DNA from: Tricholomella constricta
Lineage: Eukaryota; Basidiomycota; Agaricomycetes; Agaricales; Lyophyllaceae
DNA: 64,000 nt
Assembly (NCBI GenBank): GCA_013368375.1
Contig: JAACJP010000051.1
Span: 124,001-188,000, forward strand
Reading direction: 5' to 3'
Of the stretch, positions 1-64,000 are shown in pieces (position 1 is the first letter of the stretch; the number at the start of each line of letters is the position of its first letter). Below the pieces are notes generated by a model. It worked only from the letters and a program-made list of their open reading frames with translations. It had not been told where the DNA came from and did not search any database. The position numbers were made by a program, and so were the translations under genes.

Positions 1-2
1 CT

Positions 3-2444
3 AAGAAAGCCTCGTTAAACAAAGGGAAAGGTCGTTGGGATGACCTCTTCACTCCTCAAGCAGTGGCTGCCGGATCGAACCAGCCTCTTGATGAGGCTGC
101 CATGGCAGTATCGGCGCTGCATCAAGCGCGACAGTTAGGAGAATCTGACGACGATTATCGTCGTCGGTCTGCGGCAGCGAAGCGCGAGAGAATGACTCGT
201 GAAGAGCATCTTGCGCAACCACAGGGATCCAAATGGGCCCCTGTTAGTGAGTCTACGTTAGACCCACCCACGGAACGTAAGTATACAACCACGCAAGCAG
301 CTGGCGACGAAAGCGCGCCAGCTATTCAAGTACCTATGGATGCGAAGGATGGCCGTGTTCCATTAGCGAAAGATTGGAACAACCGAGTCGCATATCAGCG
401 TTTGAGAAACGCTGATTTATCACGGAGCAAGTTCACGAATTATGATGATCAAGGAGTCGTCTTCGAAGGACATATGCCCGTAGATGAGATGGCGAGGCAA
501 TGGGCCTCGCAAACTCAAGGTTCGGATGGTGGACTGGGAAATGGGGCCGTCGGAAAACATAATACGACGGCGACGGCTAACGGCCGTCAAGACATGCGGG
601 TTCGTATAAGTGAACCCACTTCACACGCTCAGCCTCGATTTCAAAGTCGAGGCTACTCAATGCCTGACCCGATTCGCAGGAGTCAATCAATTGCGGACGG
701 AATATATGCTGCTGGAGAGCAGCATAAAACTAAGATGCACGAACGGTTGCATCAATTGATACACGAGCGACTGGCTGTACGCCTATCGCTCCCTGATGGT
801 ATGAAATCTCGCCGTGCGGACTCAAAGTCCGTAGGAACTTATAGTGGAAGCGCCAAGTTTGGCGAATTGGAAGAATGGCTAGCCAGCCTTGTCGTGATGC
901 TAGCCGTGAGCCAGTTTGGAGGAGCAGAACGCGACCAAGAGCGCGTTCTGATAACATCTGAGTTCCTTGATGGTGAAGCTCGGAAATGGTACAATCGCCA
1001 TGTTATCCATGTGAACCGCGAAAAGCAGTCCTGGACGTTTGAAGACGTCATACTAGGGCTGTACGATCGGTTCGTGCTGCCTTCAACCATGCAGGATGCT
1101 CGTAACGACTTTAACGCCGTTACCTATTCGGCGAGCAAAGGCATACAAGGTCTGTATGACGACCTTGTGGATCATGCCATGAACATGGCAGCAAGAACGG
1201 ATGATTGGACGTTCCTGGAGAAATTTCTCAAAACACTTCCGCGCGATATGCGGAAGGCATTATTCGATGACGGGCTATCACCCGAAATCAATACAGCCCA
1301 AGAGTTCCTAGCGGTGGGCCTAGCACTTCAAGCCACCCAGAAAACGGCTGATTACTTTGAGCGGACCATAACCGCTCAGCGAAGTCAACTGAGCCAAATG
1401 CGGAAACCAGATGGGGGGCGAGTAAACGCTCCACACAATACTTTCAACAGGCCTCGACGGGTGTATGGCGCAGTAAATGAAAAGCCATATGTCAAGCCAG
1501 CGTATCAGGATCAACCTGGACGTGGAGAGCAAAAGCCCCACGTCGAAAAACCAGCGATGAAGACAGGAGATCGTCCGCGTTACGATCAACCTAAAAACCA
1601 CGATCATCACAACCATCCTCCGGGGGAAGTGTGCTTTAATTGTGGAAAACTAGGGCATTTTGCAAAAGATTGCAAACAGCCCAAGAAACAGCGAGCGTTC
1701 CTAAGGGCCGCACGTACAGCGGCACCTGACGCGGCAAGTGAGGCGGACGATGAAGACACGTCTCCTGAGGACCCGGACGGACGAGACAATGGACGCCCTG
1801 ATACAGAGGCGGACAATGAAGACGAAGGCGATGAGTTCGTAGACATGGAGGTCTACAAAAATGAATACTATGCTCGGGACGATGAGACCGAGCGTATGTT
1901 TGCAATGACAGAAGTAATTGCGTCAGAAGAACGCAATGATAAACCACCAGTTCGCAAAGTTAAAGTGCGGACGGGGAGGGACAAAATTGCTCGTCCCGTA
2001 GTTCCGATAAAGGACAAGGAGTGCCTTGTCACCTACATTAACGTAGGTGGACATGAGGCTTGGACCCTTTGGGATTCCGGGAGTACAACTACCGGACTTA
2101 CGCCGTCATTCGCTCAAGTGGCCGATATTCGAGTATGTCCGCTGGAGGATCCATTAATCCTCCAGCTCGGGACTAAAGGAAGTAGGGCCACAGTAAACTT
2201 TGGTACGACGGTGGAAGCCGCTCTGCCAGGGTTTAAAGGCAAGGTTTACATGGACCTTGCTAACTTTGATCGATACGACGTGATTATAGGCACGCCGTTT
2301 ATGCGCGCAAATAACGTCGTGCTGGACTTTAACCGTGACGAAGTGGTCGTCAATGGAGTCGCTATACCAGCGACTAAGGTAAAAATGGAGGATACCGATG
2401 GCCGAGCTAGACGCCATCGGTCATTGGAGAAACGAAGAGAATGA
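3..2444 (+). CDS. gag: Gag polyprotein with zinc knuckle and aspartic protease, 5' partial
   Basis: The frame is open from base 3, so the true start is upstream; the first in-frame GTG at 63 is not a convincing start. A retrotransposon Gag capsid-like region lies at about residues 260-460, counted from base 63. A CCHC zinc knuckle (CFNCGKLGHFAKDC) is coded near 1632-1673. A retropepsin-like protease lies at about 2030-2370, with catalytic DSG in LWDSGST near 2070 and the flap-side motif YDVIIGTPFM near 2272. Gag coats the element RNA and the protease matures the polyprotein. The frame ends at TGA 2442-2444, followed by CTA, and the same frame continues open into pol. This could be a readthrough stop or a decay mutation. 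Confidence 0.9.
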   Translation, partial: KKASLNKGKGRWDDLFTPQAVAAGSNQPLDEAAMAVSALHQARQLGESDDDYRRRSAAAKRERMTREEHLAQPQGSKWAPVSESTLDPPTERKYTTTQAAGDESAPAIQVPMDAKDGRVPLAKDWNNRVAYQRLRNADLSRSKFTNYDDQGVVFEGHMPVDEMARQWASQTQGSDGGLGNGAVGKHNTTATANGRQDMRVRISEPTSHAQPRFQSRGYSMPDPIRRSQSIADGIYAAGEQHKTKMHERLHQLIHERLAVRLSLPDGMKSRRADSKSVGTYSGSAKFGELEEWLASLVVMLAVSQFGGAERDQERVLITSEFLDGEARKWYNRHVIHVNREKQSWTFEDVILGLYDRFVLPSTMQDARNDFNAVTYSASKGIQGLYDDLVDHAMNMAARTDDWTFLEKFLKTLPRDMRKALFDDGLSPEINTAQEFLAVGLALQATQKTADYFERTITAQRSQLSQMRKPDGGRVNAPHNTFNRPRRVYGAVNEKPYVKPAYQDQPGRGEQKPHVEKPAMKTGDRPRYDQPKNHDHHNHPPGEVCFNCGKLGHFAKDCKQPKKQRAFLRAARTAAPDAASEADDEDTSPEDPDGRDNGRPDTEADNEDEGDEFVDMEVYKNEYYARDDETERMFAMTEVIASEERNDKPPVRKVKVRTGRDKIARPVVPIKDKECLVTYINVGGHEAWTLWDSGSTTTGLTPSFAQVADIRVCPLEDPLILQLGTKGSRATVNFGTTVEAALPGFKGKVYMDLANFDRYDVIIGTPFMRANNVVLDFNRDEVVVNGVAIPATKVKMEDTDGRARRHRSLEKRRE

Positions 2445-5400
2445 CTAAAAGTAACAGTAGAAGATGACGATGATCCTGATAATGAGGGTAGGCCGATAAA
2501 CAGCCTACCGAAGGATCATCCAGCACTTTTATTATCCGAAGAAGAGTTTCAAGAAACTCTTAAGGAGGGGGATAAGCCACCTCCGAAGAAGAGAAAACCC
2601 CAACGACGACAGCAGAAGGCACAAAACGAGCCTTCGAACGAACGAGCACAGGTTGACGAGCCATGCGAAGAACATCAGCGCGATAATGAAGCGCGTAAGA
2701 CGAGCGGGGCCGACAAGGATACGGAATCAGAGCCGTATACGAATACGAGTAATCGATCATTTTGGGATAGACCAAATCCACATCCACAATATGAGTGGAT
2801 GTTCGACCCACGGATGCCGCAAGAATGGAACGCAGTAATAGCGTCAATGCGGGCTCACGAAGGAAGAAATGTAGGCACGCGAGGACAAGCGTACCGAAAT
2901 CCACGGCCTGAGGAAGTATCGGAGCCAACGGAAATGAATTTTCCGGTGAATATACAACGGGCTAAACGGCCGTTGTATCGGTTACCAGTGAAGGATGAGA
3001 GTGACTTTGCTCTCGTAAAACTACGAGCTAGGTTTGATGTTAAACCTAGCAATAAAGACACAGCGCACATTCGCGCTGCAAGAACGGTGAACAGAAAAGG
3101 TAAGGCACCCAATGGAGGCCTTACCGCGGAAGATTATCCACGACTTCGCCAGCAATGGCATGACGAATTCGAAGATATGGTGGGTGGTACGAAACAACAG
3201 CTACCACCCTGGCGGGAAGTCAATCACGAGATTACTCTCATCGATGATGAGAAACAGTACCAGTACCACGCGCCGAGGTGCCCAATGTCCCTTCGCGAGG
3301 AATTCTACGCGAAGGTCAATCGGTATACGGATTCTAAATGGTGGGAGCCTCGTTCGGTGAAGCAAGCAGCGCCGCTGCTATGTATCCCGAAAAAAGACGG
3401 CTCCCTGAGAACACCCTTGGACGCACGCCAGCGTAACGATAACACGATCAAGGACGTTACGCCCTTGCCAGACCAGGAAGTTATTCGCGAAGATGTCGCT
3501 AGGGGAAAAATACGGTCCAAAATTGACTTAACGGATGCGTATGAACAAGTACGCATCCTTGAAAAAGATGTACATAAAACCGCCTTCGCAACGATAGCGG
3601 GAACATACATCAGTAACATCATGCAAATCGGGGACTGTAATGCTCCCGCGACATTTCAACGATTAATGACGTCCATCTTTCGGGACGTCATTGGGAAGTT
3701 CATGCATGTATACTTGGACGATATATTCATATTCTCGAACTCTATTGAGGAACATGAAGACCACTTGCGAGTTGTGTTCGAACGATTACGCGAACAATCG
3801 CTCTACCTTAAATGGAAGAAATGCGAATTGTATTCGGATCGCGTTGATTGCCTTGGTCATATTATTGACGACCAAGGAATTCACCCTGACGCCGACAAAC
3901 TGGCACGGATCCGTGACTGGAGGATACCACGGAATTACAACGATATCCAACGATTCGTTGGACTTGTTAACTATCTGGGACAGTTTCTCCCAGATATATC
4001 TGCATACACTGGTCCACTAATGGCGATGACCGAGAATGGGTCGCCATTCTATTGGAGACCAATTCATCAGCGATGCTTTGAAATGATAAAGCATATATGC
4101 TGCACAACGCCAATTATTCGGCCGATTCAACCGAAGACAGGCGAACCAATTTGGATTATCTGTGACGCCTCCAAGTCAGGCGTCGGTGCGATGTATGGAC
4201 AAGGACCTACATGGATCCAAGCCCAGCCGGCTGGATTCATGTCCAAAAAATTCACTAATGCACAGCAGAATTATGCTGTGCATGAACTCGAGACCTTAGC
4301 TATTCTCGAAGCGTTACTTAAGTGGGAGGATAAACTTGTGGGCTATAAAATCCACATCATTACCGATCATAAAGCCCTCGAATTCTTTAAGACCCAGGTG
4401 AATTTATCACCTAGGCAGCGTCGATGGATGGAATACATGTCGTGATTTAACTTCGACATAACCTATGTGAAAGGCGAACTGAACAAAGTCGCCGACTGTC
4501 TATCGCGATACTTCGAGAGCGATAACCATCAAGATCGTTACGACGTCCACGACTTCGTAGCTGCTGATGCTAGAATCGATCCTACTGGTGAAGATCTACC
4601 AGTACCACGATACCATGAAATCGTGGAAAAAGTAGTTGAGATTCGAGCGATGAAAGACGTAGAAATACGTCGAAGCAAGCGTCTTCAAGAACGCCAGGAG
4701 GATCGAGATGTCGAGGCTCAGATAATGGAGGCTGCGGCACCAAGTACCGCATCCGGAACATCGTCACACCCTCAGAAAAGCATGAGTCCAACCGAACGGG
4801 AACGTACGGTCGGAGATATTGTCCTCGGGAGGGACACAGTCTCTCCTCCCCCAGACAAAACGGATGAAAAGATCCGTCACGACGTTATCCTTGGATACCC
4901 AAAGGATAAACTATTTTCAGTTATTCTCGCTAACCCCAGGGACTTTCGTACGTTCACCACGAAAGACAATCTCATTTGGACCACGAACGCTATAAATGAT
5001 AGCGTTCTATGTATACCGCGAGAACCCGAGCTCATCACCACAATTATTGAGCAAGCCCATAAAACTATGGGCCATTTCGGTGCCGAACGGACTACTGAAT
5101 ATATTCGACGATGGTATTGGTGGCCATCACTAGCCACGACCGTGCGTACGTTTTGTAAAACGTGCGAGTACTGCCAGCAGATCAAGACGTCGAATCAAAA
5201 ACCGTCAGGGAAACTACACTCCCTGCCAGTACCAACTAAGCCTTGGGATTCTATCGGAATGGACTTTATCGGTCCATTTCCAGAATCAAAGGGATATAAT
5301 TACCTATGGGTAGTAATTTGTCGTATGACGAGTATGGTGCATATGATACCCATACATACGACGATGACAGCAGCCCAATTATCATGGGTATACTTACGGG

Positions 5401-6344
5401 AGATCGTCAGGCTCCATGGCCTGCCAAGCTCGATCGTAAGCGATCGAGACTCTAAGTTTACTTCACGCTGGTGGCGCGAACTACATAAGTTATTAGGAGC
5501 TAAGCTCCTAATGTCGACATCTTTCCATCCTCAGACGGATGGACAAACGGAGCGAGCCAATCGTAGTATTGGCCAGATATTTCGTGCCGTTGTGAGGCAT
5601 GACCAAAAGGATTGGGTAGATTGTATACCCATGGCTGAGTTCGCGATAAATGCGAGCGTATCGGCTACTACCAAGTTCGCTCCATTTGAGCTGAATAGTG
5701 GATACATGCCGTCCATGTTGAAAGAGATACGCTCAGACAGCGTAATACCGAAGGGAATTCGAGAGTATGCGGAACGCGCATTGCAGAATATAGCGGAGGC
5801 GCATGACGCTATAATCGAAGTGCGCGTATTTCAAACGCGCGAGGCAAACAGGCGCTGATCCGCTGGTCCAGAAATAAAGGGGGGAGACTTGGTGTATTTA
5901 TCCACCAAGAACTTGAACCTCCCCAAGGGACGCGCCCGTAAATTGTGCCCGAAATTCGTCGGGCCCTACAAAGTGTTGAAGGCCATGCCAGACACGTCGA
6001 ACTATACGTTGGAATTACCTACGGCACTCATGGAGCGCCGGATACATCCAACATTTCATATATCGATGTTGCGCCCATACTACGCAACGAATGATACAAT
6101 GTTCCCTAATAGAACTCATCCGGAGCCCTACGATTTTGGGGCGCCGGATAATCACGAATGGTTTGTAGAAGATATTTTGGGCCATAGATGGACCCAAAAT
6201 AATACTGTGGAATATCAGGTTAGGTGGAGCCTGGGAGACACCACCTGGGAACCGCACACCAATTGTAACAAGTTAGCGGCACTGGATCGCTACTTGGAAC
6301 TACAAGGGGTGAAGAGCGCGTCGAGATTACCGCGACGAACCTAG
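2445..6344 (+). pseudogene. pol: Pol polyprotein: RT, RNase H, integrase, chromodomain, with two internal TGA stops
   Basis: All segments are in the same frame as gag. The first ~110 codons form a charged linker. Reverse transcriptase carries the catalytic YLDDIF motif near 3710. RNase H starts with the ICDAS motif near 4156. Integrase has an HHCC zinc site (HKTMGH and CKTCEYC, 5055-5175) and the D, D, E catalytic residues in GMDF (near 5262), VSDRDS (near 5440) and QTERAN (near 5550). The chromodomain is at about 6150-6330 (WFVEDIL through WEPHTNC); such domains direct insertion into marked chromatin. In-frame TGA at 4443-4445 and 5856-5858 interrupt it where family members usually have arginine, so both look like CGA to TGA changes. 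The natural stop is TAG 6342-6344. Confidence 0.9.
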
Positions 6345-6472
6345 AATGTGGCGCGGTCATGTGACCACGGCGATCAAGAAAATTACATAACCATCAAAAG
6401 TTATGACAGAAGGTTAAATATGTTTGGCGCTAGACGCGCAACCGATTTTCAACCCTCTCAACACAAACCAAC

Positions 6473-9427
6473 ATGTACCCCAGCCAAGTACCAACCTCCA
6501 GCAACGACGCGATTCGGGGCGGCGACAGCCGCACCGACCAGCAAAATTTGAACCCGGGGCCGAGTTCAAGTGGGGAGGGAGCGCAGGGGCGCGCGGAAAA
6601 TGCGCCCCTGCCCCCAACTTACATGGGCTCGCAGCCCCAATTATACCAATATCCTCCGGTTGGCCATATGAGCCAACCGCCCCATCAGGGGCAACAAACA
6701 TTTCCGACGGTTGGCCATATGAGCCAACCGCACCACCAAGGGCAACAACCACCTATGGGTGGTTTTTACCCGCCAGGGCTGGCATTCCAACAGATGCCAT
6801 CAATGGCGGGTTTCATGGGGTACCCGCAACCGACGTGGTACCCCCAAATGCCCATGTAGCCTGTACCGCACAATACGCGGTACAACGAATCGGAGAAGAT
6901 GGAGGTAGACGACCAAAGTCGTCTGCAAGCAAATGTCCCGCCGGCGCAAGTGGTGCGCGGCGAACCGGTGCGGCAACATGTTGCACCGAATGCAGACGAC
7001 AAAGCGTCGTCGGCGTCGAGTTCGCGGAGGATGGCAGACGATCGTAGAGTATCGCCTGCGTCAAGTTCGAGGAGACCATTCGCAGACGATGGTCTCCTTT
7101 CTTCTCTCTTGGATCGATTGGAAGACGCGGGTATTCACCGCGAATTTTGTGATTTCTTGGACGATGGAATGGCGCAGCTGGTTATAACCCAGCTGCTTGA
7201 TGCATACGATGGAGTTTGCGCGGATTTGAGACGCGTGAAAGCGAGAGAAGCGGCCATGGCTGAGCAACTCAGCCTGGCAAGAAAACGGCCGGCAGTAGCA
7301 TCGCCGGATCGCGGGGAGGGACCATCGTCCCGACCCATAAAAAGGCAGCAAATGGAGGTGCGTCGAGAAGAACGCACCTCATACGAGCCGCGACGACAAG
7401 AGAGGAGCGAGCCCAGGCGTCCGGAACGACGCCTGGAACAGGAGAATCGGCGGTACAACCGCCACCCCGACCAGGAAGTGTGGCGTGACGAACGCCCACT
7501 TGATTATGGTTCTCAACGGGAAGAGCGCCGAGAGGATCAAGGGACACGCGAAGTGCGCCCCTTACCTGCTCGAGAAATCGAGCGCACGGCGTCGACATCG
7601 TCGACGTCAGCGGAAGCAAAGCCGCAAAACCTATCCGGAGCGTTACCGCCCCCGGGAGAAAGCCGGGTGCGGAACCCAGAACGAGGTTCTCAGAAGAAGG
7701 AACCTGTTGGCAAATATACTTTGCCAGCGCCAGCCCCTGCACCACCTAGTACGATGGTGCAGCCCCCAACGCCGCCATCCAAAGGAAAACAGAAGGCATC
7801 GGATCCATATGCCGAGGCTATGGATGAGTCGGACTGGGGCGAGTCGTCTGACGACGACAAGCCTGTCAGCAAGAAGAAGGCTGCCGGGCAAAAGCAGCAT
7901 CGCGAGAATATGGCTCGCAAAGCTGAGAAGGAGATGCCGGGGCGGATCCCTGACGAGCTCGGGGTGGTCTTCATCAACGACCGCCACGAGAGGGACAACC
8001 GTTTTTGGGATATGCTAGTGCGGACGATATATGTATCGTCCGCCCAGAATCGTGCCTACGCACTAGGCACCGCAGCGCGAGTGTCCGAAAGCGAGTTGGG
8101 GACGGGACACAATTCTCGTCCCCCATCGGGACGGCTATATGCCGTCGCACCACGCGGGTTCCCAATGAACCCTCGTGAAGTTGATCAGTTGTATGCACTG
8201 ATCAACGATCGGCGCCCCGGCGTGACGGATGAAGAGCGGGCAGAGGCCTTTATGCTCTTTAGGGAGTTCCGGCGAGTCTCCCTCTCGGTAGCGCCCCATT
8301 TGCGCGACCGATCCATGGCTCGAGCAGCCATGGATGAATTTAGAAGCGTCAACCGACCGTTCGATACACGGTCACCCATTTGGCAGGCCGCGCCAATTAG
8401 GCGGCCTGGGAGGGCATTCGAATATAGGCCGGACAAGCCTACACGAGGCGCTGGCCTGCCTCAGCCAGGCCCCGACCATGCCCTCGATGTCGAGCACTGG
8501 TGCCGACATATGATTCACCATGGGCGTATTGGTTCAAAGAACCAATACGGAGGAATCGTCATGGACTACCGGTTCCGCGTACATAGGCGCGGAACTTGGG
8601 GATACTTGTTGGCGAATGTACTAGCGCCAACTACCCACAGCATGCGGTCATGGTTCATGCGACTTTTCGCGACCATTACTGCGCGGCCATACCTCTACGC
8701 AGAGGCTGTGGCTGCCTATAACGAGGCCAACCCAGATCGGCCTCTCACACCGATCGAAGGCCCTGAGGTTACCATACCTCGCATCCAAGTGATCCCTCCG
8801 GAGGTGCGGATCACTGAACAAGGTGTCTTGCAACACCTTATCAACATTGGTATTCCAGTAAGCTGGATACACCATAGCTACACTTATGGTCTACATTATT
8901 TGGACCATAACTACTCTAACTCAGGTCCCTATAAGGACCTGTTCCGCAATGTTGACGACGATCGAGTTCGTCGTCTAGATGAAATGGGTGTTCCGCCCGC
9001 CATCCCTGAGTGGGATGGGTGGTACCATCCCACCACCGACGACATCACGCGCATCCAAACACTGATGCACGTGGAATTCCAGACCGAATCACTAGACTGT
9101 CTCGTGAGTTCGGAATGGATGTTTGTGGGTGAAGACCCACACTTCCGAGGACTCCGTGTTCAGGTGGGGGAATATCTCCCCCCAGGCCTGCATCACCCAG
9201 CTTCATCGGGATCGACGTCCATCAACGTCGAAATGGCGGACCCGGCGGCAGCTATACCTGCCCCCGCGACACCCTCCACAGTCGTGGCAGCTCCAACTGG
9301 AGCTACCGAAACCCAAGTGGACCCCGTGTCGGCCCTTACAGGGCCTTTATCACTGGCGGTGATTACCACCAGCCAGGGTCTGGTGGACAACAACACCACC
9401 GACCCCGACACAGTGATGGAGTCATAG
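6473..9427 (+). pseudogene. Accessory third ORF of the Gypsy element, one internal TAG
   Basis: ORFs at 6473-6859 and 6899-9427 lie in one frame, separated only by TAG 6857-6859, and the bases between are open. The likely ancestor is one protein of about 984 residues. The N-terminus is rich in Pro, Gln and Gly, with two copies of a VGHMSQP..HQGQQ unit (6660-6750). A charged Arg/Glu-rich stretch follows at 7340-7600, then a globular C-terminal half (about 7950-9200) rich in Trp, Tyr and His. I do not recognise a catalytic motif; similar ORFs occur beside Gypsy elements in Agaricomycetes by my recollection. Position downstream of integrase suggests a structural or targeting role, which is inference. 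TAG may stand for a former CAG. Confidence 0.7.
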
Positions 9428-9770
9428 GTCGGGGAGACAACTTAATCCCCCCGTCAACGAACCGACCTCGACACGTAGGGCGTACCGCCGGGCCGACCGC
9501 CATTGTCAGGTGCAGACCACCTGACTCCCGAGGAGCAATCCGCAGGTTGCGTATTAACGCAACATTGGATGTCCTCACCACCATTCTTTGCCGCACGGCA
9601 CTTTGAGGCCGTGCAGTGGCGCTAATGCATCCACTACTCGTTAAGTCAAGAATACGTATTATACCTACGTATTCTTGCATTATTTGATAGGTCTAGGTCG
9701 CCGGGACCTAGACCCTCCTTTTACTCTCTTTTTCTGTCCAACTCCCTGGTGAAGATCGCTACACGCGATC

Positions 9771-9783
9771 TTAAAGGGGGGTA
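9771..9783 (+). other. Polypurine tract
   Basis: TTAAAGGGGGG lies directly before the TGTAAGG that looks like the LTR start. In Ty3/Gypsy elements this RNA tract primes plus-strand DNA synthesis. Confidence 0.75.
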
Positions 9784-9941
9784 TGTAAGGACGCCCACTA
9801 TCTTATCTAATCTTGGTTATCTAATCGTATCTTATCGAGACGATTACGCTATTGTTTGGCAACACCTTCTGGTGTTGCCTATTTAATTCATTACATTAAT
9901 TAAGTATAAACAACCTTGTACACCTATACGTAGCAATCGAC
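9784..9941 (+). repeat. 3' LTR, right boundary uncertain
   Basis: The segment begins TGTAAGGACG just after the polypurine tract, as LTRs begin with TG. It is AT-rich and includes a hairpin with 9-base arms (9858-9866 with 9871-9879). The end is placed at an ACA near 9941 because oxygenase-like coding and splice signals begin soon after. Without the 5' LTR the end cannot be fixed. Confidence 0.5.
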
Positions 9942-10003
9942 AGACTTGTCAAGCTTACGTCTAGTGTGAACAACAAGGTCCCAAATTCTGTAACCCCGTT
10001 ACA

Positions 10004-10404
10004 GCCTCGCAGACCCCGCATTCCACGAAAATATCTCTCGACTGCGCGATTGTCAAAACACCAGGTACAGCGCCATGAAAGCATTGAATGCAATAGATCC
10101 ATTGTTGTTTGAAGGCAGGGAGCTGCTTTTCAACAGGAAGTCTGGTCTGCATACTGACTCCCAGGATCCCAAGATGGCCTACGCAGGCCTCTTTGCAGCA
10201 GGATCCTTTAAAGGGGGTTATATCTACATACCTCAACTCAATTTACGGATCAGACTGGAGCCCGGGGATTTTGTCCTTCTGAGAGGTCGTGTATTACTCC
10301 ACATGATTGAAGATTGGACAGGAGGCCAGCGAATTGGTATTCCTCACTTTACCCATAGCAGTATTTGGAGGGACTGTGGTCTATATCACCTTGTAGATAT
10401 GTAG
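10004..10404 (+). pseudogene. 2OG-Fe(II) oxygenase-like (TET/JBP-type) C-terminal exon
   Basis: A splice acceptor (TTACAG) precedes an open frame from 10004 to TAG at 10402-10404. Residues around 10145 give HTD, the HxD iron site of the 2OG-Fe(II) dioxygenase fold. About 55 residues on come LLHMIEDW and QRIGIPHFTH, which fit the distal iron His and a 2OG-binding Arg. A strand-rich GGYIYIPQL..RIRLEPGDFVLL lies between, as expected for the double-stranded beta-helix core. Fungal TET/JBP genes are known to be expanded beside KDZ transposons. Upstream exons are missing: the LTR lies within 70 bases, so the Gypsy insertion may have cut the gene. If active, such enzymes oxidise methylated bases; activity here is untested. 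Confidence 0.6.
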
Positions 10405-10556
10405 TTCGTCACAGCCAAAATTCTGTCAACATTGAGTGACAAGGTGAAATCATGTAATAAGAGTAAATTTTTCAAAAAAGAGGCCATTTATCAACTTGCA
10501 GCGCACCTCTTACTTCCTTGTGTCCCTTCACTGTTGTCATCTACTTCGTCATACAT

Positions 10557-10565
10557 AACTTTGCA
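10557..10565 (+). repeat. Left flanking direct repeat of the KDZ element
   Basis: AACTTTGCA here matches 24337-24345 exactly, directly outside the two ends of the KDZ element. This is probably the target-site duplication; Zisupton-type elements are reported with duplications of about 8 bases. Confidence 0.6.
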
Positions 10566-11375
10566 CATACAGGCACTACAATGTAGCGTGTCCCACTGTC
10601 CAGCGGGGCCATACATGTAGCCGTATTGACGGCACCAGCGGGGCCGCTGGAGCACCAGCGGGGCCACTACATGTAGCCGTGTTGCACGGTACCAGCGAGG
10701 TCTCTACATGTAGTTGCCTGGCATGGTATCAGCGGGCCGGCCTATATGGTGCTGGGGGCAGCGGGGTGCTAGCAGGGGGTTGCCCACCTCTGCGGACCTC
10801 CGCGGGTCGCTTCTTTTCGGGCATATCTGGGTGCAGCGGGTGGGGGGCTAGCGGGGGGGTTGCTCACCTCTGCGGACCTCCGCGGGTCGCTTCTTTTTGG
10901 GTATATATGGGGGCAGTGGGGTGGGGGGCTAGCAGGGGGGTTGTTCACCTCTGCGGACCTCCGCGGGTCGCTTCTTTTCGGGCATATATGGGGGGGCTAG
11001 CGGGGGAGTTGCCCACCTCTGCGGACCTCCGCGGGTTGTTTTTTTGGGGGCACACCCAGCACTGCAGCGGGCCTGGGGGCAGCGGGGTGGGTTGCCCACC
11101 TCTGCGGACCTCCGCGGGTTGCCTTTCGGGCATATATGGAAGCAGGGTGGGGGCTAGTGGGGGGTTCCCAACTCTGCGGCCCTCCGCGGGTCACTTCTTT
11201 TTGGGCATATATGGGGGCAGCGTGGGGGGCTAACAGGGGGTTACCTCTGCGGACCGCCGCGGGTTGCTTTTTTTGGGGCATATATGGGGGGCAGCGGACC
11301 TCCGCGGGTCATCTTTTACCTCTGTAGATCCTTGTCTGTGGGGCATACTACATGTAGTGTGTCTGGCAGCGGGCC
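10566..11375 (+). repeat. Left terminal inverted repeat with subterminal array
   Basis: From GGCACTACAATG (10572) the sequence matches the reverse complement of the right end almost base for base for about 190 bases, and more loosely to about 11375. The outer part has CTACATGTAG or near-copies four times and ACCAGCGGGGCC repeats. From 10780 to 11311 there are eight units of about 65-90 bases, each with CTGCGGACCTCCGCGGG or a variant. The outermost 6-8 bases differ from the right end. Such arrays in large transposons usually bind the transposase; that role is inferred. Confidence 0.9.
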
Positions 11376-11555
11376 TCTAAGTCTGCGGAACAATACATGT
11401 CCGCGGGTTGTTACATTCTCACCTAGATGCTATATTTTCAAATCTGCGGGGCTCATTTCAAGCCATATGTCCGCGGAGCTCCGTTACCGCAAGAATATTC
11501 ATATTCAAACCACTGACAGAGGTGCACATAAGTATGATGAGTCCAATCCCCCTTG

Positions 11556-12141
11556 TTATAAATCATCCTCCCGAGGCCCATCAATTTCTTCACGCATGGT
11601 ACGAAATGCACTTAGAGCAGTTTCCTCACTGTGAAGTTTGGCAACCTCCACCAGGTAAAGCTGACGAGCCGCGGAGGCATATGATACGTTGTGGAGTTGT
11701 TGAAATGCTTTGATCTCAGCGTGGAGACCAAGGAGCTCTCGCTGGGTCATTGGCTAATAAATGACTGTTAGTTTTGTTAAAACTGTGCAAGTAAACGATT
11801 TACAGGGTCCGCGGGGACTAAAACGGAACCGGAGGCTAGAGCCTGGAAACCCCCATCCTTGTGCATATGTGGCTGATCAAATAGGTAAGCCATGAAAGAC
11901 AATGATCAGCAATTGTTCCGCTTACCCCCAGATCTGCCTCAGCCTTCTTCAACTCTTTTGCCTTTAGCGCCTCAGTAAGCAGCTTCTGCTCCGTAGAAGC
12001 GGCCAAAAATTGGGGAACAAGGTACTCTTTCTCGCCAGACTTGATGACAACATGTCCGCGGAGCGGTGCAGACTGTATGACTGCGGGGTTGGGTTGCGCA
12101 GAGGTTGATGAGTTATCAGTGTTCATGTGTGTGGTGTTCAT
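11556..12141 (-). CDS. KDZ-element small protein A, 137 aa, two exons
   Basis: Exon 1 is 12141-11926 and exon 2 is 11753-11556. The intron (11925-11754) has a GTAAG donor and a TTAG acceptor and joins in phase 0. The protein has a Ser/Thr/Asn-rich start, then a helical, Lys/Glu/Ala-rich middle (residues 35-72), then a second helical part with an SAARQLYLVE segment. No signal peptide or membrane segment is visible. I do not recognise the family. It is transcribed away from the Zn2Cys6 gene, with 285 bases between the two starts, so both could share a promoter. CCGCGG occurs in exon 2 and the intron. The 172-base intron is long for this window, so the model is less certain than the others. Confidence 0.55.
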
Positions 12142-12426
12142 CAGTGCCTGAACAAGGTCCAGAAGAGCCTCGACCTTTATGGTCTGGAACGGCCTTGACC
12201 TTCAACGTGTGATAAGAACCTGGTAGAACAATGAGGAATGATTGATAAGAGAAAATAAGAATCTGGTAGAACAATGAGGAACGATTGATAAGAGAAAATA
12301 TTATATTTAGACACCGGTGTCACGTGATAGTTGTTTAAATTTTCAAAATTTTCCCCCCCTCTTTCCTCACTCTCATATCCGCAACCCCGCGCCCCAACCC
12401 GCACTCCAGCTCCGCGCACTAGCTTC
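12142..12426. promoter_or_regulatory. Shared intergenic region of two divergent KDZ-element genes
   Basis: It contains a direct repeat of about 48 bases (GGTAGAACAATGAGGAA units at about 12215 and 12263, each followed by GATTGATAAGAGAAAATA), then a CACGTGA motif near 12320 and a pyrimidine-rich tract. A bidirectional promoter is inferred from position only. Confidence 0.4.
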
Positions 12427-14336
12427 ATGTCTATTCTCATCCTCAAATCTATTGACCAGGAGCTTGCCATTGCGGTCGCAAGCGGGGATCGTGCCGCCCT
12501 GGCCGCAGTCTACAAGAAAGCAGTATGGTTCATTTTTATTTGACTTCCCTTCAGATTACTGACTTCACTTTATTTATGTAGAAAAAAGTCTGGCCCGAGG
12601 CAAAGGCCAGCACTGACCCAAAGGTGGTCGAGGCCCGGCTCGCGTCTCTCCTCGGCGCCACTATCAGGGAACTGCAGGGCATTCAGCACGGCCCCACGGA
12701 CTTCGATGAGCGGCTCAAGGGCCTCCGCAAAATTGTGCGGGTGCATGAGCGGGCATCCGCGGCCAATGCTGCAAGGGCTGCGGAGGAGGCAAGGGCCGCG
12801 GAGGAGGCAAAGGCCGCGGCGGAGGAGGCGAGGGCAGAGCTGGCGAGGAGAAAGAGGGAGGAGTTGGAGAAGGAGTTGAGGGAGAAGGCCGCGGAGGAGA
12901 AGGCCCAAAGGCAGGCCAAGAAAAGGGCAGAGAAGGAGAGGAAGGAGGCAGAGAGGGAGCGAAAGGCGCTGGAAGAGGAGGAGAGGGCAAGGGCAGAGAG
13001 GGAGAAGGAGAGGGTGAGGGCGGAGAAGGCCGCCCGCAAGAGCGCCTCCAAGGAGAAGGCCGTGGACTTGAAGAGGGCAGAGAAGGAGAGGCGGAGGAAG
13101 GAAAAGGGGAAGAACAGGGAAGTAGCGGAGCCCGCGGGTGTAAAGCCCGGTAAGTTCACTTCTTTCTTTCATTGTTCATACTGACCATTTATTCAAGGGC
13201 CCCGTATCCGTGCCGCGGACCCCCTCCCCTCCGCTGTGGACATGGGCCGCTCATTTCAGGACTTGGCCCGGGAGGATGATGAAGACATGGACGCGTCGCT
13301 CTACGACCCCCCATGTGCGCGATGCCTGCGGAAGGGGCTGGGCTGCTTGAAACCGGGGGGAACGAAGGCGACTGCATGCTTGCCTTGCAAGTATGCAAAG
13401 CAAAGCTGCATCCATGCAGCAGCGCTCGGGGTGTCCGACTCCGCGGGATGGTCGAAGCCCAGCAAGCGGGCAAGAAACTTGACCCCAGAGTATGTCCCAA
13501 GCGAGGAGGACAACGCCGCGGGCCCGTCCAGTAAGTCTTTTCTTTTTTGGTTCACACTATTGTTAACACCATTGCAGTGACCCGCGCTGAGCGTGCCGCT
13601 GCAACGTCCGCCCCTGCCATGTCCGCGCCCTCCGAGTCCGCGGAGCTTGCTGCATTGCGGTCCACCATGAGCCTCATGGAGGCCAGGGTGAAGCAGCTCC
13701 TCAAGCGTGACAGGGAGAGGGCCTTGGATCTGGAGCTCCTCCATTTGGAGGTGGAGGAGCTCCATGAGAAGAACAAGGTGGTGAAGGAGGCAGGGATGGA
13801 CAATGCGGCGTTGGGGGAGCACCATGGGACTGAGCTGTGGCTGATCCGCAAGCGGTTGGTAAGGCTTGAGAGAAGGGGAGCCGGGCAGAAGGTAACACAC
13901 ACAGAGCCACCTGAGGCTGACACCCGGCTGTCGACACCCCCGGAGACGCCTGCGCAGACACCTGGGTTGCAGGATGTGCCTGCAGAATGGGCTGCAGCAT
14001 TCGCCACAGACAACGCCGCGGACCCCGTCGCTCTCGGAATAACCTCCGCCCAAAACAACTCCGCCCCCCCTCCCAACATCCGCCAATTCCATGGCTTCAT
14101 CGGCCCCTCCGCGTGCTTTTCCATTGGGCAGGCCAAGCCGCTTGTCAACTCCGACATCTGCACCATCCACCCCCGCCAAGTCCGCGGATCCGCAAAGTCC
14201 TCCGCCGGCCCCCAAAACCCCCTCCCCAAGGCTGACCACCCCACCACCCACCACCCCGAGCCCCCCTCCCAGCCCTCGAGGTGAAAAGCGCAAGGCGTCG
14301 GATGAGGGTGGTGGTGATAGGCCCTCTAAAAAGTGA
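12427..14336 (+). CDS. Coiled-coil Zn2Cys6 cluster protein of the KDZ element
   Basis: Exons are 12427-12522, 12582-13149, 13198-13530 and 13578 onward. The start ATG opens MSILILKSIDQE. A long charged coiled coil rich in EEARAAEE and AEKERKE repeats spans about residues 75-215. Then C-x2-C-x6-C-x10-C-x2-C-x6-C (CARC..CLPCKYAKQSC, 13310-13412) exactly fits the fungal Zn(II)2Cys6 DNA-binding cluster. A second helical region follows in exon 4. The frame as read stops at 14284, but another frame from 14075 to 14336 gives a more natural Ser/Pro-rich tail ending in a basic, nuclear-signal-like end (RGEKRKAS..RPSKK). The switch falls at a C7 run (14064-14070), so a one-base indel is likely. Probable role: DNA binding, perhaps at the element's CCGCGG sites; this is inference. 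Confidence 0.8.
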
Positions 14337-14580
14337 TGTGCACCCCGCGGACATGATTTTTTGGCGACCCTGTGGACAATCTTTTTTTTTGCAAACCCGC
14401 GGACCTTATCCTTGTTTTTTACCAAACTTACCAATATCTTGTAACACTTCTTCAAATATTAGCAAGTAGAAGAAGTAAATTGTTTTATATATTCAAAGTA
14501 CTATGTACAAAATAATAGTGCTCTTCAAAATCAGAATTTTCTCAAGTAAGTAAAATGTGAATTCAAGTACAAGCAAAAGA

Positions 14581-16778
14581 CTAGCGGCGCTTTGATCTTC
14601 CGATGCCAACCCCCGCGGACTTCTTTGTTTTGGCTCGCGTTGTGGTCCCATTGCGTGTGCGGCTGCCCCTGGTATTGGCACCAAAGTCCGCGGCCTCTGC
14701 AAGCAGTAAATCCTGCTTTGATTTCTTTCGCCTAGTCTGTCCTTCAACATGCTTGCGCTTGCGTGTAACCGGAGGTGGGGGCAGAGTTGGTGTACCAGGC
14801 GCAGAGGGAGTAGGAGTGTTGGGCGGTGGATTGAGGAGCTGCATTGTTGCCGGCACCATATCCCGTGGCAGCCCTTCACCAGGCCCATTGATGGTTGGCT
14901 GTGTCGGACGTCCGCGGGCATTTAAGCAGTGCATTGTTGTTTCATCAATGGTGACCTGACTTTCATTGATGTTGAGACTGTATTCATTAGTCTGTTCTCC
15001 AGGTCCGCGGGGTTCGTTGGGTGCTCCGCGGGGTGCGTTGGGTGGTCCGTGGGAGTCGTTATCTTGTGATTGATTCTGATTGTGTTCTGAGAGTTCATCG
15101 GGTGGTCCGCGGGGTCCGTTATCTGGCGATGGACTGAATTGATTTGGTGAAAGTCCTCCGGGGGGTGACAGATGTTGGTTTTCATTTGGTGCTGGACTGC
15201 CGTGTTCGCCTTCACCATCACCGCCTTCCAGGTCTGACATGGAAATAAGGCTTTCTAAGGGGTCCGGAGCCGGTGCTTTTTTTTTGCCCTTCTTCCGCCT
15301 TGCTTTCTTTGCTGCTGCCGCAGCGGCCAAAGCTTCCTGGTCCTTGCGGGCCCCATAGACTGCCTCCATTCTCTCCTTTTTCTTGTTCAAGTAACAGGAC
15401 CAGCGAAAGGTCGTTGAGGGTCCAAGCCTTTTCTGGCGGGAGCGCCAGAAGTCGAGCAACTCCCGGAGTTCACTCAGTCGGAGGTTCCGTGGGTCTTGAA
15501 TTCGGATGTCCGCGGGCACGTACTCCGCGGAGATGAACATTCCATTGTCCGCCTTTATGGAAGTGAATGGAGGGGATGAGTAGAGGTGTCCCGATGCTAG
15601 TTCTGTAAAAAATTAGTATGGGTGGTCTAATATGACATTATCACATACTATAATGATGTTTTAGGAATGTGCGGACCAGAAGCTCCATGTCATCTTTGCT
15701 CTGTTGCACACCTTCTACCAACTCCGATAGAATGGGAAAACCGTCATTTTGTTGATCCAGCTGTAGGTCTGGACGTGGCTGAATTACTGTATCAGTCTGG
15801 TGCAGTGGGTCTGGTGCAATAGATTCTTGGAGGGAAAGGACATAGTCCATAAGCTTTCTTTTGAAGTCCTTCACCATGTGCGGAAAGGTATCAATGAAAC
15901 CTTTGCTGATCACTCCTGCATTTGCCGCAATGCTGTCATGACTACTCCGCGGTGAACATCAGCACAAGTCCGCAGAGTCGATGAACAACTCACGCCCGAA
16001 CATTCAGTTGCCCATCTTGGCCTTTCCATACCACAAAGGTAAGGGACAGCATGCCCATCTCTCGCCACCTGTTGGCATCCTCATTCTCCACTCGTTGAAA
16101 GCCCCGCTTATCCGCATTCCTGAGATAAGAAGGATCAACTCCGAGATGTCCGCGGACCCCGCGGAGTTACTCACTTGCGCTGCTCCTCAGGGGGAAAGCC
16201 CTTGGTGCTCCACTCACGGGCAGTGGCCTCTGCCTCCTGGAGTTGTTGCGGAGTGAGTTTGTTCATCACCCGTGCCAAAGCCTTGTTGCGTTGCTGGAAG
16301 GCCGCGGTGGGAGATTCATCGACCTCCTCCAGTATCTCTTTCAACTCTTCGGTAATCAAGCCGCGCATTGTCCGATTGACTACCTGGCGCGCAGTAACCT
16401 TCAAATTACCCGATGACTGGTTATATGATGGGTAGGGCCTCCAGTTGTTCCTCACCCAATCTGCCAGTTTCTGTATGCTGATCAGTGTGATGATACAGAG
16501 ATACACACTCTAGCCTGACGGACCGTGGTAGCTGATGCGGACTTCTTGTCGGTCTTCGGCTCTGTTCCCTTTGCCTTCCAGAAGTTAAAAATATCAACCA
16601 AGACTTTGTCCCTAAAAATGGCCGCCCTTTTTGCCTTGTCCGACTCTGACCGGTACTCCTCTCGGTACTTGTTGAGGACCGCGCGCTCGTCAGCCGGGTA
16701 ACGGGGCTCCTTGCTTGTCTTCTTCAGGGCCCCAGCGGCATGTGGGACTGTTTCTGGTGTAAAAATATTTTCGGACAT
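14581..16778 (-). CDS. KDZ-element protein C, 665 aa, five exons
   Basis: Exons on the minus strand are 16778-16509, 16470-16175, 16119-15994, 15932-15649 and 15602-14581; phases join cleanly and the total is 1998 bases. The first intron is only 38 bases. The N-terminal ~400 residues are predicted globular and helical (SENIFTPETV start, then KLADWVRNNW, TFVVWKGQDGQ, GFIDTFPHMVKDFKRKL). The C-terminal 270 residues are low complexity (Pro, Asn, Gly) and end in basic clusters (TRKRKH, TRRKKSK, GRSKRR) that look like nuclear signals. The family is not one I can name. It is convergent with the Zn2Cys6 gene and divergent from the transposase gene, whose start is 254 bases away. That layout suggests a co-regulated accessory factor for transposition. 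Confidence 0.8.
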
Positions 16779-17032
16779 GATGGAGCTCCGTAAAGAAGAT
16801 TTCCTATTTGGGTCAAAAAGTGTTGAACTTCACGCTTGACAGTTGTCCCACAGTACCCCATTTGGCAAGGAAGTTTCCAGTTTGGGTAATATGAGGCACG
16901 GGTACAATCGATGGCCCCGATTGTGAGTGCAGCTGACCTTTGCACCATGAGGACATGTCCGAGAGTAATCAGTGATACATCAGTAGACAGGTTCTGATTT
17001 TTCCACCAAATCAGATCTCACCCTTACCCACC
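16779..17032. promoter_or_regulatory. Shared intergenic region of protein C and KDZ transposase
   Basis: Only 254 bases separate two divergent start codons. The transposase ATG sits in a favourable CCACC context. No CCGCGG lies in this short region, although it is common elsewhere in the element. The promoter role is inferred from layout. Confidence 0.4.
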
Positions 17033-20000
17033 ATGTTGCGTGCAGTAAAGCGCACACGTCGCAAGAAGGATGAAGTCCTTCAGGAAAGTTCTCGTTCACA
17101 TGCCATGGATGTCGAGACAACAGTCAGGCATACCCAGAGGGGTGACATCGTGGAATCCAGGAGTGTCCCTTTGCGCAAGAGGTCACCGGACCCTGTTACA
17201 TCTGCCCCTCAGGGTGTGCAAACCCATGTCCAACCCTTTGAGCATTCGGACATTCACTCAACGGAGCTGGATGACACTGATGAGGTTGCCCCCAAACGGG
17301 CCAAGGTGAATTGTTCTTTGATGTATTGTGTACATGTAACTGAATCAAAGCACAGACACAAGCTGATTACCTTCAAGAGTTTGTGAACCATGTTCCAGAG
17401 CTGTTGGAGGGGCTCCTTGGGAGAGAGTACATTGAGAATCAAACTCAATGTTCTGATTGTCCCAAGGGCAACTATGGACGTTGGCGTTGCCGAGATTGTC
17501 TCAGTGACAGGATACTCTGCCGGGGTTGCATGCGGACAACTCACAGGGACAATCCTCTGCATCGCATTGAGTTCTGGACGGGTCAATACTTCCAGACAGC
17601 TCAGCTGCAGGAGGTTGGTACCTACTTGCTGGTCCCTCACTCCTCCGGGAAAGCACTCTGTGATACGCTACAGCTGCAACAGGAGCAATTGGAGAATTAC
17701 CAGGTGGAATACGACGATAAAGAACAGAAGAACCACCGCACAGAGCAGCAAAATGACCCCGCGGGTCGACATGCCAACTCCGCAGATGCCGCGGACGTGA
17801 CTGAGCAGACTTCCTATGATGCAGAGGACAATGATTACATGGCGCGCTTGAGCCGTGCTTATGGTCAACAGCCAGAATTTCATCCAATTGCTGAGGCAGG
17901 GTCTACTCTGGACACAGTTGAAGTCGAAGTGGACGAGGAAGATGACAATGACACTGGCCTTAATGATGACCTTCCGACGAGAATGCCACGGCACGATGCT
18001 TTCAACAATCGTTATGTGCGCCTTGTACATGTCAATGGAATTCACTACATTCCACTTGTCTACTGTTCATGCCGCGGAGTCCGAGAGGTCAATACAGACC
18101 TGATGCACAAGCGATTGGTGCCTGCAAGCTTCACACGGTACAATACGCTCTTTACCACTGCAGTCCTTGATGACTATCGCCTTGCAAACCTGGAATGTAA
18201 GGCATCTGCATTTCAGTATTGGCACAAGCTCAGCCGGACTACGGCTGCAGCAACAAGCTCCGCGGACATCGACAACTTTTATCGCGAACTCCGCCGGCTC
18301 TCGCGTTCATGGAGATGGCTCAAGAAGCTCAAATGGGGTGGTTTTGGCAGCAATAACAGAGATCCCATGCAGACCACCGCAGGGGAGCTTGCCATCTTTT
18401 GTCCAACATGTCCGCAGCCAGGTGTGAATCTCCCCGCGGGGTGGTCCGCAGACCCGAATAAGTGAGTGCATTAAGTGACGACTGATCATTGTTATTGACA
18501 TTACATGCAGAAAAGTATACATGAGGTCTTTTGTGGCAGACGGCAACTTCAAAGCGGATCATGTTCGCCAAAAGAACAATGCAATGGACGTTTGGCTGTC
18601 GGAAGGGTCAGGTATGATGGCTAACCGGGCCAATTATAATGAGTTCCTGAAGGAAGCATTCAATGTGATGACAGTGAGTCAAGTCCGATTACTTCCGCGG
18701 CATAGCCCGTGGGGTTCATCAACCCCGCGGAGTTCTGTAATAACGTCTATTTTAGAAAGCCCCTTGCGAGAATCAGTTCCGCGCTGTTGAGCAGGCAATG
18801 CTTGTGTCCAAAGCCTGTGATGTTAAAGGAATTGTAGCCATTGCATGTGCGCGGCATGGCTGTTTTGCCCCCAACAGCCTGTCGGACCTCCACGCGGGTG
18901 AGCAACAAAAGAATGTGGACTGGGCATTCCTCCAGGCGCTTAAAACAACAAATGTGGAAGACATCGACCAGGTGTTATTGATCTATGATATTGCCTGCCA
19001 ATACATGGTACACTTTCTAAAGCGCATCGGCCACCTACTCCCCCCAGGAATGACTATTGCTCAGGCCATTGGACTACTCCATGTTCACGGTCACAAAGAC
19101 GATTGCTTTAACCGCTTTGCAACTTCATTCATTCCAGGCGCTGCTATAGTTGCGGGTGAAATTCTGGAGAGTTTGTGGGCCGTGTTGAACACTGTGTCAC
19201 CAATGACCAGAACCGCAACGTTGGCACACCGAGCGGAGATCCTGGACGATCATATGAATGATTCTAACTGGAAGAAACTCCTGCAGATGTGTTAGTAAAA
19301 TTTCATGTATTCTGTTACCATCACTGACAATGTCCGCGGAGTAGCGGTCACATTGTGTCAGACATACGAAAAGGCGACGGAGATGTTGGAGACTGCCCAA
19401 GAATATTTCAAAGGAGTTGCCCAGGGAATAAGCCGCACACAAACCGCAATTTGGGAGGCGGAGATCCAGGAGGCCGAGCAGAGGAGGGTTCATGATGTCA
19501 AGGCTATGGACATCCTCAAAGCGCGCACCGCGGACATCAGGCAGCCAGGAGATTCCAATGGACCTGTGGAGCACGCAACAGCTGAAGAGGAGTGGATACA
19601 ATCAGGCCTTGATATCGAGGAGCGCCAGTAAGACATTTTATCTCTATTTGTCTTCCGGAGCTGAACAGTTTCCATCTAGAATTGGCCTTCAAGACAAAGT
19701 CCGCCAACTTGTCCGTGAACCGCGGGAAGATGTCCGCAAAGCCGTCGAAACTGAAAGACAAAGCCTACGTGCACAAATTGATGTGTTCACGTCAAAACAG
19801 CCGAGCATAAATTTCATTCCTTTGGCCTCCGCGGAGGATGTGCCAGGGAACGTCGAAGCCTTTGATAACCTAGACGAGAACCCCGCGGACCTGCCACCCT
19901 CCGGAGATGCCGCGGTTCCGGCACAGTCAGGCCGTCCTGCACCTGCAGACGGACCCCTACCACCAGAGCAGACACCTATTTGCCTGCCATCCTCAGCTGG

Positions 20001-20744
20001 GGAAACTGAGTCACATCTGGCTAAACTCGAGCTTGCATTGCGCAAGGTTCAAGCGGAGCGTCATCTTCAGAACCTCCGTAATGCAATTGCGGAGAAATCA
20101 TTTTTGTACTCACACGTCATCCGAGTTGCTCCGCGGAAGGGTGTGGTGACACGTGCGCGGGGGAACATCACCACCCTCAATTGCACAATCACCACCCTTT
20201 GTCGGGTGTATGACAAATGCAGAGCAAAGCTCGCCTGTCTGGGTGCGGATGAAGGCACACTGGAAAGGTACAAAATTCTCGACAAGAAGCATGTCAAATC
20301 GAGCACCGCCATACTGGATCCCAACACACCGGGCTCAACTGATATCCGAAGTACCAGTCTTTCCTGGATTTGGCAAATACCTGGTCAAGCGACAGATAGT
20401 CCAGAGGCTGTGCTGGAGTGTATGTCCTTTGGCGTCAAGTCCGCGGAGTTGTTACTGACATGATACCAATAGTCCAACGTGTTCATTTCTTGAGGGCAAG
20501 GGCACAAAAGGATCGATGGACAGAAGAATTCACTCTTGTTCAATATGAAATGACTTGGACCACCCGATATTTCCTTCATCAGGCCCAGATCTGGATAGAG
20601 CGCGGTGCGGAGGCCGCGGCTGCAGGACAACTGGGCCCGACAGCATATGCACGGCGGAAGACAGCCATGTGGAGGGAACTTGCTTGGTTGGCGGAGCAAC
20701 GATTTAAAACTGTCAATACATCATATGTAACATTGCTTCAATAG
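17033..20744 (+). CDS. KDZ transposase with CxC2 cysteine cluster, 1123 aa, seven exons
   Basis: Exons are 17033-17305, 17356-18461, 18511-18673, 18756-19290, 19345-19627, 19680-20419 and 20473-20744; the total, 3372 bases, is a clean multiple of three. A basic N-terminus is followed by the CxC2 cluster (CSDC, CRDC, CRGC..H..H, about residues 115-150). The KDZ catalytic core follows: VADGNFKADHVRQK (18534 on), CARHGCFAPNSLSDLHAGE, YDIACQY (near 18986), HVHGHKDDCF and AGEILESLW. The last reads AGE where DGE is common in the family; the Glu is kept. The C-terminal helical part (residues about 800-1120) has the family's STAILDPN and LSWIW motifs. It should cut and join the element's inverted ends. 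The exon-5 acceptor could be 3 bases earlier. Confidence 0.92.
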
Positions 20745-21107
20745 AATGGACCATGCAGTTTTGTGTTTGCGGGGTGATAAGAATGTCCGCGGACATGAAT
20801 TGTTAAATGTTGCCCAATGTCCGCAGATGTTGCCCTCCGCGGAGCCCCATAGCCTTCCCAATCATGGTGGTGTCTCGGACAACATGATGTAACAACACCA
20901 CGAACATCATAGCTTATACTGGGGATACCTTTGATTTTGAGTTTGCTTGGAGGCTAGAGGATTACATTGATTTTGGGTTTCCTTTAAAAGCTTTGCTGTG
21001 ATAGTCTGTGCAGTCATAAGAGATCCGACAGGTGTCCCCGCTGTCCACCTGATTATCAAAACGTCCGTAAAGGCAACATCCGCGGACATTTGTAAGCAGC
21101 ACGGGTC
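20745..21107. other. Gap between transposase and protein E genes
   Basis: No convincing coding exon is seen. The stretch holds three CCGCGG sites (about 20788, 20838, 21071) and several GCGGAC half-motifs. It is likely to hold the transposase 3' end and the promoter of the next gene. Confidence 0.5.
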
Positions 21108-23026
21108 ATGTTTGCGGACATGGTTGTCACATGCCCTGGTCACATGACAGTGCGAAAGTCACCATCAGTCCATGTGGCTGTGGCAACAGCTTTTTTCCTC
21201 TCGCTATCTGATCCCTTATCGCACCTCATCCAAAGCAAATCAATGACTTCCTCCGCGCTGCACTGGATTGACTCTGAGAGCTTTTTGCTTCCGATGACGG
21301 GCAGGGCCGCAGTTCACCTCCAGGAGGTGCTTTACTACTGCGAATCCCGCTTACGTGTTGCCTTGGTGAAGTTTGCAGGTGTGGATAATGCGGAGGTCCG
21401 GGCTTCAATGCAAGTGTGCTTGGCCGCGGAGCTGGTACGTTGCTGACTTGGCCATTTTCTGGATCATGACTTATTTCTCTACAGAACTTTGCAATGATAT
21501 TCGTCGGCGCTGCAACAAGCATGATGATATCGTGCGAAATTCCCAATATCCTTCGGCTTCTCGCTTCCCATTTCCATGGGCAGCTTGAGCCTCACAGCCC
21601 ACTCGTCCTTTCTGATTCACTGATTCTCGCGTTGGACGGCTCCATTCCGCTCGAGCACCCCGCGGCCGCTGTCTCTGAGTACGCCTGTGACTGGTGGCAC
21701 GAGCACGAAGATAATGAGCTCCGTGAACCACTCAGTCATGACACGTTGGAGGAATGCCTTGTCCTTCACCGCTTTCAGCGGCAGCAAGTGCCACCACTCT
21801 GGGTTCCACAGACGAGAGCAACTCCACAAGTCCTGCAACAGTGTCGCACCCATGTCCAGGGCTTCGAAACAATTTATGAAGCTCAAGCCTATCAGACCGC
21901 CCGCCGTGCCGCGGGATTCCACATGATTTTTGAGGCAGCAAGGCAACAGGCCGCGGGGGCCGCGGGGGATGACAAAGAAATGAGCCCCCATGAGCTCTTC
22001 AGAATCCTTCATCCAGAGGCAATGGAGGGACCAATCGCATCGGAATTTGGGGAGGAGCTGCCATCAGGGACGTACAAGGGAGAGGAATCAGATGAGGAGT
22101 TGGGCGTGAGCTCTGACAGCTCTGAGAGGTATGACCCACTCGGAACTGACATCCACCAGCCCAGGGAGCTGCTGCGTCACGAGATTCCTGATCACTTCCT
22201 CAGGCCGCCGCTCCGAAATAAAGATGTGGAGTATAAAAGCTACTACCAACGGCCCTTGGCAGGGCATGACAAAGGATCTGACAGTGACCCCGCGGAGGCG
22301 GACCCCGCGGACATTCAAAGTAAGAACAGTGATTCTTGTTATTTGAACTGCATTCAAACCTTTTGCAAGGCCAACCAGAATATGTTCCTTCTGAGGATGA
22401 GGACGAGCCCATGGCCGCGGATGTGGACCCCGCGGACATTCAAAGTAAGAACAGTGATTCTTGTCATTTGAACTGCATTCAACCTTTTGCAAGGCCAACC
22501 TGCACCCCGTTACGTATCCCCAGAATATGTTCCTTCTGAGAATGAGGATTCTGAGGATGAGGACGAGCCCATGGGTGAGTTATATTGCATTTGCTTATAC
22601 TTGCATATAGTTACCTTTCACCATTTTGTAGGCCAATCACATGAAGACCCCGATATGGTGTTCTCTGATGAGGACAGCCCCGCGGAGGACGCCCCTGCTG
22701 TCCAAGAACCCGATATTGAGTTTTCCGACAAGGACAGCTCTGCAGAGGACACCCCCGCTCTCCTCAAAGATCCAGATATTGTGTTTTCTGGCGAAGACAG
22801 CCCTGCGGAGCAACAAGACATGGAAGTGCTTTCCCTTTCCGATGACTCAGGTGAGGAAGAGTTTAGGGTCAGGAGGAGACACAGGAGACCACCCGTTGAA
22901 ATGCTTGAGGGCTTATTACGGTTTTCAGATGGTGAAATCAATGAGGAGCTTGCGGTTCAAGTACCCCGCGGACAATACACTGCCGCCTCCTTTGCTCACA
23001 TTCCTTCCAACATTCTTGATGATTAG
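21108..23026 (+). CDS. KDZ-element protein E, 570 aa, acidic tail, five exons
   Basis: Exons are 21108-21434, 21485-22319, 22370-22444, 22494-22574 and 22632-23026, all in phase. The N-terminal ~250 residues appear globular with hydrophobic helices (VHVAVATAFFLSLSD, SMMISCEIPNILRLLASHF) and a WWHEHEDNE stretch. From about residue 290 the protein is acidic and Ser-rich. The last exon holds three diverged copies of a PDI.FS..DSSAED unit. EYVPSE occurs twice here and once in the Zn2Cys6 protein, hinting at shared ancestry or a docking motif. Exon 3 and its intron look like a tandem copy of the neighbouring exon-intron unit. No family recognised. Role in transposition is inferred only from being inside the element. 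Confidence 0.75.
22303..22500 (+). repeat. Tandem exon-intron duplication in protein E gene
   Basis: The block from GACCCCGCGGACATTCAAAG through the following intron to TTTTGCAAGGCCAACC occurs twice, at about 22303-22375 and 22428-22499. Each copy has a CCGCGG site, a GTAAGAAC donor and an AAG acceptor. Both introns (50 and 49 bases) remain spliceable and keep the frame. Confidence 0.85.
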
Positions 23027-23464
23027 GGGTAGCTTTATCTTGATGTCTTTTTTCCTTTTGCTTTGTGATAATGAATATGTTGCCTTGTGATAATAAAAAT
23101 ATACCAATACAGATACACCATACTTGTAAATGAAACATGGAGGGGGAACAATTGTGTCCCTTGTCTATACATTAAAAGCATCCAGAGCCCGCGGACAATT
23201 ATGACCATATCCACAGACATTTATGGTCTGGTCTTCTACAGCACCATGGAGGCCCGTTGCAGCAGCGGGTTTACCCGCGGACATGGGCAATCCCCGCGAG
23301 CCCCTTGCTGCCCTTTGTAGGACCAGATAGGCCCGCTGCAGCCCCAGCGGGGCCGCTGGTACCGTCCCCGACGGTTACATGTAGAGACCCCGCTGGTGCG
23401 GTGCCAGATGGTGACATGTAGTGGCCCCGTATCAGCCCCGCTGATGCCGTGCCAGACAGCTACA

Positions 23465-24336
23465 TGTAGTGATCCCGCTGGCACGTTGGACATGCTACAT
23501 GGAGTCTGCCCCACAGACAAGGATTCATGGAGGTAAAAGACGACCCGCGGAGGTCCACAGAGGTGGGCAACCCCCCGCTAGCACCCCGCTCCCATATATG
23601 CCCGAAAAAAGGTAAGCCGCGGAGGTCCGCAGAGGTGGGCAACCCACCCCGCTGCCTCCAGGCCCGCTGCAGTGCTGGGTGTGCCCCCAAAGAAACAACC
23701 CGCGGAGGTCCGCAGAGGTGGGCAACCCCCTGCTAGCCCCCACCCCGCTCCCATATATGCCCAAAAAAAGGCAACCCGCGGAGGTCCGCAGAGGTGGGCA
23801 ACCCACCCCGCTGCCCCCAGGCCCGCTGCAGTGCTGGGTGTGCCCCCAAAAAAACAACCCGCGGAGGTCCGCAGAGGTGGGCAACCCCCCGCTAGCCCTC
23901 CCATTTATGCCCAAAAAAAGGTAACCCGCGGAGGTCCGCAGAGGTGGGCAACCCCCCGCTAGCCCCCCACCCTGCCCCCACAGGCCCGCTGCAGTGCTGG
24001 GTGTGCCCCCAAAAAAACAACCCACGGAGGTCCGCAGAGGTGGGCAACCCCCCGCTAGCCCCCCCATATATGCCTGAAAAGAAGCGACCCGCGGAGGTCC
24101 GCAGAGGTGGGCAACCCCCTGCTAGCCCCCACCCCGCTGCCCCCACAGCACCATATAGGCTGGCCCGCTGATACCATGCCAGGCAACTACATGTAGAGAC
24201 CTCGCTGGTACCGTGCAACACGGCTACATGTAGTGGCCCCGCTGGTGCTCCAGCGGCCCCGCTGGTGCCGTCAATACGGCTACATGTATGGCCCCGCTGG
24301 ACAGTGGGACACGCTACATTGTAGTGCCCCTACCTG
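23465..24336 (-). repeat. Right terminal inverted repeat with subterminal array
   Basis: This is the inverted partner of 10566-11375. It has eight units carrying CCCGCGGAGGTCCGCAGAG or variants between about 23541 and 24105, then CTACATGTAG palindromes and GGCCCCGCTGG repeats to the end. One unit (near 24020) reads CCCACGG, a C to T change on the opposite strand. The end has CATTGTAGTGCC at 24317-24328. Confidence 0.9.
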
Positions 24337-24345
24337 AACTTTGCA
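24337..24345 (+). repeat. Right flanking direct repeat of the KDZ element
   Basis: AACTTTGCA, identical to 10557-10565; candidate target-site duplication. Confidence 0.6.
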
Positions 24346-24499
24346 TTTCAGCACGGAGTTTGATGTCTGCGGTAGGAGTGCAGACTAGTGCGCTCACCCT
24401 CATTGAAAGAAACGAGCGCATCTGAGTGCGCGCTCTGTCTGGGGTCCAGGCCCTCATTAACAAAAGTAGTTGAGTCAGTATATTTATTTTGTGAGTTGA

Positions 24500-24765
24500 A
24501 CGCGACCACCGCGCACTCCCCGCGCACTCCCCGCACACTCTCCGCGCACTCCCCGCACACCCCCCGCGCACCCATCGCGCACCCATCGCGCACCCATCGC
24601 GCGCTCATCACGCGCACTCGCCCCGCACTCTCGGGCTCATCGCACACTCATTGCACACTCACCGCGCACTCATTGCTCACTTCTTGCGCACTCACTGCTC
24701 ACTCACCGCTCCCTCATCGCGCACTCACCGCTCACTCATCGCGCACTCATCGCGCACTCACCGGA
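24500..24765 (+). repeat. Minisatellite of about 10-base CGCGCACTCA units
   Basis: Degenerate tandem units of the type CGCGCACTC(A/C)(C/T) run over about 265 bases. The open frames across it only translate the repeat and are not taken as genes. Confidence 0.8.
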
Positions 24766-25265
24766 AACATAAAATATGTTTCTTAATTTTATCTTCCCTC
24801 AGGAAACACTTAACATTTATCCCCGGAAACATTGATCGGAAACATCTTTCATGGACCCGGGGAAACATCTGAGAAAAATCCTTTGTGTTACCAGAGAAAC
24901 ATGTGAAAAAACACCCTTAGTGGTTCCCAGGAAACATTTGAGAAAAATCCTTTGTGTTACCAGAGAAACATGTGAAAGAACACCCTTTGTGGTTCCTGGG
25001 AAACATATGGGAAACATCTTTCATGTTTCTTGGCAAACAGTGAAAGAAAAACTCATCATTTTTCCCACATAACGCTTGGGAAACACCTGTCATGGTTCTG
25101 GAGAAACAGTCAAAGAAAAATGATATATTTTTCCAAAAAAAAATCTGGGATAAATAAAATATTTTAATTAAGTGTTTCCTGAGAAAAATATTACCCGTTT
25201 CTTATCCATGTTTCTTTGGAAGTTGAAAAACATCTTTCCTTTCCATGTTTCCCACGGAAACATAG
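24762..25265. repeat. GGAAACAT repeat block, possible MITE
   Basis: The motif GGAAACAT or its complement ATGTTTCC occurs more than a dozen times. A 69-base unit is tandemly repeated (24862-24930 and 24931-24999) with a partial third copy. The block starts with GGAAACAT and ends with ATGTTTCC then CGGAAACAT, so a small inverted-end element is possible. No coding capacity. Confidence 0.65.
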
Positions 25266-25375
25266 ACCGCCGCCCGCAGTGATCCGACTGATGGCTTTGT
25301 TTTTCTAGTCAGCGCGTTGCCAGAGATGCGCTCCGTAAGCCCCCGCCTATTCACCCAGAGGATGCGCTGACCGGC

Positions 25376-26874
25376 ATGCCACAGACACGGTCAGGCGCGA
25401 CCTTCTCACCGTACGAAATCAGCCCCATTTACTGCGCCAAGGATTTCAATTTCGCTGCACTCCTGGAGGATTCGGTGCGCCTAGAGTGCAGCACTGACTG
25501 CGACCAAGACGTCAGCAGCGGACCCCCCGAAGCCGGCCACACTGAGCCCATCGACGCCCCAGCCAGCACTGCGACACCGCTGGCTCCCCCGCCCAATCAA
25601 CCCCGTTACTCCACGGCCCCCGATGCAGCAGCGCCAAGCGCTGCCTCTCGCAACCACGCCAAGCGCCGCAAAAAGCGAGCCCAGCAGATCCTGCGCGACG
25701 GCCACACCCCTCGGCCCAAGACACTCGAAAAATTCGTCCTCCCATCCACCCCACTCCAGACTCTGCTGGCCAGCGAAAGCCTGCCCGCTGCCAAGGGCGC
25801 TTACTCCGCCATGCGCGCAACCCAGAAGAGCGGCGATCAGAAACGCTGGACGGTCGCGGAGCTAATTTCGAAGGGGCTGACCTTGGTGCCGTGGAATGGC
25901 CTGTGAGTCCGCCCCCTCGCTACTCCGCCCCTCCTGCTGACCCTCCCCTCCCCTTCCAGTGATGACCGACCCCTGCTCGATAAGACGGGCTCAGTCATCG
26001 CCGTCCTGGTTGGCCAACCCCGCGACGAAAGTTACCAGCGGGCAGTAGATGCGGCCTACGCCAGCATAGCACGCGAAGGAGAAGCCGCGCCCTTCAGCCG
26101 AACCGATGCGAAACACAAGCGGGGGAGCTTCCCTGCCCTCAATGCCGGCGTAACGTATGGCAAGGGCACTACGGCGCCGGTCACTCTGGCTAACCACGAG
26201 CACAGGGACATGGTTGCCCGGCTGCTCGCCGACGCGAGCATGCAAAGACTGGCTGCGTTCGCAAGCGGTGCGTGCTCCCCTCTCCGCTGCCTCCTTCATT
26301 CCATTAATGTGTCAATCTTGGGACAGCTAGCTTCCAGCTATGGGCCCCCAACGTGTATAGCTACTATAAGGACCACCTCGATCCCCTCTGGGCAAGGATG
26401 CCCCATCTTCGACGCAACTTCCCCCGCAGCATCTATCCCAGCGCCGCCTTCAACTTTGGGCCGAACGTCTGGACCTATCGACACCGCGATTCACTCAACT
26501 GCCCATTCGGGTGGTGCGCTATCCAGGCCTTAGGCAACTTCGATGCCACTCGGGGGGGCCACCTTATACTCTGGGAGCTCGGGCTTGTAGTTGAGTTCCC
26601 GCCGGGCGCTCTTGTGCTCATCCCCTCCGCTACCATCTCCCACTCCAATGTGCCTGTTCAGGAGGGTGACAGCCGCGCATCGTTCACTCAGTATTGCGCA
26701 GGAGGTTTGTTTCGGTACGTTGACAATGGCTTCAGGACGGAAAAAGAGTTACAGAGGGAGGACGCTGAGGAGTATGCGAGAGTGTGCAAACTTAAGGAAA
26801 CACGGTGGAAAATGGGGCTGGGATTGCTTAGTAAATTTGACGACATAGTAAATGTACCCCGAAAGGCAATATAA
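25376..26874 (+). CDS. 2OG-Fe(II) oxygenase-like protein (TET/JBP-type candidate), 460 aa
   Basis: Exons are 25376-25902, 25960-26267 and 26327-26874, joined in phase, 1383 bases. The N-terminal ~175 residues are disordered and Pro/Ala-rich, with a basic KRRKKRAQQ patch near residue 105. The C-terminal 190 residues hold an oxygenase core: HRD (HxD iron site, about 26480), GGHLILWELGLVVEFPPGALVLIP strands, then SHSNVPV (distal His) and SRASFTQY (2OG-binding Arg candidate). It is a different subfamily from the fragment at 10004. The gene lies 1.04 kb from the KDZ right end, in keeping with the known fungal TET/JBP-KDZ link. No frameshift or stop was seen. The substrate cannot be read from sequence; TET-type assignment is tentative. 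Confidence 0.75.
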
Positions 26875-27869
26875 GCGTAGAAACCATGGTGAACAGCCAA
26901 TACATACATTTGCAGAACTTGCAGCAAGGTTTTCATGCCTGTTACACGAGCGCATGCATGAGCCAAACACAAGTTTGTACGCAACTTGAGCCTGTTGTCA
27001 GCTTGTTTTCAGGTCATTTCTGCACCATTGCCAGAAACCAGCCTCAAGTCCTCATCAGAAATGACGGGTATTTCAGGCCAAACAGCTGGGCACATATCCC
27101 GGCCACTAATAAGACCAGCAGAGCAGTGCAAGCACCGTTGTTAGTTATTTTATGATATTTATGTTCCGACTTTTGATGCCACTTCATTCATAGTATAGTG
27201 ACCTATGGGTAAAATTTTATTGTGTTTCTTGCAATCTACTCTACAGCTTCGTCGCTAGAAGCACATATTTTTTGCAGAGCTACAGCCCTCGCCGATCTCA
27301 GCAAATTGCAAGATCAATAGGGGGGGGTCAGAGATATCAAAAATTCACCTCTTCCTTTTTCAATGTTCTTCACTGTGCCAGTTTTGTACACCTATTAAAG
27401 CCTTATTGGCAGCAACCGATTACTTATACTGCCCCGTAAAAGCTTGCGATTAGAGCGCGAGTACCAAAATGAATATATTTCGTACTTTTCTCCCAAGGAA
27501 TCTGCTCCACATTGTGAGGGGTTATGCCGCGCCCATAGTAAGAGATGTATTCCGTACAACATATTTTTCTTAGAGGAGGTGTTTTGCAGCCGGTTCCTTT
27601 GTTCCCAATGAAAAACAGTTTGAAGCAAATTACTCTGGTTGCTCAATGGCAACGAAATTTGGGCAGATGCAGTGAATGGTAGCAACTAATCACTCACATT
27701 CTGTGGACTTCGCGCCAGGTGCGTGACCCAAAAATTTCATGCTCAAAGGTCCTGAAGAGATTTATGCTCGACGTGTGGCATGCCATAAGTGTCTAAAAAA
27801 GGAAACCGCGGCTCACATGCCTGCGTGAAAGTGGCTACACAAGGTGGGCTATATCTACTGTCCGCGGAC
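26875..27869. other. Non-coding stretch without recognised features
   Basis: AT-rich to neutral sequence with only short random ORFs. No repeat family or conserved motif recognised. Confidence 0.5.
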
Positions 27870-27990
27870 CACCTTTTCAGTAGACGCTCTAGTGCAACAG
27901 AATGAGCACCACCACCAACTGTATCGTTCACTACGCTAGCAGTCACCGGTTCAATTCCCATGGCCTGCACTTTTTTTTCTTTCTTTTTTT
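27870..27990 (+). repeat. Degenerate tRNA-related SINE head
   Basis: A B-box-like GGTTCAATTCC at 27951-27961 follows an A-box-like CTAGTGCAACAGAATGAG about 60 bases upstream, the spacing of tRNA internal promoters. A T-rich run (27969-27989) follows, as a Pol III stop would. The stems do not pair well, so it is not an intact tRNA. The reverse strand reads GIEPVT, a common by-product of translating tRNA-derived repeats. Confidence 0.5.
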
Positions 27991-28470
27991 GCATTATAAC
28001 AATTTTGTAAAGTCCAAAGAGCTGACGTGATGGAAGGCCTCACTTTGCATCTCATTGTTGACCGACTCATGGGCATTGATAGCATTGTAAATAGCAAAGG
28101 TGTAAGAGTACAAAAAATGCATGGTAGATAGCAAAGATGTAAGTACAAAATAAAAGCAACGTGGTGGCAATGGCAGGCATCAAAAACAACTAAGGGCGCA
28201 GCAAGAGGGCGATGGCTTCATTTACGTACTTGCCCCGACATGTACATTTTGTTGAAAGCAATGGCAGCGGAACCTTCTTCCTCGGTGTCTTTGAATAGGA
28301 CGGGCGCGCGGTGGTTGCCGGCGGCGGCGCGAGCGGCGGTCCTGCGAGGTCTGGGTCAGTGTTATTCGAGTAGCAGTTAAAATTCCACCCACAGTCCCAA
28401 ATAAACACCCGGGTGGTCCCCTGCAGTAACCACCCAGTAGCACCCCTCGTTCGCAGGGGACACTCTGGCG
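27991..28470. other. Non-coding stretch
   Basis: No gene or known repeat recognised. The GTAAGAGTACAAAA / GTAAGTACAAAA pair near 28100-28150 is a short local duplication. Confidence 0.4.
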
Positions 28471-28471
28471 G

Positions 28472-29133
<662 letters not shown>

Positions 29134-29512
29134 AACGGCCGACGGTACTACAGCCGACGGTTAACTTAAGCGAAAAAAAAAGATCAGGGTGAGCCAAGCA
29201 CTTACTTTCTGACTTGGCAGGAGACGGGTTTTCCGGAGTTACTATAATGCAGGTTAGCTGATGTCGTCGCCAATCATACCTGATCACTTGTCACTCACGT
29301 TTTGTGCAATGCGTCATGGCTGGGCTAATCAAGGCAGAGGTGCGTAGAAAGAGAAGAGCAAGTACGTGAAAAAGAGAGAAAAAAAAAACGCAGCAAGTTC
29401 AACCACCAACCGACACGGTCACGCTACCCAACGCGGTCACGTTATATTGATCCCTGTTGGGGCAATCAACGCGTCCCTGTTTTTTCAACCGGTTTCATTT
29501 TTTTGCCGTGAC

Positions 29513-31063
29513 ATGACGACATCCTGGTCCAGCCGAAACCCCACCTTCAGTGTACAGACCCCGCGTGTTCGCCTCAGCCAGGATAAGTCTGATGCAGCGC
29601 GCCATACGCGTGCGTTACGGGCTGCCAACAATAAGGCGAGTAGGGAGACCATTGAAAAGGAAGTCGAGGCCTACCTGCGGGACCAACAGCACTTTATTGA
29701 GGACCTTGCAACTAGGTGCACTGTTGATTCTGATGTCATCAGGAAGAAAATTATTCATGGCTCTACCTACAAATCACCTCGAGCTCCCTCACTGTATAAT
29801 GCAATAATCCACCATAAGTCCGTGGAACTGAATAAGGGTGTGTTTCTATTGTTTATTTCATAACAAATACTGACAGAATATTTGTAGACCACCCAGTTGG
29901 AGATTGTCTGCCGTTGAGCGAGATCCGGCGGCTAGCGAGCGCAGATGAAAGTCTGCAAGCTCATAACTTGTCCAAGGAGCGAAGGAAAGAACTCCTACAA
30001 GAACTCACGGATGCTCGGGCTATATGCGCAACAGGAGCACGAGCAAATAACCATGCTGCAACCATTGATGCAAGCAAAACGATCGACGCAATTGTACAAG
30101 AGGTACGCAGCGGCTGTCCCCTTTCAGACATATAAAACAAGTGATCGATCGTCAGATCAAAAACCTCCATTTGAGGACCGGCGTCCGGACCATTGCCTTC
30201 TTCACACGCAGCGACAGCGACGACACCATCGTGCCAGTTGTTGCGGCCTCCGACGATGCGACGCTCAAGTTCTTTCCGGAGGTTCTCAAGCTCGATGTCG
30301 GACGCGTGATGACCCAGTTCGAGCTCTTTTCAGTTGCTGAGACGAAAGGTGCATTGGCTTTTCAAACTTCAAGGTGCCATTCTGACCAGCTTACAGGCCG
30401 TGCTGAAGCCGACACATTGCCGGTTATGCGAGCAGATTGCGCTCGCCTGATTCTCGCAGGCTTGCGTGAGTCACGTTCAGGCCAACCGCCCCTCCACAAA
30501 AACTGACGCGCCTTTTCGTAGGAGAAATTACTCATGATCGCAAAATCAACATGAATTACGTCAACTATCAAACTGCTATCGTCGAAACTCACCACGTACG
30601 CCTCATTGGATGGCCGAAACAGGTCCCCTTTACGAGCCCCTCCAATCTCCCAACAAGGGACGATGTCCGCACTCTTCGCGTCGCTCTTTTGGACGAGGAG
30701 TGCAAATGGGAGATGCTCACCCACCGGGAGAGGAAGGAGCATACACTGATGCTATCGGATGCACGGCAGAGGGGCGAACAGGTCGGCAAGAAACGGAAAC
30801 CGCGGAGTGACAAGGGCACCACCCAGAAGCGTAAAAACAATAGCACGGAGCCCACTAGAAAGAAGCCGCGAACTGGGCAGGGCGTCTCTTCCAAGCTGCC
30901 TCCCACTTACCAGAGTACCGAGTTTGTCGAAGACGACGAGGACAGTGGCGATGACGGCAACGGCGGCGATGACAGCAACGGCGGCGATGACGGCGGCAGT
31001 GGTGTCAGTGGGGAAGTCACTGGTGGTGGCTGTCAGGGAAGGCCGGGCGAAAATGCCGAGTAG
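29513..31063 (+). CDS. Conserved-looking 447-aa protein of unknown function, five exons
   Basis: Exons are 29513-29837, 29888-30102, 30156-30348, 30397-30465 and 30522-31063; introns are 48-56 bases and all phases fit (1344 bases). The N-terminal ~100 residues are helical and charged. The middle includes LHLRTGVRTIAFFTRSDSDDTI and a FELFSV segment, then MNYVNYQTAIVETHHVRLIGWP near residue 275. After residue 340 come nuclear-signal-like basic clusters (KKRKPRSDK, TRKKPR) and a Gly/Asp-rich acidic tail. I recall similar hypothetical proteins in other Agaricomycetes, often in repeat-rich places, but cannot name a domain. A nuclear location is inferred. No break is visible, so the gene may be expressed. 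Confidence 0.8.
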
Positions 31064-31850
31064 GCAAGTAACGTTTCTCACCCCACCCTCCCCACCGTGC
31101 TCTCACCTCCCCCATCACCGCATGCTTATTCACGCCGCAGCTGTGGTGTTGCGCCTACTCCCCCCCCATCTGAACCCCTGTCGCTCCGCTATGCCCTACG
31201 CCCCGCCACCGCCCCATCTTGACACGGCCCACTCCTGCCTGACTTGACGAGCCGCATCCCTTCTTGCTGCCCCTAGCCGCGGCCTCCACCCCCTGCTTGT
31301 TGATACCACAGCCGCGGCATCACCTCCATCTTGGTGCACCCCATTCCGGCCTCATTCCGATGCGAGCCGCGCTCCTTCTTGCCGATCTCCTTGCCGATCC
31401 CAGCCCAGCCCATGCCGTCCTGTGCAGTTTGCGACTGCCTCCTGCCCCCTTCTTTCTGTGTGGCCCTGCGCTGCGCCCCCTTCTTGCAGCGCAGCCCCTG
31501 CGCCTTACCTTCTCACAACGCTGATCCCAGCGCTACGCAGCCTTCTCGCTGCAAACGGCGCCCTCGCCCCTTCGCGCCGCGCAGCTGTGCCGTGTCGTTT
31601 CACCTCCCCTGCCCGCTGCTCGGCCAGCACCCGCTCACTGCCCCGATGCACGCGGCGGCGGCACCTTGGCTGACCCCACTATCCGTATTATTTGAGATCA
31701 TGTCGTACAATTTCAATGATAATATTCTTTTCTTGGCCTGTCTATAAAATCTACGGCACAACACGTGTTGTATATTATCTGATATGGGCTCTGCATTTAA
31801 TCTGATTTTTTGGAGATTTTCCAGTGAATTTTGAGGGAGTTGGCGAGCTC
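31064..31850. other. Pyrimidine-rich non-coding stretch
   Basis: C/T-rich low-complexity sequence (31070-31660) creates overlapping Pro/Cys/His-rich open frames on the plus strand, none with splice sites or family features. Not annotated as coding. Confidence 0.5.
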
Positions 31851-31859
31851 GTTGTGGCC

Positions 31860-32105
31860 AACGACGACGAACGCGGGCGGAATGATGGCGGACTGATGGC
31901 GGAATGATGGCGGAATGATGGGCGGGTGGCGGACCGACAGACGGCGACGGTTCTGGCAACCTTGATGTGATGTTGATGGGAACATTGATGGCGGACTGAT
32001 GGCGTAATGATGGCGGAATGATGGGCGGGTGGCGGACCGACAGACAGCGACGACGGCTGTTCTGGCAACGTTGATGGTGATGTTGATGGGATCATTGATG
32101 GCCTA
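31860..32105. repeat. Tandem repeat with GATGGCGGAAT units
   Basis: A unit of about 115 bases, containing several GATGGCGGAATG sub-repeats followed by GGGTGGCGGACCGACAGAC, is present twice (from about 31880 and 31987). Confidence 0.75.
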
Positions 32106-32960
32106 GGCACGACCGGCAGCGGCTCTGGCCATACCGCTCAACCTGCGCAGCATTTGAAAAAGTCCGGCCAGTATTCAACATTTATTGAAGAACGTAGGTA
32201 CGTGCTCAAATGCCCTCTAACTATAGGCGGATTTACACTAAGTATCCACCTCTAATAGGAGGGAATTAGTGGGAACCATAGGTGGACCCAGATGTGTCCG
32301 CAGTCGGATCGAACATATATAGGCATATGCCGGGGTCCTGTTGATCATCATCGTAAGAGACCAGTTGTGGCATGAGCTAGCTTGTTTACATCTTATCATC
32401 ATGTTAACTTGGACGTACAAATTACACGTCAATGATTTGGCGTCTGACCAGCATGCTATACTCGACCCAGCAACACCCTCACAACAGCCATGACCACGAC
32501 CGTGACCCACGAAAACCTCCCACACGCAGGAAAATTCGCAGTGACATGCCCGATTACTCAAACAGGGACTTTCACGAACGAGGCTTTACCATCGGTACTT
32601 AGTCCAAGCCTATGCAACGCGGCTCAGTGGCTATGCGAGATATAAAGCGAAGGATGAGCGGTTTGTCGCTTCTCTGCATCAACCTCTTTCGGACCTCACC
32701 ATGTGTTGCCTATCGCTCAGAAATGGATCAACTCGGCGGGTGCGAGCCAAGCGGCACATTTTTCTGGCCGCTTCCCTGTGGTGCATCCGGGGCCGAACTT
32801 GAGGTGGATCGCAACCCCAATCGTCTGTCCTTGAAGAGGTAAGCGCACTGTTATCTTCCTTGGATTCCAGAGAACTGATATGCCTGTTAGCTTCTGCTTT
32901 ACAAGAGCGATAAGCAACAGTACGTCCTGTCCCGGATATTCGACACCGTCGTTGATTTGC
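32106..32960. other. Non-coding stretch before the phosphodiesterase-like remnant
   Basis: No convincing gene. A short open frame at 32612-32842 ends at a GTAAGC donor and could be a leftover exon, but shows no recognisable family motif. Confidence 0.4.
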
Positions 32961-32967
32961 ATGTTAC

Positions 32968-33470
32968 AGACCCGACCCCAATGGCATCCTCGCATTCACA
33001 CTGCAGGAGCTTCAAAAGGCGGAGGACGCAGGCCAACGTGCATGGATCGTTGCTCATATGCCTCCCGGGAGGCAGGACACGTTGCAGGACCAAGTGGGTG
33101 CACTCTATAATTGTTCGCTTCAAAAGGTTTTGTTTAATCAAGACCCCTCTAGTCAAATTACTTTGACCAAATCGTGCAGGATTTATTCTGGGTAACACCG
33201 ACAGTCCAACACTTCAGATAAACTGTGCGACATACGTTCTCCCTTCTGCTAAAACAAAATAGATTATCTGAATTCTCCTTATCCTTATATACACAGCAAC
33301 CTGGGAGCTGTACTACAGTGCTCGCGCCCTATACGGGCCTCTCGTAGGCGTGCAGCCCTTTGAAGCTCTGGACCCGGCGTTCTGGCATCGTGCAACAACG
33401 ACATTCCAACAGTACGACGCCTTTCTCAACGACGAATTTTTGTCAATGCATGTAATGCGGCATGCAAGAA
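32968..33470 (+). pseudogene. Acid sphingomyelinase-like phosphodiesterase remnant
   Basis: Three coding islands appear in the right order. The first (from 32970) reads DPNGILAF..LQKAEDAGQRAWIVAHMPPG. The second (33155-33195) reads NYFDQIVQDLFW. The third (33298-33440) reads TWELYYSARALYGPLVG and PAFWHRATTTFQQYDAF. These match the C-terminal half of acid sphingomyelinase-like metallophosphoesterases, which split phosphocholine or phosphodiester headgroups outside the cell. The metal-binding N-terminal half is absent and the GHTH-type motif expected between islands two and three is gone, replaced by a stop. It is a dead fragment. Confidence 0.7.
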
Positions 33471-33499
33471 CAACAACATTTGTGGGTTGGGCGCTCTCA

Positions 33500-34440
33500 G
33501 AAGGAAAATCCGAGTCATGTTTGATTATTGAATTTGCGGCTTCGATTCAATTTACTTTACAAAACAAGCAGCGTTACCCAGACGAACAACGAAGGCAGGC
33601 ATTGCCATCCTGGTGAAACCTTCGGTCCAGGGATAATATTCCATATCTGACAGTGTTTATCACAAGAGGAGGGTCGGCTTCAGGACGGCAGTGACGGTGC
33701 GACTCAGGGAAGGACAAGAAAGGGAAAGGGAAAGCAGAACCGACCATGACGGACGTTACAGGCTTCCCATACATGGAGGTGGTAAGTGAGGAGATCTTCG
33801 AGGTGCCACACGGATGTGATGATGGACGATGGATGGTTCTCGGTTGTTGTTGCTGAAGGTTTGTGCCCCATTTTTGTCTTTTTGCAATTCGAAGGCGTGT
33901 GCAGAGATGTGCTAACGCCAATGGGAGGCTGAAGCGTGCACGTGTGGATGTGATGACAATGTAAGCCTTGTGGCACAATCATAAGATGAGAGGCGATGCC
34001 AAAGACTGAGCGATAACTGACACTACTACATGCCCAAATTCATCAGCTGTCCTCCACTCGGAGATATATCTAACCCTGGACTTCAAGTCAACAGTCATCG
34101 ACCGGTGTTGGAAAATGCTGTACTTAGGCCTGAGACTCATGATGAACACTTACAGTGGTGAACGATGATCGACTACCTCGTGTCATGATAATTTTCGAAG
34201 TCGGCCACTTTTATCGTATGCTTGAAAGAACCTTGATCTCGGCATGTTAAAGGGCTGTACTTGGAATACGTCTTGAACTTTGGAAAAATACAGAAATCGA
34301 GAACGAAATTATAATCGCTGCGACACGTAGTTGCGGATTACTATTCAGTAGAATAAACAACCACGTTTCTGGCATCTAAGTAATACACGTCAATGCAAGG
34401 CTTTCCCCGAGATGCTAGGTGTTGGGCAACAACACATACC
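33500..34440. other. Non-coding stretch
   Basis: No gene, repeat or RNA recognised; only short chance ORFs. Confidence 0.45.
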
Positions 34441-34444
34441 ATAA

Positions 34445-34990
34445 CCAGTGCAATTTCGATCTAGGAAGTTGTAGATCACTATCGATGGCTCTAGGTGCCT
34501 CGCGAAGCTAAGGATCTTGCCGGGCACTTGCAAGGCATGAGTCGCGAGGACATGCATTCGATAATCGTAGGCAAAGATGTTTCAGGGATGTGAAACTGAG
34601 AACGGAATGGATGGATGGATGGGACGCGTACTCCATGGCTTCAGATTTTGATCGAGGAACTCAGGTTACAGAGTCACTATCGATGCATATCGATGGCTCA
34701 AGGTGCCTCGTGAAGCTAAAGATCTCGCCGGGCACTTGCAAGTCATAAATCGCGAGGACAATTCGATGATTACAGGCAAAGATGAATTTGCAAGGCATGA
34801 CTCGCGAGGACATGTGTTCGACAGTTACAGGCAAAGATGTTCCGGGGATGTGGAAATCGAGAATTTGAAGCGCCTCTATGAAGGGCCTCACCGGACAAAA
34901 ACATTGACCTAGAGTAATCGCGACAATGTCTTTGACTTGCCAGATGTTGACCTTGATGTTTTCCCACGCCTCATTTAGTCTGGGAAAAAT
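34445..34990. repeat. Dispersed repeat cluster, related to 59640-59930
   Basis: A unit of about 130-180 bases (CGATGGCTC..AGGTGCCTCG.GAAGCTAA..ATCT.GCCGGGCACTTGCAAG..) occurs at 34475-34580 and 34690-34850. The part 34860-34985 is the reverse complement of about 59640-59740 (CCTCACCGGACAAAAACATTG end). Probably pieces of a non-autonomous transposon. Confidence 0.7.
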
Positions 34991-35029
34991 TGGACCGGCG
35001 TTTGCCGTGATCCCGAGGGCGGTCACGTG

Positions 35030-35330
35030 GCTAGACGCGCCTGCGCGTAAGACTCCTCGCTCCTCCCTGCGGCATGCCCTGTAGCTCCGTTGGTACATGA
35101 CAAAAAATTCGTCGCTGTGCAGCACCTCTCCTAGGATCCGGAGGGCACAGGCTTGGCTTGAAAGCATCTGAAATAGATTTTGTTCCAAGTGCTGCGCAGG
35201 AAAACAGCCCAGGCACACCTGCAACCTCCCAAAGGCATGTCCAGAAAGCAAATGTACTGTAATGGGAGCCTACAGGAATTCAGGGACCTAAATTGCTGGG
35301 CACGCACTAGCACGCGCCCCGAGCTGATTT
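35030..35330 (+). repeat. SINE-like dispersed repeat, copy 1
   Basis: It shares about 250-300 bases with the reverse complement of 37265-37600. Both have CCCTGTAGCTC.GTTGGT, close to a Pol III A box, then GGCTTGAAAGCATCTGAAAT.GATTTTGTTC and CAACCTCCCAAAGGCATGTCCAG. A tRNA-derived origin is possible; no clear B box was found. Confidence 0.6.
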
Positions 35331-35339
35331 ACCAGGCTG

Positions 35340-37250
35340 TTGGCCCAGCTCGTGGCCTGTAAATTCAGCTGTAAATTGGCCTGATTTACGGCCTCTGCGC
35401 GAACTGCTTCAGAGGGGGGTGGGGGCAGAGGGAGCGGAGTCTGGGAGGGGCGGAGACTGGAGAGATCATAGCCACGGACGATGGATAATGGGTACCGGAA
35501 GGTCCGCCGAAGCGGGCCCCCCAAAATATATTTGGCTGGCGAGGAGCGAAATGGCTACTACACAAAAGGAGGGATGATGCAGAAAAGACAAAAGAAGGGC
35601 TAGCGGTGGGAGGGCGAGCAAAAAGACGAGAGAATATAGTCTACGAGCTAATATAATAAACTGATTAGAATAGAAAGAAAAGGCGGCGAAGCCGGGAAGC
35701 GTACGATTTAAAGGTTTGACGAAGTCAAACTAAAATCGATGAGGGTGAGTGCGAAGCACGATGCGGCGGAGCCAAGGGGAGCTTACCGGATGACCAGTGA
35801 TGAACAGAAGATAATTAGACAGGAAGAACAGAGTAACCTGTTATCACTGGAAATCTGGAAGAATAGGTGAGCTGGAGTGCAGCTGGCAGAAGGGCACGAA
35901 GTGCATACCTGGGCTGGGACGTCGAAGACTAAGGAAGGAAGAGGCGAAGCCTCCCAGCCCAGGGTTTTATAGGAGCAGACCCAATCCTCCTGGAAAACTT
36001 CCTCGTACACCGCATCTGCTAAATGATAGCGCAGTGCGGAGGTTCAAAGAGGAGCGAGACTGAATGTGGGCGGAAGTTTGAACTCAGCGCGCGTGATGAA
36101 GTGATCCGCCCCGAGGGCGAGGCGCTGAGACACATTGATATGCACCCTCTTTGGCTGGTCACCGATCCGACGTTCCGACCACAGTAAACCGCCCAAAGAC
36201 GCACACAACAACATCGACCGACTCGCCAACCAACTCGCCGACCAACTCCCGACCAAATGTGACCTACTCAATTCGGCCGACCTCGCTCTCGGGCGCCGGA
36301 GATCGGAGTAACCGTGTAGTCACCAAACGACTACGCACGTTCGTCTGTCAAACATCAAACACCCGACTTGGCGCCTTACCCATGATGCATTTATTGACAA
36401 TGCCACTTCGTCTCCTATTCACGGCACAGATCCGACTAACTCACGGAGTCCCGTAATCACCGACTGCCCTGATCACGTATCCGATCCGGCACTGGTATCT
36501 GATCAATAACGCGCCACACTCGACTTGTCCTCAGAAACGCGCCGCGCAGTACCAGACTTGGCCACAACCTAACGTGAAACGCCTGCATGGTTGCACTAAG
36601 AGTCGGTGATCTGACTTTACCATATAAACAATCCCATGTAGTACCTACCATCCCCCAGTGAATTATAGCCCGTACTTTCCCTCATAGTCAGAGTTAACAG
36701 TTCAAAAACCATTGTCTCTGTCGACTCTGAACCATCCTCGTCGTATAAACTCATCGCAAACCGCTGCAACTGTCGCCACCGTCGTAAAACTCGTAACCGC
36801 CATATCTGTCTGCTCGTACTCGTCGCCCGAACCTGTGAGTTCTCCGTATTAACATCGTTCGTCTCGTTGTCGTGCCACGACACAAGCAGTCGCGTCGCTG
36901 ACCCGTTCCAGCTGGGAACGATCGCATCCTATCGCGCTTGTCGCATCGCCGTCGGTTCGACTAATTACGAGTCGGATCGTCTTTACCTTCGTCCAAACCA
37001 TCCTTTCAGCCCTGCACACTTGAGTGTTTGGGAACTTTTAACACTTCTCGCCCCCTATAGTTGTTAGTTGTTTTGTTGTTGTGTACAGCACCTACAGGCC
37101 TTCTAGCTCTATCAACGTGGAAGGGTCTGGACGCGGGCGCAGAGGCCTGCAAAATTACTCCCTACCCCTGGAACCCGTAGTTACGACGATAAATCAGTCA
37201 GAGCTAAGTACTTATGGGCACTTAGCCCCCTTATTTCAGAGCTTAATGAC
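35340..37250. other. Stretch without recognised genes
   Basis: Only short ORFs without family features. The part near 35650-36010 (GGCGGCGAAGCCGGGAAGC, later AGGGTTTTATAGGAG) has the look of a decayed LTR, but no partner copy lies in the window, so it is left unclassified. Confidence 0.35.
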
Positions 37251-37264
37251 CACTTCTGGCTCTA

Positions 37265-37600
37265 TATAGCAGTCAATAGCAGGACTATAGGCTCTCATTA
37301 CAGTACATTTGCCTCCTGGACATGCCTTTGGGAGGTTGCAAGTGTGCTGGGCTGTTTTTCTGCTCACATGTGCATTCTAAGGATTGGTTAACTGTCTTCA
37401 TTTATGGTAGAGGAGCACCCCTTGCAGAACAAAATCCATTTCAGATGCTTTCAAGCCAGGTATATCCCCTCTTAGGTATTCTCAGGGAGGTGCCGCGCAG
37501 CGACGATTCTTTTTTGGTACACCAACAGAGCTACAGGGCGCAGGAGGGAGGGAGGCGAGCGCCGTCGCGCAGACGCGCTTGGTCACGTGACCAGTGATCG
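37265..37600 (-). repeat. SINE-like dispersed repeat, copy 2
   Basis: Inverted relative to copy 1 at 35030-35330. It includes about 60 bases (37360-37425) with no match in copy 1. Both copies end in a GACGCGC..GGTCACGTG motif facing outward. Confidence 0.6.
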
Positions 37601-37672
37601 CCGTCGGATCACGGCAGGTGCCGGCGCCGTTTTTCCCATAGGCCAAACGGCCGTAAATTCCGCACACTAAGT

Positions 37673-37926
37673 CATCAAATCAAAGTTCTCAATGTCTAGT
37701 TCAAGTTTGAAGGCGTTGTTGTACAAGTTATGCAAGCCAAATACAACATTCAAGCCTATTCAAAGTCTGATTTCTTTTTGTCCGGTGAGGCGCTTCAAAC
37801 GCCTCACCGGACAAAAAGAAATCAGACTTAGAAAAGGGTTAAATGATGTATTTGGCTTGCATAACTTGTACCAACAACGCCTTCAAACTTGAACTAGACA
37901 TTGATCATGAGAATTTTGATTTGATG
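37673..37926. repeat. Long palindrome (foldback element)
   Basis: The left arm 37673-37793 is almost the exact reverse complement of 37801-37926, around a loop of about 7 bases (CTTCAAA). The centre is TTTTTGTCCGGTGAGGCG and its complement. Arms of about 120 bases differ at few sites. The same GTCCGGTGAGG tip occurs at 34870 and 59717, so it belongs to the same repeat family. RNA from it would fold into a long hairpin. Confidence 0.9.
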
Positions 37927-39090
37927 TTCTTTCACTTCGTCAACATGCCTTTGAAACTTGGGTCTGAAAGTCAGTGGTACTTTTGCCGCTCACTCGCTCA
38001 TGCATCAATCTCTCACACCTCATATTTGTTGACCTTCAAAGCTTCAAGCTTCAAAGCTTCAACTATGGTGGGCTAGGCTGGGGCTGGGACCGGGCTCCGC
38101 GTCCGTTCCGGTTGGCGCTCATCGCCACCGTGCTCGCGCTCACTCCCCACGGCGGTTTACAGCTGCATCCACGCCTCGATGTGCCCTCGTGCTCTGCATA
38201 CTCCGCACGGGGCTGTGCTCGAACTCTGTTGACCTCCTCCCGGCGGCGCCGCGGCACTCGGCAGCGCGAAGAAAGCAGCAAATACCACCCATCGCACCCG
38301 ACACAGCGACACGACGACACACACACACACGACGGCGCGATGGCGGCCAACCCAACCCAACACCACCACACCACACAGCGCGGACACGACGACACGACCA
38401 CCCACACAGCGCACCCGACACGACGACACGACGGCGGCGACTTGGGGGGGCAGCTCGCAGAACCCACCAGCGCCCCCCACCCCTCCCCCGATGCATCATG
38501 GACGACGACGACACCACGATGACATCAAACCCCACACACAGCATGAATAGGCTGTGGTACATGCATGCGCAGGGCTCGCCGCGACGGTTGGGACTTGGAT
38601 GTGGCTGGCGGGCTTTTAGTCATGCTCTCGCTGCGCTGTTGGTGCATGTACTTCCTGTCCTGCTGCATTGTCTCACCTGCTCTATATTCTAGCTCGGAGC
38701 TCATTGGATCTGCTGTGGAATCGGGACCGATGCCAGCTGTGCTCTGCATACACGGCACGGGGCTGTGCTTGAGATCTATCGACCTCCTCCCAGCGGCGCC
38801 GAGGTACTCACTCACACCAGTACCAGCACACCACACAACAAGCACACGTGCCCCGACCGACACATTGATACGCCGCCGTCGGCGGTGGGCAACCGTCTAC
38901 AGCGGTCTCCGATCAGGATGATTGGGACTTGATGTGTGGCAGGGCGCTCGGGCGCTCTTTCCTACCTCCCTCTCGTGAAGACCTCACCCTCCGACCATCT
39001 CGCTGTAACTTTGGGTTCTAGTGGGTCTGAAAAGAGTGGTAAGTGTTCTTCCCCTTTTTGTTTCTTCTCTCTTCTACAGATGCTGATGGA
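37927..39090. other. GC-rich and repetitive stretch
   Basis: An ~80-base segment (CTCTGCATAC..CACGGGGCTGTGCT..GACCTCCTCCC..GCGGCGCCG) occurs at about 38190-38262 and 38739-38808. Between them lie ACAC/CGACGACAC-rich low-complexity tracts. Long open frames on both strands here are composition artefacts. Confidence 0.6.
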
Positions 39091-39104
39091 TACCATTAAT
39101 TTTT

Positions 39105-39765
39105 GACGGGTTCCCGACCCTGTGCGACACCTGCTTCGGACCTTCATGCATCGTGCGATCGATTTTGAGATCAGGCTTTCGTACCATGAGCGCATCCTGA
39201 AGACGCTCCCAGAGGCTATGCAAGCGCCTGATGCACACACCATTCCCGAGCAGCCGCCCTGGCCTAGTTTCAAATAAGATGATCCAGGTCCGTCTACACA
39301 CATGTGCACGACTTCTCCTACCCACTCACGTACCTACAGTAAACCCACACCACTACACGGCCCAGTCTGTGCACAACCTCTTCCGAGGACGCGCCAACGC
39401 CGAAGACATCATTGCACCTCCACAGCCTCGAAACAACACTCGAGGGTGCAGAGGACGCAGACATCGCCCTGCTCCGTCAACCTCAACGCCACCGTGCGCT
39501 CCATTGCGCTGCAGTCCCTTCTGCACACTGGCTCGCGCCCTTTCTCGTACGTGTTCAATGCCATCGAGCGCTACCTGTCCCTCCTCCGCTCCATCACCTC
39601 CGCCGAGGCCAAAGCAGGGATCCTGAGCGCCGCAGCCGCATTCTGGAAGGGCAATTGCCAGATGGTGGGCATCGTGTTCGTTAAGCTGATGCAGTACCAG
39701 ATCGTGGACCCGATGTACGTCGTGGTGTGGACGTTTGCGAACCACGCACCGGTACCCAGCATGCA
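39105..39765 (+). pseudogene. Nuclear cap-binding protein subunit 1 (CBP80) fragment
   Basis: Two regions read like consecutive parts of NCBP1, the large subunit that binds mRNA caps in the nucleus. The first (39112-39280) gives FEIRLSYHERILKTLPEAM then IPEQPPWPSF, followed by an in-frame TAA. The second (39354-39740) gives AQSVHNLFRGRANAED in one frame, and after a shift VRSIALQSLLHTGSRPFSYVFNAIERY and NCQMVGIVFVKLMQYQIVDP in another. The family has an aromatic or acidic run where the stop falls. The stop, frameshift and missing ends make it a pseudogene. An apparent earlier part of the same protein lies on the other strand at 52030-52462. Confidence 0.75.
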
Positions 39766-39843
39766 TGGAGCTTCCACGTCAGGAGCAGGGACAACATAAT
39801 GGATTGAGGAGCGTGTAGACTATATTGTTTTGAAATATGAAAG

Positions 39844-42800
39844 CTAGTTTGCCCAATACCTTGTGCGTAAATTGTAATGGCTGCGCACTTCTCTATATCG
39901 CACTGCCCTTGCAACATCTGCACGGCGGATGGTATCATGGACACCAACACTCAATGGCAAGTTCCCAAGGGGTCCACCACCACCTCCACCACCTCCACTG
40001 CCTCTACCTCCCAGATTGTGTTGCACTGGCTGCTGAGTCCCCCTGTGAGTCTGACGAGCTGAATTACTGGCTGTGTTTTGTGTGTTCAAAGGTCTAGTAG
40101 CAGATCCACCTGCATTCCATGAGGACTGCCTAGGCATGATTGTTCCATGTAAATCGCTGCTGCGAAACAGCCTGCAAAAATTCAGGTCAGAGAAGGCACC
40201 AAAATCAAGAGGAGCGCACCATATGCAATTTTCCTCGGTTTGGATATAAAAACCCCACCGGGTGTAAGAAAAGTTGAATTCATCTTCACGGCATCGTTTC
40301 TTATATTGCATGCATATAGACATGCCAAGGTCTTGATCTTCGTGCTGCTGGCTCATATAGTCAGTGCACACAAAAAGATTACTGCCTGTTGAGCCCAGTC
40401 GGTTCAAGGCTTTTGCCCCATCTCCAGAATGTTGCCCAAGAGTACTGGTAAGAGGAGGATACATTCCACGTGCAAGCGCAACCAGAGTATCAGCTGCCTG
40501 CATAAGATTTCAGTCACTCTTCACAGCTACATGTGAAATTGTACTTGCTCGAGCATGCTCAAATAGCTGCTTGATCTCTCCTTCGGTAGTGCCCTCCATT
40601 CCTGCATATAAAGTATAAGCATCTCCTGGACGCCCTCCTTGAGGGATGCGAGATCCAATTGCACGCATGTGGCCATATTTCCAAGACTCGAAGGTTCGAC
40701 CACGCTTCAATGGCCGAAACTTGGATGCATTCTGATGGTGCTGCATCAAGTGACCCAAGGTTGGGTGGGTTGCAGCGCGGAATTGAACAGCACCAATCTG
40801 ATCCAAGTTTAAGATACAACTTTGGCAAAAATTGAAAGTCACTCACCATTTCACTCATGTTGTCTGCATTTAAAAATACTGTAACATCACGTCCACAAGC
40901 CTCGAAAACTTCTTTGCGGTGGGAAATGATTTTGAGCTCAAGTTCTTGTGGAGTTACGAAATTTTCTTTCGCAAGATGTTTTTTCCCTTTCTGTTTGCTT
41001 ATTTTAGTAGATTATAAAGTTATAAAGCTAACACATACAATTGACAAAAGGCGATCACCCTCAGGTGCACACGTTAGAGCGCTTCCGGCCAGATGTGCCA
41101 CATCGCGCTTGTAGGCAAGATGCACTGTAACACAGCGCTGGTCAAGGGGTTTCGAAGCACACAAGTTACAAAAAGTCTTGAAGTTAGAGCCCAACAGATC
41201 TGTGTCAAGCATAGGAGAGTCAACATCCATCTCATCTGTTAGTTGTGCAACAGAGGTGGATGGTGATGGCTGGCGTGAGGATTGGGGAGTCCCATGAGCT
41301 GAGGAGCCAAAAGAAGAGGCAGGACTAGATCTTCGGAGAGATGGGCCAGGAACATTCAAGTTTAGAGCAGTACTTTTAGTATTTTTGTGGGCTGCTTTTT
41401 TACTGCGCTGAGGTTTGTGAGAAGCTGTCGATCCAGTACGAGGATGAAAAGAACGATTTTTGACTTCCTTGTTATGCTTCCGAAGCAGGTTTGTCTCTTG
41501 CAAGATAAGTGCCAGCCTAGAGTGCATAGTACCTGGATGTGCTACTTGATATTTCACAACATCCAGGCCTCGTAAATCCCTATGAATGAGCACGAGGTCC
41601 CAGTTACAAGGCTGCAAAAGAATATCAGTCTTATATCTGGTCAAAAAGCTGCCAAAGGTACATACATAGATATTTGAGCGCAGTAAAGTGGGCTTCAACC
41701 ATGCTTCCCATGCTTCTTCAAAGTTTGTCAAATTTACAAGAAAAAAGACAGCAGAGGGATTTGATGCCGAGGGAATAATGCACCCCTGTGCACTCAAAGC
41801 TCGAACAAAGGTATCGATGTCGTATTCAGTGTGTTTGTGTTCTGAATGGCAAATCTGTTCAAATTTCATGTCAAATTTGACTAGTCAGGGATAGTAAAAT
41901 TTATTTACCTGACCTGGTTCAGCAGTTTTCTCAAATACAGCAGCTGGAGTCCAAGCATCAAGAACCTCTCCAAAAGACTCTTTCCACGAGTGAAAGCGGA
42001 AACTCCTAGCTATATACGGAGCAGACATCTCAAGACGAGTATCCAGAGAGCAGATCAAACCCAGTATGTCAGCTAGCCCAGATGATTGAACAGCAATAGT
42101 CCAAGAATGAGACTTGAAAACAGTCGCCGAGACTGCACGCATTTGCCGCAGAGCATCAATAACATGAAGAGAAGAATCTGTCCACTAGAATAGTATTTAT
42201 TGTACCAGAATACTTGTTCAATTGATAAGACTCACCTGAGAAGAATCTGTGCCCAAATGAAAGAATGACTTTAAATCTTCAACCCATCCAGTGCACACAG
42301 TAAGCTGCGCATGGTCTTCTCTGATAGATTTATTCCATTCTGCGTGATTTCGAGCTGTAAGTGCTGGTGGTCCTTGAGCATCACTGTGGGGACTAGGAGG
42401 TTTCTCTTCATCTTCTGATTCGATATCCGGAAGTAACATATTGTTTTTCGATGGAACCTGAGCAGATTTCAGTTGTGATGGCATTTCAATATCATATAAT
42501 GACTTACAATGTCCCAATGCTCTTCTTGCGCCATCTCCAGACACTCGAGTGCAGCCTCAGATTTACCACAACTCTGCAGCCAAAGAACATGGATGAGAAG
42601 GAGTGCTGCCCCACTAACAGGCAGTTCAACACCACAGCTCTTCTTTGCCCACCTGGGCAGCAGGTCAGCCTGTCCACTAGTCAGAAAGAATCAATTAGTA
42701 AAGGAGAGAACATACCCATTCCTGTGTAAACAATTCCTTGTGAAGAGCCATCACAAGATTGTGAAAGCTTTTAGAGAACTGTCTAGGAAAGTTCATCTCC

Positions 42801-42898
42801 TTGTGAATCCATTCTAAAAAAGTAGAGCTAAAGAGAGAGTGATCCATGTATTGAGCATTAACTGGCAGTAGAACTGGTGGAAATGGCCTGAGATCCAT
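39844..42898 (-). CDS. 867-aa protein with possible 2OG-Fe(II) oxygenase (TET/JBP-like) C-terminus, ten exons
   Basis: Exons on the minus strand: 42898-42716, 42669-42508, 42457-42236, 42184-41909, 41854-41666, 41611-41039, 40990-40847, 40797-40545, 40493-40220 and 40171-39844. They sum to 2604 bases with clean phases; introns are 46-54 bases. Residues 1-310 are mainly helical. A Ser/Pro-rich basic linker follows (about 365-450), then a CNLC..C cysteine pair. Near residue 700 comes QQHEDQDLGMSI (HxD), then ENCIW and DLHGTIMPRQ (His, Arg), spaced as an iron and 2OG site. The tail is Gly-rich. The oxygenase call rests on these residues alone and is tentative; the gene model itself is strong. 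No disabling change was seen. Confidence 0.75.
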
Positions 42899-43119
42899 GA
42901 TCTGCCCTCATCAGAACAGATCAGATAATGGTGGCAGGTTCATATGGAATAATAACACACCTTTGAAGTGTAACTTGTGTATTTGAAGATGCTAGGAAGA
43001 TGGGGACCACCAATACAATGGAGTTGGAGTTGGAGTTGGACTGGGATTGGAAGAATTTCACGCCGTGAAGGTTGCTCTCTGATCACATGATGATCCCAAA
43101 AAATAAATCATTTACTGGT

Positions 43120-43603
43120 CTATACACGTAGGATATTTGTTGCAACTCCAAGCGCGTCAATCCAAAGCAGTCGACGTGATGGCATATCACCGGCCATGAA
43201 AGTAGGTAAAGTTGCAAGCTGGGTGTCAAGAAAATTAAGCTGCTCTGCGGAGAATGGGCATCTCGGACAAGATACATCAACATGTGACAAATGGTCGGGG
43301 TGATTAGTGAGGAAGGGATTTGACGGATCACCATCATCAGCATTATTTTCATCGTGGTGGGCTCTTGTAGCATCATCCATGCTATCCCAGTCTATCCCAA
43401 ATCCAGCAAAATCTTCATCATCAATGGATTCGTCAATTTGCACACCTCGGTGGCCGTTTTCAACCATTCCATAGAGGAACATGTCGTGAGGAGACTGGTG
43501 AGAATCATTTCTGCGTGAAAGTGTATGGTGATTCCATGTCTCAGCCCACACCTGAGCATCATGATTGATTGAGTCAAGGAAGAGGTGATGAAGGAGCCAG
43601 ATG
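43120..43603 (-). pseudogene. Integrase-core gene, C-terminal part cut off by the LINE
   Basis: On the minus strand the frame from the target duplication (HIWLL) continues LHHLFLDSINHDAQVWAETW, then an acidic stretch and a C-terminal end at 43120. It is the direct continuation of the frame broken at 50398. The 5' part of the long ORF that reaches 43719 is antisense LINE sequence and does not belong to the gene. Confidence 0.85.
43591..43603 (+). repeat. Left target-site duplication of the LINE
   Basis: AAGGAGCCAGATG, repeated at 50398-50410. Confidence 0.92.
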
Positions 43604-43822
43604 GACCGCTCCTTGTTCCCGTACCACCACCTGTAGACCGTGGGAAAGTTCGAGTCCTCTGCACTCGGATTTCCTGCGTCACAGTATTGCGCGAACATAG
43701 GAGTAGAATATCCTATCATTACTCTGCTTTCTATATAAAAACCTTCTCCAAGACTACCCCGAAACCTCAGATACTAAGACCAACCAATTTAAACAATAAT
43801 TAGCACAGATAATCGAACAGAC

Positions 43823-46084
43823 ATGCTGCGGAACACAGCAAAACCAACGCCGCCGCCCAACACACAGGAACTCCCCAAGACCCGATCAGCAAGTACAGCC
43901 CCTATGAACACGGCGGAACAGACCACACCAACAGGAACCATAGTGAAGACAGCAAAGGAAGGGAGGGCCTACCTGGCGCAAAGGGGATACATGGCGAAGG
44001 GTGCGATCATCACCCCATCCCTGCTCACCACCTCTCTGTTTCAGATAGCCACCACCCCGGGCACCAACAAAACCGTCATGGACACCATCAGGGCGGTCGC
44101 ATACCTCCTAGAAGAACTTGTAGTTGAAGACACGGCAGACAGGGTGGTACAAGCCGTCCTCGAACGCCTGTCCGACCCGATTCAGGAAGTTAGGGAGGCC
44201 ACCAGCGACATCAGGGAAGTTATCTCGGCGATACAGACCGCGACCCAGACAATATCATCTACAGCAGAAGAAATCCGCGACGAAGCGGACACCCTCACCT
44301 CGAAGATTTCCGACGCCGCCCAAGAGGTACTCGACAACAACACCGCCGCCAGAGAGCAAGCAGAACAACAGACCTCAGCACCCCCCCAGCCGACACCGCA
44401 GCAACAGCAGCAGCAAGCAACCAGCAACATCCACCAACCGACATCCTACAGGGACCGACTAATGGTGCCAGCGGCCCACCAAGCAGCCATCAGCAAGGGC
44501 GAGGCCCAAGCGCGACAAGTGCTAATCGAGAAGGCACCCGGACAAGAAAACGGACTCGCAGAACTAACCGAACGCCAACTAGTGACCAAGGCAGCCATCG
44601 TGTTCGACCTCATGGGGATCTTCGCAAAAGACGCCCCCGACGGCCTTACCTTCATAGCAGCACGAATCATGCGCAACAGCGGCGCCGTCATGTATCTCCT
44701 CAACTCAGAAGAAAGCGCCAACTGGCTACGCAGCAAGGACGTAATGGACAGCTTCATGCAGCACTTCGGAGGTACGTCCATCATACGTTCCAGACTGGTC
44801 TATGTGGTTGCAGAGTTCGTCCCAACGGGATTCGAAGCGGATAACCAAGCCGCGAGGGAGCGGGTAGAGAGAGATAGCGGCCTGCCGGGGGGCGCGATGC
44901 TGCACGCTAGGTTCATAAAGCCAGCACATCGCCGCTCCCCAACGCAGAGGACGGGACACGCGATACTCGGGTTCCTATCGAGGGAGGCGGCGAACCACGC
45001 CATCAGGCGGGGCCTCGTCGTCGAGAGCAAGGAGATTCTGATCAGGAAACTCCTCCCCGAGCCCAAGCGCTGCCTGAAGTGTCAGCGCATGAGGCCACAG
45101 CACATTGCGGCAGAATGCAAGGCTGAACACGACACCTGCGGCAGGTGCGCAGAGAAACACCGCACCAGCGAGTGCAAGGTGGAGAATCGAGAATCCGAAA
45201 AGCTACGATGCTCGAATTGCACCGGCGAAGCAGCGAAGGGACACGGGGCTACTGACAGGCACTGCCCGCACTTTTTAGGAGAACTAAAGAAGATGCACGA
45301 CCGACTACCAGAAGTACACTACAAGTATTACCCGACCACTGACGAACCGTGGACATGGGAGAGGACCGACCAGACCGACATATACACCAACACACAAGAC
45401 GCAACCTGGACCCAGGGAGACGGCTTCGCAGGAGGCTACACGCAAGGCCGGAAACCAAACGACGGAGGACGATCAGGAGTCGGCCGACGGGGACCGACAA
45501 CAACGGAAGGCGACCACTGGCACCCAGGGATGGAAAACAGACAAGGAGGTGACACGTGGTACCCGGAGCAGGAACGAGAATGGCGAGGCGAGGGCAGGGG
45601 AAGATACGAACAGAGAAGGGAGGGCGATCGGGGAAGAGAAGAACACGGAAGGCACGACGAGCATGATAGGAGAAGCAGATACGGAGGAGAGCGAACCGAC
45701 CAGGAGTGGGAACGCGTCAGGAGGGGCTCTGGTCAGGGGAGAGGAATGAGCGGCGGCAGGGGCGAGGGACGAAACACACGAGGAGAACCAATCGACAGCA
45801 GATGGCGAGAACAACCGACCATAGGGCAGTTCTTCGCACCCACGAAAGGGATCACCGAGGGGCGCCCAAAGCTGGGCCCCACCATCAACTGGGACGAAGA
45901 CTACGACAGGGATCAACGCAACAAGCAGGCACAAGCAGAAAAGGTAACCAACCCAGCACCAACACAGACCAACGCCAAACGGTCGAGGGCTAACTCGGCA
46001 CCACCAACACCACCAAGGGGCTCCACGAACCAACCAGCGGCACCCACACAAACCCTGGCCACCGTGACCCCCCGGCCTACATGA
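43823..46084 (+). CDS. LINE ORF1: Gag-like RNA-binding protein, 753 aa
   Basis: The N-terminal third has helical segments (LEELVVEDTADRVVQAVLERL) and a predicted coiled coil near residues 105-175, with a Gln-rich stretch after. A central globular region covers about residues 230-410. Three zinc knuckles follow (CLKC..AEC; CGRCAEKHRTSEC; CSNC..GATDRHC; about 45070-45270). The C-terminal half is Arg/Gly/Glu-rich and likely disordered. ORF1 proteins coat the LINE RNA. Its TGA stop overlaps the ORF2 ATG as ATGA (46081-46084), which suggests termination-reinitiation for ORF2 translation. Confidence 0.92.
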   Translation: MLRNTAKPTPPPNTQELPKTRSASTAPMNTAEQTTPTGTIVKTAKEGRAYLAQRGYMAKGAIITPSLLTTSLFQIATTPGTNKTVMDTIRAVAYLLEELVVEDTADRVVQAVLERLSDPIQEVREATSDIREVISAIQTATQTISSTAEEIRDEADTLTSKISDAAQEVLDNNTAAREQAEQQTSAPPQPTPQQQQQQATSNIHQPTSYRDRLMVPAAHQAAISKGEAQARQVLIEKAPGQENGLAELTERQLVTKAAIVFDLMGIFAKDAPDGLTFIAARIMRNSGAVMYLLNSEESANWLRSKDVMDSFMQHFGGTSIIRSRLVYVVAEFVPTGFEADNQAARERVERDSGLPGGAMLHARFIKPAHRRSPTQRTGHAILGFLSREAANHAIRRGLVVESKEILIRKLLPEPKRCLKCQRMRPQHIAAECKAEHDTCGRCAEKHRTSECKVENRESEKLRCSNCTGEAAKGHGATDRHCPHFLGELKKMHDRLPEVHYKYYPTTDEPWTWERTDQTDIYTNTQDATWTQGDGFAGGYTQGRKPNDGGRSGVGRRGPTTTEGDHWHPGMENRQGGDTWYPEQEREWRGEGRGRYEQRREGDRGREEHGRHDEHDRRSRYGGERTDQEWERVRRGSGQGRGMSGGRGEGRNTRGEPIDSRWREQPTIGQFFAPTKGITEGRPKLGPTINWDEDYDRDQRNKQAQAEKVTNPAPTQTNAKRSRANSAPPTPPRGSTNQPAAPTQTLATVTPRPT

Positions 46085-49000
46085 GCGCCACGCCGGAACC
46101 TGTACAACCACCATGTAAACTACGACTATGGCAGCAAAACATTAACCGATCCCTCGACGGACAACACGACCTTCTCACATCACTCCGGGCAACTGACTAT
46201 GATGCATGCCTAATACAGGAACCTTACATCGACTTCCGCGGGAAGACAAGAGCCAACCCGAACTGGGTCGCAGTATACCCGACGGGCCACGAAGACGACC
46301 CAAAGGCGACGAGGTCCATAATCCTAATGAACGCGGCCCTATCCTCCGACTCCTGGACGAGGATCGCCATACCATCGCCAGACATAACAGCGGTACTACT
46401 GAAGGGAACCTTCGGAACGCTACTAATCATCAACATCTACAACAACTGCGACGACAACACATCCCTCGAACATATCAAGACGTTCAACCGCACATACCGC
46501 GCAACCAACAACCCGCCCCCAACACACACCCTGTGGATGGGCGACTTCAACAGACACCATCCCCTGTGGGACGAAGAACGGAATAACCATCTTTTCACAG
46601 CACGGAACCTGGACCTCGCCCAGCAGCTCCTCTCCCTCCTCGGACGACACAACATGAAAATGGCCCTACCCCCGCAGCTACCGACACTCAAGGCCCACGG
46701 CACCGGAAATTTGACAAGGGTCGACAATGTATTCTGCTCGGAGGACCTCCTCGACCTGGTCGATTACTGTAACGTGGAGTACGCTGACCGACCGCTGAAG
46801 ACCGACCATTACCCCATCATCACAAGAATCGACATCCACGCCGAAGCGGCACAACAGCTCCCGAGGCGAAACTTCAGACTGGCGAAATGGAAACCGATGA
46901 TAAAAGAGATAAAGGCAGAAATTGATAAGCTCCCCCCACCCACCGAAATATACAGCCTTGACACGTTCAAAAGACGCCTGAACACGCTAAACACTATTTT
47001 CCCGACCGCAATAGAAAAGAACGTCCCAATGACGAAGCCCTCCCCATATATGAAGCGCTGGTGGTCGACCGAGCTAAAAACGATGAAGTCGAACACCCGA
47101 AAGTTGGCAAATAAGTCCCGGAACCAGCACATGGTCCCGGGCCATCCGATTCATGAAGAGTACCGTCAGTCACGGAACGCCTACTCAGAAATGATTCGGA
47201 GCGCCAAAGCGGAACACTGGGCAGAGTGGCTAGAAGGCCTCGACGAGTCGAGTGTCTGGACGGCCAGTCGACTGGTTACGGGACCAGCGTCAGACGCTGG
47301 TCGATCCCGCATACCAACTCTGCAGATAAAAGACCCCACAACTCGGAGGGTGACGGAGGAAGCGACAGACAACAGGAGTAAGGGCGACCTTCTCTTCAGA
47401 ACCTTCTTCCCCGGGAAACCACAACAGTCATCGGTACCAGCAAGATATGCATACCCGGCACCGAAATGGGAGTTCGAAGAAATCACCAACGAACAGATTG
47501 ACCGAGCAATCAAACGGATGAAACCCCACAAAGCCACCCGGAGCGGTACCGTACCCAACTCATTCATGCTTAAAACACGCGAGCTGATCGTCCCACATCT
47601 GGGACCCATATTCCGAGCCACCCACAACATCCAGCATTACCCAAAAGACTGGGCACTCACGGAGACGCTCATACTAAAGAAGCCCGGCAAGCCCGACTAC
47701 GCAGCACCATCAGCGTGGCGGCCGATAGTACTATCCAACGGACTAGCAAGACTCCTCAACAGCTGCATGACGGAAGACATTGCCACCATGACGGAGAAGC
47801 TCGGCATCATCCCCGCCAACCACTTCGGTGCCAGACCGGGCCGTACAACCACTGACTCATTACACCTCCTGACGAAGACCGTAAAAGATGCCTGGCGAAA
47901 AGGGAAGGTCGCGTCGGTCCTCCTCCTTGACGTCAAGGGAGCATTCCCCAGCGTAGCGATCGACCGCCTCATACACGAGATGCGGTGCCGAGGAATCCCA
48001 CGTGAGTACACCGACTGGATGCTCCTACGACTGGATGGTCGCGAGACTGTCCTGGTCTTCGATGACTACGTATCAACACAGTTTACCATTGAGAGCGGAC
48101 TCGACCAGGGCGACCCCTTTTCGGTCATCTGCTACATCGTCTATAACTCCGGCCTCCTGAAGATCCCCAAACCAGCCCGAGGAGAAAGCATGCTGCTATT
48201 TGTGGATGACGCGGCAGTTATTGCCATAGGAAAGGACTTCGCGGAGACCCACACCACGCTACTCGACGTGATGGAGAGAGACAGAGGCGTCCTACGATGG
48301 GCGGAGGAGCACAACTGCGAGTTCGGGATTGATAAGTTCCAACTCCTCGACCTCACTAGAAAGCTGATACCCCACACGTTCATGACCCGTCGGCGGGTTC
48401 CAACCCCACGCCAAGCACTAATACTAGGGGACCATCGTATCGAATCAAAAGCCAGCGCCAAATTCCTAGGAGTCATCGTCGACAACACGCTACGCTGGAA
48501 GGAGCAATGCGCGGCAGCACTGGCCAAGGGCCATGACTGGATGATACAATTCGGACGGCTGGCCCGGGTCACACAAGGAGTATCGGCGCCTCATGTCAGG
48601 CAGCTATACATTGCCATCGCCATCCCCAGAATCCTTTACGCAGCTGACATATACCTATCACCTCCCCGACGTCAAACAGAAACGGCATCAGTGAAGAAAA
48701 GCGGACGCGCCATCATCAACAAACTAGCCGGAGTCCAACGCCGGGCAGCAATTATGACAACGGGGGCGATGCGTTCCACTCCAACCACCGCTCTGGACGC
48801 CCTGGCAGGACTCATCCCTTTCCACCTACTGGTTGACAAGCACAGACATCGAGCAGCTCTACGCCTGGCGACGCTACCGGAATCCCACCCGCTACACAAA
48901 GCAGTGAAAGACGCTGCCAGGCGCCACGTCAAGAGACACCCCCACCCAATGCATGAACTCATGGCCACATACAAGATCAAACCAGAGACAATCGAGAAGA

Positions 49001-50061
49001 TACAGGCGGTACGCCAGAACCCCAAATGGAAATCAACAGCGAAGACAGTTATAGAGGAGAACGAGAAGGATGCGACGAGAGCGGAGGCGGAGGACAGAAC
49101 GGCGGTGAAGGTATACACGGACGGATCGGGACTGGAGGGAAAGATCGGCGCATCGGCGGTACTGTACCGAGAAGGACGCCTGACATCGCAGATGAAATAC
49201 AGGTTGGGCTCGGCGAAGTCCCATACCGTGTATGAAGGCGAGTGTGTGGGGGCCCTGATGGGCCTCAAACTAATACAGAGGGAACGAGACGTCCCAGCAG
49301 CGTCAATGTACATTGACAACCAAGCCTCGATCCGAGCATCGGGACTTATGGTCCCGAAACCCGGCCACTACATCATGGACGCGTTCCACGAGGACCTCAT
49401 CGAAACGAGAAGAAAACATCGCTGGCTACGACTGACCGTACACTGGATCCCGGGGCACTCAAAAAATAAAGGTAACGATCAAGCGGACGAATTGGCCAAG
49501 GAAGCAGCAAAAGGTGAAGTCAGTGGCAGCGCGGTACTCCCCCCCCTCCTTCGGGCCCCCCTACCCCGAAGCAAAGCCGCGATCAGACAGACGTACTACG
49601 CGAGACTTAAGGCAGCAGCGACGAAGATATGGACCACTTCGCCCCAATTCACGCGGATGCGGAACACCACCCCCAGGACCGCCCCCTCGAAGAAATATGT
49701 CGCGATGATCCAGAAACTCCCCCGAAAGCACGGCAGTCTCCTCACCCAGCTGACCACTGGCCACGCCCCACTCGCCGTGCACCTCCACAGACTGAAGAAA
49801 GCCGACTCCCCAACATGCCCCGCGTGTCGAGAATCACCCGAAACCATACACCACTACCTCATGGAATGCCCCGCCCATCGAAACGCACGCAACACACTCC
49901 GGGACGCTACCAAACAAGCCGCACGCTCCTTGCCGAAACTACTATCCCAACCGAAGCACCACCGGGCGCTATTCACATATATTGCGACCACGGGACGCTT
50001 CCGATCCGTCTTTGGCGACCTGACCCTACCACCCCGAGAAGACCTCGAAGACCGCCCCTAA
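46081..50061 (+). CDS. LINE ORF2: endonuclease, reverse transcriptase, RNase H, 1326 aa
   Basis: The APE-type endonuclease is at residues 10-245, with QEPY, the GDFNRHHPLWD motif (near 46540) and DHYPI. Reverse transcriptase covers about 500-780, with LILKKPGKPD, LLLDVKGAFPSV, GLDQGDPFSV and the catalytic FVDDAA (near 48200). RNase H (about 1005-1145) has YTDGSG, EGECVGALMG, IDNQAS and WIPGHSKNKGNDQAD. A CPAC..H..C zinc motif lies near residue 1245. The enzyme nicks the target, primes on the nick and copies its own RNA. Length and domain order are normal for the group and no catalytic residue looks changed. Confidence 0.95.
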   Translation: MSATPEPVQPPCKLRLWQQNINRSLDGQHDLLTSLRATDYDACLIQEPYIDFRGKTRANPNWVAVYPTGHEDDPKATRSIILMNAALSSDSWTRIAIPSPDITAVLLKGTFGTLLIINIYNNCDDNTSLEHIKTFNRTYRATNNPPPTHTLWMGDFNRHHPLWDEERNNHLFTARNLDLAQQLLSLLGRHNMKMALPPQLPTLKAHGTGNLTRVDNVFCSEDLLDLVDYCNVEYADRPLKTDHYPIITRIDIHAEAAQQLPRRNFRLAKWKPMIKEIKAEIDKLPPPTEIYSLDTFKRRLNTLNTIFPTAIEKNVPMTKPSPYMKRWWSTELKTMKSNTRKLANKSRNQHMVPGHPIHEEYRQSRNAYSEMIRSAKAEHWAEWLEGLDESSVWTASRLVTGPASDAGRSRIPTLQIKDPTTRRVTEEATDNRSKGDLLFRTFFPGKPQQSSVPARYAYPAPKWEFEEITNEQIDRAIKRMKPHKATRSGTVPNSFMLKTRELIVPHLGPIFRATHNIQHYPKDWALTETLILKKPGKPDYAAPSAWRPIVLSNGLARLLNSCMTEDIATMTEKLGIIPANHFGARPGRTTTDSLHLLTKTVKDAWRKGKVASVLLLDVKGAFPSVAIDRLIHEMRCRGIPREYTDWMLLRLDGRETVLVFDDYVSTQFTIESGLDQGDPFSVICYIVYNSGLLKIPKPARGESMLLFVDDAAVIAIGKDFAETHTTLLDVMERDRGVLRWAEEHNCEFGIDKFQLLDLTRKLIPHTFMTRRRVPTPRQALILGDHRIESKASAKFLGVIVDNTLRWKEQCAAALAKGHDWMIQFGRLARVTQGVSAPHVRQLYIAIAIPRILYAADIYLSPPRRQTETASVKKSGRAIINKLAGVQRRAAIMTTGAMRSTPTTALDALAGLIPFHLLVDKHRHRAALRLATLPESHPLHKAVKDAARRHVKRHPHPMHELMATYKIKPETIEKIQAVRQNPKWKSTAKTVIEENEKDATRAEAEDRTAVKVYTDGSGLEGKIGASAVLYREGRLTSQMKYRLGSAKSHTVYEGECVGALMGLKLIQRERDVPAASMYIDNQASIRASGLMVPKPGHYIMDAFHEDLIETRRKHRWLRLTVHWIPGHSKNKGNDQADELAKEAAKGEVSGSAVLPPLLRAPLPRSKAAIRQTYYARLKAAATKIWTTSPQFTRMRNTTPRTAPSKKYVAMIQKLPRKHGSLLTQLTTGHAPLAVHLHRLKKADSPTCPACRESPETIHHYLMECPAHRNARNTLRDATKQAARSLPKLLSQPKHHRALFTYIATTGRFRSVFGDLTLPPREDLEDRP

Positions 50062-50397
50062 GCCCACACCGACGAGACCGACGCTGCTTCCCTGAAACCT
50101 CTTCTGTTGACGCTGACGTTACCCCCAACAGACGAGTCACCCCCGAACGCCAAAACACTGAGCGGTCACGGCCCCTTATACCCTACAAAAACTTATACTT
50201 CACTAACCCAGGCCTCGTAGCCATTATAATCCGCGCATTGAGCGCTTCGAGGGAGCCCCGGCTCCCCCTAAGTGATTGCATCTAACTACATACATGAAAG
50301 ACACTAACCAGACGGACATTTACATAGTACGCTATTCCCTTACATATGGCTCGCCACACCGGGGAATATCAGGATTTAAAAAAAAAAAAAAAAAAAA

Positions 50398-50410
50398 AAG
50401 GAGCCAGATG
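50398..50410 (+). repeat. Right target-site duplication of the LINE
   Basis: AAGGAGCCAGATG, identical to 43591-43603; its first bases merge with the A tail. Confidence 0.92.
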
Positions 50411-51715
50411 TGCGCGTCGAGGTGGGCATTAAGTCCATCGTGTGCCTCAAGGATACGAAAGAAGTCTTTCCACTTTCTTCCGAATCCACGGGTGACGTCT
50501 ACCCAGAGACGCTCAATTCGGATGTTGTGTACACTCCTGGCAATAGGTTGGCACTAAGCCAAATACATGAAATTATGATACCGAGAACAACGTACTTTCC
50601 CCATATGTATGAACCACGTCCCTCTCCCCGAACTTCTTCCATTCTGGATGCAACCAAGAGGTTCTCGGTACCATGATCGCCGCGTGTACGACTTGGGTAG
50701 CCAAAGACTGCAGCGATGTCTTCAAACAGACAGAGGACAGTCTCTGCTCGATTATTGTTGCTGGCACGAATGCCCAGTGAAAACCGAGAGAAGCCATCAA
50801 TAAACGCATGGATGACGATCTTCCAATGAATAAGCCCTGGTAAATTGATTAGATGCGGGGATATCACACAGTGAAGCTGACTGACCATGCTGTCCATCAT
50901 GGTGCCAATGAGAGTTGGGCCCTGGTACAGAATACACTCGGCGCTGAATGCGGCGCGTTGCGAACGTTGACGTTGTGGGGCCAATGACACGGAGGTAGGA
51001 ATCTAAAATCCTTTGGCGTGGGACACGTTCTCCAATTCGTAAGAGGTAGCCGTCAATCATTCGTCTTCCAAATGATGGGAATTGTTTGTAGATATTGAGC
51101 ATGACCTGGTCCAGTTCGGCGTCTGAGATCTGCGACAGGTCAGAAGAGACACCTGATGAAAATATGCGCTCAATGGATCCATTTGTATGTTGAACATCTG
51201 TATACACGGGAGGCCCGGGCGAGGATAAACCAAATTCCACAAGTCGGCGGCGAATTGTTCGAGCACTACAGCCATAGATGTCGGCAATCTGCTGGCGTGT
51301 GGCACGTCCGGTGGAAAACCTGGCAAGGTCCTCAGGCTTTATATCAATGCGCGGGTGGCCTTGGGTTCCATCGACTACCATGCTACTATACGCGACTGGT
51401 GGTGCATCTGGGAAATCGGAAGAGGTGGTCGTTGCTTCATCTAGGGCAGCCACCATACGCCCAACACTGCTCTGAACAGTTTGAAGGTCATGTGCTGGCA
51501 GTAGATGGGCGTGCTACAATCCCCAAATGTATGTAGCTGGGCAGTACTTGTACAGAATGCAAACTCACTAAACGAACTCCTGCCTGAAATTCCAGACATA
51601 GCCTCTTCTGTTCCCCAAGTCTCGCGGCATCCCCGATTTGAGTACGCAACGCGAGGTCCACACTCCTTGTGAGTTCTTCATAAGCGACACTGATGTTGTG
51701 CAAGGGGATGGCCAT
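50398..51715 (-). pseudogene. Integrase-core gene, N-terminal part, disrupted by the LINE
   Basis: Minus-strand exons are 51715-51569, 51513-50886, 50836-50596 and 50536-50398, where the LINE interrupts. An HTH-like segment (RQQIADIYGCSARTIRRRL) lies near residue 105. The catalytic core follows with FIDGFSRF (first Asp), RGDHGTEN (second Asp) and RIERLW (Glu), the D, D, E of the retroviral-integrase fold. Similar one-domain integrase-core genes are numerous in Agaricomycetes and probably derive from transposons. Apart from the LINE the exons are free of stops, so the disruption looks recent. Confidence 0.85.
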
Positions 51716-52029
51716 CAAGTATTGATGGCCTGAACAGAGATAAAAGGGTTTAATCCTCAGCGTTGTGGTGTAAGGATCAAAGACGACTATATTTGTACCT
51801 AGACAGAGAGAAAAGAGTTTACTACTAGTCTGTAAGTACAAAGAATGAATGAGTGACAGGGAGATTGACTCACATCCTCAGTGTCGTGGTAGTAAGAAAC
51901 AAAGACAACTGAGGATGCATAGGCGTGATCGTGAAAGGTGAGCGCGCTCTGAGTTAAGGGCCGGTCACAGTCACGGAAACGTATGCTATGAGAGCCAGGT
52001 GAAAAATGCCTGCCACACGTCTCGTCCTG
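51716..52029. other. Stretch upstream of the integrase-core gene
   Basis: May hold its promoter or a first exon (an acceptor-like CAG lies just before 51715 on the minus strand). No firm feature. Confidence 0.35.
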
Positions 52030-52462
52030 ACCGTCATGTGGACTGCGACCACCGAGTGAGCCGTAGAGCTTGCGGATGGACTTGCCCACGGCAAGGCCGA
52101 CAGTGGAAGGCGAGAGCTTGCAGAGTTCGGTTGTGCGAAGACTCGGGGAGAATGAGAAGCGCGCCAAGAATTGTCTGAGTATGGGAAGCTTAATCGTTAT
52201 TTTCTCGAGTAAACAAGTAACGGAGAGACCACGCACCATGATCGTGCTTTCGAGCTGCCAGTCTTTGCCTGCAACTGGCTCAACATCCGAAGGTGGGTTT
52301 GGGCTTGAACGCGCCAGGTTCCACTTGGAGTACTCAGTGTGAGGAGGTGAGCACATCACTGCAGTAAAAGCCTGTAGGAGCGCGACTATGGACTCGGGAG
52401 AGATGAGGCGCGCAACTGTGAGGTGAGCGAAGACATGAATCTGTTGGGGAGAAGGTAAGCGA
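52030..52462 (-). pseudogene. NCBP1-like fragment
   Basis: On the minus strand 52462-52370 reads IHVFAHLTVARLISPESIVALLQAFTAV and 52150-52045 reads ELCKLSPSTVGLAVGKSIRKLYGSL, both with the look of the MIF4G-like part of NCBP1. The sequence between is not recognisable and the following LDVE-like region is lost. In protein order it would precede the fragment at 39105-39765. Confidence 0.45.
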
Positions 52463-52467
52463 GTGAT

Positions 52468-53540
52468 TTACTGAGGACGAGAGGAGGTGCGGGACGGGGG
52501 CTGGGAGTGAGTGCGGTGGTGGTGGAGTTCGGGGAGAGTAAATTGGGGGACGGCAGGCGAGAGAATGTCCATGAAGGACTGGCGGTCGTTGTTGCGGTCG
52601 TTGACTGGCGAGGCCGGCTGGAGAGAGGATGTGCGGTTGGAAGGCATTATAGGGACAGGGTCAACAGAATGGTACATATCATGCGGGTGAGAGTGGGCTG
52701 AGGATGCAGGATGGATGGTGCTGGATATGCTGATGCGGGGGTCTATGGTGGAGGCAGGTCCGTATGTGGTCGTAGACGAGGACGAGGACGTTGACGATCG
52801 CCGCGAGCCGTGGGAAAGCAAGGGTCGTCGTTGGGGACCCTCCAAGCCTGGTGGCGTCCAGACTCCGCTGACGGACGACGTTGACCGTCGCCGGATGTCC
52901 AGCACGAGCTTGTCGTTGACTTGGCGCATCTGTGGTCGCTGGTTACTGTCTGCTAATTCAATCGCATTAGCTACGTTGTCGCTATGTTTCATAGGGAACG
53001 CACCGGTAATATTTTTAAGCTTGAGCAGCTTACCCTTGGCATGGGCTCGTTCGCGCAGATTATTGAGAGGCGGGTGAGGGTTGTTGGAGACGTTGGGGTC
53101 GATGAAGAGAGCAAAGGGCAATTTACCGATGCCAAGCAACTTGTCAACGCGTGATGGTTGGGAAACATTGGACGGTTGCAGCGTATCGACGCTGCTGCCA
53201 ACCACTGCTGCCATCTCATCAGCCCCTGCAGCCGACGAATCACGAGTCTCCCTTTCCTCCACCTTTGGTCCCGGATTGATATACGGGTTCTCCTCCGCCG
53301 TAAACCTCGCCTTTGTCTCCTGCATTAGCGGGCTCCCTACTTTAGGCGACGTAGGCGACCTCGGCGACTGCGCTTTCCGTGAGTTCCGTCGTGGCGGCGG
53401 CGGCAGTCCCGCAGTTACTGGCAGCCCAGACTGTGGCACTTCACGCGTCGCCGATGTCGCCCACACACCCCGCACCTTTTCGTCGTACTCCAGCAGCGCG
53501 TCGAGATTTAATCAGCGAGGTCGGGACATGAGCGCCGTGG
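52468..53540 (-). pseudogene. Ser/Pro-rich ORF with an early stop, function unknown
   Basis: The open frame 53520-52468 codes about 350 residues: a conserved-looking LNLDALLEYDEKVRGVW start, then Pro-, Ser- and basic-rich disordered sequence (RRSTSSVSG, SSSSSTTTYG, HHHRTHSQPP). The natural ATG appears to be at 53538 (MSRPR), but codon 6 is TGA, directly before LNLDALL; TCA or CGA there would restore one frame. No other ATG lies before residue ~50. Either a nonsense mutation or an unseen splice explains this. The family is not recognised. It starts divergently from the Yta7-like pseudogene. Confidence 0.45.
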
Positions 53541-53879
53541 TGTGAAATTTGATGCCCAAGCCGACCAATGCCGACCAAGGCCCAACTTGGACAAACAGCG
53601 TGACGTGTCGCGTCGCGTCGCGTTCATTTGTTTAATCAGGTGATCTCATCCTCAGGTATATAAATCTCCTGCAGTTTGTCCTAATTTCCCTGTTTTCTGA
53701 CGCTCATGAACCAGCCTCTGCAGTTGGAGCATCTGGCCGCGGTACTCAGTGGACTTGGCGCCCTGATACCCAGAGTGCGGTGTCAGTCTTTACAGCATCA
53801 TAGTTCTCCTCTAGGCTCTCGACTGAGTCATTGGTGAGTATCTTTCATCCTGTTGAAATTCTTCTGGGTTCTAATTCAT

Positions 53880-55890
53880 AACTAGACAAGATCGATGACC
53901 TCACGCCCACACATTCAGCCAAGCAGGATCAAATTCATGCGTCCATCATCAGCACTCTACTTGCGCTGATGGACAGGCTGGACGGGCGCAGCCAGATTGT
54001 GGTCATTGGCGCGACTAACAGTCCCGAAGCATCGTCTCGCCATTCGCACGACGCAGATGCCGATGAAGATGATGATGTGATGACAAAACTAAGCCGAACA
54101 TCTGGTACTCTACTCGCAACAGAACGAAGAATCAGACGCGTTCGCAATCCTCTGCCACCACCACCACCACCACAGCAAGGCCCAAAGATCCAGGGCCCTC
54201 CCAGCGCCCCCAACGCCTCACCTGATGTAATGCTGCATGAGCCTCCCAGGAAGAAAGGACGTCTACGTTGACCATACGTCCTCTGGCGCCTCTGCCGACG
54301 CAGATGGCTCGATCGACGATGCACCACAAAGCTCCTCCGACCTTGAGCCAGAAGAGGAGGGAGACGGCAAGCCATACGCCCTCCGGCAACAACAGCGAAT
54401 CAATTACACGATCCCACCAGAGCTCGAGGAAATGCGGAAGCCACCACCGAAGGCTAATGGCGGCGAGTAATGGTGATCATGGTGGGGGAGACCCTGCACG
54501 GCGGCGCCCGGGGTGAGTTCTATTTCGGGCTGCCTGGACTCGAGGCACGGGAGAAGATATTGGGGATCATGACGAAGGGGTGGGCCAGGTGGGGCGAGGA
54601 GGTTGAGGTGGGCGAAGCGGAGGAGGCGATGGGGAAGTGGCAGCCCACTGAGAAACTGAAGGGCCTTGCAAAGCTTACGAAGGGGTATGGAGGGGCGGAC
54701 TTGAGGGTGACTTGCGGTTTTGAGATCTGCCTTTGTGTGGCGGCTGATTTTTCTATTGCTGCTGAAGGCCCTGTGCACGGAGGCAGCGCTCAATGTCCGC
54801 AGATATACCCTCGAACGAGAGGCTGCTGTTGAAGCCGAAGATGATTGGTGTCGGCTTGAGGGACTTTATGATATCCATCAAGAGTGCGCACCTCTCCTTC
54901 GATGCTTTCTAAATGTCTCTCATGGCATCCAGAACTCGTGCCCTCATCTGCAAGATCAACCTTGTCATCAGCAACGCCTCTACCTCCACAATTCGGCCCG
55001 TTGTTGAATGATGCTCTGGAACGTGTCAAGACCGCGATAGGCTGTGTGCTGCCGATGGAGAAAAGGCTTACTGCTCTCGAAGAGGCGATGTTCGAGGATG
55101 ATGACGGAGAAAAGGGGGCATTGGAGAGGGAGATGCTCATGCAGGGTGCGTTCTCATGGCATTATTCTGGCACTCAATGCTAACATACCCCTAGCTATGC
55201 AGACTCTTCGTGTCTATCGTCCTGAGGGCATGGGCTAGGGCTACGTCGGAGCTGCTGCATTGCATTATCTAGAAGGGTATCACATTCAGACTTTGGAACT
55301 GGCCATCCTGATGAGTGACTCAACACGAGTGAGTGAGATGAACTTCACACAATGTCTCTATCGATTGACCGGACGATCATAGACTATAGAGGCAGGTATT
55401 GTCCAGCTTTTCGTCGAGGCTAAGCGCCATCAACCTTCTGTGATTTACATTCTCTCTCTTATGGGATGGTGCGCCGCCGTGCCTGCGGCTTCGCGTTCAA
55501 CCCTCCGCACCATGCTTGATACACTTACCCCCACCGACCCCATCCTTTTACTCGTAGTGGTTGACGGCGATTACCTAGACCTCCCATCCGATGTCAAGGC
55601 GTGGTTCGGCCCCTCCAAGGACAACCGCATCGAGCTCACTTCACCCTCTCTTTCACACCGCATCGAATTCTTCGCACTGCTCATCAAGGATGTCAGGAGA
55701 CCGCCAAACCATTTTGCGGACGGCGTCAAGAGGAAGCTGAGAGTGCTTGAGAAGCTCCCAATTGCACCGCTGCTGGAACCTCTAAAATTGACTGCAGCAG
55801 AGTTGGCAGTGCAGGAGGAGAATGACCAGCGGGTTATCACGCTGCTCAAGTATCGTCTTGGACCTAACGGTACGTCGTCGTTTTAGGTGT
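53880..55890 (+). pseudogene. Yta7/ATAD2-like AAA ATPase pseudogene with scrambled order
   Basis: Pieces resemble the chromatin AAA ATPase Yta7/ATAD2. 53925-54010 gives HASIISTLLALMDRLDGR and VVIGATN (Walker B side and sensor 1). 54375-54470 gives YALRQQQRINYTIPPELEE, which normally lies before the AAA domain. 54510-54710 gives EFYFGLPGLEAREKIL and LTKGYGGADLR. Later parts are PQIYPSNERLLL (54790 on, after a shift), VPSSARSTLSSATPLPPQFGPLL (54935 on), RVYRPEGMG and 55440-55885. Walker A is not seen. Frame changes, stops and the misplaced N-terminal piece show it cannot make the normal enzyme. Confidence 0.7.
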
Positions 55891-56047
55891 CTTCTTTACG
55901 TTCCATTCATTCCCTTTAGGAGGAGTATAATTTTGAGGAGGAGCTGAGTATTGAGAAGAGGGACTGTACTTGACTTTCTTTCACCTTCAAATTAGATGTT
56001 ATTGACACTATATATCAACACTCTCAATTTATGTATTCGTAATTCTA

Positions 56048-59000
56048 TTATGCATTGTTGTAGCTGTCTGTACTGTTGTCGACGATTGCCGCAAGCCACA
56101 GATCGAAAGGGGTGGAAGCATCCATTGGCGCATCTGCATACTCGGCCTTGAGAAGGGATTTTGTGTCCTCGTTGAGAAGGATATCCAGTGTTTGAGAACA
56201 AACGTGCAGATGGGACCCCTATAATTTTTTTCAGCACGCTCCAAATGAAATTCAGAAAAGTAACTCACGCTGGCAGTAGCAAGCCTTTGAGATGAATCAA
56301 ACGTATTCACAAAATTTATCTGAAGATCAGGGATGAGGCACGTAGCCACGGCAGATGACAATACATACCAGTATTTGCTGAAAGTTTCCTGTCAAGTACT
56401 CGGAACCCGTAACGGCCTTCAGGAATTCACGAGCTCGAAAAGCAGGGTGGTTAGAAGGAGGGTCGCGGTCTTCAGACCCTTCGCCGGTGGGATATCCTCG
56501 GCCACGCAGGTAGCGTGCAATGGATTGAAGGCAAAGGGCTTCCAGGTGATTTTGCGCTTCATTTCCTTCCAAATTCGTGTTGGAGACCCGAATTAGTTGT
56601 ATGACTTGGTCGGGATGGACAACGACCCGACCCAAGTAGAGACTGTTGACAATACGGAGAGTTTGTTCATATTCTCCAAATGACTGTTCAAAGAATGGTG
56701 AGCCACAGTCTTCTGATATCCAAACAAGATAGCTCACCTTGATAAATGATAATGCCTCTGATGATGCATGTGCAGGCGAGCCCTCAACAAACTGGTCGTC
56801 AAATCCTGATTTGAGGGCCACAAAAAGCGGGTTTTGATGGATGCTGGCCCAGTCGGTAGTGCCAAATATAAGTCCAGATGTCAATTGGCGCTTGATGGCA
56901 TCTAACGATGAAGAGGTCAGTGAGCGAATGTAAGAAGCCTGTGAAGCGGTTTGAGATTTCTGTTTTTTCTTTCAGCAGCTAAAATTACGCACAGTTACGT
57001 TGGGAATCAGTTCATATATAAGTGACATCGGATCTTGTCCTTGCGGGAGGCTAAGTGTGGAGTTGCCAGAATCATCAGTGATGGTTCGGGGTGGCCAGGT
57101 AGCAAGGCGGTTTGCAATGTTGGGAACAGTTTTGCGGATTAGGTCTTCATCGGTGGTGCCATTAAATTTGTGAATGAGGTGTAAGAGCAAAAATGGTGAT
57201 ATTGGCGTGATTGGATGACGATGAAGCAGAGTCAGGCGCATGATCATTCCATAAGCGGTGAAAGCAAGGATGTCGCCAGCGGAGGGGACCAGTCCTGGGA
57301 CAAGCAACGGAGTGTATAGATCATCAGAAATTCTTGTCCAATGAGTCGAGTTGTTGACCACGAGTCGTAGAAGAGCAGCCCAGGTCGATCTGGCAGGTCC
57401 GTTGCCAACACCCTCTCCCCTGTAGTAATATGAAGAAGATTGAAATAACACATGAATTTGCTGACGTACAATGACACTCGCAGGCGACTTCCAAAAAGTG
57501 TTGCAATGTTGAAATTTTGAATAGAGAGAGTGCGCGCGAGGTTCAATGGTGGAGGCCTGCAGCCGATGCAGGATATGATGTTAGAAAAGAAGGCATGGGC
57601 AGCCTCGTCTGTGGTTTCTGCATAAATACAAAGCTCCTCATCGTAGTCCAGCTCTGTAAGAAACAAAGCAGCAACCTCATCAGACCATATCTCCAACGTG
57701 TCGAGATCATCCTGTGGTGCAAGGGCAGTCAATGGCATGGCAGGCAGGGACGCAGAAGGCATAGTAGTGGAGGCAGTAGCTGGGGCAGAAGCTGGGGCTG
57801 CGAGGTTCTGGAGCTGAGGATCAATTGTGAATAAAGGTGACGAGTTGGGGGCTTCTGTCATTTGGAGATCAATACTTTCGTTCTACATGTACGTGTAAGT
57901 AAACGTTAACTGAATTGGTAACCAACACTTACTGTCTCAGGTTGATCACATCTTTCATCGCACATGGGATTACTGGAGGGCTCATTTATCTGTGGTGTAT
58001 AGGATCGGTTCCACATCCGTCGAGCCAGACACATGTGGGATCCAGTGCCATTCAGTGGACCTATAATGGTACTCTGCATAGGAACTATATACGCCAATGA
58101 GCTTTATTTTGAGGATAAGTAATGGATGAACTCACCAATGAAGATAACTTGTCTTTCAGTTTCACGTCTGTTCAACGGATTGGGTACAGATGGGTCTGAG
58201 ACGACAGAGTAAGATGGCCATCTGCTCGTCTGTTTCTGAAGTTCCTTCTGTGTTAGCAGGGCCAGTGAGTGGGGATAAAGCCAGAGTAAAGTTCCGCTTG
58301 TGGAAGAGCGGTTGGTCTTTCCCGCGGATAGAAGACCCCATTGAATCAAAGTATCAGACATATTTGTGCTTGATGGAGACGGATGGGGGGACATTGTTAC
58401 TGAAAAAGCGAGGTGTCGGTTATTGAAGTGGGTGAGAAGGGATTGATTGAGGTTTTGTAGGACAGGGTCTGTTGGAAGGCCATGGAGATCGAGATCGTAT
58501 GCAAGTCCAATTGTCTTGGCCCTTTCTATGAACCACAGCATTTTCTGTGGTGTTGGAGCTCGTAGCTGCTTGAACCTCTCATCTTCAGCGTCTGGATCGA
58601 GCGTTCCGTAGATCTTGAAAAAAATAAGCAGTGTGTGATGTATATTCACGGTAAAGGCTTACAGGTTCAGGGTGGATGCACACGACGAACTCGTAGGCCT
58701 GCACTTTCGCAGATGTGGAGGATCGTGGGGCGGAAATCCTATTTGAGGGCCTGTGGGTTGGGCGAGCCCTTGGCCGAGGAACTATAGGAAACGTCGAGGG
58801 GCCAGGGTTAGACGCAACCCCCATGGTCCGCGTGGGAGCCATTGAGACAACCGCAGGCTGGTGTCGCTCATACGAAGCCCGTCGTCGGTCATTTGTGCTG
58901 GCATTGGAGGAAATGGATTGATTTGCTGATGAAGCCGGTTGCAGTGGCGACGTGTAATGTTGAGGTTGAATAGAGACATTATTGTTGGAATTGGGTAGTA

Positions 59001-59392
59001 AGCGAGTGGGAACAGAAGATGGTTGAACGGGTTGGCTGAATATTGAAGGGGGGTTCCATGGCAGTAGACTTGGTGGAGCAGGAATTGAAGGTTCGAGATT
59101 GTGCATAAAATAAGGTGCCTGGCAGTGGCGACAGGTCGATCGGCCACCAGGTGTTGGGTCATTCTGTCAAAAAATAAGTGTGGTTTACTAACTGAAAGAA
59201 ATGAAAATATACCGTTTGGAATCTGTTGTCCGAGTCTCGGCAGGTGCGGGGCTCTAGAAAAGGCCCGGGAGCAGGAGAAGGTGAGTGATCATCGAGTGAG
59301 TGTCCACAAACACAGCCAGGGTCACCATGCTCCTGGTAGACTGCTTGGCACTGACAAAAGCGGCATGGGTGCCGCCCTTGCACGACGGACAT
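56048..59392 (-). CDS. Multi-exon protein with zinc motifs and a HECT-like C-terminus
   Basis: Minus-strand exons: 59392-59213, 59163-58663, 58613-58136, 58084-57933, 57882-57470, 57419-56999, then about 56940-56048 with three more likely introns (near 56740, 56350 and 56250). The start has CRFCQCQAVYQEH..GCVCGHSLDDH and CRHC motifs, possible zinc sites. A Ser/Pro-rich linker follows. The C-terminus has FLKAVTGSEYL and HLHVCSQTLDILL, resembling the end of HECT E3 ligases (FVTGS and HTC.N.L), with the Cys in HVC as candidate catalytic residue. HECT enzymes pass ubiquitin through a thioester. The match is weak, so the call is tentative; the exact acceptor near 56940 is uncertain. Confidence 0.65.
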
Positions 59393-59639
59393 AAAGAAAA
59401 AGCAGAGTGTCCAAAATGGATGATCTGAGAGCGCCCCAAAAAGTGACCGGCCACATTCAGACCGATTGGCCAGAGCCCAAACAGGAGCTATCTCAGATGC
59501 TCTCAGGTAAAGGCAGCTTTGAACCAATTGAGAGCACCATCAAGAATCTATTAGCAAGACGTTCATGTTGGCAAAAAGACTGCGACAAGGGGAGAGGCTG
59601 TGCAAGGTCAACGTCACAACAACAGGTCATGATGACAAA

Positions 59640-59930
59640 GTGAGGCGTGGGTAAACATCAAGGTCAACATTTGCAAGTCAAAGACATTGTCGCGATCACT
59701 CTAGGTCAATGTTTTTGTCCGGTGAGGCCCTTCATACGAGAACATACCGCTGCGATCATGCCTTCAGATTTCAATCAATCACAGGTTGTAGAGTCACTCC
59801 TGCTACCTAGTCACTCTCGATGGCTCTAAGGTGCCTGGTGAAGCTAAAGAATCTCGCTGGGCACTTGCAAGGCATATGTGAGTCGCGACATGCGTTCGAC
59901 AGTCATAGGCAAAGATGGCCCAGGATGTTG
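59640..59930. repeat. Dispersed repeat copy, related to 34445-34990
   Basis: 59640-59740 is the reverse complement of 34870-34980; 59800-59925 matches the direct units at 34475 and 34690 (TCGATGGCTCTAAGGTGCC, GCTGGGCACTTGCAAGGCAT). The relative orientation of the two halves differs between the loci. Confidence 0.7.
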
Positions 59931-60115
59931 GTCGGCCACATCTCGAGGCCGCGACGCCGTTCAGCCACATGTTTGCCATCCTTTAGTTGTCGTCGACTTG
60001 TGACATCTGCATATCAGTCTCTCGACTATAAAACCTGCTGCAGAGAACCATGTTATCCAGGTTTCACTCATTGTTCTCATTCTCATTCTCTAACGACGAG
60101 AAATCCTCCATCTAC

Positions 60116-61411
60116 ATGGCCACTACTAAGATCATTCCAGGAGTTATCCCGCAAGACCTCGACAATCAAATTTACATATCCCAGTGGGAAGATAAACTCG
60201 TGAAATCGAGGGACGACCTCTGCGACCGTCTGGACGACCTGCGAGGCTGCCGTGTTCGCTCAATCAGGCATTGCCGGGCCAAAGGGTCGGCTGTCCACGA
60301 ACTTGTTATTGTTGAAGTTCGGTCCGGTGACGATCATCGATTCATGCGCCTGGAGCGCTTGAACAAGAAGGAAGCTGGGGAGACGACCAGGTGAGTTTTG
60401 AGTCTATTTTCTCCTATGCGCTGTAGCTCAATTTGTCATGAAGTGAGCAGAAAAAGCGCACCGCCAAAGAAATCGTCGGCTTGCACAGCGGGAACCACGA
60501 TCGTGTTAAATGGACCTCGACCCTCAAGACCGCGATGGCTTCTTCAAAAGAAGAGAAACCGTACCTCGTGGTCCAAACCCTCACTTTTCCAAACGACTTT
60601 ACCACCATCGGCGTCATCGATGTCATAGCGCTCGCGACCGCCATCACCAGCTCCGCTGAGAACTACAGCTTGTTTGCCCATATGTGTCTCTGGTTTGCTG
60701 CGATCTTCTTCGAATGCATGAAAAAGAGGACCATCAACCACGACGGGGTCCACTTTGCCGAAGGCCCATTGTATGCGGAACGGGGGAATATACTCAAAGT
60801 CAACTTTGTTGACGCCAACTGCAAACTCATCGCCACTGGGCTCACTGTTAAGACAAAGGAAACTCTCGTCAATCACTATTCTGCTGAGGGGACAGAGCAG
60901 TTCCTAGTTGCCTTCGAGAACGACTCTCGGCTTGCAGTCGGCGATCTTGCTGAGAACCCGGTGGATACGATGATGAAACGGTGGGATATATCGGGCAAGA
61001 AGCTGACAGCCTCGTTGAAAGCCGCGGTTGATGCTGCAATTGCAGAGAGGGATGCACTCAAAATCGCAAATGCTGCATTGGCTACCGAGCGTGCAGAACA
61101 TGTTGCAGAACGTGAGAAGCTTCATGCTTCATTGGCTGCCGAACGCGCCGAACGGATGAAGCAGGACCAGCAGACTGCAAAGTGGATGGCGGAGCGCGAC
61201 GCTGAGGTGGCTGCAGAACGGCAAGGACGTCTGAAGCTGGAGGCTCAGGTGGCTGCCGAACATGCTGAACGTATGAAGCAGGAGCAGCAGACTGCACAGC
61301 GGATGGCAGATGTATGTATTTTTGCATTGAACAGGCAACTAATTATTGACATACTCCTAGATGATGGCTCGTATGCAGTCACTGGAGGCGTCACTCTCCG
61401 TCACCGGATAA
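60116..61411 (+). CDS. 397-aa protein with repeated C-terminal coiled coil, three exons
   Basis: Exons are 60116-60390, 60444-61311 and 61361-61411, in phase (1194 bases). Residues 1-230 are globular: a charged N-terminus, KEIVGLHSGNHDRV, then ALATAITSSAENYSLFAHMCLWFA. The N-Y-x-L-F..C..F-A arrangement recalls the Asn-Cys site of papain-like NlpC/LRAT or PPPDE folds, but this is only a guess. From residue ~270 an Ala/Glu/Arg coiled coil has two copies of a unit with AERAERMKQ(D/E)QQTA. The last exon is tiny. No signal peptide or membrane span. It lies next to a dispersed repeat and shows no breaks. Function unknown. Confidence 0.75.
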
Positions 61412-62640
61412 TGTCTCATTCAGGTGAGTTATCAACCCATCGCGGCTCCAGTCACGCTATCGTGCTTACGGGACGCGACAAGGTCGAGCTGTCCATCGCT
61501 ACTTCGCGAAGGAGCTGGGGTGGGGGTCCATGGTGTTTGATATCCACGCGTCCTTGACTTTGCTTGATCGACTTGCTATGCTGTTTCTTCTTCGCCTCGT
61601 TCTGATTCTTTGCTCTTGATTGTTCTGTTGATTTTGATTGTTTTGTTTTTCGTCGTAAATGAGCTTTGTATTCAGCGGCTGTGTCACAGTATGTTTCGTG
61701 CTTCCACTATGAATGCCAGGGAAAGATAATTTCTGCTGTCTGTTTGACAAACATCGGACAGGTCTAACAACAAGAAAATCATGGGATGTCGGTCATTCCT
61801 CTTCGTCCCTGATGGCGGGTGGCAAGGAATAAGCTTCATCTCAAACAGCGTATATCAGATCCAGACCTCGACAAACCACGACGAAGCGCCCATACAGTGC
61901 GCAGCGCGCGGATCTCATGCACGCCCTGCTCGAGTCGATCTACACTTTCCAAAGGAACGCTGGCATGGTGAGCGGTGGTTCGAGACATTAAGCTTTTAAA
62001 TGGCATGCGTACGGCGAAGCCTTGCAGTTGGAAATCGAGCTCCGAGTCGATACATTTTGATCCACGCGAGGGGGTTGTCAAAGTCGAACTGATGAGAGCG
62101 GTCAGAAGAAGTTGATTGCGTGCTTGGAGATACTTCTCTACTCGTTACCGAGCGCGGTCGAATTCCCAGTTGGCTGCGGATTCGTTGATGGGCTCGTTCT
62201 TGTTTATTATGATGCCTCCGAAACCCATTCCGCGAGAGCAGGGAGGTCCAGGTCCAAGCGACATGATAACGCTTATCATGTGTGACAAGCGTCATCGCCG
62301 GGCACGAGTGCTGTCAATGTCCTAAGCAAGACATTGAGAATGCGGTGAACAAACCATATCAATGGGCTACCTTACCTTCCTCTCGATCTCTTCCGACAGA
62401 GTGCAGTCCAGCTCACAAAAAGCGATATCCTTCCGAACGACACGCTTCTCCCAAAGAGGAGGGAGGCAACTGTGCGACGAACTGCATGCGCCCGCCCCAC
62501 TGCTGCTTCGTCCTCCTCAAACTAGCCCCTTCCTCCGATGGCACCTTCAAGCGAATTGCGCGCGCACAACTTGGTTTGTTTCGAAGAGGCAGAGGTTTTT
62601 ATCGGATACGTACATGTACAGGGCAGGTGTTTTCGAACGG
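61412..62640. other. Stretch without recognised genes
   Basis: Short ORFs only; no family motif, repeat partner or RNA signature recognised. Confidence 0.4.
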
Positions 62641-62644
62641 ACGG

Positions 62645-63184
62645 GTGTCTGCAAAAGCGTGCAGAACAGATAGAGATCCAGATAGTCCGCGGCAAGGATT
62701 TGCAACGTGGGGTATGGCGACAGATTTGTGTGAAGTTCAAACCGTCAGCCAACCATGAGGAAGGCAGAAAAGAAAAAAAGGTAACCAGCCCTGGTAGTCG
62801 GACAGCCCCAGTATATCCCCGCTTGATAACAAGTGGCGATACCTGAAGCCGCTGTCGCACTGAGCCTCAGAGAAGCACAGGGAAACAGGACCCGGTCCTG
62901 GGCGCCCAAGGCCAGGAGCTAGTCAACAGGTCACATAGCGGTTGGGTTGTGACTGATCGAATTTTGCATTTTGTTGGGCTGGAGGATTTGAACGATTGCA
63001 ACCGGCTGAAATTTTTTTGAGTAATCTTCAGTTAGCAATTATTGGAACGTGCGTATGTGAGCGACACCCTGAAGGATGGTAGTTGTATGCTTGCGATAGA
63101 TGAGAAGATGAGGAGTGTATGGTCACAGGGAGACGAATGTAGCTCATCGATGTAGTTCAAATATCTCCCTAGCTTTTTGATTCC
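62645..63184. repeat. Tandem duplication, copy 1
   Basis: It matches 63359-64000 at high identity, from GTGTCTGCAAAAGC to CTCCCTAGCTTTTTG. Copy 1 lacks about 105 bases found in copy 2 at about 63428-63535. Confidence 0.92.
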
Positions 63185-63362
63185 GTCGTATATCCTCTTC
63201 CTTGAGTTCCGAGTTCAGAGCGGTGGATATCTCGCAAGCATACTGCTCCCTGACCTGTTATTCATCATTTTATGAGAATGGAAAATGAAAACAGAGGCGA
63301 AAGAGTACCTTGACGAGCTCCTTCAAGTGCGATGGGACTAGGGCAGGCGCTTTCGCGCGTGT
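63144..63362 (-). pseudogene. Last two exons of an unidentified gene
   Basis: On the minus strand, exon 63362-63309 (18 codons, ending HLKELVK) and exon 63254-63144 (VREQYACEISTALNSELKEE to FELHR and TGA) join in phase 0 through a GT..AG intron. An acceptor (TTTTGCAG) precedes the first. No further upstream exon is found, because the preceding bases belong to the next duplication copy. The sequence is helical and charged; not recognised. The window's last bases hold the same end of the next copy. Confidence 0.5.
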
Positions 63363-64000
63363 CTGCAAAAGCATGCAGAACAGTCAGAGATCCAGATAGT
63401 CCGCGACAAGGATTTGCAACCTCAGGGCGGGTGGGGTATGGTCGATAACCTGCGATATTCGTGCAACGTGAAGGAAAAAAAAGGACATTACGTCAGGAGT
63501 TTTCTGAGTGACACAGCTGACGCTAAACGTATTCGTGAAGTTCAAACCGTCAGCCAGCCATGAGGAAGGGAGAAAAGAGAGAAAAAGGTAATCAGCCCTG
63601 GTAGTCGGACAGCCCCAGTATATCCCCGCTTGATAACAAGTGGCGATACCTGAAGCCGCTGTCGCACTGAGCCTCAGAGAAGCACAGGGAAACAGGACCC
63701 GGTCCTGGGCGCCCAAGGCCAGGAGCTAGTCAACAGGTCACATAGTGGTTGGGTTGTGACCGATCGATTTTTGCATTTTGTTGGGCTGGAGGGTTGAACG
63801 CGTGCATCCGGCTGAATTTTGTTTTTGGCAATCTGGAGTTGGAAATTCTTGAAGGCCCCTATGTGCCCAGGTAATAAACGAAACCCTGAACGATGGTGGT
63901 TGTATCCTTTTCATAGATGAGAAGATGAGGAATGTACTGTCACAGAGAGACGAATTCCCGTGGCTCATCGATGTAGTTCAAATATCTCCCTAGCTTTTTG
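63359..64000. repeat. Tandem duplication, copy 2, runs off the window
   Basis: Partner of 62645-63184, with an extra ~105-base segment. It ends with the start of the same terminal exon (complement of KAREIFELHR), so the duplicated gene end continues beyond the window. Confidence 0.92.

Follow-up and report, generated by a model that had tools for sequence, protein, structure and literature searches.

The window, by which we mean the whole 64,000-nucleotide stretch of Tricholomella constricta DNA analysed here, contains a transposon of the KDZ (Kyakuja-Dileera-Zisupton) superfamily (Table 1), recognized by its transposase domain, inverted ends and target-site duplication. The transposase matches the Pfam families KDZ (PF18758; E 4.5e-36, 125 bits against a cut-off of 26.6) and CxC2 (PF18803; E 8.9e-18, 64.9 bits, cut-off 27). 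The termini read CA..TG, a 7-bp duplication flanks the element, and the arms of the long terminal inverted repeats (TIRs) are 99% complementary (10572-10758 versus 24142-24328). Positions 10566-11500 recur with 100% identity at two further places in the genome. Besides the transposase, the element carries a second, minus-strand gene with homologues in two related elements, C66 and B (28-50% identity, tblastn), and a gene for a Zn2Cys6-type protein. A TET/JBP dioxygenase domain was found in none of the 20 window frames scanned with Pfam (E 0.05).

Table 1. Features of the KDZ transposon and its borders (positions within the window).
Feature	Position	Strand	Remarks
KDZ transposon, 13,773 bp	10564..24336	+	true ends, 77 CCGCGG
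Left target-site duplication AACTTTG, 7 bp	10557..10563	.	same as 24337-24343
Right target-site duplication AACTTTG	24337..24343	.	matches left copy
Left TIR, begins CACATACAGGCACTAC	10564..10758	+	
Right TIR, finishes GTAGTGCCCCTACCTG	24142..24336	+	
Left subterminal array, ~75-bp units, TGCGGACCTCCGCGGGT in most	10758..11317	+	repeat families D3, D7
Right subterminal array, inverted relative to left array	23527..24141	+	family D2, inverted pairs I2-I8
Short frame, possible small gene	11836..12201	-	open frame, without Pfam match
Zn2Cys6 gene	12427..14284	+	exons 12427-12522, 12582-13149, 13198-13530, 13578-14284
Zinc cluster CARCLRKGLGC-loop-CLPCKYAKQSC	13314..13409	+	CX2CX6CX10CX2CX6C, halves swapped relative to Gal4
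Second gene, several exons, approximate limits	14587..16776	-	open frames, tblastn homologues
KDZ transposase gene, CxC2 and KDZ domains, several exons, approximate limits	17000..22300	+	
Acidic open frame(s)	22478..23020	+	open frames, without Pfam match

The splice sites and frames of the zinc gene were assigned by eye, and its 3' end is uncertain, an alternative frame reaching an NLS-like end at 14336. The protein runs from a long charged helix through the cluster to a second coiled-coil-like stretch. Zn_clus domains (PF00172) have the cysteine spacing CX2CX6CX5-12CX2CX6-8C. The window cluster has this six-cysteine spacing, confirming the exact Zn2Cys6 pattern that the initial annotation had placed at 13310-13412, and the six cysteines are invariant across the 6 aligned zinc clusters. 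The cluster is unlike a textbook Zn2Cys6 domain in its reversed halves and sub-cut-off Pfam score. In natural order it reaches 14.7 bits (cut-off 21), its best stretch falling on the second half of the PF00172 profile, and with its halves swapped it covers profile positions 1-30 at 16.6 bits. Swapped order scored higher in four of five zinc sequences tried and attained the cut-off in two; the cluster of element B also passes PF00172 in natural order (24.5). Homologue searches with the zinc protein returned P0001 alone, annotated 'Zn(2)-C6 fungal-type domain' (35% identity over 43%) and itself encoded in the T. constricta genome.

Saturation of the element with CCGCGG, retention of this word across diverged copies, and altered words in two relatives with strongly diverged zinc proteins are established at the level of the DNA sequence. 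We counted 77 CCGCGG in 10566-24336 and 12 in the remaining 50.2 kb of the window, in agreement with the hand count of about 77 and about ten in the initial annotation. The density is about twenty times that of the genome, whose total count served as background rate (12,158 in 44.09 Mb, or 3.8 expected at element size; Poisson P 7e-71). Dinucleotide shuffles of the element gave a mean of 3.4 (sd 1.8, maximum 10, 300 shuffles), and with the terminal repeats removed (11400-23340) 62 sites stand against a shuffle mean of 2.3 (maximum 7, n=300). In 6,909 nt of open frames, assumed coding, 36 sites were observed, and shuffling of synonymous codons left a mean of 6.6 (maximum 15, n=2000). Neither kind of shuffling, both suggested by the initial annotation, reproduces the counts. 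CCGCGG has the top z among all 4,096 hexamers under a first-order model (11400-23340); a zero-order model, with base composition and no CpG loss, expects 5.2, and third- and fourth-order models, which are built from the words at issue, expect 44 and 69.

The sites lie in the left (8) and right (7) terminal parts, in the exons of the zinc gene (11) and elsewhere (51). The earlier statement that they also occupy introns is not supported for the zinc gene, the only gene with placed introns: its three short introns contain none. Site spacing is random and slightly clumped, with a largest gap in the window element that exceeds chance (P 0.013); nucleosome-like phasing was considered and rejected, the coefficient of variation in five family copies being 0.97-1.15 versus about 0.98 for random placement.

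The same genome contains five relatives, complete or almost so, that carry 65-107 sites each: 65 in C15, 94 in C17, 91 in C11b, 107 in C61, and 86 in C20, not counting 3 that fall within a nested LTR-type element. By reading, 7-bp duplication pairs of their own were recognized at C31, C11, C17, C61 and C20, and none at C15. The zinc domains of C17, C11b and C61 are 61%, 50% and 45% identical to that of the window element, with the word unchanged; even C61 retains the flanks. C61, with the most sites of any copy, has an in-frame stop just past the cluster, the result of either a missed intron or a disrupted gene. Between subtypes, a middle block is 91-94% identical and the outer blocks are alignable only in pieces at 67-83%, or unalignable, so subtypes have exchanged blocks. 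The outer blocks hold 4.9-9.2 CCGCGG per kb, and the middle block is poorer in sites than both of them in all five copies measured.

No full element was found to bear the sites and lack the zinc gene, a combination that the initial annotation had named as contrary to its reading. At C38b, C43, C30 and the degraded stretch L037 on C1, all of them fragments or decayed pieces, sites occur and the sequence read includes no zinc cluster. Two degraded KDZ stretches on C1, L035 (8 sites) and L037 (9 sites), are without an intact cluster motif; L035 includes a decayed zinc-domain match at C1:46395, and no such match was found in L037. A locus on C7 (L048, 12 sites in 4 kb) was discarded as an independent family, its KDZ core being 100% identical to that of the window element.

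Two relatives carry altered words. Element B, whose KDZ core is 79% and zinc domain 37% identical to those of the window element, has 68 CCGCGG in 10 kb and the altered word GCCGCGGC: the base after the site is C in 71% of half-sites, versus 16% in the window element (A versus C at this position, Fisher 1e-23). In the C66 element the KDZ core is 78% identical, the zinc domain gives no meaningful tblastn match, and CCGCGG is at background level, while the direct repeat CGG-N3-CGG occurs 83 times versus 10.5 in shuffles, in 34 separate clusters versus 9.5 expected (maximum 17, n=200). C66 is a single copy, interrupted by an LTR-type element, and tandem repeats supply part of its signal. Its zinc gene was predicted from the odd 6-mer profile and then found upon extending the sequence. 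The first stretch added at C66 held a nested LTR-type element only, and the zinc gene lay in the next one. ACCCGG/TCCGGA, an early candidate for the C66 word, was superseded by CGG-N3-CGG once longer sequence was read. The apparent co-variation of word and zinc protein involves three words and is ungraded: C61 (45%) is unchanged, and B (37%) differs in the bases that flank an identical hexamer.

Nine distant KDZ loci have 0-0.75 CCGCGG per kb; in none of them does the sequence read include a zinc cluster. Across the genome, triplet clusters of CCGCGG lie within 15 kb of a zinc-domain match in 42 of the first 50 of 100 places on one list and 47 of the first 50 of 145 on another; the 15-kb surroundings of the 36 reference zinc-domain matches make up 2.3% of the genome. 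Six of the eight exceptions on the first list are within 15 kb of a KDZ match, chosen by the author as matching, and the three on the second are C1:1001828, C5:286485 and C7:95081. The altered words, the KDZ loci without zinc clusters and this genome-wide proximity together indicate that the motif tracks the zinc protein, not the transposase.

The family also bears signs of CpG decay, which we read as pressure from silencing. Outside the sites, the CpG observed/expected ratio (o/e) is 0.60-0.69 and the TpG+CpA excess 1.23-1.29 in five family copies; the window flanks have ratios of 1.13 and 0.89. Lost sites mostly show CpG-to-TpG/CpA change (CCGTGG, CCGCAG, CTGCGG, CCACGG). CpGs are kept from the window element to C17 at 56/56 positions inside sites versus 198/247 outside, from the window element to C61 at 55/56 versus 187/247, and from C11b to C61 at 60/62 versus 190/248. 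Site CpGs are better kept in eight of nine copy pairs (P<0.03), which are not independent of one another; in the C15 copy, site CpG loss resembles that of other CpGs (44/56 versus 175/247 kept, P 0.32). Local protection from deamination around the sites is not counted as support, because CpG o/e and CpG conservation give no consistent gradient with distance; the ratio drops clearly only beyond 400 bp from sites, in a few stretches.

The best explanation, to which we give an even chance, is that the self-encoded zinc protein binds along the element, coats it and shields it from CpG silencing by the host, probably in the manner of VANC, the anti-silencing protein of VANDAL transposons; binding is here a prediction. 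The protein, as a dimer, is predicted to occupy CCGCGG in ends, genes and spacers, with one zinc cluster presumably reading each half of the palindrome CCG-CGG and the coiled-coil stretches beside the cluster presumably holding the dimer together. As the address extends along the entire element, we propose that dense occupancy would be limited to family copies. Occupancy would then exclude host methylation from the element, in the way VANC acts on VANDAL, which is the least certain step; the 15 terminal sites may additionally serve assembly of the transposition complex. The initial annotation had suggested a self-encoded factor that coats the element, affects methylation, counts copies or marks it for excision. 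Such a factor is predicted here too, and coating with an effect on methylation fits best; copy counting and excision marking are without specific support, 62 of the 77 sites being interior. More broadly, we tentatively hypothesize a private address system in mushroom KDZ elements, a reading that is possible but one we would not presume. Each family would encode a half-swapped Zn2Cys6 protein and print the CGG geometry of that protein body-wide, be it everted and flanked by A/G, everted and flanked by C, or direct across a 3-base gap, bending codon choice in the family's genes, for a putative end-to-end coating against CpG silencing of its own kind only. Other element-wide roles of the bound protein would leave identical traces.

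The zinc protein might instead bind the sites mainly to build a transposition complex or to control expression from the element, the interior sites serving cooperative loading or the spread of occupancy. This is somewhat unlikely: the 15 terminal sites are in a usual place for transposase-accessory binding, and CGG-N4-CCG, which adjoins CCGCGG within the subterminal units, is also enriched (20 versus 3.3), but 62 sites are interior, and 6.9 kb of coding sequence contains 36, where end synapsis and promoters do not need them. It is quite improbable that the sites label related DNA for recombination or gene conversion between copies, like uptake or Chi-like sequences, with the zinc protein as reader, since the middle block, whose identity suggests block exchange, is the one poorer in sites.

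Survivorship, in which a host or element factor spares CCGCGG the deamination that erodes other CpGs, would agree with the depletion of non-site CpGs and the better retention of site CpGs, yet a composition without any CpG loss yields only about five sites, a count that makes the process insufficient, and the flanking bases are biased too, differently between families; we regard it as highly improbable. A functionless origin, through tandem duplication or through bias in codons or composition, is barely credible. The terminal arrays are indeed tandem repeats, and 27 of the 36 coding sites have the frame nCC GCG Gnn, the context of an alanine codon, but the dinucleotide and synonymous-codon shuffles largely refute this explanation, the excess persists without the terminal parts (62 versus 2.3), and two nested LTR-type elements are unsaturated.

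Element-encoded proteins that bind repeated subterminal words include TnpA of En/Spm, which has been linked to promoter demethylation, and the Ac transposase. Their sites are confined to the ends, whereas those of the window element span it entirely. Anti-silencing has been shown for VANC of Arabidopsis VANDAL transposons, which, in the portions of the reports available to us, shares with the present element a DNA-binding protein encoded by the element (here predicted) and a dense, family-specific short motif (PMC5735166, PMC10398659). In both, the motif accompanies an element-encoded protein besides the transposase. Related VANC families with diverged proteins have different motifs; in T. constricta the words are altered in B and C66 and unchanged in C17, C11b and C61. 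VANC motifs, as described there, lie mainly in non-coding tandem repeats, whereas almost half of the sites here are in coding sequence (36 of 77 in 6.9 kb), and the protein class (Zn2Cys6-type), superfamily (KDZ) and kingdom differ, with anti-silencing here a supposition drawn from sequence.

Some Kyakuja (KDZ) elements of Agaricomycotina bear a TET/JBP gene that may counter CpG methylation, and share with the window element a KDZ transposase, 7-bp duplications and CA..TG termini (PMC12730594, in part). Two Kyakuja families in that account are without TIRs, unlike the window element, which has long TIRs and no TET/JBP domain in its 20 frames; the terms 'Zn2Cys6' and 'zinc' are absent from the main text of that paper. 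The fungal Zn2Cys6 regulators Leu3 and those of the yeast PDRE TCCGCGGA likewise combine a six-cysteine cluster with everted CGG half-sites, according to the parts of the sources at hand (PMC5559640, PMC5539612), but here the cluster halves are reversed, and binding would presumably be directed at the body of the element itself instead of at other genes' promoters. Among titles and abstract beginnings, in a literature whose subscription papers are mostly outside coverage, no published description of such a system was found.

Transposon self-recognition and escape from silencing are understood in detail in few systems. If the interpretation is right, sequence-specific anti-silencing would extend from plants to fungi through an unrelated protein class, coding sequence would have been shaped by a binding motif, and swapped-order zinc clusters would seem to read CGG. 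Within one genome, transposase cores nearly 80% identical accompany zinc proteins and words that differ, offering a ready comparison of protein with site geometry.

Elements nested within C20 and C38/C66, initially candidates for further saturated elements (ACCGAC and CCCGAC, about 4-5 fold), look like LTR retroelements, with frames judged by eye, and were excluded; they show neither CCGCGG saturation, in the two examined, nor enrichment of any CGG geometry (top z 2.9). The altered CGG words of the two zinc-diverged relatives had not been foreseen in the initial annotation.

The KDZ transposon in the window contains 77 copies of CCGCGG (the site), against 12 in the remainder of the window. The initial annotation had described the element as saturated with this word, and the controls bear this out: 300 shuffles of the element gave a mean of 3.4 and a maximum of 10, the whole genome (12,158 CCGCGG in 44.09 Mb) predicts 3.8 per element, and base composition alone, without any CpG depletion, predicts 5.2. 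Sixty-two sites are left when the terminal parts are removed, and the 6,909 nt of open stretches assumed to be coding hold 36, compared with 6.6 (maximum 15) when codons are shuffled among synonymous positions (n = 2000).

Features of the window element, its surroundings and its relatives (positions without a contig name are counted within the window)
Feature	Position	Strand	Remarks
KDZ transposon	10564-24336		13,773 bp; flanked by 7-bp duplications AACTTTG
Inverted repeats	element ends		about 190 bp, 99%
Terminal octamers	element ends		CACATACA and CCTACCTG
Stretch identical elsewhere	10566-11500		100% over this stretch at 2 other genome places, each with its own 7-bp duplication
Zn2Cys6-type (zinc) protein gene	12427-14284		
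Further gene	about 14587-16776	minus	
Largest site-free gap	16302-17759		1,457 bp; between minus-strand gene and transposase gene
KDZ transposase gene			PF18758 and PF18803 matches
Smaller frames	within element		
11-bp tandem repeats	24478-24788		directly right of element
69-bp repeat, three copies	24840-25046		65-87% alike to first
Element B (L038)	C11:115.5-125.5 kb		
Separate KDZ family (L036)	C35:72.5-82.5 kb		about ten closely similar transposase matches
Halves of a window-type KDZ element	C38:52-66.7 kb and 82-96.9 kb		apparently split near base 5200; oppositely oriented; both run into the same retroelement-like sequence
Nested retroelement-like insert	in C20:313.6-339.8 kb (L025-L027)		12 kb

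The window element was compared with nine relatives in the same genome, named here by contig: C15, C17, C11b and C61 (full or near-full, with 65, 94, 91 and 107 sites), C20 (86 sites outside its nested insert) and the partial copies C38a, C38b, C43 and C30; the family has further members. The zinc cluster was found in seven of these ten sequences and not in C38b, C43 or C30, all partial; in C61 an in-frame stop follows it shortly, and the Tricholomella constricta database protein P0001 bears the cluster of the C17 copy. The transposase middle block is 91-94% identical among copies (99.5% between C11b and C20), while between subtypes the outer blocks, including the zinc gene, show only piecemeal alignment (67-83%) or none. 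In these outer blocks, with 4.9-9.2 sites per kb, site density is maintained and sequence is not. The split element on C38 suggests an inversion. In the insert in C20, two frames running opposite to its long frames have six-cysteine motifs that resemble zinc clusters (CDRC...C), and ACCGAC is about five-fold enriched along it.

Five copies give 20 ordered pairs, and site retention in the middle block was examined for nine of these. CpGs within sites are better kept than CpGs elsewhere in eight of the nine (P from 2.5e-2 to 2.6e-5); the window-to-C15 pair has no significant excess (P 0.32), and the site losses of C15, a copy without a matching target duplication, are largely CpG-to-TpG/CpA changes. 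CCGCGG is well conserved, but not unique in that, ranking 259th of the 1138 hexamers for which 60 or more instances could be pooled.

Triple CCGCGG occurs at 100 genome places when the gaps are 8-38 bases (reversed pattern: 8) and at 145 when they are 39-69 (reversed pattern: 10). Among the first 50 of each list, 42 and 47, respectively, lie within 15 kb of one of 36 zinc-domain matches, whose 15-kb surroundings make up 2.3% of the genome. Six of the remaining eight in the first list have a corresponding KDZ match, picked by hand, no more than 15 kb away; C1:553449 and C12:152650 are left with neither nearby. The clusters of the second list away from zinc-domain matches (C1:1001828, C5:286485 and C7:95081) each measure 154 bp and could be copies of a single different repeat.

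In two related elements with diverged zinc proteins the word itself is altered. Element B, 79% identical to the window element in the KDZ core and 37% in the zinc domain, has 68 CCGCGG in 10 kb, and the base following its half-sites is C in 71% and A in 7%; the window element has C there in 16% and A in 50% (Fisher 1e-23). The C66 element, with a KDZ core 78% identical, has CCGCGG at background level and 83 CGG-N3-CGG (10.5, maximum 24, in 100 shuffles), part of this signal coming from a tandem array; counted as separate clusters there are 34, against 9.5 (maximum 17, n = 200). Its zinc gene was predicted before its stretch was read and was then found there, with a clear CX2CX6CX8CX2CX6C and no meaningful tblastn match to the window's domain. 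Against a graded relation between word and protein, C17, C11b and C61 keep the window's word and flanks; identity to the window's zinc domain is 61% for C17, 50% for C11b and 45% for C61. At nine other KDZ loci (one read over 10 kb, eight over 4 kb), with cores 27-31% identical where aligned and two without alignment, CCGCGG density is 0-0.75 per kb, z does not exceed 4.3 for any CGG pair geometry, and the DNA read shows no zinc cluster; at the eight 4-kb loci a zinc gene could lie farther away. The separate family at L036 has no zinc motif in the 10 kb read and its own repeated words, CTTGCCCA and CAAGACCA.

The first triple of the zinc cluster, CxxCLRKGLGC, aligns with the second half of the Zn_clus profile and, weakly, with that of Gal4 (E 0.5-8, ranked under an unrelated top match); the second triple, CxxCKxAKxxC, is similar to the first half, and rearranging the halves to the Gal4 order improves the profile score in four of five sequences. 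Across six aligned zinc domains only the cysteines, one proline and one lysine, four positions beyond cysteine 5, are invariant; this lysine is at the position of a CGG-contacting lysine in Gal4. By eye, a long charged helix precedes the cluster and a coiled-coil-like stretch follows it, fitting a dimer on a two-fold symmetric site.

The sequence itself shows the saturation, the retention and the changed words of two relatives. The zinc protein probably binds the CCGCGG sites and, if so, an anti-silencing role is somewhat more likely than not: the protein may coat the element and counter CpG silencing. The spread of sites over the whole body, CpG decay outside them (CpG observed/expected 0.60-0.69, TpG+CpA 1.23-1.29) and the parallel with VANC, the anti-silencing proteins of Arabidopsis VANDAL transposons (PMC5735166), speak for this; random site spacing and the lack of a consistent protection gradient around sites speak against it or are neutral. 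The proposed system would work like VANC, but VANC motifs are found mainly in non-coding DNA, as the sites here are not, and the zinc protein belongs to a different protein class. No such system for KDZ elements was found in the literature listings searched or in passages of PMC12730594. The largest site-free gap of the window element could hold a two-way promoter; in C17, C61 and C11b the largest such gaps, about 1 kb, lie at a comparable element position.
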